Of a stretch of DNA of 64,000 bases, positions 1 through 64,000 are shown in pieces. The notes under the pieces are model-generated. The model searched no databases. It was not told where the DNA came from and saw only the letters and a list, made by a program, of their open reading frames with translations. Both the position numbers and the translations under genes were made by a program. The first letter of the stretch is position 1, and the number at the start of each line of letters is the position of its first letter. The DNA is from Flavicella sediminum. GTDB taxonomy: Bacteria > Bacteroidota > Bacteroidia > Flavobacteriales > Flavobacteriaceae. The stretch spans positions 651,546 to 715,545 of the forward strand of contig NZ_VDET01000002.1 in the NCBI RefSeq assembly GCF_006381105.1. Direction: 5' to 3'.

Positions 1-51
1 TTAAAGGAGGTTTTTTATTTTTTACTAGGACCTATATTCTTTAAAATAAAT

Positions 52-78
52 CAGCAAAAATTTCTCTAGTTTTTGCTG
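52..78. repeat. Inverted repeat upstream of mutS
   Basis: CAGCAAAAA at 52-60 pairs with TTTTTGCTG at 70-78 across a 9-base loop. On the minus strand the hairpin is followed by a T-rich stretch, so it could end a minus-strand transcript from beyond the left edge. On the plus strand it would lie in the leader or promoter region of mutS. No TAnnTTTG element was seen in 1-128. Confidence 0.4.
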
Positions 79-128
79 CTACAAACAAAAGCCTTAAATT
101 CGCTTTTCATATTTAAACTCCAGTAATT

Positions 129-2741
129 TTGGCAAAAACAAAAGCGAAAAAGGAAACTCCTTTAATGAAACAATACAACACAATCAAGGCAAAATACCCT
201 GATGCCATGTTGTTATTTAGAGTTGGTGATTTTTATGAAACTTTTGGAGAAGATGCCGTAAAATGTGCACGTGTTTTAAATATTACTTTAACCAAAAGAG
301 GTGCCGGTAGTGAAACCGAAACTGCTTTGGCTGGTTTTCCCCACCATTCGTTAAACACCTATTTGCCTAAACTGGTAAAAGCAGGAATGCGTGTGGCTAT
401 TTGCGATCAATTAGAAGATCCTAAAATGACCAAAACCATTGTAAAACGAGGCGTTACTGAACTGGTTACTCCTGGTGTTTCATTTAATGATGAAGTCTTA
501 CAATCCAATACCAATAATTTTTTAGCCGCCGTTCATTTTGGAAAAAAACAATTGGGAGTTTCTTTTTTGGATGTTTCTACGGGTGAATTTTTTACAGCAC
601 AAGGTTCTGCTGAATACATCGATAAATTATTGCAGAATTTTCATCCAAGTGAAGTCCTAATTCAAAAACAACACCGTGTAAAATTTACCGAAGTTTTTGG
701 CACTAATTTTCATTCTTTTTATTTAGATGATTGGGTTTTTCAAAGTGATTTTGCCAATGAAAGCTTAGAAAATCATTTCAAAGTAAACTCTTTAAAAGGT
801 TTTGGTATCGATACCTTAACAGAAGGAATTATTTCTGCAGGGGCTGTTTTGTATTATTTGTCAGAAACACAACACAATAAAATTGAACACATCACTTGTA
901 TTCAAAGAATACAAGAAGATAAATATGTTTGGATGGACAGATTTACCATTCGAAATTTAGAATTATACGCATCAACGGAAGCAAACGCGGTAACTCTTTT
1001 AAAAGTTATTGATCAAACCATTTCTCCTATGGGCGGACGCTTATTAAGAAGATGGTTGGCTTTGCCCTTAAAAAATATTGACGAAATAAAAACACGCCAA
1101 GAGGTAGTTAAATACCTAATGGACACACCTGATTTCTTTGAAACGGTAAGTTATCAAATCAAACAAATTAGCGATATTGAAAGATTGGTTTCTAAAGTTG
1201 CTACCAGTAAAATTCAACCTAGAGATGTTGTCAATCTTAAAAATTCTTTAAACGCAATTATTCCGATCAAAGAAGCTGCTGAAAAAAGCAGCAATACTTC
1301 TTTAAAAACAATTGGACAACAATTACACGATTGTGCTGAAATAAGAAATACCATTAAGAGTACTTTATTTGAAGAAGCTCCAGTGAATATCAACAAAGGA
1401 AACAGCATTGCTTCTGGTGTTTCTCAAGAATTAGACGACTTAAGAGCAATATCTACTTCGGGTAAGGATTATTTAGATGCCATGTTGACTAGAGAAACTG
1501 AACGAACTGGAATTACTTCGTTAAAAATAGCTTTTAACAATGTTTTCGGATATTATATTGAGGTGCGTAATTCTCATAAAGACAAGGTTCCCGAAGAGTG
1601 GATTCGTAAGCAAACCTTAGTCAATGCAGAAAGATATATTACAGAAGAATTAAAAGAATATGAAACTAAAATTCTTGGTGCTGAAGAAAAAATAAGCAAG
1701 TTAGAACATGAATTGTATGCTAAATTGATTCATTATTTAAGTGGACACATTCAAAAAATGCAATTAAATGCACAGCTTATTGCACAAGTAGACTGTCTGA
1801 CTTCTTTTGCAAAAACCGCTACAGAAAATAGTTATGTTCGTCCGCTTTTAGATGAAAGCACCGATTTGGAAATAAAAAACGGTCGACACCCTGTTATAGA
1901 AAAACAATTGCCAATTGGCGAAGAATATATTGCCAATGATGTGGTGTTAAATAGGACTTCCCAACAAATTATTATGATTACAGGACCCAATATGTCGGGT
2001 AAATCAGCCATCCTTCGCCAAACTGCTTTGATTGTTTTGCTAGCACAAATGGGAAGTTATGTTCCTGCACAAAATGCCAAAATTGGCGTGGTTGATAAAA
2101 TATTTACACGAGTTGGAGCCAGTGATAATATTTCTATGGGAGAATCTACTTTTATGGTAGAGATGAATGAGACTGCTAGTATTTTGAACAATGTTTCTGA
2201 GAGAAGTCTGATTTTATTAGATGAAATTGGACGTGGAACTAGTACCTATGATGGAATTTCTATAGCTTGGGCCATTGCAGAATATTTACATGAACATCCT
2301 ACCAAAGCAAAAACATTGTTTGCTACGCATTATCATGAATTAAATGATATGACCAATACCTTTGAAAGGGTAAAAAACTTTAATGTTTCTGTAAAAGAAT
2401 TGAAAGACACGGTTATCTTCTTACGTAAACTGGTTGCGGGTGGAAGTGAGCACAGTTTTGGTATTCATGTTGCTAAATTGGCCGGTATGCCAACACAAGT
2501 AATTCACAGGGCCAATAAAATGCTAAAGCAGTTAGAGAAAAACCATACCAATGAAGATGTCAAAGAAAAACTAAAAACAGCAAGTCAGGAAGACGATTTA
2601 CAATTGAGTTTTTTCAAATTAGACGACCCACTTTTAGAAGACATCAAAGAAGAAATTTTAACAACAAATATTGACACTTTAACACCCATTGAAGCTTTAA
2701 TGAAGCTGAATGAGATCAAAAGAATGTTGACAAAAAAATAG
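129..2741 (+). CDS. mutS: DNA mismatch repair protein MutS
   Basis: Mismatch-recognition ATPase that binds mispairs and small loops and starts mismatch repair with MutL. The 870 residues match the usual MutS length. The Phe-x-Glu mismatch wedge is visible as F35-Y-E37 in the motif GDFYETFG. The C-terminal ATPase has a Walker A motif GPNMSGKS near residue 620, a Walker B motif [10 protein letters not shown] near 700, and the ATHYHEL switch motif. The start is a TTG at 129: the next in-frame codons upstream lead to a stop (TAA at 114-116) with no ATG, and the N-terminus [17 protein letters not shown] is typical of flavobacterial MutS. An ATG at residue 13 is the only sensible alternative. The next gene starts 7 bases downstream, so the two are probably cotranscribed. 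Confidence 0.97.
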
Positions 2742-2748
2742 TTTTTCT

Positions 2749-3375
2749 ATGAACCCGATGGAACTTATCATCAGCCATATTACTATTGTTGGATCCTTTG
2801 TTTTTGCTATATCAGGCGCACTTACAGCCATCAAAAAAAAATTAGATCCTTTCGGAATTCTAATTGTTTCCTTTATTACTGCCGTTGGTGGTGGTACCTT
2901 AAGAGATATGCTTTTGGCGGAAAGAGATGTTTTTTGGTTGTACGAAACCAAAATAATTTATGCCGTTCTAACGGGAGGAATCATCGCTATGGTATTAAAA
3001 GATAGATTGGATTTCTTTAACAAACCGATGTTCTTTTACGATTCTGTTGGACTAGGTTTATTTACTATAACAGGTGTGCAAATCGGTTTAGGCGCTAATT
3101 TAGAACCTATTATTTGTGTACTATTAGGAACTGTAACCGGTGTTTTTGGAGGCGTAATTCGTGATGTTCTTGTTAATAAAATACCCGTTATTTTCAAAAA
3201 AGAAATATACGCCACGGCTAGTATTTTTGGTGGAATTTTGTATTTAGTTTTAACAAAACTTGATGTCGAAAATCCTTACGTACAAATTATCCCAATTATT
3301 TCAATTATCTTAATTCGTATTCTTGCGGTCACTTTTAATATTTCACTTCCCAACATCTACAAGAAAAAAAAATGA
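2749..3375 (+). CDS. TRIC-family (UPF0126) membrane channel protein
   Basis: Inner-membrane protein of 208 residues with about seven hydrophobic segments and two internally related halves, as in the UPF0126/TRIC cation-channel family (older annotation: glycine transporter domain). The diagnostic glycine-rich motifs appear once per half: VGGGTLRDML near residue 45 and FGGVIRDVL near 130. The family's prokaryotic members form trimeric monovalent-cation channels; the ion used here cannot be read from sequence. It starts 7 bases after mutS, and its stop overlaps the start of the next gene in an ATGA junction (3372-3375), which suggests translational coupling. Confidence 0.88.
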   Translation: MNPMELIISHITIVGSFVFAISGALTAIKKKLDPFGILIVSFITAVGGGTLRDMLLAERDVFWLYETKIIYAVLTGGIIAMVLKDRLDFFNKPMFFYDSVGLGLFTITGVQIGLGANLEPIICVLLGTVTGVFGGVIRDVLVNKIPVIFKKEIYATASIFGGILYLVLTKLDVENPYVQIIPIISIILIRILAVTFNISLPNIYKKKK

Positions 3376-3833
3376 TTGATAATTTACAACAAGGCTTTTT
3401 TGGTATTGGAATTTTTAATGGTAAAACTCCAGAAAATTTAGGGGTATTATGGCGCTCTGCTCAAAACATGGGAGCCAGTTATATTTTCACCATCGGAAAC
3501 CGCTATGCCAAACAAGCCTGTGATACACACAAGGCTGTAGGTGCCATGCCCTATTTTCACTATACTACTTTTGATGATTTTTACCAGCAGCTTCCAAAAG
3601 GAGCTATGTTGGTTGGTGTTGAATTGGATGAAAGAGCCGTATCTTTAGAAACCTTTAAACACCCAACACGTTGTGTGTATTTATTAGGGGCAGAAGACCA
3701 TGGCTTGTCTAGAGTTGCCATAGAAAAGTCACATCACCTAGTGAAATTTGACACCCCTATGAGCTTGAATGTTTCTGTAGCTGGAAGTATTGTAATGTAT
3801 GACAGGAGAACTAAAGTTTTTCAAAAAAACTAA
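3372..3833 (+). CDS. SpoU/TrmH-family RNA 2'-O-methyltransferase
   Basis: Predicted SAM-dependent RNA ribose methyltransferase with the deep trefoil knot of the SpoU family. All three family motifs are visible: NLGVLWRSAQNMGA near residues 22-35 with the conserved Asn/Arg, LLGAEDHGLS near 104-113, and the knot motif MSLNVSVAGSIVMYD near 129-143. At 153 residues it is a minimal single-domain member, close in size to TrmL (tRNA wobble-base methylation), but the target RNA cannot be decided from sequence. The ATG overlaps the stop of the TRIC-family gene by four bases, so it sits at the end of a mutS-channel-methyltransferase run. Confidence 0.88.
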   Translation: MIDNLQQGFFGIGIFNGKTPENLGVLWRSAQNMGASYIFTIGNRYAKQACDTHKAVGAMPYFHYTTFDDFYQQLPKGAMLVGVELDERAVSLETFKHPTRCVYLLGAEDHGLSRVAIEKSHHLVKFDTPMSLNVSVAGSIVMYDRRTKVFQKN

Positions 3834-3919
3834 TCTGCATTATAAAGCAACCATTTGTTCTTTCTTGCATCTTATAAAAAAGACCCGATTCACTTACTTA
3901 AAACAGTATTGGTATTCTT

Positions 3920-4831
3920 ATGAAAAATATACTTGTAAAAACATTGATCTTTTTTCTTCTGATAGCTTGCAGTGAAAAAGGTGCTGAGAACAACACCGAA
4001 AGCTTAGACTTTATAAAATATGGTACCTCATTCGGATTTTGTTATGGCTATTGCAATGAACATCTAAACATTACGGATTCAAAAATTGTTTACAATAAAG
4101 AAAGTTGGGGAGACAATGCCTTGTTTCCTAAAATTGAAAAAACAATAGACATTGATTTAAATGATTGGGAGTTATTAAATAACAAAATCAACTTCAAAAA
4201 TTTCTCAAAACTACAAGAAACCTTTGGCTGTCCAGATTGTGCTGATGGAGGAGCAGAATGGATTGAAATTCAATCTGGAGAACGCACTCATAAAATAACA
4301 TTTGAGTATCAAAATGAACCGGATGCTGTAAAAGAGTATATTTCCATATTAAGAAATAGAATTTCAATGATCTCTAAAAGCCATAATTTTCATGAAAGCT
4401 TAAATACTTGGAATACATTGAAAGCGAATAAAGGAAATTCATACAAATACACGATCGAGTTTGTTTCTTATATTGGTTTTGGAAACCGCACAGAAATTGA
4501 AGTCTATAATGGAAACGTCATTTCTAGAAAGTACGAAGATTTCTTAACAGAAGGAGCCATGATAAAACCAGCTTTGACAACATACACTGAGACGGGGAAT
4601 GAACTCGGTTCACACACTAAAGGAGCTCCTATAAAAACCATAGACGAATTGTACGAAACCTGTATTGGAGAATACCTAATTGTTGATGCAAACACAAACT
4701 ATATAAGTTTTTTAACAAACGATGCCGGTCTTCTAAGTGATTGTGGCTATAGTTCAAAGAACTGTGCAGATGATTGTTTTGTTGGAGTCTCAATTTCAAA
4801 TTTTGAATGGATTCAATCCGAACAGCGTTAA
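3920..4831 (+). CDS. Cysteine-rich lipoprotein of unknown function
   Basis: Predicted lipoprotein of 303 residues with a signal peptide and lipobox LIAC, the lipidated Cys being residue 17. The mature part has several close cysteine pairs: FCYGYC near 35-40, GCPDCADGG near 105-113, and SDC...KNCADDC near 270-288. This suggests disulfides or metal binding in the periplasm. I do not recognise the fold with certainty; the first half looks like a small Bacteroidota family of unknown function, which is inference from general resemblance. It converges with pbpC, and their stop codons overlap (4828-4831). An 86-base gap separates it from the methyltransferase gene. Confidence 0.75.
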   Translation: MKNILVKTLIFFLLIACSEKGAENNTESLDFIKYGTSFGFCYGYCNEHLNITDSKIVYNKESWGDNALFPKIEKTIDIDLNDWELLNNKINFKNFSKLQETFGCPDCADGGAEWIEIQSGERTHKITFEYQNEPDAVKEYISILRNRISMISKSHNFHESLNTWNTLKANKGNSYKYTIEFVSYIGFGNRTEIEVYNGNVISRKYEDFLTEGAMIKPALTTYTETGNELGSHTKGAPIKTIDELYETCIGEYLIVDANTNYISFLTNDAGLLSDCGYSSKNCADDCFVGVSISNFEWIQSEQR

Positions 4832-7179
4832 TCAACAATCTCAATATTTCTTTTCAACTCATTCCCAAATTCATCAACCACCGTCAACACATATTTCCCT
4901 GGCTTTACGGCAATAGATTTTTCATGAATAGCATTTGTTTCACCCAAATACTTTTCGTTTACATACCAAAATACTTTTGTATCCGAAATACTATGCGCCA
5001 ATTTTACGACCAATTGGTTTTGAGATCCATCAAAATCCTTGGGTAAAAATATCTTAGAAAAATCTTTAGGATAAACAAAATCCATCACCCGTTGTTTTTC
5101 TGAGAAACAGTCCCTTCTATAATTAGGCAATGTTTTGTAAAACGGATTTTTCTGACGGTAATAAAACTCCATTAAAGGAGGCAAAACAAACCAACTTTTG
5201 TGTTTGATTTTGTTTAACGGTTGGCAAGAAGTATTGACTTGGTATTGCTCATTTTCTGTTACATGCACCCAACGGTGGTAAGGGCACGGTTTGGTATCTA
5301 GTCCGGCCAACTGCACCAAAACCGTATCTTTTTCTGTACAAATTTCTTTTGCTCTATAGCCACTTTTCCCACAAACAACAACTTCTGCCAATTCATCACT
5401 CGGTTCTTCAAACCAAGTGCTAGAAGGCAATGTATCAAAAACATCAAACAAGACAGGTCCAGCTGTGGAAACTCCTGTTAAACCGGGTCTACCCTCTCCA
5501 TCTGCATTTCCTACCCAAACACCAACAACATAGTCTTTGGTACTTCCAATAGCCCAAGCATCACGAAAACCAAAACTAGTTCCTGTTTTCCAAGCAATCT
5601 CCTTTGAAGAATCAAAAAACTCCCAATTTTCTTCTCCTTGTGGGCGGTTGACTTCTCTCAAAGCCGTATAAGTTAAAAACAAGGAACCAGCATCAAAAAT
5701 AGTTTTTTCTGTCGAAGCCTTTCCAAAGTCAATTTTTTCATTTTCATAATAACTAGGTGCCACAAATTCCTTAGAAAAATACTTCCCATAAGATTCTTCA
5801 TAATGATTGATTGTCCCGGAAAAAGCGGCATAGGTTTTACACAAATCCCATAAATTACTTTCTGCTCCACCCAAAATCAACGACAGTCCGTAATGACTCG
5901 AATGGTATTTGATATCCGTCAACTTCATTTTTTTTAAATAATCATGAAATCGATCTACACCAAATTCTTGTAGCATTTTAACAGCAGGTACGTTTAAAGA
6001 CCTCGACAAAGCCTTACTTGCAGGAACAGCACCATCGTATTCCAAGTTAAAATTTTTTGGATTGTAAGACGCTATTTGTGTTGGCACGTCTGCAATTAAA
6101 GTATTGGGTAAAATAACTCCCGCATCTAAAATTCCTGCATACAAAAGTGGTTTTAAAATACTTCCGGTACTTCTTGCTTTGTGAATAATATTCACATCTT
6201 TTTGATGCAATTTGTCTGTAGGTGTATTGCCAACATAGCCCAACACTTTTCTTGTTTTTACATCCAACACCAAAACCGACATATTGTAAATATTGTTTTG
6301 CTGCAAATCTTTGTAATGTTTCGAAACAATGGCATTTACTTGTTGCTGAATCGCAATATCAAGACTGGTTTTTACTTTTTCTATTGGGTTTTCGGCATCA
6401 ATTTTAGCCAATAAATGAGGAGCAATTTGTGGTAAACTATGTGGTTTTTGAGGCACACTTTCTAAAGAAGCCAAAGAACAAGTAAGAGAATCTATTACTT
6501 TTGTTTTCCATAATTTTCTTAAAAGTCGGTTTCGTTTTTCCAACAAACGGTATTGATTTTTACCCGGATAAATTAAACTCGGGGCGTTTGGCAATACTGC
6601 CAAAGTAGCTGTTTCTCCCCAAGAAAGATTTTGCGGAGCACAAGCATAATAACGCCATGAAGCAGCTTCCAAACCAACAACATTTCCTCCAAAAGGAGCA
6701 TTGGAAACATAGTGACTTAAAATTTCTTTTTTTGAAGAACGAAATTCCAAACGAATGGCTAACAGTACTTCTTTTAATTTCTCAAAATAGGATCTTTTTT
6801 TTCCTTTTCTAGACAAACGAATGACCTGCTGAGTAAGAGTACTACCTCCTCTTTTTATCCTTTTCGATTTGCTGTTTTTCACAATTGCCTTTGCAATGGA
6901 AACGGGATTAAACCCAAAGTGCTTGTAAAAATAAGCATCTTCAAAAGCGAGGATGCATTCTTCAAATTTAACAGGTATCTTTTTATTTTCTGGGAAACGC
7001 CATTGTCCATCCTTGGCAATTTTGGCGCCTAATAAAACCCCTTCTCTACTTTCAATTACTGTAGATTTGGGGTCGTTAAATAGTTTTTCTGGCAGACAAA
7101 AATAGAACCATAACAAACAACAAAAACCAACAAGTAGTTTAATTTTATGTCGCTTTACAAAAGTACGGTTCTGAGCCAA
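4828..7179 (-). CDS. pbpC: Penicillin-binding protein 1C (transglycosylase/transpeptidase)
   Basis: Bifunctional peptidoglycan synthase anchored by an N-terminal membrane segment (residues 14-29). The GT51 glycosyltransferase domain shows the catalytic Glu in FEDAYFYKHFG (E80) and the RGGSTLTQQ motif (110-118). The transpeptidase domain has S340-I-L-K343, S394-L-N396 and K531-T-G-T534. The last 80 residues form the extra C-terminal domain typical of PBP1C. The start is TTG at 7179: an in-frame TGA lies 12 bases upstream and there is no ATG in the first 290 residues. It is the last gene of a minus-strand operon with an alpha-2-macroglobulin, a pairing known in many Gram-negatives and thought to link wall repair with protease trapping. 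Confidence 0.95.
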   Translation of the reverse strand: MAQNRTFVKRHKIKLLVGFCCLLWFYFCLPEKLFNDPKSTVIESREGVLLGAKIAKDGQWRFPENKKIPVKFEECILAFEDAYFYKHFGFNPVSIAKAIVKNSKSKRIKRGGSTLTQQVIRLSRKGKKRSYFEKLKEVLLAIRLEFRSSKKEILSHYVSNAPFGGNVVGLEAASWRYYACAPQNLSWGETATLAVLPNAPSLIYPGKNQYRLLEKRNRLLRKLWKTKVIDSLTCSLASLESVPQKPHSLPQIAPHLLAKIDAENPIEKVKTSLDIAIQQQVNAIVSKHYKDLQQNNIYNMSVLVLDVKTRKVLGYVGNTPTDKLHQKDVNIIHKARSTGSILKPLLYAGILDAGVILPNTLIADVPTQIASYNPKNFNLEYDGAVPASKALSRSLNVPAVKMLQEFGVDRFHDYLKKMKLTDIKYHSSHYGLSLILGGAESNLWDLCKTYAAFSGTINHYEESYGKYFSKEFVAPSYYENEKIDFGKASTEKTIFDAGSLFLTYTALREVNRPQGEENWEFFDSSKEIAWKTGTSFGFRDAWAIGSTKDYVVGVWVGNADGEGRPGLTGVSTAGPVLFDVFDTLPSSTWFEEPSDELAEVVVCGKSGYRAKEICTEKDTVLVQLAGLDTKPCPYHRWVHVTENEQYQVNTSCQPLNKIKHKSWFVLPPLMEFYYRQKNPFYKTLPNYRRDCFSEKQRVMDFVYPKDFSKIFLPKDFDGSQNQLVVKLAHSISDTKVFWYVNEKYLGETNAIHEKSIAVKPGKYVLTVVDEFGNELKRNIEIVD

Positions 7180-7196
7180 AAGAATTTTTCAGTTAA

Positions 7197-7607
7197 TTAA
7201 TCTTCAACACTTTCATTCTTAAATCTTGGAAGAATAATTCTTTTTTCATCATCAAATTCTAAATAGGCAACACCTACATCACCTGTTTTCCAAGAATCAT
7301 AAGATCTAGACCCGCCCTTTACATAACATTTTAAACGCTGTCTATCAACAAATTCTCTTAAACCATAAAGACTTAAGTTTTTGTTCTTTTTAATTTCTCT
7401 AGTAATTAAATTTGCACTTTCCTGAGTAATGGCATTTAAAAAAGCCATTCCATACGTTTCCCCATTTTGGTGCTTAAAAATTTCACCATTTTCATGATGT
7501 GTTCTAAAGTCGTAAATTTTCACGCCTTCAAACCCAACATTGTGCTCGTCTAAAATTGCAATCGTCTTCAATTCTGCATCTATATACTCTGCTACTTTTT
7601 TATCCAT
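7197..7607 (-). CDS. Hypothetical protein in the A2M-pbpC operon
   Basis: A 136-residue, soluble, charged protein with no signal peptide or membrane segment. I do not recognise the family. The middle is rich in charged and aromatic residues (for example DFRTHHENGEIFKH near 33-46), and the C-terminal half contains a run resembling a beta strand pair around GDVGVAYLEFDDE. The start ATG at 7607 overlaps the end of the Rid-family gene by 8 bases, and pbpC begins 17 bases after its stop, so it is almost certainly translated within this operon. Being cytoplasmic, it is unlikely to contact the periplasmic A2M directly. Confidence 0.7.
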   Translation of the reverse strand: MDKKVAEYIDAELKTIAILDEHNVGFEGVKIYDFRTHHENGEIFKHQNGETYGMAFLNAITQESANLITREIKKNKNLSLYGLREFVDRQRLKCYVKGGSRSYDSWKTGDVGVAYLEFDDEKRIILPRFKNESVED

Positions 7608-7992
7608 TCTTTTCTTTTTTTAAAGCTGTAACTTCAATTTCTATTTTCATTCTTTCATCCGCCAAACCTGCGGATATCATCATTGCTGCCGGACGAACAT
7701 TTCCTAAATACTTTTTCATCGTAGGCCAACATTTTTCAAAGTCTGTAGCTATGGGCAGCACATATTGTACTTTTACAATATCTTCCATTTTCGCACCTGC
7801 TTTCTCCAATGCCGCTTCAATATTCACAAAACATTGTTCTACCTGAGATTCTACATCTTCCACAATACTCATGGTATTGTAATCAAAGCCTGTAGTTCCT
7901 GAAACAAAAACCCAATCACCTACAACAACAGCTCGTGAATACGCCATTTTTTCTTCAAAACTAGATCCTGAACTGATATGTATTCTCTTCAT
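7600..7992 (-). CDS. Rid-family (YjgF/YER057c/UK114) protein
   Basis: A 130-residue member of the Rid family; canonical RidA hydrolyses reactive enamine/imine intermediates from amino-acid metabolism. The family signature is present: VSGTTGFD near 30-37, VEDVESQVEQCFVNIEAALEKAG near 44-66 (read in parts), and the C-terminal IEIEVTA. Aligned to RidA from that C-terminal motif, the position of the catalytic arginine (R105 in E. coli RidA) is an alanine in RPAAMM. This points to a Rid subgroup without the classic deaminase residue, so the name RidA is not given. It lies 8 bases downstream of the alpha-2-macroglobulin gene and overlaps the next gene. Confidence 0.88.
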   Translation of the reverse strand: MKRIHISSGSSFEEKMAYSRAVVVGDWVFVSGTTGFDYNTMSIVEDVESQVEQCFVNIEAALEKAGAKMEDIVKVQYVLPIATDFEKCWPTMKKYLGNVRPAAMMISAGLADERMKIEIEVTALKKEKNG

Positions 7993-8000
7993 TTTGATGC

Positions 8001-11000
8001 TTATTTTACTACTTCAATCCAACGCCCTTGACTTCTAGAAAAATAATCGTTGTCGTACATCGCTTCTGCCTGCACACCTGGCAAATAATATTTCCCGAGG
8101 TAAGATGCATTTAGCAAAACTTTAAATGTCCTGGTTTCATTCTTTTCTAAAGAGAAATAAAAATTCACACGATCATCTCTAATATCCGTATAATCTGCTT
8201 TATTCTCAGTAGCCTCTCCAAAATCAGTAAAACGTGTATTTACAATTTCCCAACCTGAAGGAAAAATCTGTGTCAACGCAATATCTGCAACTTTCTCCGT
8301 ATTCGGATTTGACAAGGTTACCAAAGCCATAAAATCAGTCCCCTGTTTCAGCTTTGCAAAAGTAATAGGTTTTGCTTCATCATCCACATATTTGACATAC
8401 AATTTGAAATTTCTTTGCACCGCAATTTCATTCCCAACAGGTAATATTCCAGAATTGATCAATCGTACATACACCACATTGTCTTTGTTATTTGTGATCG
8501 TGAATTTATTCGTGGAAGTCTCCGAAATTTTCAATGTTCGTTGCGCAATCGTGTTTTCTGTTTTAATAGAAGATTGGCTTTTGTTAATTTGATACTTTAT
8601 TGCTATTTCTTTTCCTCCATTCAACTCCACCATTTTTGCCATAGACAACAAGCAATAGGCAGTCGTTTGTGTACTCATCCAAGAGTCTGACGACAAACGC
8701 TTGGCAATGGTCTTGGCCAAAGTTCTACTTTCCGAATCTTTCAATAACAATAAAGTTTCCATTGCCATCGCCCTGTTTCTGTCGGAAGAACCATAGGTAT
8801 AATAATCTCTATATTTCCGACTAAAATCGTAATTTGCTTTTCCGGCTAGTTGAACTGCTGCCTCTTTTTGACCTGCCAAAGCATAGGCTGCTGCCAAACG
8901 CCATTTTGCCGTATTGCTAATATTTGTAAACTCTCTTAATCGATTCATAGCCGCCAAATCCGGAGAACCTGCCAAGGCCAAGGTATACAAACGGTAGGCT
9001 TGTGCCACATCAGAATAACGATAACTGAAACTTGGTCGCCAAGCTCGGGCTGTTTCTTTTTGGTAACGAAGCCAATTGCTCATAAATGTCAATGGCAATA
9101 CAAAGCCTTTTTTCTGAGCTTCTATCATAAAATGCCCTGCATAACTAGTCCCCCAATCATTTGCGGAAGCACCACCTATCCAATAAGACAAGCCTCCACT
9201 TGCTTTTTGGAATTTTCCTAGTCGCTTGATCCCTTTTTCAATATTCTCTTTGATTTCTGTTTTCTTTTCATACTCCAAATCAAAAATTGTGGGTAAAAAC
9301 AATTGCGGAAACACACTAGAAGTCGTTTGTTCTACACAGCCATGTGGATAGCGAATCAAATAACTCAAACGTTTTGTAAAATTCATTGGAGGAAGTGTTG
9401 ATACTTCAATTTCTGCATAATTGGTTCCTCGATCTCCAAAAACGGTAAAATCACGTTCTATCGTTTGATTGGCTTGCAACTCAATATCAATAAATTTACT
9501 AGAAACAGGATTTGGATTTACCACATCTAGTTCTACTTTTTGAGTAGCACGTTCTCCATTACCCTGCACAATTACTTCTACCGTATTTATTCCTATAAGG
9601 TCTTGAACATCCAAATCGAAATACACCATTTTCTCATCGGGTTGATCAAAATGGATGGATTGCACAGAAAGACTTTTGTTTTTTATTCCTCGACTTAGTT
9701 TTAAGCTTACCTGAACATCTTTTACATTTTCTTTCATTGCAAAAACCGTAACAGGAAGTGTTACTTTTTCACCTGGACTTAATTTCCTAGGCAGGCTAGC
9801 TAAAACCATCAATGGCTTTCTTACAGGAGTTGCTTTCTCCGCTTTTCCATAAGCTTCATTTGCAGCATCTCCAGCAACAAGCATCGTTCTAACAGAACCT
9901 ACATAATTTGGCATTTTAATTTTATGAGTTGCGTTTTTCCCTGCCCCCAATTCAAAAGGACCTAATACCGTAACCACGGGTTTAAATCGGTTAGCTTTGG
10001 TCGATTTCTTTTTCTGCCCTTCGTCATCACCTCCAATAGAAAAAACTTGGTTAACCGTTCCTCCAAAGGCACCAATAACTTCATCAAAAACATCCCAAGT
10101 TCTCACTCCCAAAGCTTCTCTAGTATAAAAGGCATTCCATAAATCGGGGGTTCTAAAACGAGTTAAATCTAGCAAACCTTCTTCTACAACAGCCAGCGTA
10201 TAGGTCATTTTTTTACCAGATTTTTCTGAAACCTTTACCACAAAAGTACTTTCAGGTTCCAATTCATCAGGCATAAAAATTTGGGGATCTAGACGAGTTT
10301 TTTCATTTTCAACCAAAATTGGAATCACACCATACAAACGCAAAGGCAGGTCATTTGCCACTGAAGCATGTGGCTGTAATAACGAAATATTGATATATAC
10401 ATTCGGGGTCATTACTGCGGTAATAGGAATGCTAGCCGTTGTTTGCCCTTTTTTTGTTTTTACCCAATAAGTTTCTAAAACTTCAGAACTATTTTCTACA
10501 CTGATCAAAGCATTTCCTTCCGTTCCAGAAGGAAAAGTAAGTGTAGCCTCCTCACCTACATTGTATTTTTCCTTATCCGAAGAAAACACCAACATAGTGG
10601 CCGATTCTGAATTTTTTTCTGAACTATTGGACCACCAATCTCTGAAAAAATAAGCTGTTCTTCCCGTAGCATGACCACTAATAGGGTCTTTTACTCGAAT
10701 CAAATAACGCCCACTTCTTCCTTCAGGGATTTTAATATTTAAAACTCCCGTTCCTTGTTTATTGGTTGTGACTTTAAAAGATTTATAAAGCGTTGAATGT
10801 TTTTTGCTTACATAGGATGCTAAATTATCGGAAGCAGCATTCCACCACCAAGACCAGCGAATTTTATACAATTCTACTTCTAAATTTTTACGAGCAATAG
10901 GATTTCCTTGATTGTCGACTGTGGCAATACCAAAATCAATTGTTTCACCTGTTACATAGGAATTACCATACCTTTTGGAAACCGGAGATTTCAGTCCGAC

Positions 11001-13532
11001 AAAACTTTGAAATGGAGCTAAATCTTTAGAAACGACATCCGAAGAAAAATCACCTCCATTTTCAAAAACGCGGGTTAAAAAAGTAGCTTTTAACAATCCA
11101 GGCGCATTGCTATTGACACTCACTTTTTTCGAAATTATTCCTTTTCCTTCTACATCTATATTTCCATCAAACACAACCAATTCTTCCGTTGAAAAATCTT
11201 TAATTGGGTCTTTAAAAACATAGCTAGGAAATTTTTCGAAACCTTTATTAGAGGGCGTTAATTTCATTTTTACTTCTGTCTTCAAATTTTTAGCGGTAGC
11301 CCCATGCAGCCATTTCACTTCAATATTCCCAACAATTGGCTTTTGAGTTGTTAACAAATCATCTTTAAAATCGATGTTTATTTTCAATCGATTTGGCTTT
11401 ACAGTTTCTACCTTAAAGGCCTTGTAAAATGTAGCTCCTCCTACTGAAACTTTGGCGTTCCAATTTCCGGTAGCATCTCCATCGTCGGTTGGGATATGAA
11501 AGCGATAAAAGCCATTGAGACCTGTTGTACTTACTTTCTGATATTTCAATTTCCCATGTGGATCGGTCACTTCCATTTTAATAGGATGCCCTTGCGGGAT
11601 TGGATTGGCAGCATCATTCAAAACAAAAACAGAATGAATGGTATCGCCCGGTCTCCAAACACCACGTTCTGCATAAACATAACCTTTCAGGCCTTTTTTA
11701 ATTCGCTTTCCAGCCACGTTGAACTTGCTCAGCGACAATGAATTTCCTTCGTTTAATTTTACATAGGTTTTCTCGTTCCCTTTAGAAATAACGGCAAAAG
11801 CAGCCTGAGCATCTAAATCCAAAAGGGTAATTCCATCTTCATTGGTTGCGGAAACTCCGATAGATTGCTGCTGATAATTGTACAATTCTACTTTTGCTTC
11901 AGCTATTGGAGCGGTAGTCAAAATAGATGTCACTGCAAAAAAGTAGGTATTACTGCTCCCTTTTTTTACAATAACCCCCAAATTAGACGCAAGAATATTC
12001 GCCCCTACAGTTTTCTGATTGTAATAATAAGAAGGCGTACATGGATTATCTCTATCTCGCCAATTGTAGTCTTCGTAATAATGGTTCGAAGCAAAACCAT
12101 CCCAATAGGCGGCATCTCGATCTTTCTCATTTTGCAGGGCAATCGCATCTTTTTTCGGAATAGTATAATCCACATTTTCCGAAGTACCCTCACATGAAAA
12201 TAAGGAGTACACTTGATCAAAACTCAATTCAACCCTGTAAATAGCACCCGGCTCAGTTGCTATCAAATTACTCAAATCAACTGCATAATTTTTCCATTTC
12301 CCATCGTTTTCCAAATCATTTTTCACCAAAGGAATTGTCTTTTTTGCCACAGGTCGCCCCACAGCTTTTATATCGTATCGATTGGAGTTGCTAAGATTTC
12401 CTTCTTGTAAAAACTGTAAAATATTATCTGCGTAAATTTTTATCACTTCAACATCTACAGCTTTTAGATTGACCGCTTTGAAATTAAATTTTAAATTTTC
12501 AGAATCCGGTAAAATAAGTCCGTTAGTAATGAGTTGCACAGCAGGTTTTATTTGTTCAAAGGTTACTTTTTCAGAAAACTGCTTTTGCAATTTATAGTTA
12601 CTGCTATTTTTTATTCCTGTAAAAATATCCACTTTAACAGCTCCCGAAATTCTATTTTTAGGGTAAACTTTCAACACATTTCCCTCCACAACATATTTTA
12701 GGCTTTTGGCATTTTGAATGGCCACCAGTCCTTTTAAATTTTGTTGTTTTTTTAAAGGATCTGAAAAATTAATTCGCAAATGTTGTTCCGGCGATTGTCG
12801 CACATACACATTCATTACCGAAAAATTATTCTTTCCTGGTATTGTAACAAACGATTCCCCTACATTTTCTTTTAAACCTAAAACGCTACCATCCCATTTT
12901 ACCAGCACTTTTGAATCATTTTTTTGTCTTGAAATACTATCAATGACAAAATCGAAATACACGCTCGATGTCTTTTCATCACCGTGCCATTTTATGGGTA
13001 ATTGTTTTCCATCCTGACTTGCCACCAATAACTGTTTCGCTTCTTTCAGACTTATTACATCGGCAGATTTCACAACTCCATCTAAATATTGTAATTCCGT
13101 AGTATAAGACTGTAAATCTTTAGTGTTTACCGTAAAATTTGGCGCAATTGTTTTAAATGAAAAATGAAATTCTTGCTTTTCTTTTGGCACTTCAGTAAAT
13201 ACTTTACCCAATTGCAATGCAATACTGTATTCGGTATCGGACTTTAAATAATCTTCAGGAATAAAAACCAATTTTTTCAAGCTTTCCAAAACCAATTTTC
13301 CGGTAACTTTTGGCTTAATTTCAACGATATCTGCTGGAATTTCTGATCCAACTTCAAAACCAACAATATCTTGAGTTACTATAATTTCAATGGGATTACT
13401 TTTAGAAACAAGCCCAGAAGTAGTTGAAAAAATATATTCTTTGAACTGATAAATTACATCTTTTTCTGGCGCTTTTTTTTCACAAGCAACAAGCATTACT
13501 AGCAAAAGTACTAGATAGGCAATCTTTTTCAT
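8001..13532 (-). CDS. Alpha-2-macroglobulin family lipoprotein with thioester motif
   Basis: A bacterial alpha-2-macroglobulin of 1843 residues, a periplasmic protease trap anchored as a lipoprotein (lipobox LVAC, Cys17). The MG beta-sandwich domains fill most of the length. The bait/A2M core is followed by the thioester motif C1399-V-E-Q1402 in PHGCVEQTTSS, and then by the alpha-helical thioester domain. An intact CxEQ places it with the thioester-bearing type (YfhM-like), which covalently traps attacking proteases. It is the first gene of the operon with the Rid protein, a small unknown protein and pbpC, the classic A2M-PBP1C partner. The start ATG at 13532 precedes a good signal peptide. 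Confidence 0.95.
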   Translation of the reverse strand: MKKIAYLVLLLVMLVACEKKAPEKDVIYQFKEYIFSTTSGLVSKSNPIEIIVTQDIVGFEVGSEIPADIVEIKPKVTGKLVLESLKKLVFIPEDYLKSDTEYSIALQLGKVFTEVPKEKQEFHFSFKTIAPNFTVNTKDLQSYTTELQYLDGVVKSADVISLKEAKQLLVASQDGKQLPIKWHGDEKTSSVYFDFVIDSISRQKNDSKVLVKWDGSVLGLKENVGESFVTIPGKNNFSVMNVYVRQSPEQHLRINFSDPLKKQQNLKGLVAIQNAKSLKYVVEGNVLKVYPKNRISGAVKVDIFTGIKNSSNYKLQKQFSEKVTFEQIKPAVQLITNGLILPDSENLKFNFKAVNLKAVDVEVIKIYADNILQFLQEGNLSNSNRYDIKAVGRPVAKKTIPLVKNDLENDGKWKNYAVDLSNLIATEPGAIYRVELSFDQVYSLFSCEGTSENVDYTIPKKDAIALQNEKDRDAAYWDGFASNHYYEDYNWRDRDNPCTPSYYYNQKTVGANILASNLGVIVKKGSSNTYFFAVTSILTTAPIAEAKVELYNYQQQSIGVSATNEDGITLLDLDAQAAFAVISKGNEKTYVKLNEGNSLSLSKFNVAGKRIKKGLKGYVYAERGVWRPGDTIHSVFVLNDAANPIPQGHPIKMEVTDPHGKLKYQKVSTTGLNGFYRFHIPTDDGDATGNWNAKVSVGGATFYKAFKVETVKPNRLKINIDFKDDLLTTQKPIVGNIEVKWLHGATAKNLKTEVKMKLTPSNKGFEKFPSYVFKDPIKDFSTEELVVFDGNIDVEGKGIISKKVSVNSNAPGLLKATFLTRVFENGGDFSSDVVSKDLAPFQSFVGLKSPVSKRYGNSYVTGETIDFGIATVDNQGNPIARKNLEVELYKIRWSWWWNAASDNLASYVSKKHSTLYKSFKVTTNKQGTGVLNIKIPEGRSGRYLIRVKDPISGHATGRTAYFFRDWWSNSSEKNSESATMLVFSSDKEKYNVGEEATLTFPSGTEGNALISVENSSEVLETYWVKTKKGQTTASIPITAVMTPNVYINISLLQPHASVANDLPLRLYGVIPILVENEKTRLDPQIFMPDELEPESTFVVKVSEKSGKKMTYTLAVVEEGLLDLTRFRTPDLWNAFYTREALGVRTWDVFDEVIGAFGGTVNQVFSIGGDDEGQKKKSTKANRFKPVVTVLGPFELGAGKNATHKIKMPNYVGSVRTMLVAGDAANEAYGKAEKATPVRKPLMVLASLPRKLSPGEKVTLPVTVFAMKENVKDVQVSLKLSRGIKNKSLSVQSIHFDQPDEKMVYFDLDVQDLIGINTVEVIVQGNGERATQKVELDVVNPNPVSSKFIDIELQANQTIERDFTVFGDRGTNYAEIEVSTLPPMNFTKRLSYLIRYPHGCVEQTTSSVFPQLFLPTIFDLEYEKKTEIKENIEKGIKRLGKFQKASGGLSYWIGGASANDWGTSYAGHFMIEAQKKGFVLPLTFMSNWLRYQKETARAWRPSFSYRYSDVAQAYRLYTLALAGSPDLAAMNRLREFTNISNTAKWRLAAAYALAGQKEAAVQLAGKANYDFSRKYRDYYTYGSSDRNRAMAMETLLLLKDSESRTLAKTIAKRLSSDSWMSTQTTAYCLLSMAKMVELNGGKEIAIKYQINKSQSSIKTENTIAQRTLKISETSTNKFTITNNKDNVVYVRLINSGILPVGNEIAVQRNFKLYVKYVDDEAKPITFAKLKQGTDFMALVTLSNPNTEKVADIALTQIFPSGWEIVNTRFTDFGEATENKADYTDIRDDRVNFYFSLEKNETRTFKVLLNASYLGKYYLPGVQAEAMYDNDYFSRSQGRWIEVVK

Positions 13533-13685
13533 TTTCTTTTTTTTGGAGCCTAAATATACTTAAAATAAAAATTGGCACTTCGCTAAAAGTGGAAGATTTA
13601 AAAGTTTCTTTACTTATAGAAAATACGGAAATTCAAATTCTTTTATTTGGCACAAAAACAAAGTTCCATTTTCAAGACGATTTAC

Positions 13686-13693
13686 TATCTTTG
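13686..13693 (+). promoter_or_regulatory. Bacteroidota -7 promoter element of tatA
   Basis: TATCTTTG matches the flavobacterial/Bacteroides -7 consensus TAnnTTTG exactly. It lies 18 bases before the ATG at 13712, so transcription would begin inside the longer open frame and the TatA start must be the internal ATG. No well-spaced -33 TTG element was found. Confidence 0.6.
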
Positions 13694-13711
13694 TGTAAAA
13701 TTTTTATACCT

Positions 13712-13984
13712 ATGGTCTTATTTATTGGTGCCCCTGAAGTGATGATTGTACTACTTATTGTAGTGATGTTGTTTGGAGCCGACAAAATTCCGGAAATAGC
13801 AAGAGGGCTAGGAAAAGGAATGCGTCAAATAAAAGATGCTACCAATGATATAAAACGAGAAATTAATACTAGTGCTGTAAAACACGATATTGATTTAGAT
13901 GTCACCAAAGACATCAAAAAAGAAATTGATTCGGTAAAAGAAAATTTGGATGATGTAACGGGACCTATTAAAAGAAATTTTTAA
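13712..13984 (+). CDS. tatA: Sec-independent translocase subunit TatA/TatE
   Basis: Pore-forming subunit of the twin-arginine translocase, which exports folded proteins. The 90-residue product has a short N-terminal membrane helix (APEVMIVLLIVVMLF), the conserved hinge FGADKIPEIARGLGKGMRQ, and an amphipathic, highly charged tail. The frame is open further upstream to a GTG at 13589. The extra 41 residues are not TatA-like, and a TAnnTTTG promoter element sits inside that extension, so the ATG at 13712 is chosen. The gene is divergent from the A2M operon. A twin-arginine substrate is present in this window, the Gfo/Idh/MocA oxidoreductase at 55876-57201. Confidence 0.93.
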   Translation: MVLFIGAPEVMIVLLIVVMLFGADKIPEIARGLGKGMRQIKDATNDIKREINTSAVKHDIDLDVTKDIKKEIDSVKENLDDVTGPIKRNF

Positions 13985-13995
13985 TAGCACTCATT

Positions 13996-14637
13996 TTACT
14001 TGACTCTAGTCAAAGTTAACCCATCACGAATTGGTAATAAAACCGTTTCTACTCTAGGATCTTCGTTGATGTATTTATTATAGGCTAACAAGGCTTTGGT
14101 ATCCACATCCTTCGGATTGAGTTCTTCTACAACCTTTCCACTCCACAAAACATTATCTGAAAGAATCACCCCTCCTGAATTCATTTTACCAATAATCAAA
14201 TCGAAATAATTGCTATAATTTGCTTTATCAGCATCAATAAAAACCAAGTCAAATTTTTCATCAATAGCAGGAATAATCTCTAAAGCATTCCCAACATATT
14301 GCACAATTTGAGGACCATATTCGGATTTATCAAAATATTTTCGCTGTAAATCGTACAGTTCTTCATTGCGATCAATGGTATGTAGTTTTCCATGAGAACT
14401 CATGCCTTCAGCCATACAAAGCGCAGAATATCCAGTATACGTTCCTACTTCTAAAATATTTTTAGGTTGAATTAATTTAGACACCATGGACAAAACACGA
14501 CCTTGAAACCCACCACTAAGCATACGTGGGTTTAAAACCGTTTGCCAAGTTTCCCTATTTAACTCTTTTAATAATTTAGGTTCTTGTTGAGAATGTGCCA
14601 CCACATACTCATCCAATTTTTCTGGTAGAAAATCCAT
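13996..14637 (-). CDS. SAM-dependent O-methyltransferase (catechol type)
   Basis: A 213-residue class I methyltransferase of the metal-dependent catechol/caffeoyl-CoA O-methyltransferase family. The SAM-binding motif ILEVGTYTGYSALCMAEG is near residues 60-77. The metal/substrate region FIDADKANYSNYFD near 133-146 and GGVILSDNVLWSGKV near 155-169 are characteristic. The substrate is unknown. It converges with tatA (11 bases between stops) and lies 43 bases downstream of the small anti-sigma candidate, so it may be read from the sigma-factor promoter. Confidence 0.9.
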   Translation of the reverse strand: MDFLPEKLDEYVVAHSQQEPKLLKELNRETWQTVLNPRMLSGGFQGRVLSMVSKLIQPKNILEVGTYTGYSALCMAEGMSSHGKLHTIDRNEELYDLQRKYFDKSEYGPQIVQYVGNALEIIPAIDEKFDLVFIDADKANYSNYFDLIIGKMNSGGVILSDNVLWSGKVVEELNPKDVDTKALLAYNKYINEDPRVETVLLPIRDGLTLTRVK

Positions 14638-14680
14638 AATTGTTTGGGTATTTTGTAACGAATAAAAAGTACTAAAAAAC

Positions 14681-14935
14681 TTATTCTTTAAAGTTTTCCA
14701 TATTTTTTCGCATCAATGCTTTTTCTTCTTCAGTCATAGAACAAATAGTAGTTCCACCTTTGTTCAAGTTTAACAATCGAGAAAGTATTGTATTTTGTTT
14801 TGTATATAAGGCACAAATTTTACATCCTAAAAAATGAAACCTTAATTTGATGATTTCTACTATTGTTGCTTTTCCATATTGTGATTTATCACAAATTGTG
14901 GTAGCTTCATCGCAGGTTAATTTAAATTTTGACAT
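14681..14935 (-). CDS. Small putative zinc-binding anti-sigma factor
   Basis: An 84-residue protein starting 8 bases after the ECF sigma gene. It contains H34-x3-C38-x2-C41 (HFLGCKIC), the signature of the zinc-associated anti-sigma (ZAS) domain, and an upstream Cys pair (C8, C15). Unlike typical ECF anti-sigmas it has no membrane segment, so it would act as a soluble, possibly redox- or zinc-responsive inhibitor of the neighbouring sigma. Assignment rests on the motif, size and position; no family was recognised with certainty. Confidence 0.65.
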   Translation of the reverse strand: MSKFKLTCDEATTICDKSQYGKATIVEIIKLRFHFLGCKICALYTKQNTILSRLLNLNKGGTTICSMTEEEKALMRKNMENFKE

Positions 14936-14943
14936 ATTCCCTT

Positions 14944-15513
14944 TTATTTAACAAACCAATTATCTTCCATACATTTTCTAAGCTGTGTTCTTGCTCTATG
15001 GATGATAACCCACAAATTAGACGACGTGATATCGAGCTCCTTACAGATTTCTTCCGTATCAAAATCTTGCATTGTTTTCATTTTAAATACCAAGGCATAT
15101 TTTTCTGGAAGTTTTTCTATACAAGCAGCCAAAGTAGCTCCTAATTCTTCAGTTTCTATAGCTTTATCAGCATCGCTGCCCCAAGTTTGCGGCACACGCT
15201 CCTCTATCCAATCCCCTTCATTTTCTCCGTCATTATAAAAATTCATTCGAACTTCAGCTTTTCCTTTATTCGAATTGATTTTTCGATAATAATCAATAAT
15301 TTTCCTTTTCAGAATTGCAATTAGCCATGTTCGCTCACTTGCCTTTCCTTCAAAATTCTTCATTGCTTTTAAACCTGCAAAAAATGTTTCCTGTACCAAG
15401 TCTTTAGAAACCTCAGATTTACTAACTCTTGAAATTGTGTAATTATACAGGTAATCCGCATGTAAATCAATCCATTTATCTGGATTTAATGTATGTTTTG
15501 TATCAGTAGTCAT
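14944..15513 (-). CDS. ECF-type RNA polymerase sigma factor
   Basis: A 189-residue extracytoplasmic-function sigma factor. Region 2 spans about residues 18-80 (YLYNYTISRVSKSEVSKDLV, then ERTWLIAILKRKIIDYYRK), and region 4 spans about 128-182, with a helix-turn-helix around DTEEICKELDITSSNLWVIIHRAR. The linker is acidic. The small HxxxCxxC protein follows directly and is the likely cognate anti-sigma. Which promoters it drives cannot be read here. It is divergent from the PVC-type cytochrome lipoprotein across a 363-base gap. Confidence 0.93.
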   Translation of the reverse strand: MTTDTKHTLNPDKWIDLHADYLYNYTISRVSKSEVSKDLVQETFFAGLKAMKNFEGKASERTWLIAILKRKIIDYYRKINSNKGKAEVRMNFYNDGENEGDWIEERVPQTWGSDADKAIETEELGATLAACIEKLPEKYALVFKMKTMQDFDTEEICKELDITSSNLWVIIHRARTQLRKCMEDNWFVK

Positions 15514-15876
15514 TGATTTTTTCCTATTACATCTATTTTTTACAGAGGATAAATATAGGCAATCTTGATTTCTTTTAGGCTGATTATTTATTTTTACTCA
15601 AGGAAAGAGCTCTCTACTCAATCAAATTATAATTTCAATCGCCTCAAAAAAACTGTGCTATTTAGCGTAGCCTAAATGCTTTAAAAAACAAGCCCCCGTC
15701 AATACGAACAAAAAGCAACCTTAACAACTTGAATAATAGCAAAATAAAACACATTCAAACCTTAAATCAAACATAAAACATTGTATAACTTTCTTCAATG
15801 ATATAATTCACACAATTATATTTATAATTAAATGTACTTTAGACCACTATAAAAATTAAACCAAAAATCACTTACG
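15514..15876. other. Divergent intergenic region, sigma factor / cytochrome lipoprotein
   Basis: A 363-base AT-rich gap without a convincing small gene or RNA. The only promoter-like match is CAAACATA at 15768-15775, which reads TATGTTTG on the minus strand and fits TAnnTTTG. It lies 255 bases upstream of the sigma gene, so its use would imply a long leader. No clear element was seen for the plus-strand gene. Confidence 0.4.
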
Positions 15877-18096
15877 ATGAAAATAAATTCCACTCGTTTT
15901 TCAATGGCAACGATGTCATTTCTTACGACGCTACTTCTGCTAAGTAGTTGCAATGGTAAAAAAGAGTACAAAGACATTATTTACACCAAACCGGCTATCG
16001 TAAAAGATCCGCCGATAAGCTTTTTATCTCCGGAAGAAAGCATGAAAACCATGCATCTTCCAGAAGGTTACCACGTAGAACTTGTGGCAAGTGAACCAAT
16101 GATTAACGAACCTGTTGCCATGGCATGGGATCCTAATGGAAAAATATATGTTGCTGAAATGTTAACGTATATGCAAGATGTAGATGGAACTAATGAAAAC
16201 AAACCATGGAGTAGAATTTCTGTCTTAGAAGACCTTGATGGAGATGGAAAAATGGACAAAAGCACTGTTTTTATCGACAGCCTGATCCTTCCTCGTATTA
16301 TTTTACCTTTAGATGACCGAGTGATTGTAGGTGAAACTTACAACAGAGATATGTGGAGCTATAGAGATACCGATGGCGATCAAAAAGCAGATGAGAAAAT
16401 ATTGCTTTTACACGAACCTAAACGTGACAATGCCAATTTGGAACATCAATCGGCAAGCATGCTTTGGAGCATTGATAATTACATGTATTTATCGAGAGGC
16501 TCTATAAGATATCGTTTTACCAAAGGTAAAATAGAAACAGACACCTTAGCAGATGCACCACATGGTCAATGGGGATTAACCGAAGACGAAATAGGACAAT
16601 TGTACTACTCAAGTGCTGGTGGAGAAACTGCTGCTCTTGGTTACCAACAACATCCTTACTATGGAACCCTTGAAATGCCAGGGAAATGGGAAAAAGATTT
16701 CGAAAAAGTATGGCCAATTATTGGAACACCTGATGTACAAGGAGGTTTAAAACGTTTGCGTGAAGACGGAACCTTAAATCACTTTACAGCAAGTTGTGGT
16801 CAATCAATATTTTTAGGTGACAAACTACCTGCCTATGGAGATTTATTTATTCCAGAACCTGTAGGTCGTTTAATTAGACGTGCAAAAGTATCTAGAGTAA
16901 ATGGTAAAACTGTTTTAAAAAGTGCCTATCCTGAAACAGAATTCTTAGCCGCAACTGATGCCAATTTCAGACCTGTAGATACAAAAACTGGACCTGATGG
17001 ATGTTTGTATATCGTAGATATGTACCGAGGAATTATTCAAGAAGGGAACTGGACAAGAAAAGGAAGTTTTTTACGCCCTGTTATTGAACGTAAAGGTTTG
17101 GATAAAAACATTCAGAAAGGTAGAATTTACAGAATTGTACACGATGAAATGACGCCAAGTAAAACCACTCCGCTTCTTAAAAAATCTTCTCAGGAATTGT
17201 TAGCTTTCTTAGGACATCCAAATTCTTGGTATAGAATGAACGCTCAAAAATTAATAATTTTAAAAGGAGATAAATCAGTACTATCTAATTTGAAGGACAC
17301 GGCTAAAAGTGATAAAAATGCCTTGGCGCGTTTGCATGCACTTTGGACTTTAGAAGGAATGGATGCCATTGATCCTTCTTTTATAATTGAAAAATTAAAA
17401 GACGAAGATACTCGTGTTAAAAATGCTGCTATCCGACTTAGTGAACGCTATTTAAAACAAGGTAATGAAGAAATTCTTACAGCTTTAGCAACTTTACAAA
17501 AAGAGGAAGATAAAGATGTACTTGTGCAACTTTTGTTATCATTAAGAGACAGTAAAAGCGATGAAGCTAAAAAAATCATCAGACAAATTATGTACAGAGA
17601 ACCTACCAATGAAGTAATTACGAAAGTAGGTAAAATTGGTTTGATTGAAGTTCCGCCAATTGTAGAGCAACTTAAAAAGAAATACATTCTTGAAAGCTCG
17701 AGGACTAAAAACGACATCGTAAAAGGATACGAAAATTTCAAAACCATTTGTGCTGCTTGTCATGGTATAAACGGTAAAGGAATTGAAGGAATGGCTCCTA
17801 GCTTAGTAGGCTCTGAAAGAGTGAAAGGCAATTGGGAAATTACGGCGAAAATTGTCATGAACGGATTAACGGGTCCTATTGAAGGAAAAGAATATGCCGG
17901 AGTGATGGCAGGTATGAAACACCAAGACAATGAATGGCTTGCAAGTGTATTGACTTATATTCGTATGGAATTAAATGATGCTTCACCCGTAACAGGTTGG
18001 AGATTAAATAAAATTAGAAAGGAAGCCAATGAAAGAGATACTTATTGGACAATTGACGAGTTGTACAAAAAGAAAAAAAAGGCTTCAAAAAAATAG
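15877..18096 (+). CDS. PVC-type membrane-bound dehydrogenase/cytochrome c lipoprotein
   Basis: A 739-residue lipoprotein (lipobox LSSC, Cys25) made of three parts. Residues about 55-440 form a beta-propeller with the entry motif GYHVELVASEPMINEPVAMAWD, typical of the putative membrane-bound dehydrogenase domain common in Planctomycetes and marine Bacteroidota. Residues about 450-600 are HEAT-like helical repeats. The C-terminal domain is a c-type cytochrome with heme site C625-A-A-C628-H629 and a later methionine-rich stretch. The likely role is periplasmic oxidation of a sugar or alcohol with electrons passed to heme; the substrate is unknown. A strong terminator follows, so it forms its own transcription unit. 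Confidence 0.85.
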   Translation: MKINSTRFSMATMSFLTTLLLLSSCNGKKEYKDIIYTKPAIVKDPPISFLSPEESMKTMHLPEGYHVELVASEPMINEPVAMAWDPNGKIYVAEMLTYMQDVDGTNENKPWSRISVLEDLDGDGKMDKSTVFIDSLILPRIILPLDDRVIVGETYNRDMWSYRDTDGDQKADEKILLLHEPKRDNANLEHQSASMLWSIDNYMYLSRGSIRYRFTKGKIETDTLADAPHGQWGLTEDEIGQLYYSSAGGETAALGYQQHPYYGTLEMPGKWEKDFEKVWPIIGTPDVQGGLKRLREDGTLNHFTASCGQSIFLGDKLPAYGDLFIPEPVGRLIRRAKVSRVNGKTVLKSAYPETEFLAATDANFRPVDTKTGPDGCLYIVDMYRGIIQEGNWTRKGSFLRPVIERKGLDKNIQKGRIYRIVHDEMTPSKTTPLLKKSSQELLAFLGHPNSWYRMNAQKLIILKGDKSVLSNLKDTAKSDKNALARLHALWTLEGMDAIDPSFIIEKLKDEDTRVKNAAIRLSERYLKQGNEEILTALATLQKEEDKDVLVQLLLSLRDSKSDEAKKIIRQIMYREPTNEVITKVGKIGLIEVPPIVEQLKKKYILESSRTKNDIVKGYENFKTICAACHGINGKGIEGMAPSLVGSERVKGNWEITAKIVMNGLTGPIEGKEYAGVMAGMKHQDNEWLASVLTYIRMELNDASPVTGWRLNKIRKEANERDTYWTIDELYKKKKKASKK

Positions 18097-18122
18097 CACC
18101 TAATTTTTAACACCAATATAGT

Positions 18123-18155
18123 ATAGCGGGAATTTCATTTTGGAATTCCCGCTAT
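18123..18155 (+). terminator. Rho-independent terminator after the cytochrome lipoprotein
   Basis: ATAGCGGGAATT at 18123-18134 pairs perfectly with AATTCCCGCTAT at 18144-18155 over a 9-base loop, followed by TTTATTTT. It lies 26 bases after the stop of the cytochrome gene and upstream of panB. Confidence 0.85.
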
Positions 18156-18250
18156 TTTATTTTCCACAAAATTCACTTCTATAGAACCTCCTTCCAAAAC
18201 TTCACAAATCTTTACGTATTTTTACCGTCTGATTTTTAAACATCGAAAAA

Positions 18251-19069
18251 ATGTCTTTAGCAAAAAAACAATACAAAAGAGTGACCACTAATTCATTGAT
18301 TGAAATGAAGCACAATGGTGAAAAAATTTCAATGCTTACCGCATATGACTACACCATGGCTAAAATAGTTGACTCTGCGGGCATCGATGTCATTTTAGTT
18401 GGAGACTCCGCTTCAAATGTGATGGCAGGGCATGAAACTACTTTGCCGATTACACTAGACCAAATGATCTATCATGCAAGTTCTGTTGTTAGAGCTTCCC
18501 TTAGAAGTCTTGTAGTAGTTGATTTACCTTTCGGAAGCTATCAATCTGATCCAAAAGAAGCTTTGCGATCGGCCATTAGAATCATGAAAGAATCTGGAGG
18601 CCATGCTATTAAAGTAGAAGGTGGTAAAGAAATAAAAGAATCGATCAAAAGAATACTTGGAGCAGGTATTCCTGTAATGGGACATTTAGGTTTAACACCT
18701 CAATCTATTTATAAATTTGGTACTTATAGCGTTAGAGCAAAAGAAGAAGCGGAAGCAGAAAAATTAATTGAGGACGCCATGCTTTTAGAACGACTTGGAT
18801 GTTTCTCTATTGTTTTAGAAAAAGTTCCTGCAGCCTTAGCAAAACAAGTTGCTGAAAGCATCAACATTCCTGTAATTGGTATTGGAGCTGGAAATGGTGT
18901 GGATGGTCAAGTGTTGGTTACCCATGACATGGTAGGAATGACTCACGAATTTCATCCTAGATTTTTACGTCGTTATTTAAATTTATTTGACGACATGTCC
19001 AATGCCTTCAAACAATACAGCAAAGATGTAAAGTCGAAAGATTTTCCTAGTGACAAAGAACAGTATTAG
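18251..19069 (+). CDS. panB: 3-methyl-2-oxobutanoate hydroxymethyltransferase
   Basis: First enzyme of pantothenate (coenzyme A precursor) synthesis: it adds a hydroxymethyl group from methylenetetrahydrofolate to 2-oxoisovalerate. The 272 residues match PanB length. Family motifs are visible: [19 protein letters not shown] near 29-47, the metal-binding [16 protein letters not shown] near 51-66, VVDLPFGSY near 90-98, and [14 protein letters not shown] near 213-226, with the catalytic Glu in [10 protein letters not shown] near 174-183. The other pan genes are not adjacent. The downstream dehydrogenase starts 28 bases later on the same strand and may be cotranscribed without any pathway link. 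Confidence 0.97.
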
Positions 19070-19097
19070 AAATTCAGATTTCAAAATTCAGTAACAC

Positions 19098-20462
19098 ATG
19101 AAGGTTCTCCATATAGATAGCAATCACCCACTTTTAGAACTGGGTTTAGAAAAATTAGGCTGCACAAATCACCAAGATTACACGTCGAATAAAGAGGCTA
19201 TTGAAAGTAAAATTCATTTGTATGACGGCATAGTAATTAGAAGTCGCTTTAAAATTGACAAACAATTCTTAGACAAGGCCAGTCAGTTAAAATTTATAGC
19301 CAGAGTTGGTGCCGGATTGGAAAGTATTGACATTGATTATGCCGAAAAAAAAGGAGTCTATCTAATTTCTGCTCCTGAAGGAAACAGAAATGCAGTAGGA
19401 GAACATGCACTGGGCATGTTATTGTCACTTTTTAACAAAATTAAACAGGCCGATGCTCAAATACGAAAAGGCAAATGGCTGCGTGAAGAAAACAGAGGCT
19501 TAGAGTTGGATGGCAAAACTGTTGGGCTTATTGGCTATGGAAACATGGGGAAATCTTTTGCTAAAAAACTTAGAGGTTTTGATGTGGAAGTTCTTTGTTA
19601 TGACATTAAAGAAAATGTAAGCGATGAAAATTGCCGACAAACAACCTTAACAGAAATTCAAGAAAAGGCAGATGTTTTAAGTATTCATACACCATACAAC
19701 GAACTTTCTGACAAAATGATCAATAGAGAAATGATCAGCCTTTTTAAAAAACCTTTTTATTTAATCAATACCGCAAGGGGTTCCGCAGTGGTTACAGATC
19801 ATTTAGTTGAAGGTTTATTATCAGGTAAAATATTGGGTGCCTGTTTGGATGTTTTAGAATACGAAAAAGGTTCTTTTGAAAATTTATTTGAAAACAAATC
19901 CTTCCCTCCGGCATTTGACTATTTAATTCATTCCGAACAAGTTTTATTATCTCCTCATGTAGCGGGTTGGACGGTTGAATCCAAAGAAAAACTTGCACAA
20001 ACCTGTGTAGATAAAGTCGCTGCCAAATTTTACAACATTTATGCGAACCCAAATCAACAAATTCAACAAACGGAAGACGTAGGTAAAGTTACAGGAATTG
20101 GCGGTGTATTTTTTAAAACCAAAGATGTTGAAAAAACAAAAGCATGGTATCAAAAACACTTGGGTTTTGCCACAGATGACTACGGAAGTACTTTTTGGTG
20201 GAATGATTTAGAACACAAAGCTGCCACAACGCAATGGTCTCCTTTTAAGCAAGAAAGCAATTACTTTGAGCCATCTAAAAAAGACTTTATGCTAAATTAC
20301 CGGGTTAGTAATTTAGACAATTTACTGATCGAACTGGAAAAAGAAGGCGTTACATTAATTGACAAACCTGAAGAATTTAGTTATGGTAAATTTGCTTGGA
20401 TTTTAGATTTAGACGGTAACAAAATTGAGCTTTGGGAACCTATTGACAAAGCTTTTCAATAA
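19098..20462 (+). CDS. 2-hydroxyacid dehydrogenase (SerA-like) fused to a VOC domain
   Basis: A 454-residue two-domain protein in one uninterrupted frame. Residues 1 to about 318 are a D-isomer-specific 2-hydroxyacid dehydrogenase of the phosphoglycerate dehydrogenase type, with NAD motif GLIGYGNMG near 148-156, catalytic Arg in NTARGSAV, Glu in LDVLEYEKG and His in LLSPHVAGW. Residues about 330-452 are a vicinal-oxygen-chelate (glyoxalase/bleomycin-resistance) domain starting IGGVFFKTKDVEKTKAWYQKH and ending DLDGNKIELWEP. These are normally separate proteins. There is no Met at the junction, so the VOC part cannot start on its own from ATG. The dehydrogenase lacks the ACT regulatory domain of long SerA. 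Function of the fused pair is unknown. Confidence 0.88.
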   Translation: MKVLHIDSNHPLLELGLEKLGCTNHQDYTSNKEAIESKIHLYDGIVIRSRFKIDKQFLDKASQLKFIARVGAGLESIDIDYAEKKGVYLISAPEGNRNAVGEHALGMLLSLFNKIKQADAQIRKGKWLREENRGLELDGKTVGLIGYGNMGKSFAKKLRGFDVEVLCYDIKENVSDENCRQTTLTEIQEKADVLSIHTPYNELSDKMINREMISLFKKPFYLINTARGSAVVTDHLVEGLLSGKILGACLDVLEYEKGSFENLFENKSFPPAFDYLIHSEQVLLSPHVAGWTVESKEKLAQTCVDKVAAKFYNIYANPNQQIQQTEDVGKVTGIGGVFFKTKDVEKTKAWYQKHLGFATDDYGSTFWWNDLEHKAATTQWSPFKQESNYFEPSKKDFMLNYRVSNLDNLLIELEKEGVTLIDKPEEFSYGKFAWILDLDGNKIELWEPIDKAFQ

Positions 20463-20472
20463 AACAACAACA

Positions 20473-20498
20473 GCTCGCTTTTTATAAAAAGTGAGCTA
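20473..20498. terminator. Bidirectional terminator between convergent genes
   Basis: AGCTCGCTTTTTA at 20473-20485 is complementary to TAAAAAGTGAGCT at 20486-20498 with a single G-T wobble, giving a hairpin with A/T tracts on both sides of the centre. It lies between the dehydrogenase-VOC gene and the GNAT gene, whose stop overlaps it. Confidence 0.65.
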
Positions 20499-20975
20499 TA
20501 AGCTTTCTACATACTTTTTTAAACTTTCCGCATCCATTTGAACAACTTGCCAATCGTCTAATATTTTGGCACCTGTACTTTCGTAAAATTTAACTGCGTT
20601 GGTATTCCAATCCAACACGTTCCATTCAATTCGTTTTAAGCCCAACTGAACACCATAAGCAAGCACTTTATTGTACAAACCTTTTCCAATTCCTTTCCCT
20701 CGAAAAGCTTCTTTAACAATTAAATCTTCCAAATGAATTGTTTTTCCTTTCCAAGTAGAATAACGATAATAAAACAAAGCAATTCCAACAATTTCTTCAT
20801 CTACCAGTCCAACAAAAACTTCAAATAGTGGGTTTTCACCAAATCCATCTCGTTCCAAATCTTTCACGGTTACCTCCACTGCATCCGATTCTTTTTCAAA
20901 ATGAGCCAATTCACAAATACAGGTATGCACAGCTTTCATATCGGATACTAAAGCTTTTCTTATTGTAAAATTCAT
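20496..20975 (-). CDS. GNAT-family N-acetyltransferase
   Basis: A 159-residue acetyl-CoA-dependent N-acetyltransferase. The acetyl-CoA motif is clear as VKEAFRGKGIGKGLYNKVL near residues 87-105, followed by the C-terminal WNTNAVKFYESTGAKI. Overall it resembles the spermidine/thialysine acetyltransferase (SSAT-like) branch, with ELAHFEKESDAVEVT near the N-terminus. The substrate, probably a small amine, is inferred from that resemblance. It lies 40 bases downstream of the HTCS regulator on the same strand, so read-through is possible, but it is probably not part of the polysaccharide locus. Confidence 0.88.
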   Translation of the reverse strand: MNFTIRKALVSDMKAVHTCICELAHFEKESDAVEVTVKDLERDGFGENPLFEVFVGLVDEEIVGIALFYYRYSTWKGKTIHLEDLIVKEAFRGKGIGKGLYNKVLAYGVQLGLKRIEWNVLDWNTNAVKFYESTGAKILDDWQVVQMDAESLKKYVESL

Positions 20976-21015
20976 TATTCTTTTAATTTCAAATTGTTCT
21001 GTTAATTCAACTTAC

Positions 21016-24000
21016 TTATTCTTCCCTATTCTTTTTATCTCGCACATACTTGCTAGGAATGACTCCAAACTGTTTTTTAAAACATTTAGAAAAATAAGAT
21101 CCTGTACTAAACCCAGTATTGTACATAATTTCTTTAATTGACAAATCGCTGCTTTCAATAAGCTGCATGGCTCTTTTTAAACGAATATTTCTAATAAATT
21201 CACTTGAAGAAAGTCCGGTAATTTCTTTCAACTTTAAATACAAATTACTTCTACTCAAGCACATTTCCTTCACTAGCATTTCCACGCTGAATTCACTATC
21301 CGCCATATGCTCTTCAACAATTTTAATGGCATTTTGTAAAAATTTCTCATCCGCAGAAGTCACAGTAACCTCATTAGGCTGCAAGGTAATTTCTCTATTA
21401 AAACGTTTTCTTAGCTCCGCTCTATTCTTTAAAATATTCGATAATTTAAGTCGTAATAACTCCATATCAAAAGGTTTTCTGATATAACCATCAGCTCCTG
21501 TTTTTAGGCCTTCAATCTCCCATTCTTGAGATAATTTTGCGGTAAGCATTACTACAGGAATATGACTTGTTTCTTGTGCTGTCTTTAATTTTTCACACAA
21601 TTCCACACCATCCATGATAGGCATCATCAAATCGGTAACAATAACATTTGGCAAGACTTTATTCGCTACTTCCAATCCTTGTTTTCCGTTTTCCGCCTCA
21701 TAAATATAATACTCTTCACCTAAAACCTGTTTTACAAAAGATCGAATATCCTCATTATCATCTACAATAAGTAGTACGGGTAGTTTTGATCTAGATCTAG
21801 AAATATTTTTATCTACAATATCATCAATAACGCTAATGGCATGAGATTCCGCATCGGTTTGACTGACATAATTTTCTTTAGCTGCTACCAAATCTAAACT
21901 GATCTCTTCTTTGTTTTCATAGGCTTCTTTATTTTTTGGAAGCCAAACAAAAAAGGTAGTCCCCTCTTTTGGATCGCTACTAACATCAATAATACCTTGG
22001 TGTAATTCTACCAAATTCTTGGTATAAGAAAGCCCAATTCCTGCTCCTTTTTTATTGACACCTATTTTATCAACCTCTACATAAAAACGTTCAAAAACAT
22101 GACTAATTCGATGTGCAGGAATCCCTGGCCCTGAATCTTTTACTTTTATTAAAATATAATTTTCAAAATCAATATTTCGATACTTATTTTTTATTTCTCC
22201 ATTGGATTTATCTCCCTCCATTACATCAATCTGAACCTCACCTTCTTCAGGCGTAAATTTAAAGGCATTGGATAAAAGATTATTTACAATTTTTTCCAAA
22301 GCATTAGAATCAAACCAAGTGGCTATTTTTTCATTTGATGCTTCCAATTTAAATTCAATTCTTTTTTTATGAGACAAAAACTGAAACGGCTCACAAATAT
22401 CTTTTAAAAATTGTACGATATCATTTTTAGAAACCATAAGATCCAATTTTCCTTTGTCCATCTTTCTAAAATCTAGCAACTGATTGATCAAGCGCAGCAA
22501 ATAATTGGTGTTCTTTTGCATCAATTTGTATTTATCTTTGACCTCCTTTGGACTGATTGCATCTCCTTCTTTTAATAGAAAATCTAAGGGACCTTTTATC
22601 AAGGTTAAGGGGGTTCTAAACTCATGTGATATATTGGTAAAAAACTCAAGTTTTAGTCGGTGAATTTCATCATTCTTTTCTTTTTCCAACGATTTAAATT
22701 CCAAATCAAATTTCTTAGAAGTCTTTATGACTGTAAAACGCCTAAAGGCAACTAGCAGCCCTATAAAAATTAACAAGTATATAAATTTTGCCCATTGTGT
22801 TCGCCAAATTGGTGGCGTGACAATTATTTTTAATGTCGCAGGAGAATCATCCCAAACACCATCGTTATTAGAAGCCTTTACTTTTAAGGTATACGAGCCA
22901 GGCTCTAAATTTGTATACGTTGCAAATCTATCTTTTGAGGTAGTATAAATCCAATCATCTTTAAATCCTTCTAATTTATACGCATACTGATTTTTATTTG
23001 GCGCCGCATAATGCAAGGCTGCAAATTCAAAAGAAAAACTATTCTCTTCATACTTCAATTCAATTTCATTTATTTCATTGATCGATTTTTCAAGAATAAC
23101 CCGTCCATTGACTTCCTCTCCTATTTGTACATTTTTTTTAAAGATAGAAAAACCTGTAAAAACAGTTTCTGGATTGATTTTGTTGGTATATAATTTTGAA
23201 GGATTGAATACATTGTAACCATTTACACCTCCAAATAAAAATTCTCCATCCTCCTTTTTAAAACAAGCCAATTCACCAAACTCATTACTTTGGAGCCCAT
23301 CATTTACATCGTAATTTTTAAAAGTTTCTGTAGCAGGATTAAATTTAGAGAGACCTTTGTTTGTGGAGACCCATAAATTTTTCTGGTTGTCCTCTAATAT
23401 TCCTTTAATGGCATTGTTAGGCAGTCCGTCCTTTATTGAATAGCGAATAAATTTCCCTTTCTTATTTTCTGATGGAGGAATGTATTTATTCAAACCACCT
23501 CCCAAAGTACCAATCCATAAATCGCCCAAACTACTTTCAAAAATGGTCATTACGTAATTGTGACTCAAACTTTCATGGTTCGTTTTATCATTTTTATACA
23601 CAATCATTTTAGGATTGTTTTCATGAATTTCCGAAGCCTCTAATTTACACAGTCCATCACCTGTACCAAACCATATATTGCCCTCTTGATCTTCACAAAT
23701 GTCTCTAATGATATTGTTTGGAATACTAGTCGGATTGTTTGGATCTTCTTCTAAAAGTGTTTTTTTGTATACGCCGGGTGTAGCCGTCGTCAACCATCTA
23801 TACACCCCTTTAGAATAGGTACCCGTCCATATATTTTGTTTAGAATCCTGCAGAATACTAAATACACTTGCTTTGATATCTTTGATCTTAACAAAATCCT
23901 TCTCATTATAAGCTTGTTTTTTGGTTATATCTAGCTCCAACAATCCTGGAATCTGCTCTCCTCCAACAAATAATTTCTTTTTATCACCTTCAACAATTTC

Positions 24001-25248
24001 AGCAATTGAAAATACTTTTAAGGCATTTTTAAAATGTTGAAAACTTCGATTATTGGAATTCGTATCACCTTCTAATAACAAATTCAAACCTCCACCTTCA
24101 GTTCCAATCCACAAATCTTTATTGCTATCTTCAAAAATGGCCCTAATTTTATCATTGCTCAAACTTTCTTCTCGTGAGGTTTTTCGAATATGTTTGATTC
24201 TTTTGGTTTTCGGATCAAATTTATTAACGCCACCTCCATTTAAACCTAACCAAATCACGCCTGTTTTATCTGAATACAAAGATTTTACAGAATTTTTACT
24301 AATGCTATTGATTGGATTTTCAGGATCGTATTTAGAACGGGTCAATAATTTATTGTCCTTTAATCTTATTTGAAACAAGCCATTTGTGGACCCTCCCCAA
24401 AGAAATCCTTTATCAACAATAATACTTTGAAAGCTTCCTGGATACATCAAAGTAACTTTTTCCGCATCTGATTGATTGGATAAAGAATACACCCCTTTTC
24501 CAGTTCCAAAATACAATTTCCCCTTGGCATCTGCCGCCATAGACCTAACAGGGGTAATTGGCAATCCTAAACTTTTATTCACTCTTTGAAAATAAAAATC
24601 TCCTATATTATTCACCAATAATTTATACAAACCATTTCCGGTACAAGCCCATAATTGGTAGTTCTCATCTTCAAAGAAAGAATGTACAGTAGTCGCTCTA
24701 ATTTTATTGCTAAAATTCATATCACTTCCATGATTGAATTTAAACTTCTGAAAAGTTACAGAATCTAAAGACTTATCAAGGTCCAACATATTGATTCCAT
24801 TTTTAGTCCCCACCCACAAATGATTCGATTTATCAATATAAACCGAAGTCAAATAATCATTACTTAAGCTGCTAGGATTATTCTTATCATTCATGAAATG
24901 ACGAAATTCTTCCGTGCTTTTATCAAAATAATTCAAACCACTACCTGTGGTTCCTATCCATAAATTCCCGGTTTTATCACCAACAACATCCATAATTAAA
25001 TTGCTGTTGATACTCTTAGGATTTGAAGGATCTAAATTATAAACACGAAAAGCATATCCATCATATCTATTCAAACCATCATGGGTTCCAAACCACATAA
25101 ATCCCTGTTTGTCTTGATAAATACAATTCACATCATTTTGCGACAAACCATCTTCAGAAGACAAATGATCTATTCCAAGAGATCTTTGCGCATTTAAAAA
25201 TCCGATGACAACAAAATTGAGGACTAAGGCTTGAAGTATTTTATTCAT
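21016..25248 (-). CDS. Hybrid two-component system regulator (HTCS)
   Basis: A 1410-residue single-protein sensor/regulator of the kind that controls Bacteroidota polysaccharide loci. In order: signal peptide (1-20), about a dozen Reg_prop beta-propeller blades (repeated NLWIGT/G-GLN-like motifs, to about residue 690), a Y_Y_Y domain (about 740-810), a membrane helix (about 818-838), a histidine kinase core with H875 in NISHEFRTPL and an ATP-binding GxGIGL motif, a receiver domain with phospho-acceptor D1206 in VTDLMMPIMDG, and a C-terminal AraC-type helix-turn-helix (about 1300-1405). The periplasmic propellers should bind an oligosaccharide from the target polymer. It is divergent from SusC at 25523, its most likely target operon. 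Confidence 0.96.
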   Translation of the reverse strand: MNKILQALVLNFVVIGFLNAQRSLGIDHLSSEDGLSQNDVNCIYQDKQGFMWFGTHDGLNRYDGYAFRVYNLDPSNPKSINSNLIMDVVGDKTGNLWIGTTGSGLNYFDKSTEEFRHFMNDKNNPSSLSNDYLTSVYIDKSNHLWVGTKNGINMLDLDKSLDSVTFQKFKFNHGSDMNFSNKIRATTVHSFFEDENYQLWACTGNGLYKLLVNNIGDFYFQRVNKSLGLPITPVRSMAADAKGKLYFGTGKGVYSLSNQSDAEKVTLMYPGSFQSIIVDKGFLWGGSTNGLFQIRLKDNKLLTRSKYDPENPINSISKNSVKSLYSDKTGVIWLGLNGGGVNKFDPKTKRIKHIRKTSREESLSNDKIRAIFEDSNKDLWIGTEGGGLNLLLEGDTNSNNRSFQHFKNALKVFSIAEIVEGDKKKLFVGGEQIPGLLELDITKKQAYNEKDFVKIKDIKASVFSILQDSKQNIWTGTYSKGVYRWLTTATPGVYKKTLLEEDPNNPTSIPNNIIRDICEDQEGNIWFGTGDGLCKLEASEIHENNPKMIVYKNDKTNHESLSHNYVMTIFESSLGDLWIGTLGGGLNKYIPPSENKKGKFIRYSIKDGLPNNAIKGILEDNQKNLWVSTNKGLSKFNPATETFKNYDVNDGLQSNEFGELACFKKEDGEFLFGGVNGYNVFNPSKLYTNKINPETVFTGFSIFKKNVQIGEEVNGRVILEKSINEINEIELKYEENSFSFEFAALHYAAPNKNQYAYKLEGFKDDWIYTTSKDRFATYTNLEPGSYTLKVKASNNDGVWDDSPATLKIIVTPPIWRTQWAKFIYLLIFIGLLVAFRRFTVIKTSKKFDLEFKSLEKEKNDEIHRLKLEFFTNISHEFRTPLTLIKGPLDFLLKEGDAISPKEVKDKYKLMQKNTNYLLRLINQLLDFRKMDKGKLDLMVSKNDIVQFLKDICEPFQFLSHKKRIEFKLEASNEKIATWFDSNALEKIVNNLLSNAFKFTPEEGEVQIDVMEGDKSNGEIKNKYRNIDFENYILIKVKDSGPGIPAHRISHVFERFYVEVDKIGVNKKGAGIGLSYTKNLVELHQGIIDVSSDPKEGTTFFVWLPKNKEAYENKEEISLDLVAAKENYVSQTDAESHAISVIDDIVDKNISRSRSKLPVLLIVDDNEDIRSFVKQVLGEEYYIYEAENGKQGLEVANKVLPNVIVTDLMMPIMDGVELCEKLKTAQETSHIPVVMLTAKLSQEWEIEGLKTGADGYIRKPFDMELLRLKLSNILKNRAELRKRFNREITLQPNEVTVTSADEKFLQNAIKIVEEHMADSEFSVEMLVKEMCLSRSNLYLKLKEITGLSSSEFIRNIRLKRAMQLIESSDLSIKEIMYNTGFSTGSYFSKCFKKQFGVIPSKYVRDKKNREE

Positions 25249-25365
25249 AAATTTTATGTAGTATTAATAGATAAAAAGGAAAAAGAATACTGTAAATTTA
25301 TTCTTTCCGCAAGATAAAAACATCTGTTCCAAATACAAGGATTAAAAAAAGTCAAAAATAAGACG

Positions 25366-25471
25366 ATCTAGTTTTTATCTAGATTAAAATTAAGCCTTTT
25401 TAGGTAGTAAATTCAATTTTCCAATCAATAAATCCATAAGTAACTTTATAAAAACCATTTGTTCCATCTAG
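25366..25471. promoter_or_regulatory. ATCTAG repeats in the HTCS/SusC divergent region
   Basis: The hexamer ATCTAG occurs at 25366-25371, 25377-25382 and 25466-25471. The first two are one helical turn apart (11-base period) and the third is 100 bases from the first. Such spacing is what an AraC-type dimer would need, so these are candidate HTCS operator sites upstream of SusC. Only position and repetition support this. Confidence 0.3.
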
Positions 25472-25487
25472 CAACTTAAATAATTTC

Positions 25488-25495
25488 AACCTTTG
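25488..25495 (+). promoter_or_regulatory. Imperfect -7 element upstream of SusC
   Basis: AACCTTTG matches TAnnTTTG at all but the first fixed position and lies 27 bases before the SusC ATG. No properly spaced -33 TTG was found, which would fit an activator-dependent promoter. Confidence 0.3.
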
Positions 25496-25522
25496 TAGAA
25501 ATTAACTTTAAAACTAAACAAT

Positions 25523-28500
25523 ATGAAATTCAAACTACTTGATTATTGGAAGCTCAAAACATGCACAGCCCTGTGTTTGTTGCTAATGAGCTTTGGGTCA
25601 ATTCAAGCTCAAAAGCGTGTCATCAAAGGAATTGTAACCGGAGATGGCGGCCCTTTACCAGGGGTAAGTGTATTAGTTAAAGGAACTGCAAATGGAGTTA
25701 CGACCGACTTTGATGGATACTATGAAATTAAAACAAACTCAAAAGCAACCTTACTTTTTAGCTATATCGGATTTGTAATTCAAGAAATCCAAGTTAAAAA
25801 TCAAACCAAAATTAATGTCGATTTACAATCTGATGTATCTGCTTTAGAAGAAGTCGTTGTTATTGGTTATGGTTCTCAAAAGAAGAAAGAAGTAACAGGT
25901 GCAGTTGGCTCTATTAAGGCCGAAGATTTGGTTAAAACCACAACTTCAGATCTTGGATCAGCACTGCAAGGACAAATTGCGGGGGTAAATATTACAGCTA
26001 GTTCTGGTGCTCCAGGTGAAGAAGCGAATATTTTAATTCGTGGATTTAGTTCCTTAATGGATGGACAAAACAGTCCGCTATATGTAGTAGATGGAATTCC
26101 TTTTGACTCAGATCCTCAATTGAGTATTTCTGAAATTGAATCTATTGATGTACTAAAAGATGCTGCTTCTGCTTCTATTTACGGAACACGTGGTGCAGGT
26201 GGTGTTATTTTAATTACTACAAAACAAGGTAAAGTTGGACAAATGAATATTCGCGTAAATTCAGAATATGGTGTTCAAAACATTACTTCTCGTTTTGACC
26301 CAATGTCAAAAGAAGAATACACCTATATTCATTTATTAAGAGGCGCTTTAAACTCTGACAAATCGCAAGGAGGGGTAGATGGTGACATCCACAGAAATTC
26401 AAGCTACTTTACAAATAACACAGATATTGGCGATGTTTTATTGGTTAACAATGCAGCCATTCAAAATCATTCAGTAAATGTATCTGGAGGTAAAGACGGA
26501 TTAACCTATAGTTTTAACGCCAACTTTTTTGACCAAGAAGGGGTATTTTACAACTCAAACTACAAAAGGTTTAATGTTCGTTCAAATACACAATTCACAA
26601 AAGGAAAGTGGAAAGTAACAACAGGATTGACTTTCAAAAGAGACTCTAAGCAAGTTCCCTTTGGAGGAATGATGAATCAAATTTACCAATACCAAACTTT
26701 CAAACCATCTATTAGTTTAGATACAGATGCACTTGCAGATATTTCTGAAATTAGTTTGGATGATCCAGGAAATGATTGGAAATTAAATGAAGCTAGAAGA
26801 CTTGCCAATGCGGTAAGAGTTATCAAAACAGATGAAATAAGAAACGGAAATAGCCATACAGGAAATGTTCAATTTGCCTATGATGCAACCAAAGCATTAA
26901 AATTAACGGCTCGATTTGCAGCTACGTATTCTGACAGCAAATATGTAAAAATTGTTCCTCGTTTTGATATCTATAATACAGAAGGTGATTTGATTACAAA
27001 TCCTAACAATATTACTTCAAACCAAACAACAGGAATTACTTCTTCTAAAATTACTTCAGAACAATTCTTATCTTATAAAAAACAATTCGGAAAACACAAC
27101 CTAACACTTTTAGCGGGTACGTCTTTTGAAAAATCTACGTACGAAAGTTACCGAGTTGAAGTAAGAAATAACTTACACCCAGCAATTACCGTTTTAAACA
27201 ATTACGAATTACTTTGGGAAATTGAATCTGCACCTAATGCAGGTCAACCTGATTATACAAGAACTTTATTAGGAAACATTGCCAGAGTTCAATACAACTA
27301 CGACGGTAAGTATTTATTTAGTGCAAGTGGTCGTTATGATGGATCGTCTCAATTTAGTGACGGAAACAGATGGGGATTCTTCCCTTCTGCCTCTGTAGGT
27401 TGGAATGTATCTGACGAATATTTTTGGGACCCAATTAAAGACGTTGTAAACTCATTTAAAATTAGAGCTAGTTACGGTACTACAGGTAATGACAGATTCA
27501 CACCTTATAGCAATCAAACAGTGGTTCAGCCAGGTACCGATTTCGTATTTGGATCAGACAATGCAGCCGACAATCTTACCAATCCTGGTGCTGAAGCCGT
27601 TGCTTTAGGAACAACTCAGTTAAAATATTCAAATGAAGATTTGAAATGGGAAACCAACATTGAAACAAATATTGGTTACGACATCGGATTGTTTAGAAAT
27701 AAATTGACCGTGACAACTGACATTTACAAAAATGAAAAAAGAGATTTGTTATACCAAGTAGTAAACCCTCCTTCAACAGGGGTATCTGGTCAAAACAGAA
27801 ACACTATTTTCAATATTGGAAACATGGAAAACTCAGGAATTGAGTATGCCGTAAAATACAAACACAAAAGTAGATCTGGTTTGAACTGGAATGTTGCGGG
27901 TACCTATACTCAAAATAACAATATTGTTACCAAAACAAGTCCAAACAATCCAATTATTAGATTGGACAATAGTAATATTTCAACTGCTGGAACAAATGAA
28001 TTGGTTAGTGTTATTACTGAAGGTTATGAGGCCGCTGCTTTTTTCTTACGCGAAACAGACGGAGTTATTCAAACACAAGAACAGTTAGATATTTACAAAC
28101 AAATTGACCCAAGTGCAAAACTTGGTGAGTTAATGTATATAGATCAACTGACCGAAGACACAAATAACGATGGTATTCCTGATGCTGGAAACGGTAGAAT
28201 TGATGACAACGACAAAGTGTATGCTGGTTCAGGAACACCTGACTATGAAATTGGATTAAATTTCAATGCCAATTACAAAGGGTTCGACTTTACCATGCAA
28301 TGGTATGGGTCTTTTGGAGCTGAAGTAATGAACGGAAGTAAAGCCTATGCGTATCAAGTAGGTACCCACCGCGATTTATTTTACTCTTGGACACAAAACC
28401 ATCAAAATGCAACCATCCCTTGGTACAATGGTAACAACACAAGATCTTACAGAGGGGGTTCTGACTACTTCCTAGAAGATGGAGATTTTATCAGACTAAG

Positions 28501-28720
28501 AAATATTTCTTTAGGGTATTCTATTCCTAAAAAGAAATTAGAAAAATTTGGCGTGAGCAAATTAAGATTTTACATCCAAGCTCAAAACCCAATTACAATT
28601 ACAGACTATTCAGGATTTGACCCTGAAGTAGGAAACAACGGGTTAAGTACTCGTGGTATAGATAGAGGAAGATATCCAGTATCTTCTCAATACAAGGCAG
28701 GTCTACAATTTCAATTTTAA
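25523..28720 (+). CDS. SusC-like TonB-dependent outer-membrane transporter
   Basis: A 1065-residue outer-membrane porin that imports oligosaccharides with energy from TonB. It has a signal peptide ending near residue 29 (IQAQ), then the carboxypeptidase-regulatory-like domain of the SusC/RagA family (IKGIVTGDGGPLPGVSVLVK near 34-53, FDGYYEIKT), the plug with the family motif EEVVVIGYGSQKKKEVTGAV near 109-128, and a 22-strand barrel to the C-terminal aromatic QFQF. SusD follows after 10 bases, forming the lidded-pump pair. It is divergent from the HTCS and probably its main target. Confidence 0.97.
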   Translation: MKFKLLDYWKLKTCTALCLLLMSFGSIQAQKRVIKGIVTGDGGPLPGVSVLVKGTANGVTTDFDGYYEIKTNSKATLLFSYIGFVIQEIQVKNQTKINVDLQSDVSALEEVVVIGYGSQKKKEVTGAVGSIKAEDLVKTTTSDLGSALQGQIAGVNITASSGAPGEEANILIRGFSSLMDGQNSPLYVVDGIPFDSDPQLSISEIESIDVLKDAASASIYGTRGAGGVILITTKQGKVGQMNIRVNSEYGVQNITSRFDPMSKEEYTYIHLLRGALNSDKSQGGVDGDIHRNSSYFTNNTDIGDVLLVNNAAIQNHSVNVSGGKDGLTYSFNANFFDQEGVFYNSNYKRFNVRSNTQFTKGKWKVTTGLTFKRDSKQVPFGGMMNQIYQYQTFKPSISLDTDALADISEISLDDPGNDWKLNEARRLANAVRVIKTDEIRNGNSHTGNVQFAYDATKALKLTARFAATYSDSKYVKIVPRFDIYNTEGDLITNPNNITSNQTTGITSSKITSEQFLSYKKQFGKHNLTLLAGTSFEKSTYESYRVEVRNNLHPAITVLNNYELLWEIESAPNAGQPDYTRTLLGNIARVQYNYDGKYLFSASGRYDGSSQFSDGNRWGFFPSASVGWNVSDEYFWDPIKDVVNSFKIRASYGTTGNDRFTPYSNQTVVQPGTDFVFGSDNAADNLTNPGAEAVALGTTQLKYSNEDLKWETNIETNIGYDIGLFRNKLTVTTDIYKNEKRDLLYQVVNPPSTGVSGQNRNTIFNIGNMENSGIEYAVKYKHKSRSGLNWNVAGTYTQNNNIVTKTSPNNPIIRLDNSNISTAGTNELVSVITEGYEAAAFFLRETDGVIQTQEQLDIYKQIDPSAKLGELMYIDQLTEDTNNDGIPDAGNGRIDDNDKVYAGSGTPDYEIGLNFNANYKGFDFTMQWYGSFGAEVMNGSKAYAYQVGTHRDLFYSWTQNHQNATIPWYNGNNTRSYRGGSDYFLEDGDFIRLRNISLGYSIPKKKLEKFGVSKLRFYIQAQNPITITDYSGFDPEVGNNGLSTRGIDRGRYPVSSQYKAGLQFQF

Positions 28721-28730
28721 TTAGCTAAAA

Positions 28731-30698
28731 ATGAAAAAAATGAAGACAGAAACCAAAAAAAAGACAGCAGAAATGATGAAATTTATAACTAGAAAAATAA
28801 TTCCTCTTTTGGTACTTGCCCTAACATTTCAGGCATGTTTAGATGAATTAGATCAAATAAACCCAAACGCTCTTACCAACGGTAGTTTTTGGCAAAATGC
28901 CGGTGATTTAAATGCCGGATTGAACGCGACTTATGCAGCACTTAGAGACGAGAATATTTTAGGAATTACCTGGGAAACAACTCGTACGGATATTTGTGTA
29001 CCTTTTTCTCAAAGAAGTAATGTAACAGGAAATCCAATCTATGACCAAAGTTTTGACTTATCTACAAATGAAGTACAAAACAAATGGGATGCTTGTTATT
29101 TAGGAATCTTTAGAGCCAATCAGGTTTTAGATGCTTATTACAATTTACAAGAAACCTTTACTACAGAAACAGCTATTGAATCTGGTTTACGAATTGAAGC
29201 CCAAGCAAGAGCTATTAGAGGTTATTTATATTATGTATTGCACACGAATTACAACTATGGTTCGGTACCTTTATTTACTTCAGTACCTAAAGTTTTTGAA
29301 GATTTTCAAAAAACCTTTGCAACGGCTGACGCTGTAAAAGAATTTTACAGAGCGGAATTGAAATACGGTATTGAAAACTTACCTGGAACCTACAATGCAT
29401 GGCAGTCTGATGTCGGAAATGGAAATTTAGGTCGTGTTACTGGTGGTTTTTGCGAAGCTTTATTAGCTAAAAGTTATATGAATGAAAATAATTTCACCGA
29501 AGCAAAACCTTACTTAGAAAACGTAATGAACAATTACGATTATGCTTTGGTAGATGATTTATCAAAATGTTTTACAGGAATCTCAGAATTCAATTCAGAA
29601 TCGATTTTTGAAATAAATTATTCAAACACTATTAATCCATTAGGATTAGACGAGCAACAACTTTCTCAAAGAATTTCTAACTTCCTAAACAACGGAAACA
29701 GAGTGCAACCAACTTCTTGGTTGGCATTAAAATATAGAGATGAAAGACCTGACCCTTTAGATCCTGCTAATTTAGTAGACCGAAATACGTATTTAGCAAA
29801 TGGTGATTTAGACTCTGTTCAAGTTGGCGTTGTAAGAATGTACAGCAAACGTATGGGGAACTCTATGTCATCCGTAGACGACAGGGATGAAATGATGTAT
29901 GGTGTTGAAAGTGCACAATATGGTTCACATATTGACGCATCGCCTCACGCCAAGCAATTTGCGAACTTTTGGAAAAAATTCACTAGCTGGAATACAGCTA
30001 ATGGAGGTTCTGGAGAAGATGAAAGTGCTGATGGTAGACAAAGAGGAGAAATTAACATTCCTGTAATACGTTTGGCAGAAATCTATCTTTTGTACGCAGA
30101 AGTAATGATTGAGGAAGGAAACAATTCAGAAGCCTTAAGATATATCAACAGAATAAGAAAACGTTCTCATTTAATTCTTTTAGGAAAATCATCAGATGGA
30201 AGCGCTGAATTTGCAGGTGCACAAACTACCTATGATGAGCTTACCTACGACAAAGCAGCTTTGACAGAGCACTTAAGATTTACGGAAAAACCTTTAGAAT
30301 TGGCTTTAGAAGCTGAAAGAACTACTGATTTAAGACGTTGGGGTGTTTGGAAAGAAACTTTACAAAAAATAGCCATTCCAGATTATGATGCGTGGCATTT
30401 TAGAAACAACAGAATGGGAAAAAACCCGACTAGATGGAGATGTTTTATTACTCCTAGAGGAGAATATCCTGCGGATCAAATTGTATACAACGACCCGCTT
30501 GTACCAATTTATCCTTTAAGAATTCTAGACAACCCAAATACTCCAAATGACGAATCAAATGTGAATGGAAATAGAAGAACCAATGAAGCACATTTAAAAG
30601 ATCATTTAACAGGTTCAGTGAATTTTATTGAAGAATTACATTCTTATTTACCTGTTCCTCAAGACGAGATCAACTCTAACTTAAAATGGGATCAATAA
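28731..30698 (+). CDS. SusD/RagB-family nutrient-binding lipoprotein
   Basis: Surface lipoprotein of up to 655 residues that caps the SusC barrel and binds the glycan. The lipobox is FQAC with Cys36. The annotated ATG gives an unusually long lysine-rich n-region; an ATG at residue 15 or 16 (28773/28776) would leave a normal signal peptide and is the more likely start. The SusD fold is supported by the N-terminal ALTNGSFWQNAGDLNAGLNAT, TPR-like helices with RAIRGYLYYVLHTNYNYGSVPL near 160-180, and the C-terminal segment LALEAERTTDLRRWG near 520. It is cotranscribed with SusC. Confidence 0.95.
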   Translation: MKKMKTETKKKTAEMMKFITRKIIPLLVLALTFQACLDELDQINPNALTNGSFWQNAGDLNAGLNATYAALRDENILGITWETTRTDICVPFSQRSNVTGNPIYDQSFDLSTNEVQNKWDACYLGIFRANQVLDAYYNLQETFTTETAIESGLRIEAQARAIRGYLYYVLHTNYNYGSVPLFTSVPKVFEDFQKTFATADAVKEFYRAELKYGIENLPGTYNAWQSDVGNGNLGRVTGGFCEALLAKSYMNENNFTEAKPYLENVMNNYDYALVDDLSKCFTGISEFNSESIFEINYSNTINPLGLDEQQLSQRISNFLNNGNRVQPTSWLALKYRDERPDPLDPANLVDRNTYLANGDLDSVQVGVVRMYSKRMGNSMSSVDDRDEMMYGVESAQYGSHIDASPHAKQFANFWKKFTSWNTANGGSGEDESADGRQRGEINIPVIRLAEIYLLYAEVMIEEGNNSEALRYINRIRKRSHLILLGKSSDGSAEFAGAQTTYDELTYDKAALTEHLRFTEKPLELALEAERTTDLRRWGVWKETLQKIAIPDYDAWHFRNNRMGKNPTRWRCFITPRGEYPADQIVYNDPLVPIYPLRILDNPNTPNDESNVNGNRRTNEAHLKDHLTGSVNFIEELHSYLPVPQDEINSNLKWDQ

Positions 30699-30745
30699 TT
30701 TAAGATTCAGCACAACACCTGAAACTTTTAACAAAATATACAATT

Positions 30746-32773
30746 ATGAAAAACATAAAAAACATAGTTAAATTGTTCTTTTTACTTACGCTGGTGGTAT
30801 TCACTAGCTGTGATCAGAATGACTACGAGGTGCCAGAAAGCTTTACCGATCTTTCTATTGCCTTAACCTCTGGAGCCTCTTCTGCAAGAGAAGCAGAAGT
30901 AAACAGATTCTTTTCATTAATGGACATGTCTGCGGGAGCCGTAAAACATGAATGGAGAATTCCTAAAGGAAGTTTCTTTTTAAAAGGACCTATTCCTAAC
31001 AACTTAACAAACCATGATGAATACATCATCAATGCAGGTGATACGATCTCTTCAGACAAAACAGTACATGTATTATTCAAAAAAGGAGATACGGCAACTG
31101 TCATTCAATACTATGGTGAATTTAACGACTCTACTTCTTTTATCTACAATTCTTTCTGGGATTCTTCTATCAACGCAAATGTTGAAGACACCATTAAGAC
31201 AATAAAAATTGGAGACAAGTGGGTTGCTGAACACAATTTCATTTTAGATGTTTACGATACGGTTGTAGCAGCCGCTGAATTAAGATTAACAGATGGAACT
31301 GTTATTGATCATGTAGATACACCATCTATGACATTTACCTTTGGAGACACTCTTGTATTTGAAGATTTGAGTAACTTTTTACCAAACAACAACGCAAGAC
31401 CCGACGAATCAAGATGGCGTTTGCACACCATTGAAGACAATGAAGAAGACTGGACTTACAGAACTATAGGAACGCAAACTAGAGATGGAGATATGGAAAA
31501 ACTTCTTATTGAAGAATATCCTTTAATGCAACTAGGATCCTTTAGAGCTGAATTAACAGCAACTAGAGCCAGAACAGAAACATTAAGACAAAGTCAAGAC
31601 ATTTATGAAACACCAATGATTATAAATGTAGTACCCGTAGCAGAAAATTTAGAAATCATCAGCACAGAAGCTGTTGTGGAATCTGATAGTGATGTTATTT
31701 TAATTCCAATAAACTATCGTTTAAAAGCATTCACTGAAAACCTTGCCGGTAATTTTACAGTTAAAGTAGATGGAACAGTAAGACCTGTAGCAACAGCAGC
31801 AAATCAAAATGCTCAATTAGAAGGCAAACGTATTGCTAAAATTGCCTTAACCCTGGAAACTCCTTTAGTACCTTCAGATGCAAGTAAAACTATTACTGTA
31901 TCTTATAGTGGAACTAAAATTGTTTCTTTAGATGACCGTCCGTTACAAGCATTTTCAGACGCTCCAATAACCGTGTATGTACCACAACCAATTATTCAAA
32001 CAGGTGCTATTATGGAAACTAGTGATGACAAAATTCAAATTGGTTTTGATCAAGCTATCGACCCAACGTCCCTTGTCAACGCTACAGATGCCAAGGCTGG
32101 ATTTGTTATTGGTTTAAATGGAGGAGTTGGAACAATCGCTACAATTGCAGTAAATTCTTCAGACTCAAAAATACTTGATATAACTTTAGTTGAAGGTGTT
32201 TTCAGAAATGATGTCATAACAGTAGCTTATACTGGACCTGGTGAAATTGCCTCTGTTGGAGGAGGAATTATCTCTGATTTCGCTGCAAAAACAGTTGTAA
32301 TGAATCAAGATGACTTCTTAGGAACTATTGGTGATTTTGAAGGAGTTTTTGCAGATAATTATACGAATGCAGGTACAAATGGCACCGGAACCGCAACTCT
32401 TGAAGCCCCAACCGGAGGAGCTTCTAAAGGAACTCAAGCCTTACATCTTTTTTCGCCAGATGGTTCTAAAGCCGTAGTTAACTCAATTGCAAAAATTTCT
32501 TTTGTCTCAGGTACTTCTTACACGATTAAATTCAAAAGATATATTGCTACTGGAACAGATGTTAGTAAATTTTCTAAATTTATTCTTGGAGGAAAAACAT
32601 TTAATGACAACTACAACAACACAATCATGTTAGATCAATGGGTTGAATATAGTATAGACTTCATTCCAACTTCGGATGGTGAATCTACATTTAAAGTACA
32701 AACAATTCCAGCAGGAGACTGTAACGTTTACTATGATGACATTACTATTGCACTTACAGAAACAAGAATCTAA
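30746..32773 (+). CDS. Putative surface glycan-binding lipoprotein
   Basis: A 675-residue lipoprotein (lipobox FTSC, Cys22) in the third position after SusCD, where surface glycan-binding proteins usually lie. No catalytic motif is visible. The N-terminal part (about 35-290) resembles PKD-like domains seen in flavobacterial SGBPs, the middle (about 290-525) contains Ig-like repeats, and residues about 530-675 look like a CBM4/9-type jelly roll (FEGVFADNYTN ... ALHLFSPDG ... CNVYYDDITI). A similar jelly roll begins the BNR protein at 48370-51666. It is read with SusCD (47-base gap), and a strong terminator follows. Confidence 0.8.
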   Translation: MKNIKNIVKLFFLLTLVVFTSCDQNDYEVPESFTDLSIALTSGASSAREAEVNRFFSLMDMSAGAVKHEWRIPKGSFFLKGPIPNNLTNHDEYIINAGDTISSDKTVHVLFKKGDTATVIQYYGEFNDSTSFIYNSFWDSSINANVEDTIKTIKIGDKWVAEHNFILDVYDTVVAAAELRLTDGTVIDHVDTPSMTFTFGDTLVFEDLSNFLPNNNARPDESRWRLHTIEDNEEDWTYRTIGTQTRDGDMEKLLIEEYPLMQLGSFRAELTATRARTETLRQSQDIYETPMIINVVPVAENLEIISTEAVVESDSDVILIPINYRLKAFTENLAGNFTVKVDGTVRPVATAANQNAQLEGKRIAKIALTLETPLVPSDASKTITVSYSGTKIVSLDDRPLQAFSDAPITVYVPQPIIQTGAIMETSDDKIQIGFDQAIDPTSLVNATDAKAGFVIGLNGGVGTIATIAVNSSDSKILDITLVEGVFRNDVITVAYTGPGEIASVGGGIISDFAAKTVVMNQDDFLGTIGDFEGVFADNYTNAGTNGTGTATLEAPTGGASKGTQALHLFSPDGSKAVVNSIAKISFVSGTSYTIKFKRYIATGTDVSKFSKFILGGKTFNDNYNNTIMLDQWVEYSIDFIPTSDGESTFKVQTIPAGDCNVYYDDITIALTETRI

Positions 32774-32795
32774 GATTCGTTACTAAATTAAGTTT

Positions 32796-32823
32796 AAAAG
32801 GCTCTCAGAAATGGGAGCCTTTT
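32796..32823 (+). terminator. Rho-independent terminator after the SusCD-SGBP operon
   Basis: AAAAGGCTCTC at 32796-32806 pairs with GGGAGCCTTTT at 32813-32823 (one T-G wobble) over a 6-base loop and runs into a T tract. It lies 22 bases after the SGBP stop and separates transport genes from the enzyme genes. Confidence 0.88.
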
Positions 32824-32994
32824 TTCATTCAAAAAATCTAAATACCAAACTTATCAATTTCACCTCATCTCCTTATTCTCTTTAAAGCAAAAGGATTATA
32901 AGCCATTTACTCTACTATTAAAAACATACGTGTCAATCATGTTTCAGCCTTTTTAAGATATTGCAGTAGTCAACAACACGCAAAAAAAATCATC

Positions 32995-35454
32995 ATGAAA
33001 TTCAATTCTGTCAAAGTGCTCTATTTTTTCTTCGCAGCTAGTATTCTACTTGTTTCTTGTAAAGACAAACCTATAGAAACCGCTAATTTGAATTTTAACA
33101 AAGGGTGGAAGTTTGTTCAAGAAGACATAAAGGAAGCCATTCTTCCAACCTATAACGATTCGAAATGGGAAACCGTGAATATACCTCATGACTGGAGTAT
33201 CAAAGGTCCTTTTTCTAAAGAAAACCCCTCTTTTTCAAGAGGAGGATGGCTTCCTACAGGAAAATGCACCTACAGAAAAACCTTTGAGGTAAACGCAAAC
33301 GAAGCCAACAACAAAGTTTTTATCTACTTCGATGGGGCATACAGAAATTCTGTGGTTTATATCAATGGACAAAAATTAGGTTACCGCCCTTTGGGTTATA
33401 TTGGTTTTGAATATGACTTGACAAAACACATCAATTTTAACGGAACCAATGTACTTACCGTAACTTTGGACAATTCTGCACAACCAGGTTCTAGATGGTA
33501 TACCGGAACAGGAATTTATAGAGATGTAACCTTAAAAATCAGAAATAAAACCTACATTCCAAACTGGAGTTTGTATGTAACCACCCCAGTTATTGAAAAA
33601 AATGAAGCTGTTGTCAATGCCGCTTTTCAAGTAAAAACTGAATGTGTAAATGCTCAACAAATTACCGTTGAAACAAACGTTATAAAAGACCATAAAATTG
33701 TAGCCACACAAAAACAAGAAATCGAAATTTTTCCGAATACAAAAAAAGAAATCTCTGTAGATCTAAAAATCCCCGAACCAACATTATGGGCTCCAGAAAC
33801 ACCAGAATTATATACCGTAGAAGTGGTGCTAAAAAATGGAGACTTGGTTATAGGAAAAGAAACTGTTAAAACAGGAATTCGAAAATTAGGCTACGACAAA
33901 GACAAAGGATTCTCTATAAATGGCATACAAACCAAACTAAAAGGTGTTTGTTTACACCATGCAGGTGGGCCTTTAGGATCTGCCGTTTACAGAAGAACCA
34001 TTGAAAGACAATTAGAAATTTTAAGAGAAATGGGCTGTAATGCTGTAAGAACTTCTCACAACCCGTTTTCTACAGAATTTTTGGATATCTGTGATGAAAT
34101 GGGCTTCTTAGTCATGAACGAAGTCTTTGACGAGTGGGAAATTGTAAAAAACCCAACTACCATTCAAAACGGAAAAAAAGTAAGAATTCCTGTAGACTAC
34201 TATGCGGATATTTTTAAAGAATGGGCCGATAAAGATTTGACAGATTTTGTTTTAAGAGATAGAAATCATGCTTCTGTAATTATGTGGAGTATTGGGAATG
34301 AAATTGACCAAATGAAAACGGATGAAGGAATTCCGATTGCTAACAGACTACTTGATATTATTCACAAACTAGACAACCGACCTGTTACCAACGGATTAAT
34401 TGGCTACGGATGGGATGCTTGGCCAAGCGAAGGTGCTGCTGAAACAAGTGATATTAGAGGCTACAACTACATCAAAGAAAATGGCTTGGATAGAGAAAAC
34501 GAAATCGCTCCTCATGCCATGGGAATTGTTACTGAATGTGCTTCTGCCCAATCTTATTACCCCAGAGGTACATATGTGTACAACGAAGAAAAAAAGGCTT
34601 TTTGGGACAAATTAAATTACGAGCATAAAGATGCTTTTGACTGGGTGGAACAAAGAGAATTAATTGGATTTAGAGGTGTTCAAGCTTGGAAAGATATTAA
34701 AAATAGAGAAAATATTATGGGCCAATTTATTTGGACTGGGTGGGATTATCTAGGTGAAGTAATTCCTTACGGATGGCCAGCTAGATCTTCGTCCTTCGCT
34801 CCTATTGACTTATGTGGTTTCCCTAAAGATGGCTACTATTTTTACCAATCGCAATGGTCAAAAAAACCGATGGTTCATATTTTTCCGCATTGGAATCTAG
34901 AGGGTATGGAAGGAAAGGAAGTGACTGTTTACGCTTATACGAACGGAGATGCTGTTGAATTATTTCAAGATGGAAAATCATTAGGCACACAAACAAATAA
35001 TACAAATGATGTGGAATACCAAAGTTGGAAAGTTACCTACAAACCAGGTTCTTTAAAGGCCATTGCCACCAAGAATGGAAAAAAATTCGCTGAAAAAGAA
35101 ATTAAAACGGCTGGTAAAGCAGCTAAAATTAAATTATTTGTTAGAAGAACTTCTTTAAAAGCCAACGGAACAGACTTGGCTTATATTGAATGTACGGTAT
35201 TAGATAAAGATGGAAATGTGGTTCCTAAAGCAGATAATTTAATAAAATTCAATATCGATGGGGAAGCTACTGTCATCGGTGTTGGTAACGGAGATAATTT
35301 CAACCACGATTCATTTCAGGCGAAAGAAAGAAAAGCTTTTAATGGAAAATGCTTGGCGATTATTAGAACCAATGAAATACCTGGAACTATAAAATTCACA
35401 GCATCTAGTAATGGACTTACTTCTGAAACCTTAGAATTTCATTCAACAAAATAA
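32995..35454 (+). CDS. GH2-family glycoside hydrolase lipoprotein
   Basis: An 819-residue exo-glycosidase of family GH2 (retaining beta-galactosidase, beta-glucuronidase or similar), anchored as a lipoprotein (LVSC, Cys22). Order: sugar-binding jelly roll (about 30-205), Ig-like domain, TIM barrel with acid/base E436 in MWSIGNEIDQ and probable nucleophile E514 in GIVTECASA, then a C-terminal DUF4982-like and Ig-like part (about 620-819). The ring KGVCLHHAGGPLGSAVYRR and AVRTSHNPFSTEFLD motifs are classic GH2. Substrate sugar cannot be read. It leads a run with the BNR protein 6 bases downstream. A paralogue of equal length lies at 44336-46795. Confidence 0.93.
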   Translation: MKFNSVKVLYFFFAASILLVSCKDKPIETANLNFNKGWKFVQEDIKEAILPTYNDSKWETVNIPHDWSIKGPFSKENPSFSRGGWLPTGKCTYRKTFEVNANEANNKVFIYFDGAYRNSVVYINGQKLGYRPLGYIGFEYDLTKHINFNGTNVLTVTLDNSAQPGSRWYTGTGIYRDVTLKIRNKTYIPNWSLYVTTPVIEKNEAVVNAAFQVKTECVNAQQITVETNVIKDHKIVATQKQEIEIFPNTKKEISVDLKIPEPTLWAPETPELYTVEVVLKNGDLVIGKETVKTGIRKLGYDKDKGFSINGIQTKLKGVCLHHAGGPLGSAVYRRTIERQLEILREMGCNAVRTSHNPFSTEFLDICDEMGFLVMNEVFDEWEIVKNPTTIQNGKKVRIPVDYYADIFKEWADKDLTDFVLRDRNHASVIMWSIGNEIDQMKTDEGIPIANRLLDIIHKLDNRPVTNGLIGYGWDAWPSEGAAETSDIRGYNYIKENGLDRENEIAPHAMGIVTECASAQSYYPRGTYVYNEEKKAFWDKLNYEHKDAFDWVEQRELIGFRGVQAWKDIKNRENIMGQFIWTGWDYLGEVIPYGWPARSSSFAPIDLCGFPKDGYYFYQSQWSKKPMVHIFPHWNLEGMEGKEVTVYAYTNGDAVELFQDGKSLGTQTNNTNDVEYQSWKVTYKPGSLKAIATKNGKKFAEKEIKTAGKAAKIKLFVRRTSLKANGTDLAYIECTVLDKDGNVVPKADNLIKFNIDGEATVIGVGNGDNFNHDSFQAKERKAFNGKCLAIIRTNEIPGTIKFTASSNGLTSETLEFHSTK

Positions 35455-35460
35455 AAAGCT

Positions 35461-38400
35461 ATGAAACTATTCGTACAACTTGTCTGTTTTTTATGCATCA
35501 ACACAATTGCACAGGCACAACTAAACAGTAGTTATTTCCAAAAATTAAAAACTGAAAAAATTAGCTCTTCGGAAGAAATTACTTGGAATCAGTTTGGCCC
35601 AGGAATGGCGGGTTATTGTGAAGAATTTTGGTGCCACCCTACCGATGAAAACGTCATGTTTATGTCGCCTGACATGTACAATAGTTATGGAACTTGGGAC
35701 AACGGACTTTCGTGGCACACTATTAAAGATTACGATGGAACAGGAAAAGACATGAGAAGAGTGCAATCCATCGTATTTTCTCATCAAAACCCTGATTTGG
35801 GCTACGCAATTGATGTCCGAGGAGAACTGTACAAAAGTATCGACAGAGGTCGTTCTTGGGAATTTATCAAAGACCTAGGTGGCAAACATGCTGAGCTAGC
35901 CGTAGACCCAACTAATGACAACAATTGGTATATTGGTGGAGGCGATTTTTGGAATGTAAAAGCAAACCATCGCAAACAAAATGATCTTTTGGGTTATGTC
36001 TATACATATTCCGATTATGGACAAGTTTTCAAAAGTACCGATCAAGGCAAGACTTGGAAAAAAATAAAATCAGGATTGCCTGCTACTTTAGATGTGGGTA
36101 GAATTATTGTGGACCCAAGAAATTCTAAGCATATTGTTATGGCGACCAATTCCGGGATTTATAGAAGTACAGACCAAGGAGAAACTTGGACTACAAGTCG
36201 CAACGGATTGCCAAACAACTCACCCCGAGATATGACTTCATATTTTGACGCGAACACCAAGGAGTATATTTTATATGTAATAGAACAAACATTTTATAGT
36301 GCTGATGGAAGTTCTGTAAAATCGACAGGAGGTGTTTACAAAAGTACAGATGGCGGTGTAAGCTGGACCAATGCTACTGGAAATTTGGGTATCGACTTGA
36401 CCCAAGTAACGAATTACACCTCTACTTCTAAATATTGGAGGGCTATTGCATACTGGTTTGATATCAGTCAAACAGAAGCAAAAGCAACTTATCCAAATTA
36501 TCCTACTCAAATACTTTCAGTTTTCAACAGAATAAAAGTCAACCCCTTAAATAAAAACGAAATATATTTATCACATAACGTAAAACACGATTATGCATTT
36601 GGACCTGGAGATGTTTGGAAAACAGAAGACGGGGGAGAAACTTGGTTTACAACAGCAAGATCAGGAAGCTATTGGAAGGATAAAAAAAATAATTCTTATT
36701 GGCAAAACAGAAACAATCCCAGTGGTGTAAACACAGAATTTGCGCATATTGAGCCCGAAAAACTAGACAGTGAAGAATATTATGGAAATCGTTTTTTACA
36801 GCTGAATTCAAAAGGGGAAGCTTTTATCTGCTTGGATCAACAAATAATGCGTTCTAACGACAAAGGTAGTTCTTGGCAACAAATAGACGACAATGAGACG
36901 GCTCCTGAAAGCAATGCATGGGTAGGTCGAGGAGGAAGTAACCTACCTGGAAGATTTATGTTGTTAGAAACAGGAATTAAAAACAGGCAATTATTTTGTA
37001 GTGGTGAACATGGCTTATGGCAGTCTGCCGACCTAGGTAGCTATCCCAATAAAAATGCGGTGGCTGTTAAACAAATAGAAGGGCAACTAAACACGAAAGG
37101 AGCTACCTCAATTGCAACTGTGGCAGTGCACCCAAACGATCCAAATATTATCTATTTTTTGACGTTTAGGCAAGATCAAAGGGGACAATTAAGAAAATCT
37201 ACCGACGGAGGAAAAACCTGGTTCAATGTATCAAAACCTATTAATTTAACAGGAAATGAATCTAGCGATCATGTTTTTCAATATTCTTTAACTATAGATT
37301 ATGACAACCCTAACAATATGTATTTCTGTGTAATTTCCAATAGAATAGCGGAAGTGAGCGGATCACATACCATTCCAGGTTTTAACGATTTTGGTGTTTA
37401 TAGAAGTCAGGATGGTGGTTTAACTTGGTCTATAGAAAATACTGGATTGCCCAATAATGCAAGTGTGCGCAGACTAAAAATGGATACCGACAATCCCAAT
37501 ATTTTATATGCTGCTTTAAACAAAGGAACCGATGGAGCTAATGGGGGGTTGTACAAAACAACAAACAAGGGTAACCAATGGACAAAAATGAATATCCCTT
37601 CAAGCATTAAAGCCGTAAATAATGTTTTTGTAGATAGAAATAACAAATACATCTATATTTCCTGCGGAACAGAAGAGGGCAGTTTTAATGAAGGTGGTGT
37701 TTGGAGAAGTAAAGATGAAGGCTCAAGCTGGGAAAAAATATTTGACATGCCTTATGTTTGGCAAACAGAAACTTCTCCCGTAAATCCAAATATTATTACG
37801 GTCAACGTTCCTCTTCAACATGAAAACAAAGGCGCAACAACTTTCAACCCTGGAGCTTATATTTCTAGAGATGGCGGCTTGACTTGGATAAAAGCCAATA
37901 AAAACCTTGGACAACCAGATACAATTACGGACTTAAAACCGGATCCTTATACAGAAGGTGTTTATTGGGTAGCCCTCAAAGGTAGTGGTTGGGCAAAAGG
38001 CATCATAGCTGCCGACTTAAAAACACCTAAGGACACCTTTATTATTAAAACCACAGCGGCAACTTGCGTAGACAGTGCTAATGGAATTCTTGCTATTTCC
38101 ACAGAGTCGAATACCCTATACAAGGCAACTTTAACAGGAAGTAACTTCAACAAAAGTTTTGATTTTTCTATGAACGTTACCACTGAAAACTTAAAACCTG
38201 GAAATTATCAATTAAAAATAGAAAATCCGAATGACCCGAATTTCGAAGAAAATTACGGCTTGGTCATTTCAGCACCTGATATCCTCGGCATGACTTCAAA
38301 AATAAATCCTTATAAACATGAAGTTCAACTGCATGTATCCGGAAGTAAAAATTATACAATTCTTTTAAATGATGACCTATACCACAGCTCTTCTTCTAGC

Positions 38401-38736
38401 TATTCTTTGCCATTGCACTATGGAATCAACAATTTAAAAATTACTTCAGAAAAGGAATGTCAAGGAATACTTGAAGAAACGTTTTTTATAAAAAGCACTA
38501 TTTCTAGCTATCCAAATCCTTTTAAAAACCAATTAATTCTAGATTTTAGCTTCGATAACAGTACAGAAGCTATGGTGACAATTTTTACAACAATGGGCAG
38601 CTTAGCGTACCAGCAAAAAAAAGAGATCATTGATCATAAACTTCTTCTAAACACAGAATTTTTATCCAAAGGAAGTTATATTCTTTCAGTTAACACAAAA
38701 TTGACTTCTGAAAAAACAACCATATTCAAAAATTAA
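35461..38736 (+). CDS. BNR/sortilin-like beta-propeller protein, T9SS-secreted
   Basis: A 1091-residue secreted protein: signal peptide (1-19, AQAQ), then two large beta-propellers with about ten Asp-box motifs (SxDxGxTW), for example STDQGKTW, STDQGETW, STDGGVSW, TEDGGETW, STDGGKTW, SQDGGLTW, SRDGGLTW. The last 75-80 residues (SSYPNPFKNQL ... KTTIFKN) form a type A C-terminal sorting domain of the type IX secretion system. Architecture recalls GH74 xyloglucanases and Vps10/sortilin proteins, but no known catalytic pair was recognised, so activity is open: an endo-acting enzyme or a binding protein. It sits between a GH2 and a sulfatase; a paralogue lies at 48370-51666. Confidence 0.82.
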   Translation: MKLFVQLVCFLCINTIAQAQLNSSYFQKLKTEKISSSEEITWNQFGPGMAGYCEEFWCHPTDENVMFMSPDMYNSYGTWDNGLSWHTIKDYDGTGKDMRRVQSIVFSHQNPDLGYAIDVRGELYKSIDRGRSWEFIKDLGGKHAELAVDPTNDNNWYIGGGDFWNVKANHRKQNDLLGYVYTYSDYGQVFKSTDQGKTWKKIKSGLPATLDVGRIIVDPRNSKHIVMATNSGIYRSTDQGETWTTSRNGLPNNSPRDMTSYFDANTKEYILYVIEQTFYSADGSSVKSTGGVYKSTDGGVSWTNATGNLGIDLTQVTNYTSTSKYWRAIAYWFDISQTEAKATYPNYPTQILSVFNRIKVNPLNKNEIYLSHNVKHDYAFGPGDVWKTEDGGETWFTTARSGSYWKDKKNNSYWQNRNNPSGVNTEFAHIEPEKLDSEEYYGNRFLQLNSKGEAFICLDQQIMRSNDKGSSWQQIDDNETAPESNAWVGRGGSNLPGRFMLLETGIKNRQLFCSGEHGLWQSADLGSYPNKNAVAVKQIEGQLNTKGATSIATVAVHPNDPNIIYFLTFRQDQRGQLRKSTDGGKTWFNVSKPINLTGNESSDHVFQYSLTIDYDNPNNMYFCVISNRIAEVSGSHTIPGFNDFGVYRSQDGGLTWSIENTGLPNNASVRRLKMDTDNPNILYAALNKGTDGANGGLYKTTNKGNQWTKMNIPSSIKAVNNVFVDRNNKYIYISCGTEEGSFNEGGVWRSKDEGSSWEKIFDMPYVWQTETSPVNPNIITVNVPLQHENKGATTFNPGAYISRDGGLTWIKANKNLGQPDTITDLKPDPYTEGVYWVALKGSGWAKGIIAADLKTPKDTFIIKTTAATCVDSANGILAISTESNTLYKATLTGSNFNKSFDFSMNVTTENLKPGNYQLKIENPNDPNFEENYGLVISAPDILGMTSKINPYKHEVQLHVSGSKNYTILLNDDLYHSSSSSYSLPLHYGINNLKITSEKECQGILEETFFIKSTISSYPNPFKNQLILDFSFDNSTEAMVTIFTTMGSLAYQQKKEIIDHKLLLNTEFLSKGSYILSVNTKLTSEKTTIFKN

Positions 38737-38741
38737 AACCT

Positions 38742-39455
38742 ATGATTATCAAACTACTAAAATCAATCCTTTATGCAATCATAGTCCTCTTAACAACCAT
38801 CAATTGCGGTGGTGATGAGGCTACAGAAGATTCGCCTAAAACAATTACACCACCAAGTGCAGCCTTACTTGTCAGCCCCGCCAAAGATGAATCTTGCAAC
38901 CAAGGAAATTCCATATCTGACACAAAAAGCACAGTTAGTTTCCAATGGAATACTTCCAATGACACGGACAAATACACCATCCAGGTTAAAAATTTAGAGA
39001 ACGATCAAATTCAAGAAAAAACAACGACAGAAAACAATAGTAGTTTTGATTTAAACAAGGGAACTTCTTATGAATGGCATGTTATTTCCCTATCAAACGA
39101 AATAGACGAAACCGAAACAAGTGAAAAATGGACCTTTTTTAACGCTGCTTCTGGAGTTGAAAATCATGTTCCTTACGCCGCAGTAGTCATATTTCCTACA
39201 AATGACGCAACTATAGATACAACTACTGTTTCACTAGAATGGCAAGGACAGGATTTAGATAATGATATTGAATCCTACACAATATACCTAGATACAGACG
39301 ATACTCCTAACTTAATAAACAGCACAACAAGTGAGATGCATACTTCTGAAATTACGTTAAATGCAAATACTACCTATTATTGGAAAGTGCATACAAAAGA
39401 TACAGCAGGCAATATTTCTATTTCGTCCATTTTTAAATTTACAACAGGTTCTTAA
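38742..39455 (+). CDS. Lipoprotein with two fibronectin-III-like domains
   Basis: A 237-residue lipoprotein (lipobox TINC, Cys22) with two beta-sandwich repeats of Fn3 type. Each repeat has the YTIQ/YTIY strand, a TSYEWHV or TTYYWKVHTKD strand, and a closing FTT/FFN segment (about 45-130 and 145-237). No enzyme motif is present. It starts 5 bases after the BNR protein and ends 3 bases before the sulfatase, so it is cotranslated with them. It may be a surface adaptor or glycan-binding partner; it has no counterpart in the mirrored gene set on the minus strand. Confidence 0.78.
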   Translation: MIIKLLKSILYAIIVLLTTINCGGDEATEDSPKTITPPSAALLVSPAKDESCNQGNSISDTKSTVSFQWNTSNDTDKYTIQVKNLENDQIQEKTTTENNSSFDLNKGTSYEWHVISLSNEIDETETSEKWTFFNAASGVENHVPYAAVVIFPTNDATIDTTTVSLEWQGQDLDNDIESYTIYLDTDDTPNLINSTTSEMHTSEITLNANTTYYWKVHTKDTAGNISISSIFKFTTGS

Positions 39456-39458
39456 CAT

Positions 39459-40967
39459 ATGAATTTCACTAAAATACTACTCGTTGCCAGCCTTTGTTTG
39501 GCCAATTTTCAATTAGTTGCACAAGAGCGACCTAACATCGTTGTTATTCTAGCCGATGATATTGGCTTAGGCGATATTTCTTATTATCGAAAACAACATA
39601 ATGGTAAAATTATTGTCGAGACCCCTACCCTAGATCAATTAGCTAAAAACGGAATGGTATTTACAGATGCCCACGCACCCGCTGCTTTATGCGCTCCTTC
39701 AAGATACGCAATTATGACAGGAACACATTGCTTTAGAAGTCCTGCTCCTTGGGGAGTTTGGGGATCCTACCAAGAATCTCCGATTCACAAAAATCAATTG
39801 ACACTTGGAAAAATCATGAAACAAGCCGGCTACAAAACGGGGTTCTTTGGAAAGTGGCATATTGGAGGAGATTACAAACGAAAAAGCAATCCATCTGAGA
39901 TCTATAGATCTGCAAGAAAAAAACCAGAATTAGATGTAGACATTCGCCAAATAGTTGGTGGTGGCCCTCAACAAAACGGTTTTGATTATAGTTTTACTTT
40001 TCCTGCCGGAATACAAGATGTTCCTTATGCCGTTTTTGAAAATGGTACTATGATGCCTTTGCATAAAGATTCTAAAATTACCCATATCACTTATGAGGCC
40101 ATGAAAAAAATAGGTGTAAAATTAGACAAAGATGATGGCTTAGGAGATTCTCATTGGAATCCACATGACATGGGGCCCTTATTAGTAAAAAAAGCCGTGC
40201 AGTTTATTGAAGACAACAGCCATAAGAAAGCTCCTTTTTTCATGTATTATTGTTCTCAGGCCGTACACAAACCACATACACCATCAAAAATATTAAATGG
40301 TAAAAAAATTGCTGGGACAACCCCTTCCAAACATTTAGATATGGTAAAGGAAATGGATGTGCAAATGGAAATGCTTGTTGAAAGTTTAAAAGAAAAAGGC
40401 ATTTTTGAAAACACATTATTCATTTTCACTTCAGATAATGGAGGTTTACAAATAAAAGAAAGCATGCAGTCGGGACATCGATCTAGCGATATTTATAGAG
40501 GAGGAAAAAATCAAGCTTATGAAGGAGGGACAAGAGTTCCTTTTATTGCCCATTGGCCTACTAAAATTAAAAAACGAAGCACATCAGAAATCCCTGTTCT
40601 AGGTTTGGATATTTTAGCGACTGTAGCGGAAGTGGCAGGCCAACCTATTGAAGAAAAACAGGCCATGGATTCTTCTAGTATGTTGTCTATTTTGTTAAAT
40701 GAAAGCGATAAAAACCTACATCCTTTTTTAATAACACAAGCAGGAACGAGCAGACAAGTTATGATTACAGAAGACCATTGGAAATTGATTATTCAATTGG
40801 ATAAAAAAGATAAAACAGACAAAACCAGAACACCTTCAGAATTGTATAACTTAAAAGACAATCCTACCGAAAACAAAAGCAAAAATCTTGTCAATAATCC
40901 TAAACACAGAAACAAGGTGCTGTATTTATTCAACAAATACAATAAATACAGAGACCTTGAACTCTAA
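39459..40967 (+). CDS. Type I (formylglycine) sulfatase, exported
   Basis: A 502-residue periplasmic or surface sulfatase of family S1 with signal peptide (1-21). The catalytic cysteine, converted to formylglycine, is C78 in the canonical motif C-A-P-S-R. The metal-binding Asp pair is in LADDIGLGD (residues 33-34), and the GKWHIGG and FTSDNGG motifs are conserved. It removes sulfate esters from oligosaccharides; position specificity is unknown. A clear paralogue at 46826-48367 shares the unusual GDISxYR, APAALC and SPxPWGVW segments. It ends a GH2-BNR-Fn3-sulfatase run. Confidence 0.94.
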   Translation: MNFTKILLVASLCLANFQLVAQERPNIVVILADDIGLGDISYYRKQHNGKIIVETPTLDQLAKNGMVFTDAHAPAALCAPSRYAIMTGTHCFRSPAPWGVWGSYQESPIHKNQLTLGKIMKQAGYKTGFFGKWHIGGDYKRKSNPSEIYRSARKKPELDVDIRQIVGGGPQQNGFDYSFTFPAGIQDVPYAVFENGTMMPLHKDSKITHITYEAMKKIGVKLDKDDGLGDSHWNPHDMGPLLVKKAVQFIEDNSHKKAPFFMYYCSQAVHKPHTPSKILNGKKIAGTTPSKHLDMVKEMDVQMEMLVESLKEKGIFENTLFIFTSDNGGLQIKESMQSGHRSSDIYRGGKNQAYEGGTRVPFIAHWPTKIKKRSTSEIPVLGLDILATVAEVAGQPIEEKQAMDSSSMLSILLNESDKNLHPFLITQAGTSRQVMITEDHWKLIIQLDKKDKTDKTRTPSELYNLKDNPTENKSKNLVNNPKHRNKVLYLFNKYNKYRDLEL

Positions 40968-41011
40968 AACTCGATTAGCTTCTGTGAATTAAAAAATTAG
41001 TCTCTAAATTT

Positions 41012-41047
41012 ATCCGTCTTTTAAAATATTTCTTTTAAGAGGCGGAT
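41012..41047 (+). terminator. Hairpin after the sulfatase gene, probable terminator
   Basis: ATCCGTCTTTTAAAA at 41012-41026 pairs with TTTTAAGAGGCGGAT at 41033-41047 (15 pairs, two of them wobble) over a 6-base loop. The following sequence is T-rich but broken, so it could also act in RNA processing or stability. It lies 44 bases after the sulfatase stop. Confidence 0.6.
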
Positions 41048-41139
41048 ATTGATATTCTATCCTATTTTTTAAATTAAAAAACGGGGGTACAATACTAGGA
41101 AATTTAATCATTGGTAGTATCTAGAGCTTATTAAAAGAC

Positions 41140-41171
41140 ATGAAAAAAAATACGTATACCTAATCTCCTTA
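41140..41171 (+). other. Out-of-frame signal-peptide start with an A8 tract
   Basis: ATG at 41140 followed by eight adenines reads only MKKNTYT and then stops. If the tract had nine adenines the frame would run on as MKKKYVYLISLLCSSFFLSAC, a complete lipoprotein signal peptide joined to the gene at 41172-42689. The tract therefore marks a one-base frameshift: a sequencing error, a phase-variable repeat, or polymerase slippage. Confidence 0.75.
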
Positions 41172-42689
41172 TTGTGTTCTAGCTTTTTCTTATCGGCTTG
41201 TTCTGATTCTAAAAAGAACACTCCATTCAAGGACACCAAAACAATCAAAAAAATTGACGGAGAAGCACTTGCCAAAACTCATTGTGCACGTTGTCATGAA
41301 TTTCCTGAACCCCATGTTTTACCAAAAGCTTATTGGGAAGAAGTATTACCCGTAATGGGTTTATACCTGCATAAACAAGAAAAATTGATCTCAGCAAACC
41401 TCAACAACCCGATTGCAAAAAAAAGACTAACCGAAGCTCGAATTTATCCTGAAACACAGATATTAAATGATGAAGAATGGAAAGCAATTACGAATTATTA
41501 TTCAAAAAATTCTCCTGAGCATACAATGCCAGAACTGTTGCCTAAATTCGAAATAGGCATACCTCATTTTGAAACTAAAATTTTACCTTGGAAACACACT
41601 GGTGATGGTCTAACCTACTTAAACTTTAAAAACGGAAACTACCAACTAGGCTATAATTCAGAACAAACGAGTCATTATATTGTTACAGATACAACCGGCC
41701 AAGAAATCCAAAATTTCCAGATTCCTTATCCATTAGTAAAGAGTATTACTAAAGGAAAAATAGAATTGCTTTTACTTATGGGACCATTAGCAAGCGTTGA
41801 TGACCCCAAAGGTCAGATTTTAATAAAGAAAGACACGCTTTACGATTTTATCTCAGCACTTGAACGACCTGCTGATTTTGTTATTAAAGATTTTAATAAT
41901 GATGGCTCTGATGACCTTTTAGTAGCTGAGTTTGGCAAGAATTTAGGAGGCATCAATATCTACACAACACGCGGAGAAAATTCAAAAAACAATGTCCATT
42001 CAAAACCTGGTGCTGTTAAGTTTGAATTAAGAGATGTTAACAATGATGGCTTAGAAGATTTCTATGTACTAATTTCTCAAGAGGATGAAAGTATTTACTT
42101 ATTTTTAAATGAAGGCGACTTTAAATTCACTAAAAAAAAGCTTCTCAGCTTGCCTCCCTATTATGGAACGACACATTTTGAACTATTAGATTTTGATAAG
42201 GATGGTGACGAGGATATTATTTGTTCTAGTGGAGACAATGGCGACTTTACAAGTGTTGTAAAACCTTTTCATGGTATTAGACTTTTTGAAAACTTAGGCA
42301 AGAATCAGTACAAACAAGCTTGGTTTCACAAGCAAGTAGGCGCATACGGAACGGCTTGTGCAGACTATGACAATGACGGAGATATTGACATTGCTTCTAT
42401 AGGCTATTACGCTTCCTTATATAATGCCAATCAAGAAAGCTTTTTATATTTTGAAAACCAAGGTCAAAACACCACCGAAAAATGGAATTTTAAAACACAT
42501 ACGCTTCCCAATGTAAAAAATAGTTGTTTTATGCTAATTACCTCTGCGGATATTGACAACGACGGAGATTTGGATATTTTACTAGGCAGTAATTCTTATA
42601 TTTATACTTCCGATAAAAAACAAGCTATCTCTAAAAAATGGCAAGAACAAGGTGGCTTAGTTACTATTTTAAAGAATACGCATAAATAA
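41172..42689 (+). CDS. Cytochrome c-FG-GAP repeat lipoprotein (start disrupted by frameshift)
   Basis: The open frame from TTG at 41172 encodes 505 residues. It has a lipobox LSAC (Cys10 in this frame), a heme-binding C38-x-x-C41-H42 in THCARCHEF, and then a beta-propeller of FG-GAP/VCBS repeats with calcium-binding DxDxDGxxD loops: DFNNDGSDD, DVNNDGLED, DFDKDGDED, DYDNDGDID, DIDNDGDLD. TTG is unlikely to be the true start, because it cuts the signal peptide in half. The proper N-terminus lies one base out of frame at 41140 across an A8 tract. The likely role is a surface or periplasmic electron-transfer or binding protein. A hairpin separates it from the upstream sulfatase, so it may have its own promoter. 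Confidence 0.8.
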   Translation: MCSSFFLSACSDSKKNTPFKDTKTIKKIDGEALAKTHCARCHEFPEPHVLPKAYWEEVLPVMGLYLHKQEKLISANLNNPIAKKRLTEARIYPETQILNDEEWKAITNYYSKNSPEHTMPELLPKFEIGIPHFETKILPWKHTGDGLTYLNFKNGNYQLGYNSEQTSHYIVTDTTGQEIQNFQIPYPLVKSITKGKIELLLLMGPLASVDDPKGQILIKKDTLYDFISALERPADFVIKDFNNDGSDDLLVAEFGKNLGGINIYTTRGENSKNNVHSKPGAVKFELRDVNNDGLEDFYVLISQEDESIYLFLNEGDFKFTKKKLLSLPPYYGTTHFELLDFDKDGDEDIICSSGDNGDFTSVVKPFHGIRLFENLGKNQYKQAWFHKQVGAYGTACADYDNDGDIDIASIGYYASLYNANQESFLYFENQGQNTTEKWNFKTHTLPNVKNSCFMLITSADIDNDGDLDILLGSNSYIYTSDKKQAISKKWQEQGGLVTILKNTHK

Positions 42690-42746
42690 TTCTAGGTAAA
42701 CATCGTTTCCATTATTTTTCAATGGAACAACCAAGCAACTAATTTG

Positions 42747-42777
42747 ACCGAAGCATTTAAATTTTAAATCCTTCGGT
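42747..42777 (+). terminator. Terminator between convergent genes
   Basis: ACCGAAG at 42747-42753 pairs with CTTCGGT at 42771-42777, and the inner ATTTAAA/TTTAAAT arms extend the stem. A T-rich tract follows on the plus strand from 42781. It terminates the cytochrome/FG-GAP gene and overlaps the last codons of the convergent sulfatase. Confidence 0.7.
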
Positions 42778-44211
42778 TAGTTTTTTTCTTTTTGATATTT
42801 TCTTTTTCTTGAGCTGTTTTTCAGCTTTAGTAGTATCATAATTGGGATTGACTTCCATCATTTGTGCCCCTACAGAAACTCTCCACTTTTTTAGCTTTTT
42901 AAGTAAGGACTTAGCTTTTGAACTTTCCGTAGCTGCTAAATTATTCGATTCAAAGGGGTCGTCTTTCAAGTTGTACAATTCTAAATTCCCTTCCTCAAAA
43001 AATTCAATTAGCTTCCAATCACCATCTAAAATAGCGCCATAGGGTTTGGTTCTATGATAGTGTGGATAATGCCAATACAAGGTTTTTCTTTTTAATTCCT
43101 TCCTCTTTCCTGTCAAAAGCGGCAACATGCTGACACCATCCATATGTTGTTTTTTTCGCAATTTCAATCCAGCCAAATCCAACATCGTAGGATAAAAATC
43201 TGTTCCCATTACTTTTTCCTTACAAACAGTACCTGCTTTAATTTTGTTTGGCCATTTTACTAAAAAAGGTTCTCTTGTACCTCCTTCATGAGAAAAACCT
43301 TTAAAGCCCTTTAAACCATTTGTTGTTTCGTCATAATTACCACCATTATCACCCGTTAATATAACTACCGTATTGTCATCAATTCCCAAGTCTTGCAATT
43401 TAGCCATCAACCTACCCACACTCACGTCTAGTTTCTCCACCATTCCAGCCCTTGCCGGATCCATATATTCATTTTTTGAATTGGTAAATGTTTTTGCTTT
43501 TTGTTTGTATTTCTTCACCAATTCTGGCGGTGCCATGACAGGTCCATGTATTGTATAGTAAGAAAAATAAAGTAAAAATGGGTTTTGCTTGTTGATGGTA
43601 TCTAAAATAGAAACAGCAGCATCGGTTAATTTATCTGTTAAAAAATCTCCTGGTTTTCCATTGTCTAAATTAGGCATATCAAAAGGAGAAAAATACTTTC
43701 CTGGTCCTTTTGGTGCTCCCCATTCTCTACCACCAATATTCACATCAAACCCATGATTTGTAGGATAGTGCTCCTCAAAATCTGCTTGTCCTTCTGGCAT
43801 TAAATGCCATTTCCCTAGAAAGGCAGTATTGTAGCCTTCTTCCTTTAGAGCTTCAGGCAACAAGACTTCTTTTGGGCCCATTTTCATTTTCCAATCGGGC
43901 ACTTTTAATTTAGCGTATGGATATTTATGACCGTCAATCCAATCCGTTAGCTGTAAACGAGCCGGATATTTTCCTGTAAGAATGGCGGCTCTACTAGGAG
44001 AACAGACTGTACAAGCGGCATATGCGTTGGTAAACAACATTCCTTCACTTGCTAGTTTATCAATATTTGGAGTTTCATTAAAGCTTGCACCATAGCAACC
44101 AAAATCGCCCCAACCTAAATCGTCTACCAAAAGAAAAACAAAATTTGGTTTTTCAGTTTGTGCAAAAAACAATGAGGGCAACATCAATAGTCCAAGTAGT
44201 ATTCTCTTCAT
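42757..44211 (-). CDS. Type I (formylglycine) sulfatase, exported
   Basis: A 484-residue S1-family sulfatase with signal peptide (1-18, FAQ). The formylglycine cysteine is C70 in C-S-P-S-R, metal-binding Asp residues lie in LVDDLGWGDFG (30-31), and LGKWHL, LTGDNGG and the C-terminal LYNLKDDPFE segment are typical of arylsulfatase A-like enzymes. It is not closely related to the paired sulfatases on either side. The last 30 residues are very lysine-rich (AEKQLKKKKISKRKK), which is uncommon for a mature enzyme. Terminators on both sides make it a single-gene unit. Confidence 0.94.
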   Translation of the reverse strand: MKRILLGLLMLPSLFFAQTEKPNFVFLLVDDLGWGDFGCYGASFNETPNIDKLASEGMLFTNAYAACTVCSPSRAAILTGKYPARLQLTDWIDGHKYPYAKLKVPDWKMKMGPKEVLLPEALKEEGYNTAFLGKWHLMPEGQADFEEHYPTNHGFDVNIGGREWGAPKGPGKYFSPFDMPNLDNGKPGDFLTDKLTDAAVSILDTINKQNPFLLYFSYYTIHGPVMAPPELVKKYKQKAKTFTNSKNEYMDPARAGMVEKLDVSVGRLMAKLQDLGIDDNTVVILTGDNGGNYDETTNGLKGFKGFSHEGGTREPFLVKWPNKIKAGTVCKEKVMGTDFYPTMLDLAGLKLRKKQHMDGVSMLPLLTGKRKELKRKTLYWHYPHYHRTKPYGAILDGDWKLIEFFEEGNLELYNLKDDPFESNNLAATESSKAKSLLKKLKKWRVSVGAQMMEVNPNYDTTKAEKQLKKKKISKRKKLTEGFKI

Positions 44212-44270
44212 ATAAATTCAATTTGTTTAAAATAATTTCGCAATAAATGTATGCTATTTAAATTTACTAA

Positions 44271-44302
44271 AAAAAGGGACTCCAAAAATGAAGTCCCTTT
44301 TT
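44271..44302 (-). terminator. Rho-independent terminator after the minus-strand GH2
   Basis: AAAAAGGGACT at 44271-44281 pairs perfectly with AGTCCCTTTTT at 44292-44302 over a 10-base loop; the A run on the plus strand supplies the T tract for minus-strand transcripts. It closes the BNR-sulfatase-GH2 operon. Confidence 0.87.
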
Positions 44303-44335
44303 AACAAACACTAATTCAATTTTACTTTTCTAATA

Positions 44336-46795
44336 CTATTTTGTTAAAACCACTACGCTAGCACTTTTTAAGCCCTTTGATTTGGCCGTTAATTTTATTT
44401 TTCCACCTTTTTTAGAAGACTTTAAAATTGCCAAACACATACCACTAAAAGCTTTTCTATGATTTGCTTGAAAAGACTCCAAACTAATCTGATTCCCATT
44501 ATCTACCGCTTCTAAGTTCCCTTCACCTCTCACGGAAAAGTTCACTAAGTTTTCAGCATTCGGACATAAATTTCCGTTTTTATCTTCAATTCTAACGGTC
44601 ACATAAGCTAAATCAGAACCATCTGCCTGAATCTCTTTTCTATCTACTGACAATGTTACTTTTGCTGGTTTTTCTGCTGTGAAAATTTGTTCTTCCTGAA
44701 CCGCTTTTCCATTTTTATAACCAACAACTTTGATATTTCCTGCTGCATAAGGAACGTCCCAAGAAAGTCGGTATTTTGATTGAAAAGTTTCACCTTCATA
44801 ACGCATAAACTTTACAATCAATTCTGTTAAGTCTTTTCCTTTTACCTTTTTCCCCATCGATTTTCCATTCACAAACAATTCAGCTGAATCGCAGTTTGTA
44901 TAACAGTACACAGGAATTGTTTTACCTTCCATACCTTTCCAATTCCAATGTGGCAACAAGTGAATCATCGGCTTTGTTGTCCAATGACTTTGGTACAAAT
45001 AGAAACGGTCTTTCGGGAAACCACACAAATCAACTGCCCCGAAATAAGAACTATGAGAAGGCCAATCTCCATTCCAATACCCATTGGTCGAATTGTCTTT
45101 CCCTCCGTATGGGGTAGGTTCGCCTAAATAATCAAAACCTGTCCAAATAAATTCTCCCATCATATTTGGATTTTTTTCTTGAAAATGAAATTCAACATCT
45201 GGAGGATAAGCCCAAGGTGGTCCTATCAAATCGTAGCTACTTACATGCTTAGAGGGATGTGTTTTGTATTTTTCAATAGGCAAATGATATACTCCACGAC
45301 TACTAGTACAACTTGACGTTTCAGAACCATAAAATGGTAAGCCTGGATAATCAGAAATCAACTCACCATACTTTGTAGGTTTGTAATTGATCCCTGCAAT
45401 ATCTACTTGCTGTGCAAAATTCAATTTATAAGGTGCAGGAAAATTATTCATTCCTACCGTTGTTGGGCGAGATGGATCGATTTCTTTGCACGCGTCATGT
45501 AACATTTTTGCTACTTTCCAACCGTTCTTTTTATCATGCTGTTCATGAATTTCATTCCCAGTACTCCACATAATTACTGAAGGATGATTTCTATCTCTAC
45601 GAATCATGTCTTGAATATCTCTTTTAGCCCAATCGTTAAAATATAGATTGTAGCCGTTTGGAACTTTAGGCTCTTTCCAAACATCAAACGCTTCATCTAA
45701 AACTAACAAACCTAGCTCATCACACAATTCTAAAAACACTCTAGAAGGTGGGTTGTGACTTGTACGAATGGCATTTACACCCATTTCTTTCATAATCTCT
45801 AGCTTTCTTTGGTCAGCTCTTCTATAAATAGCAGCTCCTAAGGCGCCATTATCATGGTGTAAACAAACACCATTAAATCGAACTTTTTTACCATTTAAGA
45901 AAAATCCTTCTGTAGTATAAGCAATGGAACGTAATCCAATTCGAGACTCAAAAGTATCTACTACTTTTCCATTTTGGCTTACTGTAGTCACTACTTTGTA
46001 TAAATTTGGTGTTGCAGTATCCCATCGCATAGGATTTTCAATATTGCACCAAACAGCAGAAACTTTCTTTGAATTGGCTGCTATTTTGATTTTATCTTCT
46101 GTTTTTGCCGCTACTCTTCCATCAGGAGAAATATATTCATGCTGAACGGTAGCTTCCACTTCTTTGTTCGATTTATTTTCAATGGTTGTTTCGTTTTGAA
46201 CCACAGCAATTTTTTCCGTTACTGTTGGCGTAGTAATATAGGTTCCCCACATCGGCACATGCACAGTTTCGTCCACTTTTAACCAAACTGAGCGGTACAA
46301 ACCAGCACCTGGATACCATCTAGAAGACAAATCTTGCGGACGTAAACGAACCGCAATTACATTATTTGAACCATCGTATTTTAAGAACTTACTGATATCA
46401 AATTCAAATCCGATATATCCATAAGGACGATTTCCTACAAAATTTCCATTTACCCAAACATGAGCATCGTACATGGCTCCTTCGAATTCTACACGAACAA
46501 CTTTTCCTTCTGCTTCTTTGTTCATGGCAAAATTCTTACGATACCAACCTGTTCCATGAAAAGGAAGTCCACCACAACGGGCATTGTATTTTTCATCAAA
46601 AGGCCCTTCAATTGCCCAATCATGAGGCAAATCTAATTTTCTCCATTTTGACACATCAAAACTTGGTTTTTCTGCACCATCTGCTTCGGCATTGTAGAAC
46701 TGCCAGGAAGCATCAAAATTTACGGTTTGTGCATTTGTTGTAAAACAACTAAACGCAATCAGTGCGACTAGGCACCTAAAAAAATTACTTCTCAT
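44336..46795 (-). CDS. GH2-family glycoside hydrolase, exported
   Basis: An 819-residue GH2 exo-glycosidase, this time with a cleavable signal peptide (1-22, NAQ) rather than a lipobox. The acid/base is E415 in MWSTGNEIHEQ and the probable nucleophile is E492 in YGSETSSC. The ring motifs NGVCLHHDNGALGAAIYRR and AIRTSHNPPSRVFLE are shared with the paralogue at 32995-35454, as is the C-terminal DUF4982/Ig-like region. The nucleophile surroundings differ (GSETSSC here, VTECASA there), so the two probably prefer different sugars or linkages. It is the last gene of a BNR-sulfatase-GH2 operon. Confidence 0.93.
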   Translation of the reverse strand: MRSNFFRCLVALIAFSCFTTNAQTVNFDASWQFYNAEADGAEKPSFDVSKWRKLDLPHDWAIEGPFDEKYNARCGGLPFHGTGWYRKNFAMNKEAEGKVVRVEFEGAMYDAHVWVNGNFVGNRPYGYIGFEFDISKFLKYDGSNNVIAVRLRPQDLSSRWYPGAGLYRSVWLKVDETVHVPMWGTYITTPTVTEKIAVVQNETTIENKSNKEVEATVQHEYISPDGRVAAKTEDKIKIAANSKKVSAVWCNIENPMRWDTATPNLYKVVTTVSQNGKVVDTFESRIGLRSIAYTTEGFFLNGKKVRFNGVCLHHDNGALGAAIYRRADQRKLEIMKEMGVNAIRTSHNPPSRVFLELCDELGLLVLDEAFDVWKEPKVPNGYNLYFNDWAKRDIQDMIRRDRNHPSVIMWSTGNEIHEQHDKKNGWKVAKMLHDACKEIDPSRPTTVGMNNFPAPYKLNFAQQVDIAGINYKPTKYGELISDYPGLPFYGSETSSCTSSRGVYHLPIEKYKTHPSKHVSSYDLIGPPWAYPPDVEFHFQEKNPNMMGEFIWTGFDYLGEPTPYGGKDNSTNGYWNGDWPSHSSYFGAVDLCGFPKDRFYLYQSHWTTKPMIHLLPHWNWKGMEGKTIPVYCYTNCDSAELFVNGKSMGKKVKGKDLTELIVKFMRYEGETFQSKYRLSWDVPYAAGNIKVVGYKNGKAVQEEQIFTAEKPAKVTLSVDRKEIQADGSDLAYVTVRIEDKNGNLCPNAENLVNFSVRGEGNLEAVDNGNQISLESFQANHRKAFSGMCLAILKSSKKGGKIKLTAKSKGLKSASVVVLTK

Positions 46796-46825
46796 ACTTT
46801 ACTTTTCTATTTATTAACTGTTTCA

Positions 46826-48367
46826 TTAAATGTGACTTCCGGTAACAACTTTACTGTCTCTAGTTTCATTGTATTTACGCAACAAATACGCTACTTTTTT
46901 TCTATATTTCTTAACTGCAACATAATTGAATCTTTCATCCTCTGTATCATTCGTTTTTAAATTGAACAATGCAATCGGAGTTCTTTTCATATTAGTCTTG
47001 TCCTTTTTATCAATTTGAATAATTAGTTTCCAATCCTTTTCAATAATCACCACTTCTCTTTGAGAACCGCCTTGAATCAGGATGTGACCACGTGTATGTT
47101 TTTTTTCTTTATTTGTAAATAAGGGTACTAAATTATAGGAATCCATTGCTTCATTTTCTGCTAATTTTGAGTTTGCAACGGCTGCAATGGTAGCTAAAAT
47201 ATCAGTTCCTAAAATAGGTGTATTATTATTTTGTCCTTCTTTTATTTGCTTTGGCCAAGAAGCTATAAAAGGCACTCGATGTCCACCTTCATAAGGATCG
47301 TTTTTGCAACCTCTGTAAATATCACTTGGATAATGATGAGCATTCCAAGAATCACCATCGGTATGTAAGCCCCCATTATCTGACGTAAAAATCAACAATG
47401 TATTGTCATAAACACCTTGCTTTTTTAATTCTTTTACCAACATACCTACTTGAACATCTAATTCTTTGATCATATCCATATGACGAGAAGGTGTTGTTCC
47501 TGCTATTTTTACACCATCCAATTCTGCTGCTGCAAGATGCGGTGTATGCACAGCTTGTGAGCAATAATACATAAAAAATGGGTTTTCCTTTTTCGCATTG
47601 TTGGCAATAAATTCCACAGCTTTATTTGCCAATATGGGGCCTATTTCTGAAGGCTGCCAATTAGAATCACCCAAGCCTTCTTTTTTATCCAAAACAGCAC
47701 CAATACTTTCCATATAGACCTTATCAATCAAGGCAATTTCAGATGATTTTTTCAAAGGCAACCATTGGTCATTTTCATAAATGGCATACGGCTCATTTTG
47801 AATTCCTGAAGGCAAGGTTACACTGTAATCGAAACCACTTTGTTTAGGACCAAAATCCTTAATTTTAGTGATATCTATATTCAAACTTGTTTTATTTCTA
47901 GTCGCAGCAAACAGTTCATTTGGATCACTTTTTTTGGCGAAACTTGTTCCCAAATGCCATTTTCCTATAAATGCTGTATGGTAATTTGCCTTCTTCATAA
48001 CTCTACCAAGCGTTGGTTGTTCCTTAGAAATTACTGACTGTGCATAACCAGACCAAACACCCCAAGGCAATGGACTTCTATAATTATTATTCCCTGTCAT
48101 GATAGAATAACGAGAAGTTGCACATAAGGCGGCAGGAGCGTGTGCACTTGTAAAATACATTCCTTCGCTTGCCAATTTATCAATATTCGGAGTTTCTAAA
48201 ACAACTTTTCCTTTGTGTAAACGGCGATAATGAGAAATATCTCCTACCCCAATATCATCTGCTAACACCACAATGACATTTGGTTTTGAATTTTCTTTTG
48301 ATTGCGATTTTACAGTTGTTGAAGCAATTACTAAAACAAATATTGCTATTATTTTTAATGAGTTCAT
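46826..48367 (-). CDS. Type I sulfatase with non-canonical CATSR motif
   Basis: A 513-residue exported sulfatase of family S1, paralogous to the one at 39459-40967 (shared GDISHYR, SAHAPAALC, SPLPWGVW, FGPKQSGFDYS). Metal-binding Asp residues are in LADDIGVGD. The maturation motif is C82-A-T84-S-R, with Thr (codon ACT) where Pro or Ala is normal for formylglycine-generating enzyme or anSME. The cysteine and arginine remain, so the enzyme may still be matured, less efficiently, or may have lost activity. It begins 2 bases after the BNR gene's stop and precedes GH2 by 30 bases. Confidence 0.9.
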   Translation of the reverse strand: MNSLKIIAIFVLVIASTTVKSQSKENSKPNVIVVLADDIGVGDISHYRRLHKGKVVLETPNIDKLASEGMYFTSAHAPAALCATSRYSIMTGNNNYRSPLPWGVWSGYAQSVISKEQPTLGRVMKKANYHTAFIGKWHLGTSFAKKSDPNELFAATRNKTSLNIDITKIKDFGPKQSGFDYSVTLPSGIQNEPYAIYENDQWLPLKKSSEIALIDKVYMESIGAVLDKKEGLGDSNWQPSEIGPILANKAVEFIANNAKKENPFFMYYCSQAVHTPHLAAAELDGVKIAGTTPSRHMDMIKELDVQVGMLVKELKKQGVYDNTLLIFTSDNGGLHTDGDSWNAHHYPSDIYRGCKNDPYEGGHRVPFIASWPKQIKEGQNNNTPILGTDILATIAAVANSKLAENEAMDSYNLVPLFTNKEKKHTRGHILIQGGSQREVVIIEKDWKLIIQIDKKDKTNMKRTPIALFNLKTNDTEDERFNYVAVKKYRKKVAYLLRKYNETRDSKVVTGSHI

Positions 48368-48369
48368 AG

Positions 48370-51300
48370 TTACTTTTTTACGAATTTGCCCGTGTTAATT
48401 TTATTTTCTGAATGAATGCGATAAAAATAAATTCCAGACTTTAAGGCAGAAATAGTAATTCCTTCTTTCTTATAAAGAGCTGTCATTAAAAGTTTGCCTT
48501 CTAAAGAATAAATTTGAAGATCTGAACTTTTTTCAATTCCTGAAATTTTTAATAAATCAGAAACAGGATTTGGATAAACACGTATTTCATTATTCTCCGA
48601 AAGAATTGTAGGAACCGCTAAGTTGGCAGAAGGGTCCATGGCCATATACCACCCACTTCCTCTAGTTGAAGCATAATATTTCCCAGGTACCGTATAATCT
48701 ATGGCAATATCATTTACTCTATCCGACTGGCCGTTTCCTTTGTTAAACTTCACCCATGTTTCACCTCCATCTTTCGACAAATAGGTTCCTGCATTTCTAA
48801 AAGAAACTTGCGCATTTGGCAAGGTTGAAACCATAATAATCGCAGCATCGTGTTTCGCAACCTCCACACGGTTTGTCCAAGGATAATCAAATATTTTAGT
48901 CCATGAAGCTAATTGATCATCGCTCACCCATAAACCTCCACTATCCGCAGATTCATTTTTAAAACCCGCTGTAATATATACTTTTCCATCCACCCCAAAG
49001 TGAATGTCATTAATTCCTGATGCACCAGAAATACTTGTTGTAGAAGCGACTTCGCTCCATGTCTCACCTTTGTTTATGGACTTAAACAAACCACCATTAT
49101 CACCAATAACGGTAGCATATAAAACACTTGAATTATTCGGGTCCATCACCAATCTAGAAACATCTAAAGAAGCCGGTAAGCCTGTATTTGGTTCTGTCCA
49201 AGTAACACCACCATCAGTAGATTTATGAATTCCATATCCAGTAACACTATCGCCCACCCATTCTAGTTTTAAAGTAGAACGTGGAACACAGAAGTACATC
49301 GTATTTGGATTGTCTTTATCAATTTGTAAACTCAATTGATGCACGGCTTGATCACCACCTCCTAAAACGGGCCAAGGAGTTGGAATTGGTGTACCTATAC
49401 TCGTCCATGTTGCACCGCTATTTGTAGATTTTAAAATTTGTCCTCTTTTTTCTTGTCTAAAAAATGTTGCATACCAAATAGTTGGATCTGTGGGATGAAC
49501 AACCACTGAACTTACCGAATGCTCTCCCCCTGTTATGTCAATTACTTGTGCTCCTTGAGCGCCTGCTCTGATACTTTCACCTTCATTATTTGTAAGCCAC
49601 AAACTGTTCTCGCCAGAAGGACAAAATACTTTGTTTGGCAATAAAGGTGACTGATAAAAACCATGGCCTGGCACATTGCTATTTCCTGCTCCCACCCAAC
49701 TGTCATTACTTGCGGTAGCTTCATCATCAATATCTAACCAAGTGCTTCCTTTGTCGTACGACACAAATCCTATTTTGGCCATTTGCGTATACAAGACCGA
49801 GCCATCAGCGCTAAATCGAACAAAATTACAGCCCTTACGTTCGTAATCATCTCTATTTACCCAATCACTTTTATACTTCATAGTAATATTTGTCCCCATC
49901 GGATTGTTTTTTTGGGTCACCCAATAAGCATCATCCTTTCCATTGTTCCAATTTTTTCCATTTCTGAGGGTAACAAACCAGCTAGTTCCTCCATTTGTAG
50001 TCCGCCAAATTTGTCCGGGTCTAAAATTATTTTCAGAAGCATTGGAATAGTTATTTACCAAATAGATATTATTCACATCAAACGGATCTACCGTAATCAG
50101 ATTAAAACGAGAACTAATATTTGTTGGTAAAGTTGGATAGGTTGTTTGCGCCTCTTCCCAAGAACTCAAACCAAAATAATGTGCTATAGATTGGTAATAA
50201 TCTTTCTTTATGTTGTAATTATCTGAAAAATAGGACAAGTCAACACCAAGATTTCCATCAATATTTGTCCAAGTTTCCCCTTTGTCGGTACTTTTAAAAA
50301 CACCCCCTTCATCATCTTCAACAGTAGTGCCATTAGCTTTCCAAGTGATATTACTCAAAGCATATATTGTGACAACATCCGTTGAAGTATCATGGTGTAT
50401 ATCCATAGAACGAATCATGTCATGATCTATTCCATTTGACTTTAAACTCCAAGTTGAGCCGCCATTTATACTTTTATAAAAACCATAATTGGTACCTGCA
50501 TACACAATTGAAGAATTTACTGGGTCTACACGAATGGTTTCTACCTCTGCATTTGAATGAATTCCCGAACTAGTCAAAGTCCAATTCAAGCCTTTATCCG
50601 TACTTTTCCAAATTTTACCCTGACTATTTACATCGACCTGTGTTCCTTTCGGAGCAGATTGAGGATACAACAGACGTCCATAATCACGCATTCTTCCGGC
50701 TCCTAAAAACCAAATATTTTCATTTTGTGGATCTACTGAAACACAAGCCAAATAAGAATTCCCTATGACATTTTGAGTAGCAGTTTGTCTGGCCCAAGTT
50801 TTTCCTTTATCGGTTGAAAAAAACAAATCTCCTTTCTTTTTTCCTGTCATAAAACCATAATCGGCGTCCTGTCTCGAAAAATCAACTGAATACATTTCAA
50901 TAGCACCTCTATAGTCAGAATGATAAGATGGTGCGTCTTCATTTAAAATAGTTTCATAGGTAAATCCTTTATCTGTAGACCTGTAAGAATTTCCCATATT
51001 GGGACTTGTAAAAACAATATTCGCATCAGTTGGATGGGTATAGAAACAGGTATTATTCCCACTCATTCCTGGACCAAACTGCACCCATTTTATGCTTTCA
51101 TCAGAAGCGATGTCTTTAGATTTGATATCTACAAAAAAACCAGTTTCTGGAACCATTTCTTCTATGACATAATCATCAAAATAGAATTCACCTGAACCAT
51201 CATCATTTGGTCGCATAGAAAATAACACATAGCCACCCGTACTATTTTCAGCAGCCGTAAAAACCGTAGAATATTTGACCCAGTTTGTACTAGACAAGGT

Positions 51301-51666
51301 CATATTTATGTGTCCTATTTTTGTACCTGAATTATTAAAAATTTTTATGTTCGGCTCATTATTTGTGCCAATGCTAAGCGCTTTGTAGTAAAATGAAATG
51401 GTATAAGCAACACCGTCTTTCCATTCAATATTTTTTGGAGTCCATAAATTCCCTTTTTGCCCCGTAGCAGTAAACTTCATATGCAAGCCATTCGTACCTT
51501 GATTTTTTGCCGCAGTTTTTATTTCGAAGTTAGCCAATCCTGATCCGCTAGTTGCGGCATCCCAATCTGTTGCCAAACTATTCTCAAAACCACTGGTAAA
51601 AACTTGTGCCATTCCTAAGCTAGGAAAAACGAACAGTAATACTATTTTATATAATTGTAGTTTCAT
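48370..51666 (-). CDS. CBM-BNR/sortilin-like beta-propeller protein, T9SS-secreted
   Basis: A 1098-residue secreted protein: signal peptide (1-20, GMAQ), a CBM4/9-like jelly roll (about 23-168, ending GEFYFDDYVIEE), two beta-propellers with about ten Asp boxes (STDKGKTW, STDKGLNW, SINGGSTW, STDKGETW, TTNGGTSW, STDGGVTW, SKDGGETW), and a type A T9SS sorting domain at the end (VYPNPVSDLLKI ... GKFVKK). It is a paralogue of the protein at 35461-38736, with WxQFGPGMxG at the start of the propeller in both, but only this one has the N-terminal carbohydrate-binding module. That supports an action on polysaccharide. First gene of its operon. Confidence 0.83.
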   Translation of the reverse strand: MKLQLYKIVLLFVFPSLGMAQVFTSGFENSLATDWDAATSGSGLANFEIKTAAKNQGTNGLHMKFTATGQKGNLWTPKNIEWKDGVAYTISFYYKALSIGTNNEPNIKIFNNSGTKIGHINMTLSSTNWVKYSTVFTAAENSTGGYVLFSMRPNDDGSGEFYFDDYVIEEMVPETGFFVDIKSKDIASDESIKWVQFGPGMSGNNTCFYTHPTDANIVFTSPNMGNSYRSTDKGFTYETILNEDAPSYHSDYRGAIEMYSVDFSRQDADYGFMTGKKKGDLFFSTDKGKTWARQTATQNVIGNSYLACVSVDPQNENIWFLGAGRMRDYGRLLYPQSAPKGTQVDVNSQGKIWKSTDKGLNWTLTSSGIHSNAEVETIRVDPVNSSIVYAGTNYGFYKSINGGSTWSLKSNGIDHDMIRSMDIHHDTSTDVVTIYALSNITWKANGTTVEDDEGGVFKSTDKGETWTNIDGNLGVDLSYFSDNYNIKKDYYQSIAHYFGLSSWEEAQTTYPTLPTNISSRFNLITVDPFDVNNIYLVNNYSNASENNFRPGQIWRTTNGGTSWFVTLRNGKNWNNGKDDAYWVTQKNNPMGTNITMKYKSDWVNRDDYERKGCNFVRFSADGSVLYTQMAKIGFVSYDKGSTWLDIDDEATASNDSWVGAGNSNVPGHGFYQSPLLPNKVFCPSGENSLWLTNNEGESIRAGAQGAQVIDITGGEHSVSSVVVHPTDPTIWYATFFRQEKRGQILKSTNSGATWTSIGTPIPTPWPVLGGGDQAVHQLSLQIDKDNPNTMYFCVPRSTLKLEWVGDSVTGYGIHKSTDGGVTWTEPNTGLPASLDVSRLVMDPNNSSVLYATVIGDNGGLFKSINKGETWSEVASTTSISGASGINDIHFGVDGKVYITAGFKNESADSGGLWVSDDQLASWTKIFDYPWTNRVEVAKHDAAIIMVSTLPNAQVSFRNAGTYLSKDGGETWVKFNKGNGQSDRVNDIAIDYTVPGKYYASTRGSGWYMAMDPSANLAVPTILSENNEIRVYPNPVSDLLKISGIEKSSDLQIYSLEGKLLMTALYKKEGITISALKSGIYFYRIHSENKINTGKFVKK

Positions 51667-51709
51667 TTGCTTCGGTTAATAGTTTTGAATGTCCCTTAAA
51701 CATACAGCA

Positions 51710-51717
51710 CAAATTTA
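51710..51717 (-). promoter_or_regulatory. -7 promoter element of the BNR-sulfatase-GH2 operon
   Basis: CAAATTTA on the plus strand reads TAAATTTG on the minus strand, an exact TAnnTTTG match 43 bases upstream of the BNR start codon. A TTG (CAA at 51734-51736) lies 16 bases further upstream as a possible -33 element. Confidence 0.5.
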
Positions 51718-51798
51718 CTCCTAAGCAACAATTCAACTTTAAACAAATGATTTTGTTTGTGTAGTATATGTGTTTTTTGAAGAAACACATGAACAAAA

Positions 51799-51833
51799 CA
51801 ACACCCCTTGATTATTTAAAACAAGGGGTGTTG
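51799..51833 (-). terminator. Rho-independent terminator after the GH105-sulfatase operon
   Basis: CAACACCCCTTG at 51799-51810 pairs perfectly with CAAGGGGTGTTG at 51822-51833 over an 11-base loop. A-rich sequence on the left gives the T-rich tail for minus-strand transcripts. It lies 66 bases past the stop of the sulfatase at 51900. Confidence 0.85.
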
Positions 51834-51899
51834 CAATATAAAAGAGATAGAGCTTTTTAAAAAATTCTGATCAAAAAACTCTTTCGTAAAGACTTTATT

Positions 51900-53336
51900 T
51901 TAGAAAGTACTTTTTGCTTTCGCTTGTATTTTCTCCTTTAAAAGCAAAGTCAATTCTGCTACTTTATCGAGGTTTATATCTGAAATATTTGTTGTCTCAA
52001 AAGGATCTTTTTCATGATCGTATAGTTCTGCACCTTTTTTATCATGAAGCGTAAATCTATATCTCTGAGTTCGTAGGGTATGAGCACCACCACGATAAGC
52101 AAAAGCCACATGCCCTTGTTTTTTTTCATTTTTCAACAAAGGAAGCAAAGAGGTTCCGTTGGTGAAATTTGGTATCTCTACGTTTGTCAACTCACAAAAA
52201 GTTGGAAATAAATCTACAGTTTCTACCACAGCCCTTGTGCTTTTTCCTTTTGTTTTGATACCTGGATAAGAAATAATAAGAGGCGAGCGCAAACCTTCTT
52301 CAAATAAATTGTGTTTTCCCCAAATAGCATGATCACCTAAATTCCAACCATGATCACCCCATAAAACAACTATGGTATTTTTATCGGCGCCGGTCTTTTT
52401 TAATTTCTTTAAAATTTTACCCACCTGAGCATCTGCATAACTAACACAAGCAGCATAATGTCTTCTAACCTCGTCGGCAAATTGCTTATCCACATTCGGA
52501 TCTTTATCCCAAAGATTGTATCTTCTAAATTCACCCGACTTATGCCATGTTGAAATTCCTATTGGTTTTTCTGGAGAAGGAATTGGAGGTAATTGAACTC
52601 CCTTATACAAATCCAAATATTTTTTTGGTGCCCCAAAAGGCAAATGAGGCTTTATCATTCCAACAGCTAAAAAAAAGGGTTTTGTTGTGTCGGCAGTCAA
52701 TTGCTCTAGTTGATGTAAAGCTTCTTTTGCAATATACCCATCCGGGTAAATCATATCGGAACCTTCAGTGCTTTGAAAAACATCCATATCTTTTGAATTT
52801 TTCCGAATTTCACCATTTGCCAAACCATGCATTGCTCCTCTAGGGTGCAACCATTCTGCCACTGGCATTAGATGTTTATCCCAAGCATTGGGCATTTCAA
52901 TAACATTCGGATCATTCCAATCGACACCACCTTCACCTCCAGGATGATGAGATACTTTTCCTATAGAAACCGTGGTATATCCATTCTTTCGAAACCATTC
53001 AGGCATGCTTAAATTAACCGAATTGTTTTTATTTTTCAATGCTTTCGCTCTTAAAAAAATAGCATCATTTTGCGGAGGACCATAAATACCCGTTAGAAGT
53101 GTGTAACGAGAAGGCCCACAACTTGGCGCATTGACATAATGATTCTTAAAAATGAGTCCTTTTTTTGCCAAGGCATCTATATTTGGAGACTTGATATAAG
53201 ATGCTCCAAAGCAGTTTAGCTCTGGCCGTAAATCGTCAATACAGAGCAATAAAATATTTTTCTTATTGGATTGTGCTACCGACAAACATGTGCATAAAAA
53301 CAGGCAACTTAGCGCTGTAATTCTAAATAATTTCAT
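51900..53336 (-). CDS. Type I sulfatase, iduronate-2-sulfatase-like
   Basis: A 478-residue exported sulfatase with signal peptide (1-22). The formylglycine cysteine is C73 in C-G-P-S-R, and the metal-binding motif is [13 protein letters not shown]. The IDDLRPEL motif, GIYGPP...NDAIFLR and GKVSHHPGG place it with the iduronate-2-sulfatase/choline-sulfatase-like branch, distinct from the other three sulfatases here. Marine members of this branch act on uronic-acid or rhamnose sulfates in algal polymers, which would fit the GH105 partner. It starts 4 bases after the GH105-BNR fusion's stop, a tight operon. Confidence 0.93.
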
Positions 53337-53340
53337 CTAT

Positions 53341-55776
53341 TTATTTTAAAACAATTCCTTTTACATCTGAAGCGTAATTTACAAAAGATTTCCACGGTCC
53401 ACTTAACCAAATTAAAACTTTGTGCCCTTCATTTGCAACTACAATTGGGCGAATATTTCTAAAACTTGAATTTTCAGTAATCGCTTCCCATTTTATGGTT
53501 GAAATATCATCAGCCTCTTTTATTTTAGCGGTGTAAATTTCATGAATATTGTTCATCTTTTCTCCCGTAGAAGGGTTTACATCTGTTGAAATATACACTC
53601 GTGTTGGATCTTCAGGATCAAAAGCCATTAAACCCGTATAACTACTTTCCATGGTGTACAAACAAGTTCCTGCGTAGGCAATTTCTCTATCAACCCACTT
53701 GCTACCGTTCCAACTATTAATTCTGAATCTATGATCCTCATTACTCAAATACAAAGTATATCCAAGGTGCGGATTATTTTCAGCATCTTTTCCCATGGCA
53801 CAAGTCCAAGCAGCGTTTGGTACACTTTCAAAACCGTGAGGCTTCTTCTTTGTTTCACTACCCACATATAATTTTTCAGCTTCTGGAGTTCTCAAAGGCT
53901 CTCCATTTGCTTCTTTAATTTTGGTTCCATCTACATTGTAAAAAGTTCCATTTCTAAATTCGGCATAATACAAACTATTCCCATAGGCACGAGGATGTCC
54001 ATCAGTAAAAGAAATTCCAACGGTATTTTCATCTTTTTGAATATAGCGAGCGTAAGGACGTTGTCTCCCTTCCACATCATCTGCAATAAAATGCGTTCTA
54101 TTACCCCAAGTTTTTCCATGATCTTTTGATGTGATATAACTCGGATTAAAAGAGGGTCCATCTCTAAAAAAATTATACAGTGTTTTTTCATTTTCTAAAT
54201 AATGAAGATTCATATAAGTAACTCCGCCCCTTCCTTTATACTCATGAACAAAAGTTTGTTTTTCTCCCCATTGTGTATAATCTGTTGTAGAAGAAATACT
54301 GTAATAATGTTTGTTTTCATTTGCATGTCTTGCCCAAACAGAAAGTACACTTCCATCAGGACGCGCATAAAAAGCAGGAACATCATGATCGTCGACTTGG
54401 AAATTTTTATCTAAAATAACTGTTCCTTGATCTGATTTTTTATCCAAATCATAAACACTCACTTTTACATCACCACTTTGTCCACTAACACCACCAATTA
54501 CTAATTTTCCGTTGTTGATAATCGCTCGAGGATCTTGGTACCAACACCAACCACCATCTTTCATAAAAGTAAGCGCATTGCTATTTTCTTCAACTACAAT
54601 TTTACGCTCTTTTTCCTTAAAATATTTATACATCTCGGCACCCGCAGCCAAAAATGCCCCAACACCATATACTTCAGTATAATCTTTAAAACTATTACCA
54701 GGAGCCGCGCCGATAGGTTGAATATATCCTACTAATCCCGCTTCATTTACACATTCAGTTAAAGCATTCCAACCTTTTAACATTACGGAAGTGTATTCAT
54801 TGGCAGGCAAGTACCCGTTGTTAATTCCCCATGCCAAACCGAAAACAAAAAAAGCAGAACCACTAATCTCCTTAGTTGGGTAGGCCTTTTCACCTCCTAA
54901 CAATCCAGATGACCAAGTACCATCCTTTCTTTGCGTTTTTTTAATCGTTTCAGCCATTTTTTTAAAAAGAGCAACATAAAATGGTTTTCCTTCCCAATTT
55001 TCAGGTAGATCTGGTATCATTATAGATAAACCGCCAAACACCCATCCATTTCCCCTAGACCAAAATAATTTTTCTCCGTTTTTTTCTTTTTTTGAAATGA
55101 ATGTTTTATCTCTAAAAAACAATTGTTCTTCATTGTCAAACAGCTTATCATAAGTCCTATGATATTGCTGATCCATAAAATTTAGATATTTTTCATTGCC
55201 TGTAGCCTCTGATAACTTCGCCCAAACTGGTGGTGCCATAAATAAGGCATCACACCATGTCCAGTGAAAATTATCTTTTTGATCACTATTTAAAATGGCG
55301 TCAAATTGTTTTTTTAAAGGTTTGATTAGTTTGCTATAACCAAACAATTCTCCCATATTCAAATAATTTTGACCAACAGCATGATCATCTGCATGGTACA
55401 TTCTTTTGTAAAGCTTCCATCCATTCTTTTGACCAATATTGTATAACCATTTTGAATATTTTGGATCGCCTGTAATTTCGGAAAACTCGAACATCCCTGC
55501 ATACAAAGCCGCACAGGTCCAATCCAAATCGTGGTGTTTTTCTCTATTATGCCATTTTTTTCTTTCACCTCCCACAGGTAGTGCTCTGTACTTCCCCATT
55601 TGTTCAAATGTAGCAATTTGCCAATCGGCTACTTTTGTCGTTAATTCTTTGACTTCCTTTGCTGTGGTACTATTTTCAATTTTAGCAGTATCTACTAAAA
55701 CGGCTATTTTTTTTCTGCTTTTACAACTTGTAAGAACAAGAAAACTGATGCATAAACAAATACTAATTTTTTTCAT
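53341..55776 (-). CDS. GH105 unsaturated uronyl hydrolase fused to a PL24/25-like propeller
   Basis: An 811-residue lipoprotein (LTSC, Cys18) with two catalytic-type domains. Residues about 45-390 are a GH88/GH105 (alpha/alpha)6 barrel with the catalytic Asp D176 in WTWCDALFMAPP, removing unsaturated uronic acid from lyase products. Residues about 400-811 are a BNR-4 beta-propeller like PL24/PL25 ulvan lyases. Residues matching the recalled PL25 catalytic set (His, His, Tyr, Arg, Tyr) occur in order with similar spacing: H464 in DDHDVP, H484 in WARH 20 residues later, Y521, R538, and Y575 or Y578 in RPYARY. The protein would thus cut the polymer and trim the new end. The PL role is inferred. 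Confidence 0.82.
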   Translation of the reverse strand: MKKISICLCISFLVLTSCKSRKKIAVLVDTAKIENSTTAKEVKELTTKVADWQIATFEQMGKYRALPVGGERKKWHNREKHHDLDWTCAALYAGMFEFSEITGDPKYSKWLYNIGQKNGWKLYKRMYHADDHAVGQNYLNMGELFGYSKLIKPLKKQFDAILNSDQKDNFHWTWCDALFMAPPVWAKLSEATGNEKYLNFMDQQYHRTYDKLFDNEEQLFFRDKTFISKKEKNGEKLFWSRGNGWVFGGLSIMIPDLPENWEGKPFYVALFKKMAETIKKTQRKDGTWSSGLLGGEKAYPTKEISGSAFFVFGLAWGINNGYLPANEYTSVMLKGWNALTECVNEAGLVGYIQPIGAAPGNSFKDYTEVYGVGAFLAAGAEMYKYFKEKERKIVVEENSNALTFMKDGGWCWYQDPRAIINNGKLVIGGVSGQSGDVKVSVYDLDKKSDQGTVILDKNFQVDDHDVPAFYARPDGSVLSVWARHANENKHYYSISSTTDYTQWGEKQTFVHEYKGRGGVTYMNLHYLENEKTLYNFFRDGPSFNPSYITSKDHGKTWGNRTHFIADDVEGRQRPYARYIQKDENTVGISFTDGHPRAYGNSLYYAEFRNGTFYNVDGTKIKEANGEPLRTPEAEKLYVGSETKKKPHGFESVPNAAWTCAMGKDAENNPHLGYTLYLSNEDHRFRINSWNGSKWVDREIAYAGTCLYTMESSYTGLMAFDPEDPTRVYISTDVNPSTGEKMNNIHEIYTAKIKEADDISTIKWEAITENSSFRNIRPIVVANEGHKVLIWLSGPWKSFVNYASDVKGIVLK

Positions 55777-55822
55777 GGTATAAATTTAGTCGGTTGGATT
55801 CACTAGAAATTTAAGGCATTAA

Positions 55823-55861
55823 AAAACACGTTTCACTACAAATTTGAATAAAACGTGTTTT
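55823..55861 (-). terminator. Rho-independent terminator after the oxidoreductase gene
   Basis: AAAACACGTTT at 55823-55833 pairs perfectly with AAACGTGTTTT at 55851-55861 over a 17-base loop, with an A run on the left that gives U-rich RNA on the minus strand. It separates the DUF1080-oxidoreductase unit from the GH105 unit. Confidence 0.78.
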
Positions 55862-55875
55862 GAATATATTTGAAA

Positions 55876-57201
55876 TTACAATTTAGGCTCCCACCCTTTT
55901 TCGTAGTCTCTTTTCCAAAGTTTATTGGCTTTTTTATTTTTTAGAATTCTTCCTGTTTTTGGATCAACATCCAAACTTTCGCCAACTGCTTGTGCAATAT
56001 TTCCTAAATGACATAGCTGTGTTGAAATGGCACCATCAGCAATAGGAGCATTCAGTTTTTCTCCTTTTAAAATAGCATTGGCAAAATTCTTCATATGATT
56101 CACTGTCAAACCATCAAAGCCTCTAGTATCTGCCGTGTTGTTTGATGTCCCCTGTTGATTTTCTTTCTTTGAGCTAATTTTCTTTCCTCTTATATCAAAC
56201 AATTCGTACTTACCTCTATCTAAAACAATAGAACCTTCAGTTCCAAAAATAGTCGCTCCTCGACCCCCTGTTGGTTTATAAGAATTGCAACTTCTACCGT
56301 CCCAGGTAATCATTTTCCCATCTTCAAACTCATAGCTAGCCATTTGGGTATCATAATATTCCCAATCATCACCCTGACCGTGTAATCTACCACCAGCCGA
56401 AACGACTCTTGTTGGGTAATCAACACCTAAAGCCCAACGACAGATATCAATTTCATGAGTTCCATTGTTATGAATTTCTCCAGTACCCCAAGCTTTAAAC
56501 CAATGCCAGTTGTAAGGATGCACATTATCTCTATAGGCTTCTCTAGGAGCCGGTCCTTGCCACAAATCCCAATCTAAAAACGAAGGAACTTCTACTTTTT
56601 TACCAATTCCAATAGTTTTACGAGCATTTCTATAATGTGCTTTACCCGCATAAACTCTACCTATAATTCCATCTTTGATATCCGCCATTGCTAAAGTTGA
56701 AGTCACAGAAGAACGTTGTTGGTTCCCCATTTGGCATTGCATCTTGTATTTTTTTTGAGCAGCAATTAGCAATTCTGTTTCATGAGGATTGTGACTACAA
56801 GGTTTTTCAACATATACATGTTTTCCTGCTTGCATAGCCATAATAGCCATAGGTGCGTGCCAGTGTTCGGGTGTAGCCACGGCAACCGCATCAATATCTT
56901 TATTCTCCAACAATACTCTAAAATCAGACTCCATTTCAGGAGTATTCCCATTGGTTGTTGTGCAATATCCTTGGAATTTTTCCAATCTATTTTTATCCAC
57001 ATCACAAATATGAGTGACGCTACTATTTCCGCTATCTGCAATTGCTTTGGCCAAACTATGTGCTCTACCACCACATCCTAATATTGCGATATTCACCTTA
57101 CTATTTGCACCTATAATATTTGAAAATCCTGCTGCGCTTACCAAACTTAATCCAGCGGTTGTTAAAGCTGTGTTTTTTATAAATTCTCTTCTTGTTGTCA
57201 T
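55876..57201 (-). CDS. Tat-exported Gfo/Idh/MocA-family oxidoreductase
   Basis: A 441-residue NAD(P)-dependent sugar oxidoreductase. The N-terminus has a twin-arginine signal (TTRREFIKN, then a hydrophobic stretch to about residue 32), so it is exported folded with its cofactor, as known for glucose-fructose oxidoreductase. The Rossmann motif ILGCGGRAHS is at about 36-45, the catalytic-loop signature EKPCSHNPHE at about 133-142, and GRGATIFGTEGSI lies in the C-terminal domain. Such enzymes oxidise glycosides to 3-keto forms in several catabolic pathways. The partner DUF1080 gene lies 17 bases upstream in the same operon, which supports that role here. Confidence 0.9.
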   Translation of the reverse strand: MTTRREFIKNTALTTAGLSLVSAAGFSNIIGANSKVNIAILGCGGRAHSLAKAIADSGNSSVTHICDVDKNRLEKFQGYCTTTNGNTPEMESDFRVLLENKDIDAVAVATPEHWHAPMAIMAMQAGKHVYVEKPCSHNPHETELLIAAQKKYKMQCQMGNQQRSSVTSTLAMADIKDGIIGRVYAGKAHYRNARKTIGIGKKVEVPSFLDWDLWQGPAPREAYRDNVHPYNWHWFKAWGTGEIHNNGTHEIDICRWALGVDYPTRVVSAGGRLHGQGDDWEYYDTQMASYEFEDGKMITWDGRSCNSYKPTGGRGATIFGTEGSIVLDRGKYELFDIRGKKISSKKENQQGTSNNTADTRGFDGLTVNHMKNFANAILKGEKLNAPIADGAISTQLCHLGNIAQAVGESLDVDPKTGRILKNKKANKLWKRDYEKGWEPKL

Positions 57202-57218
57202 TGAGCTAGTTTTTTGAA

Positions 57219-58580
57219 TTATTTTAATTCTTTAATTTTAATTGTTTTGAAATGTACCTCGTCACCATGGTCTTGCAATAAAATCAAGCCTTCTTTTGCT
57301 TCACCAAAATTTGGCCAGTTTTTGTACTTGCTATATGCAACCAAGGCCTTCCATTGTTGGGTACCTCTTTCATACTCCACCACTTTACAACCATTTAAAT
57401 AATGTGCAACTTTTGATCCATTGACAACAATACGTGCTCTGTTCCATTTTCCAGCATTTACATATTTTACAGGTTTTAAACCATGCACATGCAATCTAGA
57501 ATCTGCTTTGATCAAATCGTATAAAGAACCAATTGTACGTTTACCATCGACTCCTTTTTTTGCGTCAGGATGCAACTTATCATCCAAAATTTGGAATTCA
57601 CAACCAATTGCAGATCCTTTTCCTTTATTCAATTCAGTATCTACAAAATATTTAATTCCGCTATTGGCACCTTTGGTAAAATTGAAATCTAGTTCCAATT
57701 CAAAATTCTTATAAGCTTTTGTGGTCACAATATCTCCTCCGTGTTCCGACTCACCTCCACCAGAAGCATGAACTGTTAATACACCATCTTTCATACTCCA
57801 TCCTTTATTTGGAAAAGCATCACTTTTGGCACCTCTCCATCCTTTAGATGTTTTTCCGTCCCATAAAAGTTTCCAACCCTCTTTTTTTTCTTGAGCGGTT
57901 AATTCATTTGGAATATAACTAACCAATGGAGCTGTTAAATTTCCAAAATCAGGTTCCGACTTTAATTCTGTTACAGTAATATTTCTCCATTTGTTTAACT
58001 TACCTGCTTTGCCTTTGCTATTTCCGATACTATGAATTTGTAAGGCAAAACATCCTGTCTCAACCGTTTCTTCTAAAAGATTGGCAACATTGACTCCATT
58101 TAACCAAGTAGCAACATGGTGTTCATAGGCAATAACTTTTACTTTGTTCCATCCTTTTTTAGCAGCTGTTTTAGCTGAAGGATTATACTCTAATGGGTAA
58201 CGCCAACCTTTTCTAGCTTGTTCATACAAACCACCAGACCAAGCTCTTTCAGAATCATCTGCTTCTACCTGCAAACCATAAAAATGATTCTCTTTCGTAT
58301 TATGACTTCTAATTTGAACACCCGAATTTAAACCTTCACCAATTTGATATTCATATTCTAAAATAAAATTGGTGTACTCTTTTTTAGTAGCTAAAAAAGT
58401 AGTGGGTGTATTCATGGTTGAAACACCTATAATTATTTTGTCCTCAACTTTAAATTCTGCTTTTCCATTTAACACTTCCCACCCTCTTAAACTTTTTCCA
58501 TTAAAAAGTGCTTTGGATTTTTGAGCATTTACGTTTAGCAGGGTTAAAGCTAAAGCTAATAAGGTAATTGTTTTTTTCAT
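57219..58580 (-). CDS. Tandem DUF1080 protein (3-keto-glycoside hydrolase-like)
   Basis: A 453-residue exported protein (signal peptide 1-19, NAQ) with two DUF1080 (3-keto-disaccharide hydrolase-like, concanavalin-type) domains in tandem. The first is about 22-206 (ALFNGKSLRGWEV ... SGVQIRSH ... GCFALQIHS) and the second about 235-452 (LLWDGKTSKGWRGA ... NSGIKYF ... GLILLQDHGDEVHFKTIKIKEL). Family members cleave oxidised (3-keto) glycosides, so it would act on the product of the Gfo/Idh/MocA enzyme just downstream. Only the second half has the full-length canonical ending, so one half may bind and the other cut. First gene of its operon. Confidence 0.88.
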   Translation of the reverse strand: MKKTITLLALALTLLNVNAQKSKALFNGKSLRGWEVLNGKAEFKVEDKIIIGVSTMNTPTTFLATKKEYTNFILEYEYQIGEGLNSGVQIRSHNTKENHFYGLQVEADDSERAWSGGLYEQARKGWRYPLEYNPSAKTAAKKGWNKVKVIAYEHHVATWLNGVNVANLLEETVETGCFALQIHSIGNSKGKAGKLNKWRNITVTELKSEPDFGNLTAPLVSYIPNELTAQEKKEGWKLLWDGKTSKGWRGAKSDAFPNKGWSMKDGVLTVHASGGGESEHGGDIVTTKAYKNFELELDFNFTKGANSGIKYFVDTELNKGKGSAIGCEFQILDDKLHPDAKKGVDGKRTIGSLYDLIKADSRLHVHGLKPVKYVNAGKWNRARIVVNGSKVAHYLNGCKVVEYERGTQQWKALVAYSKYKNWPNFGEAKEGLILLQDHGDEVHFKTIKIKELK

Positions 58581-58622
58581 TGTTGCTTCTTGTTATAGTT
58601 TATAAAATTTTCTATTCTCTTT

Positions 58623-58630
58623 CAAATGTA
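58623..58630 (-). promoter_or_regulatory. -7 promoter element of the DUF1080 operon
   Basis: CAAATGTA on the plus strand reads TACATTTG on the minus strand, an exact TAnnTTTG match 42 bases upstream of the DUF1080 start codon. No -33 TTG is in place; instead a small palindrome lies there, which suggests regulated use. Confidence 0.5.
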
Positions 58631-58648
58631 TTGAACAATAGAGGTGTT

Positions 58649-58662
58649 CGTGTTCCCACACG
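58649..58662. promoter_or_regulatory. Palindrome over the -33 region of the DUF1080 promoter
   Basis: CGTGT at 58649-58653 and ACACG at 58658-58662 form a perfect inverted repeat with a 4-base spacer (TCCC). It lies 19-32 bases upstream of the -7 element, exactly where an activator or repressor would act. Confidence 0.35.
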
Positions 58663-58687
58663 TAAATACTCCGAATTGCACCGTCTA

Positions 58688-58752
58688 AATTAACTCATTT
58701 GTCAAAAAGAACTATCTTTAACCAAAATTAACTGTACTTGTAACGGTTAATT
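58688..58752. promoter_or_regulatory. TTAAC repeat cluster, candidate operator
   Basis: AATTAAC occurs at 58688-58694 and 58726-58732, TTAACC at 58718-58723, and the inverse GTTAATT at 58746-58752. The last two copies form a 7-base inverted repeat. Four copies in 65 bases between the winged-helix regulator and the DUF1080 operon make this a candidate binding site for that regulator. Confidence 0.35.
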
Positions 58753-58788
58753 TCACTAAAAAAAACTATTTTTCATCAAAAAAAAAGT

Positions 58789-59940
58789 ATGCTTTCTAAC
58801 GAAAAGAAAACAGAACTTACCGAAGAAATTTTAAAGAGTTCGCTCTTTATAAAATCACCCAAAAGCTCAGCATTGCTAAGGTATTTGGTAAAAGCAACCC
58901 TAGAGGATATTTATTTAAAAGAAGACATCATTGATCTCGAATTTTTTGGTGAAAAATCTGATTTTGACAGAAACAATCCTCGGGTACGTGTAAACATGTA
59001 CAATCTTCGAAAAAAAATTGAAAAGTATTACGAGCAGGAAGGCAAAGAGTCTGTTTGGAGATTAATTCTTGAAAAAGGACAATACAAAGTTCACTTTGAA
59101 AAACAAATAAAACCAAAATCTTTCTTTCGGAAGGTGAAACCAAAATATTTGATTCCTTATATTTTGTTGCTCATCGTTACTTCCACCTATGTTTATCAAA
59201 ATTACAGCACACATTATCCGAAAATTTGGAAGGTGTTTTTTACCAACGACAAACAGACTACCTTAATTATTGGAGATGTTTTTGGGATTTTAGGGAAAAC
59301 AATAACAGGATCGTATGGATTTACCCGAGATTACGGTTTGAATAATATTAGTGACTACTTAAATCTAATTTCTAAAAAACCTGAATTAGAAAAAATAACG
59401 AGACCCTCTAATTACACCTATTCTTCTAGTATGGGAGTAATTTCTTGTCATTATTTAACCCAATTGTACAGTAAACATAATGCTGCATTTGACATCCGAT
59501 TTTCTTCAAATACTTCCGTAGTAGATATAAAAAAAGGAAATATTATTTACGCAGGTCCTTTAAGAAATGAAAATAAATTTATTTCACTTTTTAATACCTT
59601 TAATACATATTTCACTATTGATGAAAGTAGAGTTCTTTACAAAGATTCCATCTCAAAGAAATATAAATTTTTCAGATCTGATAACGGAGGAAGAGACAAT
59701 ACCGACATGGCCATAGTTTCAAAATTTAAAGGTCCGTTTAACAATGAATATTTTTTATTCTTTTCAAACCACGATATTGGTGTCAAAGCTACTGTAGAAA
59801 AATTCACCAACTTAGATTCTTTAGCAGCCTTTGACAAAAAACACAAAATTGGAAACAAAAACTTTACTGCCGTATTTGAAGCCGAAGGAAAAGAAAGAAC
59901 CAATTTAAACCTAGTTACTTTAAAGGTGGTTACTTTTTAA
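58789..59940 (+). CDS. Membrane-tethered winged-helix-like transcription regulator
   Basis: A 383-residue protein with three parts. Residues about 8-104 match the DNA-binding-like domain that precedes TPR or TolB modules in many bacterial regulators: FIKSPKSSALLRYLVKATL, LKEDIIDLEFFGEKSDFD, PRVRVNMYNLRKKIEKYY, LILEKGQYKVHF. A single membrane helix follows at 120-137 (YLIPYILLLIVTSTYVYQ). Residues about 145-383 form an unrecognised domain that should face the periplasm. This is a ToxR/CadC-like layout, a one-component sensor acting from the membrane. It is divergent from the DUF1080-oxidoreductase operon, with repeat clusters between them. The ligand is unknown; an oxidised or sulfated sugar would be a guess. 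Confidence 0.72.
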   Translation: MLSNEKKTELTEEILKSSLFIKSPKSSALLRYLVKATLEDIYLKEDIIDLEFFGEKSDFDRNNPRVRVNMYNLRKKIEKYYEQEGKESVWRLILEKGQYKVHFEKQIKPKSFFRKVKPKYLIPYILLLIVTSTYVYQNYSTHYPKIWKVFFTNDKQTTLIIGDVFGILGKTITGSYGFTRDYGLNNISDYLNLISKKPELEKITRPSNYTYSSSMGVISCHYLTQLYSKHNAAFDIRFSSNTSVVDIKKGNIIYAGPLRNENKFISLFNTFNTYFTIDESRVLYKDSISKKYKFFRSDNGGRDNTDMAIVSKFKGPFNNEYFLFFSNHDIGVKATVEKFTNLDSLAAFDKKHKIGNKNFTAVFEAEGKERTNLNLVTLKVVTF

Positions 59941-59957
59941 TCCTATCAATACAAAGC

Positions 59958-59990
59958 AAAGCCCCCATTGGGAATTCCAATGGGGGCTTT
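59958..59990. terminator. Strong bidirectional terminator
   Basis: AAAGCCCCCATTGG at 59958-59971 pairs perfectly with CCAATGGGGGCTTT at 59977-59990 over a 5-base loop, with A and T tracts outside. It lies between the convergent regulator and SusD genes and serves both. Confidence 0.92.
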
Positions 59991-60017
59991 TTTAAATGCT
60001 AAAATAGCATTCTACTT

Positions 60018-61796
60018 TTATTCGTATCCCGGATTTTCAATTAAAGCAGGGCTTCTTTGAATTCTATCTAATCCGATAGGAAAATAATAGTGATGGTCTT
60101 CAAATATTCTATCCCAACTATCCGTTGCCGTACCGGTTGTTGTATGAATAATTTCGTACATCCCAGGGTTGTCATAATCTTTTCTCCAACGCACACCTGA
60201 ATATTTATTCCCTCTACGGTCTAATTCCAAATGCGCAATTCTCCATCTTCTTAAATCCCAATAGCGATGTTGTTCAAAAGCCAATTCTACAGCTCTTTCA
60301 CTTTGAATTACCTCCCAAGAGATAGCTGGTTTATCAGGCATATTTACACGTCTACGAACTGTATTTAAAGCCTCTAACGCTTCTGCATCTTTCTCCAAAG
60401 CAAAAGCAGCTTCTGCTAGATTCAAATACATTTCTCCCAAACGAAACACCATATAATCAGTTCCTCCTAATTCAAATCCAGGACCTACCAAATATTCCTC
60501 ATTTGATCTTTTTTTATTGAAAAAACCAGTACGTTCAATATCACGAGCAGGGCCTTTTGCAGGAACATCAATTCCATCTACATTAGCCGTCTTTAACTCT
60601 CCGTTCACATAAAGACCCTCATGCATCCAAACAGTTTGGCCTCCATAACTTGATTCAGGTAAAAATATATTGGCTCTACATCTAGGATCTTTTTTTCCTA
60701 TAAAATCTGCCATATCATGAAAGACTCCTGGAACCAATGTAGTTCTATCTAATTTACCCGAAGAACCATCTGTATATTCATACATTTCAAATGTTTCTAA
60801 ATAGGTATTCAAAAAAGTAGTTCCACTAACCACCGCTGGGGCATTCCAACGTTCCCAGTCTTCCGACTTAGAACCTTCACCTATAAAAACCTCAGCCATA
60901 ATGGTTTCGTTATTCTGTTCCGCTTTGGTAAAAAGTTCATAGTACGATTTTTCAGCTTCCTCAAAACTGGCAGCTCCAGTACCATACAATGCAAAGCCTC
61001 CTTGTTCAATTATTTTTTTTGAAGCATCATAAGATAATTGCCAGTATTTATCAGCGTTATTTATTCCTAACAAACCATCTAATTGCATATTTCCAAATTC
61101 ACCAACACTTCCTGCGTACATCATGGCTCTACTTTTTAAAGCTAAGACTGCCCAAGATGTTGGCCTTCCATATTCCAAATCCTTACCTTCCAATAGCGCT
61201 TCTGCAGCATCACATTCAGCAGCAATAAAGTCATACACTTCCTGTTCTGAATTTCTTGGAACCGATATTTCGTCGAAAGACAATTCTAACGACTGTGCGT
61301 TTTGTATAATTGGCACACCTCCATATCGTTTCACTTTTTGAAAATACACCCAAGCTCTTAAAAAGTGTAATTCTCCTAAACGAATATCTTTGTACTCTGT
61401 AGATAAGGTATTCGTCGTTTTGCTCAACTCTTCAATTCCGGTATTAATATCACGTACAAGGTCCCATTTCCAATACTCATTGGAACCATTTCCTGTTCCT
61501 TGGCTACTAAAAGCGCCTCTCGTAAACTGATATCCCGTTGGCCAACCTCCAAATGTTCTGCAATATCCACCAGCACAGGCGTCCACAACTAAAGCTCCTA
61601 CATCACCATTTCCGGCACCTGGCAAAAAGTTAGTTCGCGCAAATACATTTGCCACAAACAAATCAGTTAAACCTTCATCTTTCCAAACATTTTCTTCAGA
61701 AAATATTCCTACTGCTGTTCTATCTAATGGATCTTCACAAGAGAATAAAATACTCGCAATTGTGAAAATTGTTATATATATTTTGATACTTTTCAT
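60018..61796 (-). CDS. SusD/RagB-family nutrient-binding lipoprotein (second pair)
   Basis: A 592-residue surface lipoprotein (lipobox LFSC, Cys20) of the SusD family. Typical segments are ENVWKDEGLTDLFVANVF near 35-52, LHFLRAWVYFQKVKRYGGVPII near 145-166, the RagB core FRLGEMYLNLAEAAFALEKD near 445-464, and the C-terminal ERAVELAFEQHRYWDLRRW near 505-523. It is clearly different in sequence and length from the SusD at 28731-30698, so the locus has two independent uptake pairs. It starts 17 bases after the stop of the SusC-like gene. Confidence 0.96.
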   Translation of the reverse strand: MKSIKIYITIFTIASILFSCEDPLDRTAVGIFSEENVWKDEGLTDLFVANVFARTNFLPGAGNGDVGALVVDACAGGYCRTFGGWPTGYQFTRGAFSSQGTGNGSNEYWKWDLVRDINTGIEELSKTTNTLSTEYKDIRLGELHFLRAWVYFQKVKRYGGVPIIQNAQSLELSFDEISVPRNSEQEVYDFIAAECDAAEALLEGKDLEYGRPTSWAVLALKSRAMMYAGSVGEFGNMQLDGLLGINNADKYWQLSYDASKKIIEQGGFALYGTGAASFEEAEKSYYELFTKAEQNNETIMAEVFIGEGSKSEDWERWNAPAVVSGTTFLNTYLETFEMYEYTDGSSGKLDRTTLVPGVFHDMADFIGKKDPRCRANIFLPESSYGGQTVWMHEGLYVNGELKTANVDGIDVPAKGPARDIERTGFFNKKRSNEEYLVGPGFELGGTDYMVFRLGEMYLNLAEAAFALEKDAEALEALNTVRRRVNMPDKPAISWEVIQSERAVELAFEQHRYWDLRRWRIAHLELDRRGNKYSGVRWRKDYDNPGMYEIIHTTTGTATDSWDRIFEDHHYYFPIGLDRIQRSPALIENPGYE

Positions 61797-61813
61797 ACTT
61801 GTTAAATTTTAAA

Positions 61814-64000
61814 TTATAGTCCAATATTTACACCTAAACTAATGTTCCTCTGCACAGGATAAGTCGCTACCCCATCATTCCCTCTTGCTTCAGGATCTAG
61901 GTCGAAAATACTTGAGGTCCTAAAGGTGAATAAATTATAACCAGACACATAGAGTCTCGCATTTTTTAAACCTACTTTACTTAAGAACTTTTTTGGAATA
62001 CTATAACCCAAAGTGATTGATTTCAACCTCAAATAAGCACCGTTTCTTACATAAATATCTAACACCTGATTATTATGTATATTCAAACCCGAAGTATTAG
62101 GAGCGGGTAATTTTGCAACTGACGGGTTGTCTGCCGACCATGCATTATCTACTTGATATTGAAAAGGCACTTGACCTATACTCGTATTAGCTCCAAGCTC
62201 TCCTGTACTGGCTAAAACATCAAAATTACTAGCTCCTTGTAAAAGCATCGAAAAGTCAAATCCTTTATAATCAGCATTTACACCCAAACCAAAAAACAAT
62301 TCTGGTGTTTGTCCTCTCCCAATTAATTCCTGATCTCTCCAGTCGATGTTTCCATCTTTATTTTTATCAACATACTTTACATCCCCTAAACTCGCTTCAC
62401 CAATGCTAGGATCGTACGTAATTCCGTCATTGTCAATTTCTTCTTGAGTATCGTAAAAACCATCTGTTCTATAGCCAAAACGACGATTAGCCCATTGACC
62501 ATTTTGTTGATTTATTCTAGCATCATCTGGCTCTTCTGCATCAAATTCTCTTTCCACATTGTCTACAATTTTCTCTCTAGTCCAAGTAACATTTCCTGAG
62601 ATATTGTAGTTCAAATCGCCAATGCTATTTTTATGTGTCAACACCAATTCAAAACCTCTATTGTTTCTTATCCCTAAATTTTCTTGAGGTAAATTGGCTC
62701 CAAAAGTATCTGGAAATTGTTGCAATCTATTTCTTAAAAGCCCAGAACGTTTTCTATAAAACACATCAAACTCGACCCCTAACTGAGAATTCCACATATT
62801 GGCATCTACACCTAAATTATACGTTTTCATGGTTTCCCAAGTAATATTTGGATTTGCCAATCCGATAGTTCTTAACGATGTATTTACACCTGTAGTTCCA
62901 TAAGCATAGGTATTTGCTCTACCATTTTGCAAACCAAATCCGCTTAAATAGTCAAAACTAGAAGTCCCATCAAATCCTAAACTAGCAAACGAAGTTCTCA
63001 ATTTTAAAAAGTCAATGACTGGCGAATCTTCAAGAAATTTTTCTTTTGATAATAACCAACCTAAAGACACCCCTGGAAAATAGCCCCATCGTTTTGCTTC
63101 AGGAAATTGAATATTAGCATCTGCTCTAAACAAACCTTCGATTAAATACTTATTCATATAATCGTAGTTTACACGAGCAACAACTCCTTTACGTCCATTT
63201 TCAGAAACACTATCACCATTTTCTTGCGTACCTGTGGCAGCAAAAAGGTAAGGAATATCTGAAGATAAAAGATTTGTTCTACTGGCATTGAATGCATAAT
63301 TATCGATATACCTATTCTCTAAAATCAATGCTCCAGCTAGATTATGGTCGTTAAAACTTCCTTTGTAATCCAATCCGATTTGTGTTGTTGTTTGCGAATA
63401 ATTATTACTCCAAGAACTAACTAAATTCTCTGCGGTTGTAAAACCTTCAGTATTTTCACCTGTTTCAAAATTATGATGATAGGTAGTAAAAGGAACTCTG
63501 GTTAACCTATTTAATGAGTTTACCGTTTGGTGCGCAAGTGTTCCATTTACATTTAAACCTTCGATATAAGGCAGTTTGTATTTAAAATTTAATACGGCAT
63601 CAAATTGCTTTCTTTTGGTATCATTTATACCTGTTATAGCACTTGTAGAATAAGCAACAGCATTACTTTCTAAAGGATGTGCTGCCGTTAACAAACTTGG
63701 ATCTGGGTTCTGTTGAATGGTAGGATTCATGGAAGCCAAAAATCTAAAAATCCGCATATAACTATCATTATCACCAGAAATTCCACTTGGCCTTCCTGTT
63801 TCTTCTTCTCTGTATTTAAGATTTACTCCGATGTCTAATCTTGAATTAATTTCAGCATCAATGGTTGCTCCGACGTTGAATCTTTCAAATTTTCCATCAC
63901 CAGATTCTAACAATGAGTTTTGTTCTAATTTACCAATAGACGTAAAATATTTTACTTTTTCCGTTCCACCTCTTACGTTGAAATTATGTTGCTCTGTTGT
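61814..64000 (-). CDS. SusC-like TonB-dependent transporter (partial, 5' end beyond window)
   Basis: The C-terminal 728 residues of a second SusC-family outer-membrane transporter. The frame is open to the last base of the window, where it reads TTEQHNFNVRGGTEKVKYFT, so the TTG/Leu codon at 63913 is not the start; the plug and signal peptide lie beyond 64000. Barrel-family motifs are visible: RADANIQFPEAKRWGYFPGVSLGWLLSKE, LKSITLGYSIPKKFL, LYVSGYNLFTF, and the C-terminal SLGVNIGL. It forms the uptake pair with the SusD immediately downstream. Confidence 0.95.
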   Translation of the reverse strand, partial: TTEQHNFNVRGGTEKVKYFTSIGKLEQNSLLESGDGKFERFNVGATIDAEINSRLDIGVNLKYREEETGRPSGISGDNDSYMRIFRFLASMNPTIQQNPDPSLLTAAHPLESNAVAYSTSAITGINDTKRKQFDAVLNFKYKLPYIEGLNVNGTLAHQTVNSLNRLTRVPFTTYHHNFETGENTEGFTTAENLVSSWSNNYSQTTTQIGLDYKGSFNDHNLAGALILENRYIDNYAFNASRTNLLSSDIPYLFAATGTQENGDSVSENGRKGVVARVNYDYMNKYLIEGLFRADANIQFPEAKRWGYFPGVSLGWLLSKEKFLEDSPVIDFLKLRTSFASLGFDGTSSFDYLSGFGLQNGRANTYAYGTTGVNTSLRTIGLANPNITWETMKTYNLGVDANMWNSQLGVEFDVFYRKRSGLLRNRLQQFPDTFGANLPQENLGIRNNRGFELVLTHKNSIGDLNYNISGNVTWTREKIVDNVEREFDAEEPDDARINQQNGQWANRRFGYRTDGFYDTQEEIDNDGITYDPSIGEASLGDVKYVDKNKDGNIDWRDQELIGRGQTPELFFGLGVNADYKGFDFSMLLQGASNFDVLASTGELGANTSIGQVPFQYQVDNAWSADNPSVAKLPAPNTSGLNIHNNQVLDIYVRNGAYLRLKSITLGYSIPKKFLSKVGLKNARLYVSGYNLFTFRTSSIFDLDPEARGNDGVATYPVQRNISLGVNIGL

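Follow-up and report, generated by a model that had tools for sequence, protein, structure and literature searches.

A family of predicted membrane-anchored winged-helix regulators linked to divergent glycan operons by a direct-repeat operator

Introduction

According to the accessible part of a 2024 review (PMC10766802), genes for glycan use are commonly controlled by HTCS proteins, ECF sigma/anti-sigma pairs and catabolite repression. The stretch of Flavicella sediminum DNA analysed here (the window, 64,000 nucleotides in length, to which all plain coordinates refer) carries at 58789..59940 a gene that an earlier note, made from the letters alone, had described as encoding a ToxR-like membrane regulator with an unrecognised sensor domain, and had proposed as a further class of regulator of polysaccharide utilisation loci (PULs). 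Which genes does this protein control, through which DNA site, and does it stand apart from the regulators already described?

The regulator and its predicted structure

The gene (58789..59940, + strand) encodes 383 aa in an open frame with an ATG start and has conserved homologues: the same genome encodes five more full-length homologues at 28-46% identity, giving six members, and a named scan returned 63 further loci, so that the open reading frame can be accepted as real. In the full-length AlphaFold2 model (mean pLDDT 89.9, pTM 0.70) a helical core with a beta-hairpin wing is followed by a helix at residues 118-139 and an alpha/beta domain at 145-382. The winged-helix DNA-binding domain (residues 1-107; 58789..59109, + strand), presumed to be cytoplasmic, is modelled with helices at 4-15, 18-21, 24-38, 45-53 and 65-83, the last being the likely recognition helix, and with a hairpin of strands 90-94 and 101-105 forming the wing (residues 90-105). 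By sequence this region matches Trans_reg_C (PF00486) weakly, at E 0.015 for the whole protein and 0.0012 for residues 1-107, the latter scoring 19.3 bits against a cut-off of 26.2; a match at E<=1 was obtained for 21 of 31 family members, the best being 3.9e-4. The DNA-binding-like domain of the earlier note is therefore upheld by the model as a winged helix, whilst its sequence match remains sub-threshold. Residues invariant in the 31-member alignment, which excludes L017 (split match) and L026 and L027 (match at the N-terminal part only), include R67, L73, R74, G97 and Y99 in the DNA-binding part and W147, D163, N185, G256, G331, F339, G367 and R370 in the C-terminal part.

By its model and by hydropathy over 64 proteins, the window regulator appears to have the layout of ToxR and CadC, namely periplasmic sensor, one membrane helix and cytoplasmic winged helix (for CadC, in the available text of PMC5430869), and this modular layout, with the weak PF00486 match, would suit an ordinary OmpR-type membrane regulator of the ToxR/CadC family. 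The CadC DNA-binding domain, as set out in that same available text, runs beta1-4, alpha1-3 and beta-hairpin (PMC5430869), whereas our model, a predicted and not a solved structure, appears to have N-terminal helices where CadC has the beta1-4 sheet, and the PF00486 match falls below threshold. The regulator also differs from ToxR and CadC in its precise direct-repeat site, its tie to polysaccharide operons and a sensor without a named relative. Membership of the ToxR/CadC family is in our judgement improbable, and because the modelled fold lacks the OmpR-type beta-sheet the regulator was not filed there; 'ToxR-like' fits its predicted layout and describes its DNA-binding domain poorly.

The single membrane helix, previously placed at residues 120-137, spans 118-139 in the model (59140..59205, + strand) and is also indicated by hydropathy and K/R counts. 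It is the least hydrophobic of 64 proteins (19-residue mean 1.19 vs a family mean of 2.20); over these proteins the best hydrophobic segment at 90-170 reaches 2.20 on average, and all other segments reach at most 1.31. Six K/R residues flank the window protein's helix on its N side and two on its C side, and the N side is the richer in 44/64 proteins. Hydropathy and this K/R bias favour, without proving, a cytoplasmic N-terminus and a periplasmic C-terminus.

The remaining 244 residues (140-383; 59206..59937, + strand), put at about 240 in the earlier note, form an alpha/beta domain that is presumed to be a periplasmic sensor and that, when modelled alone with AlphaFold2, gave a mean pLDDT of 92.2 and a pTM of 0.89. 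The absence of a recognised match was borne out, with zero matches in Pfam, NCBIfam and PDB sequences at the limits applied: neither the protein nor either of two profiles matched any PDB sequence up to E 10, and the NCBIfam search of the protein gave no useful match. The top Foldseek match was BcsB, a periplasmic cellulose synthase subunit (E 9.3e-4, probability 0.99, TM-score 0.32), with TM-scores on the query of at most 0.33 for BcsB matches and identities of 12-14% among the top matches. The modelled fold may thus bear at most a partial resemblance to BcsB, which is too weak for a function to be assigned from it. Both BcsB and some very weak Foldseek matches to alpha-glucuronidases were rejected as ligand evidence.

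Distribution of the family

Matches were found in 22 of 299 genomes of the same taxonomic family, 20 remaining after removal of G225 and G002, in which only the N-terminal domain matches and is fused to TPR-type repeats. The winged-helix-TPR fusions L026 and L027 have the N-terminal domain in common with the regulator (32% identity) and carry TPR-type repeats in place of its C-terminal domain. Across the phylum, 14 of 395 genomes match the C-terminal profile, two of them weakly and partially. The 63 named loci, all of which we take to be from Bacteroidota judging by record titles, include many from marine genera, Zobellia, Flammeovirga, Aquimarina, Wenyingzhuangia and Lutibacter among them; this list is skewed to group A because a narrower profile was used for the named scan, the all-subgroup profile being too diverse.

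Plasmid-borne members in Persicobacter (two records) and Catenovulum adriaticum (Gammaproteobacteria) cover 90-96% of the query, and the C-terminal half of the Catenovulum protein matches the family profile at E 3e-24. A plasmid match in Granulicella (Acidobacteriota) is limited to the N-terminal 26%, its C-terminal part matching the family profile at E 1.2e-4 but with a probability of 55%. The spread of the family is patchy, with members in Bacteroidota, one clear gammaproteobacterial member and one weak acidobacterial member. The Catenovulum member (L166:7899-9179) is divergent from DUF1553/DUF1501 genes, with GH115 and GH43 nearby. The structure alignment comprised 53 rows, 11 of 64 proteins (L097 and ten near-duplicates picked by eye) being omitted, and later one of 51 rows, from which two further proteins were left out. 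The regulator match of L017 (genome G051, C154:10481-11673) lies in two stretches and may represent a frameshifted copy, and L091 has two regulator-like ORFs of this family, by phmmer/HMM labels, with about one gene between them.

Divergent glycan genes

In 62 of the 63 named loci the regulator and its upstream gene are divergently oriented, compared with 142 of 660 other genes of the same loci, gene calls being those of a simple ORF script. L085 is the sole non-divergent case, with a PDDEXK_2 transposase gene between the regulator and a divergent short-chain dehydrogenase. Neighbours were counted from Pfam matches, since phmmer/HMM labels over-called GH2 and missed some SusC. By this count the upstream neighbour is glycan-related in 57 of 64 loci, the window included (GH2 in 27, SusC/TonB type in 11, UxaC in 8, PF06439 and GH88 in 3 each, GH43 in 2, and UxuA, GH115 and sulfatase in 1 each), and 7 neighbours have no glycan assignment. 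The second genes of the divergent run include GH2 in 17/64 and SusD in 10/64. A finding of homologues mostly away from sugar-use genes, which would have counted against the proposal of a PUL regulator, was thus not made.

In the window, the divergent oxidative module reported earlier was recovered on the - strand by Pfam: a 3-keto-disaccharide hydrolase (PF06439; 57219..58580) is the first gene of the presumed target operon, which would also contain a GFO_IDH_MocA oxidoreductase (55876..57201) and a GH88 + BNR_4 protein (53341..55776, - strand). A co-oriented run (42757..53336, - strand), possibly a downstream part of the target unit, holds three sulfatases (51900-53336, 46826-48367 and 42757-44211), a Vps10-like secreted protein (48370-51666) and a GH2 (44336-46795).

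The five paralogues have as neighbours UxaC/GH2, GH88/BNR_4, GH2 and GH3, that of L162 having no Pfam match. This bears on whether the C-terminal domain might respond to a non-sugar signal, for instance a partner protein, a small ion or the state of the envelope, for which ToxR/CadC-type proteins offer a precedent. Such a role would suit a domain without a sugar-binding relative, whose best fold match is BcsB at a low TM-score, but the own-genome members sit with different operons (PF06439, UxaC/GH2, GH88, GH2, GH3 and the one without Pfam match), and varied catabolic operons fit substrate-specific inducers; we therefore think non-sugar sensing unlikely. The source genome is rich in glycan loci, with 31 SusD matches, so closeness to glycan genes alone is weak evidence for a regulator-target link, for which the operator described below is the stronger evidence.

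Some neighbourhoods have features of their own. Genes for the breakdown of uronates (UxaC, UxuA) and one for a PfkB-type kinase adjoin regulators or operators at L158:7844-9247, L095:8157-9320 and L159:4121-5128. At four Aquimarina loci (L096:8028-9320, L117:8136-9440, L119:8122-9411 and L127:8027-9319) the divergent gene product is of about 430 aa, and those of L096, L117 and L119, searched singly, gave no Pfam match at 1e-5; in L096 the gene that follows encodes a short-chain dehydrogenase.

A direct-repeat operator

The first hint of a shared DNA element came from translations of the upstream regions. The family operator consists of the direct repeats TTTAAC, TTAACGGT and TAACGGTTAA, each about one helical turn apart, and the predicted operator of the window (58717..58750, strand not assigned) consists of TTTAAC (58717-58722), TTAACTGT (58728-58735) and TAACGGTTAA (58741-58750), the C-to-C spacing being 11 + 12 bp in the consensus and 10 + 12 bp in the window. 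This element, which the earlier note had missed, lies inside the intergenic region 58581-58788 that the note had proposed for DNA binding, and an intergenic site is present in 60/64 loci.

In 1.27 Mb searched on both strands over 63 loci, the core TAACNGT-N5-TAACNGT gave 57 matches at the regulator promoter and 1 elsewhere, this single off-promoter match being that of L085, before the inserted transposase gene; the remaining spacings of 0-25, pooled, gave 1 match at promoters and 6 elsewhere. The two-repeat core TTAACGGT / TAACGGTTAA was present in 60/64 loci when T[AT]AC was allowed, a count that includes the window and L085 read beyond its transposase gene. Among these 60 operators the outer repeat GTTAA is in place in 55 and missing there in 5; of the four loci lacking the two-repeat core, L081, L124 and L126 have near copies by eye and L125 has a weak copy only. 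With one representative per 60%-identity cluster (median identity 0.41) the operator was found in 25/29, and the mean information per column was 1.34 bits in the operator vs 0.13 in the flanks. A Persicobacter plasmid locus, outside the 63, also carries it. At L085:3682-4662, in a Bacteroidales MAG, the PDDEXK_2 transposase gene separates operator from regulator.

Scanning the window's own genome with one mismatch allowed gave 39 matches, compared with 113 for a reversed control, and so no sign of a wide regulon. Exact matches in this genome number five, three of them at regulator operons; the other two were judged to be chance, lying 40-50 nt inside the 5' ends of ORFs where they encode signal-peptide-like stretches. 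One of these two is in an ORF that is sulfatase-like by eye (L164).

Position relative to the divergent promoter

The Bacteroidetes -7 box has the consensus TAnnTTTG in the available text of PMC7366714. On the divergent strand this box, at 5/6 or better, stands at an offset of 58-60 from the outer operator end in 39/60 loci, the window included, and every other offset from 0 to 117 gives at most 5 box matches. The candidate -7 box of the divergent operon in the window is TAATTTAG (58685..58692, - strand; 5/6 to TAnnTTTG, offset 58), and the window has a second 5/6 candidate at offset 40. A box of at least 5/6 is absent at 58-60 in 21/60 loci, including 7 of 11 susC-facing members and all four Flammeovirga loci. 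On the regulator strand of the 60 operators no full -7 match recurring at one offset was found, the sole peak (12/60, at offset 19) overlapping the operator end.

This arrangement bears on the sign of regulation. A repressor freed by its ligand, acting through the same operator on the same target, as with many divergent local regulators, would fit the divergent layout and the single local site equally; where the -7 box is clear (39/60), however, the repeats end a fixed distance upstream and leave it uncovered, which is the geometry expected of an activator. Repression is accordingly an unlikely reading. In the accessible part of PMC7366714, no conserved -33 motif could be identified across Flavobacterium johnsoniae, and the absence of such a motif at the present promoters is uninformative for activator vs repressor.

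Operators apart from the regulator

The repeats lie 37-146 nt ahead of the regulator start codon, as they might if they served the regulator's own gene only, by autoregulation or as a leader element. Their distance to the regulator ATG varies, however, whilst many loci keep the same distance to the divergent -7 box, and in two cases the operator stands apart from the regulator gene altogether.

The first of these came from an extended pattern, TTTAAC-N6-TTAACNGT-N5-TAACNGTTAA, which with one mismatch allowed gave 9 matches in 9 of 299 related genomes, all nine carrying a group-A regulator, compared with 0 matches in the 299 for the reversed pattern. Group A is present in 11 of the 299 genomes, G072 and G169 being missed by the pattern, as is the window's own site, in which the first spacing is one base shorter. 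Eight of the nine matches immediately precede a regulator. The remaining one, in G236, is directly upstream of two genes and 278 kb from the regulator (operator L178:9961-9995; regulator L179:8867-10018). In Zobellia uliginosa (L093) the regulator has a divergent GH2, with which the first of these two genes shares 67% identity. In G236, TAACTTTA (a 5/6 -7 box) stands at offset 59 from the operator, and the regulator's own upstream region holds, by eye, merely a decayed operator copy.

In the second case, the paralogue L003 of the window's own genome has no operator directly before its regulator gene, and at L159 a site in activating orientation heads a row of GH88, BNR_4 and regulator, 4 kb upstream of the regulator, with TAGTTTTG (a 6/6 -7 box) at offset 60 and an imperfect outer repeat, GTTAG. 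The L178/L179 operator, intact and adjoining GH2 genes, and the L159 operator thus keep the site with the target, and these two cases suggest that the operator belongs to the target operon and not to the regulator gene, so that a role confined to the regulator's own gene is very improbable.

Half-sites of the other groups

Groups B, C and N, which are the more distant members of the family, have upstream repeats with different half-sites, e.g. ACTGT, AACAGTT/TTAACTGTT and TTTAATGGTT. In a period scan the 12-bp peak reached 9.4 in group A, 9.0 in B and 8.8 in N, vs 5.3 in 195 control regions; the repeats of group C are weak (6.3 at period 12, equalled at 15), and group N has a second peak at period 17 (7.2). 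Since these groups comprise 7 (B), 7 (C) and 4 (N) sequences, a recognition code for the family is offered as a proposal.

Proposed mechanism

Computation gives good support to the family and its layout, to its coupling with divergent glycan genes, and to the operator and the link between operator and target, whereas direct DNA binding, activation rather than repression, head-to-tail stoichiometry and the membrane topology are inferred. The regulator is, with good probability, a one-component activator that is anchored in the membrane and serves a dedicated carbohydrate operon close by. Its C-terminal domain, outside the inner membrane, would detect a degradation product of whichever polysaccharide the adjacent genes process, and the signal would travel via the single helix to the cytoplasmic winged-helix domain. 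Subunits would bind the direct repeats head to tail, the repeats lying about one helical turn apart, and the bound regulator would bring RNA polymerase to the divergent promoter. The -7 box of this promoter would lie some 24 bp past the nearest repeat, in a class-II-like, PhoB-like geometry. PhoB itself binds the direct repeats of the pho box, about one helical turn apart and just upstream of the promoter. The PhoB/OmpR-type response regulators share this repeat geometry; the window regulator, unlike them, has no receiver, is membrane-anchored and matches their domain weakly. As to the ligand, we can speculate that it is a uronate-containing oligosaccharide, a link suggested by the recurrence of UxaC, UxuA, GH88, GH115 and PfkB kinase beside regulators, though neighbours of the GH2, SusC, GH3 and GH43 types do not demand a uronate ligand.

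Relation to known glycan regulators

The window regulator shows the full set of features of its family, namely winged helix, membrane helix, C-terminal domain, divergent glycan operon and direct repeats. Like HTCS proteins it appears to be a local, glycan-responsive membrane sensor with direct-repeat sites, those of HTCS being on average 21 bp apart in the available text of PMC3878776. None of the Reg_prop/Y_Y_Y, HisKA, HATPase, receiver and AraC domains was found in it by Pfam, whereas all HTCS domains were present in the window's HTCS at 21016-25248; Pfam also gave no Sigma70, FecR, GntR, LacI or AraC domain. Identities as an HTCS, an ECF/FecR protein or a GntR, LacI or AraC regulator were accordingly rejected on domain content.

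The membrane-anchored types of B. thetaiotaomicron named in the accessible passages of PMC3878776 are SusR-like and HTCS. SusR-like regulators of Bacteroides and the window regulator are both membrane-anchored and both serve glycan loci, and they are set apart here by published site spacing alone: predicted SusR sites come as a conserved pair separated by 67 or 77 bp (PMC3878776, same passages), compared with 10-12 bp between the repeats of the regulator. The earlier proposal of a further class of PUL regulator is partly supported, in that by computation the protein is one-component, is tied to glycan genes and belongs to none of the HTCS, ECF/anti-sigma, GntR and LacI types, its difference from SusR being one of this spacing.

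It is about an even prospect that the family constitutes a further main class of membrane-bound glycan receptor beside the HTCS, SusR-like and ECF/anti-sigma types, carried through Bacteroidota along with polysaccharide loci and present in Gammaproteobacteria and perhaps Acidobacteriota. The sensor fold of such a class would have no described relative that binds a ligand, and its half-site code would be readable, the subfamilies differing in half-site but sharing a period of about one turn. If so, targets, and perhaps ligands (uronate-bearing oligosaccharides), would be predictable from genome sequence. A recognisable operator would allow direct prediction of the polysaccharide operon under each family member, the sensor domain would help to find the oligosaccharide that acts as inducer and to build tools for inducible expression, and the family would add to the known control systems for glycan genes.

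A published description of this winged-helix/membrane-helix family was not found in the mostly open-access literature searched, including the available text of PMC12125979, and no regulator of this type is named in the accessible parts of two Zobellia papers (PMC5698469, PMC5613140). The latter, in those parts, lists induced one-component proteins in Zobellia as a class without detail, and members of the present family could be among them.

Several kinds of regulator come together in this region. Genes at 25523-30698, SusC-like (by eye) and SusD, are divergent from the window's HTCS (21016-25248). Just beyond the window's right end an ECF sigma/FecR pair (L165:5412-7183) adjoins the SusD/SusC genes that run from 60018, so that one stretch of glycan genes holds three signalling types: HTCS, the window regulator and ECF sigma/FecR.
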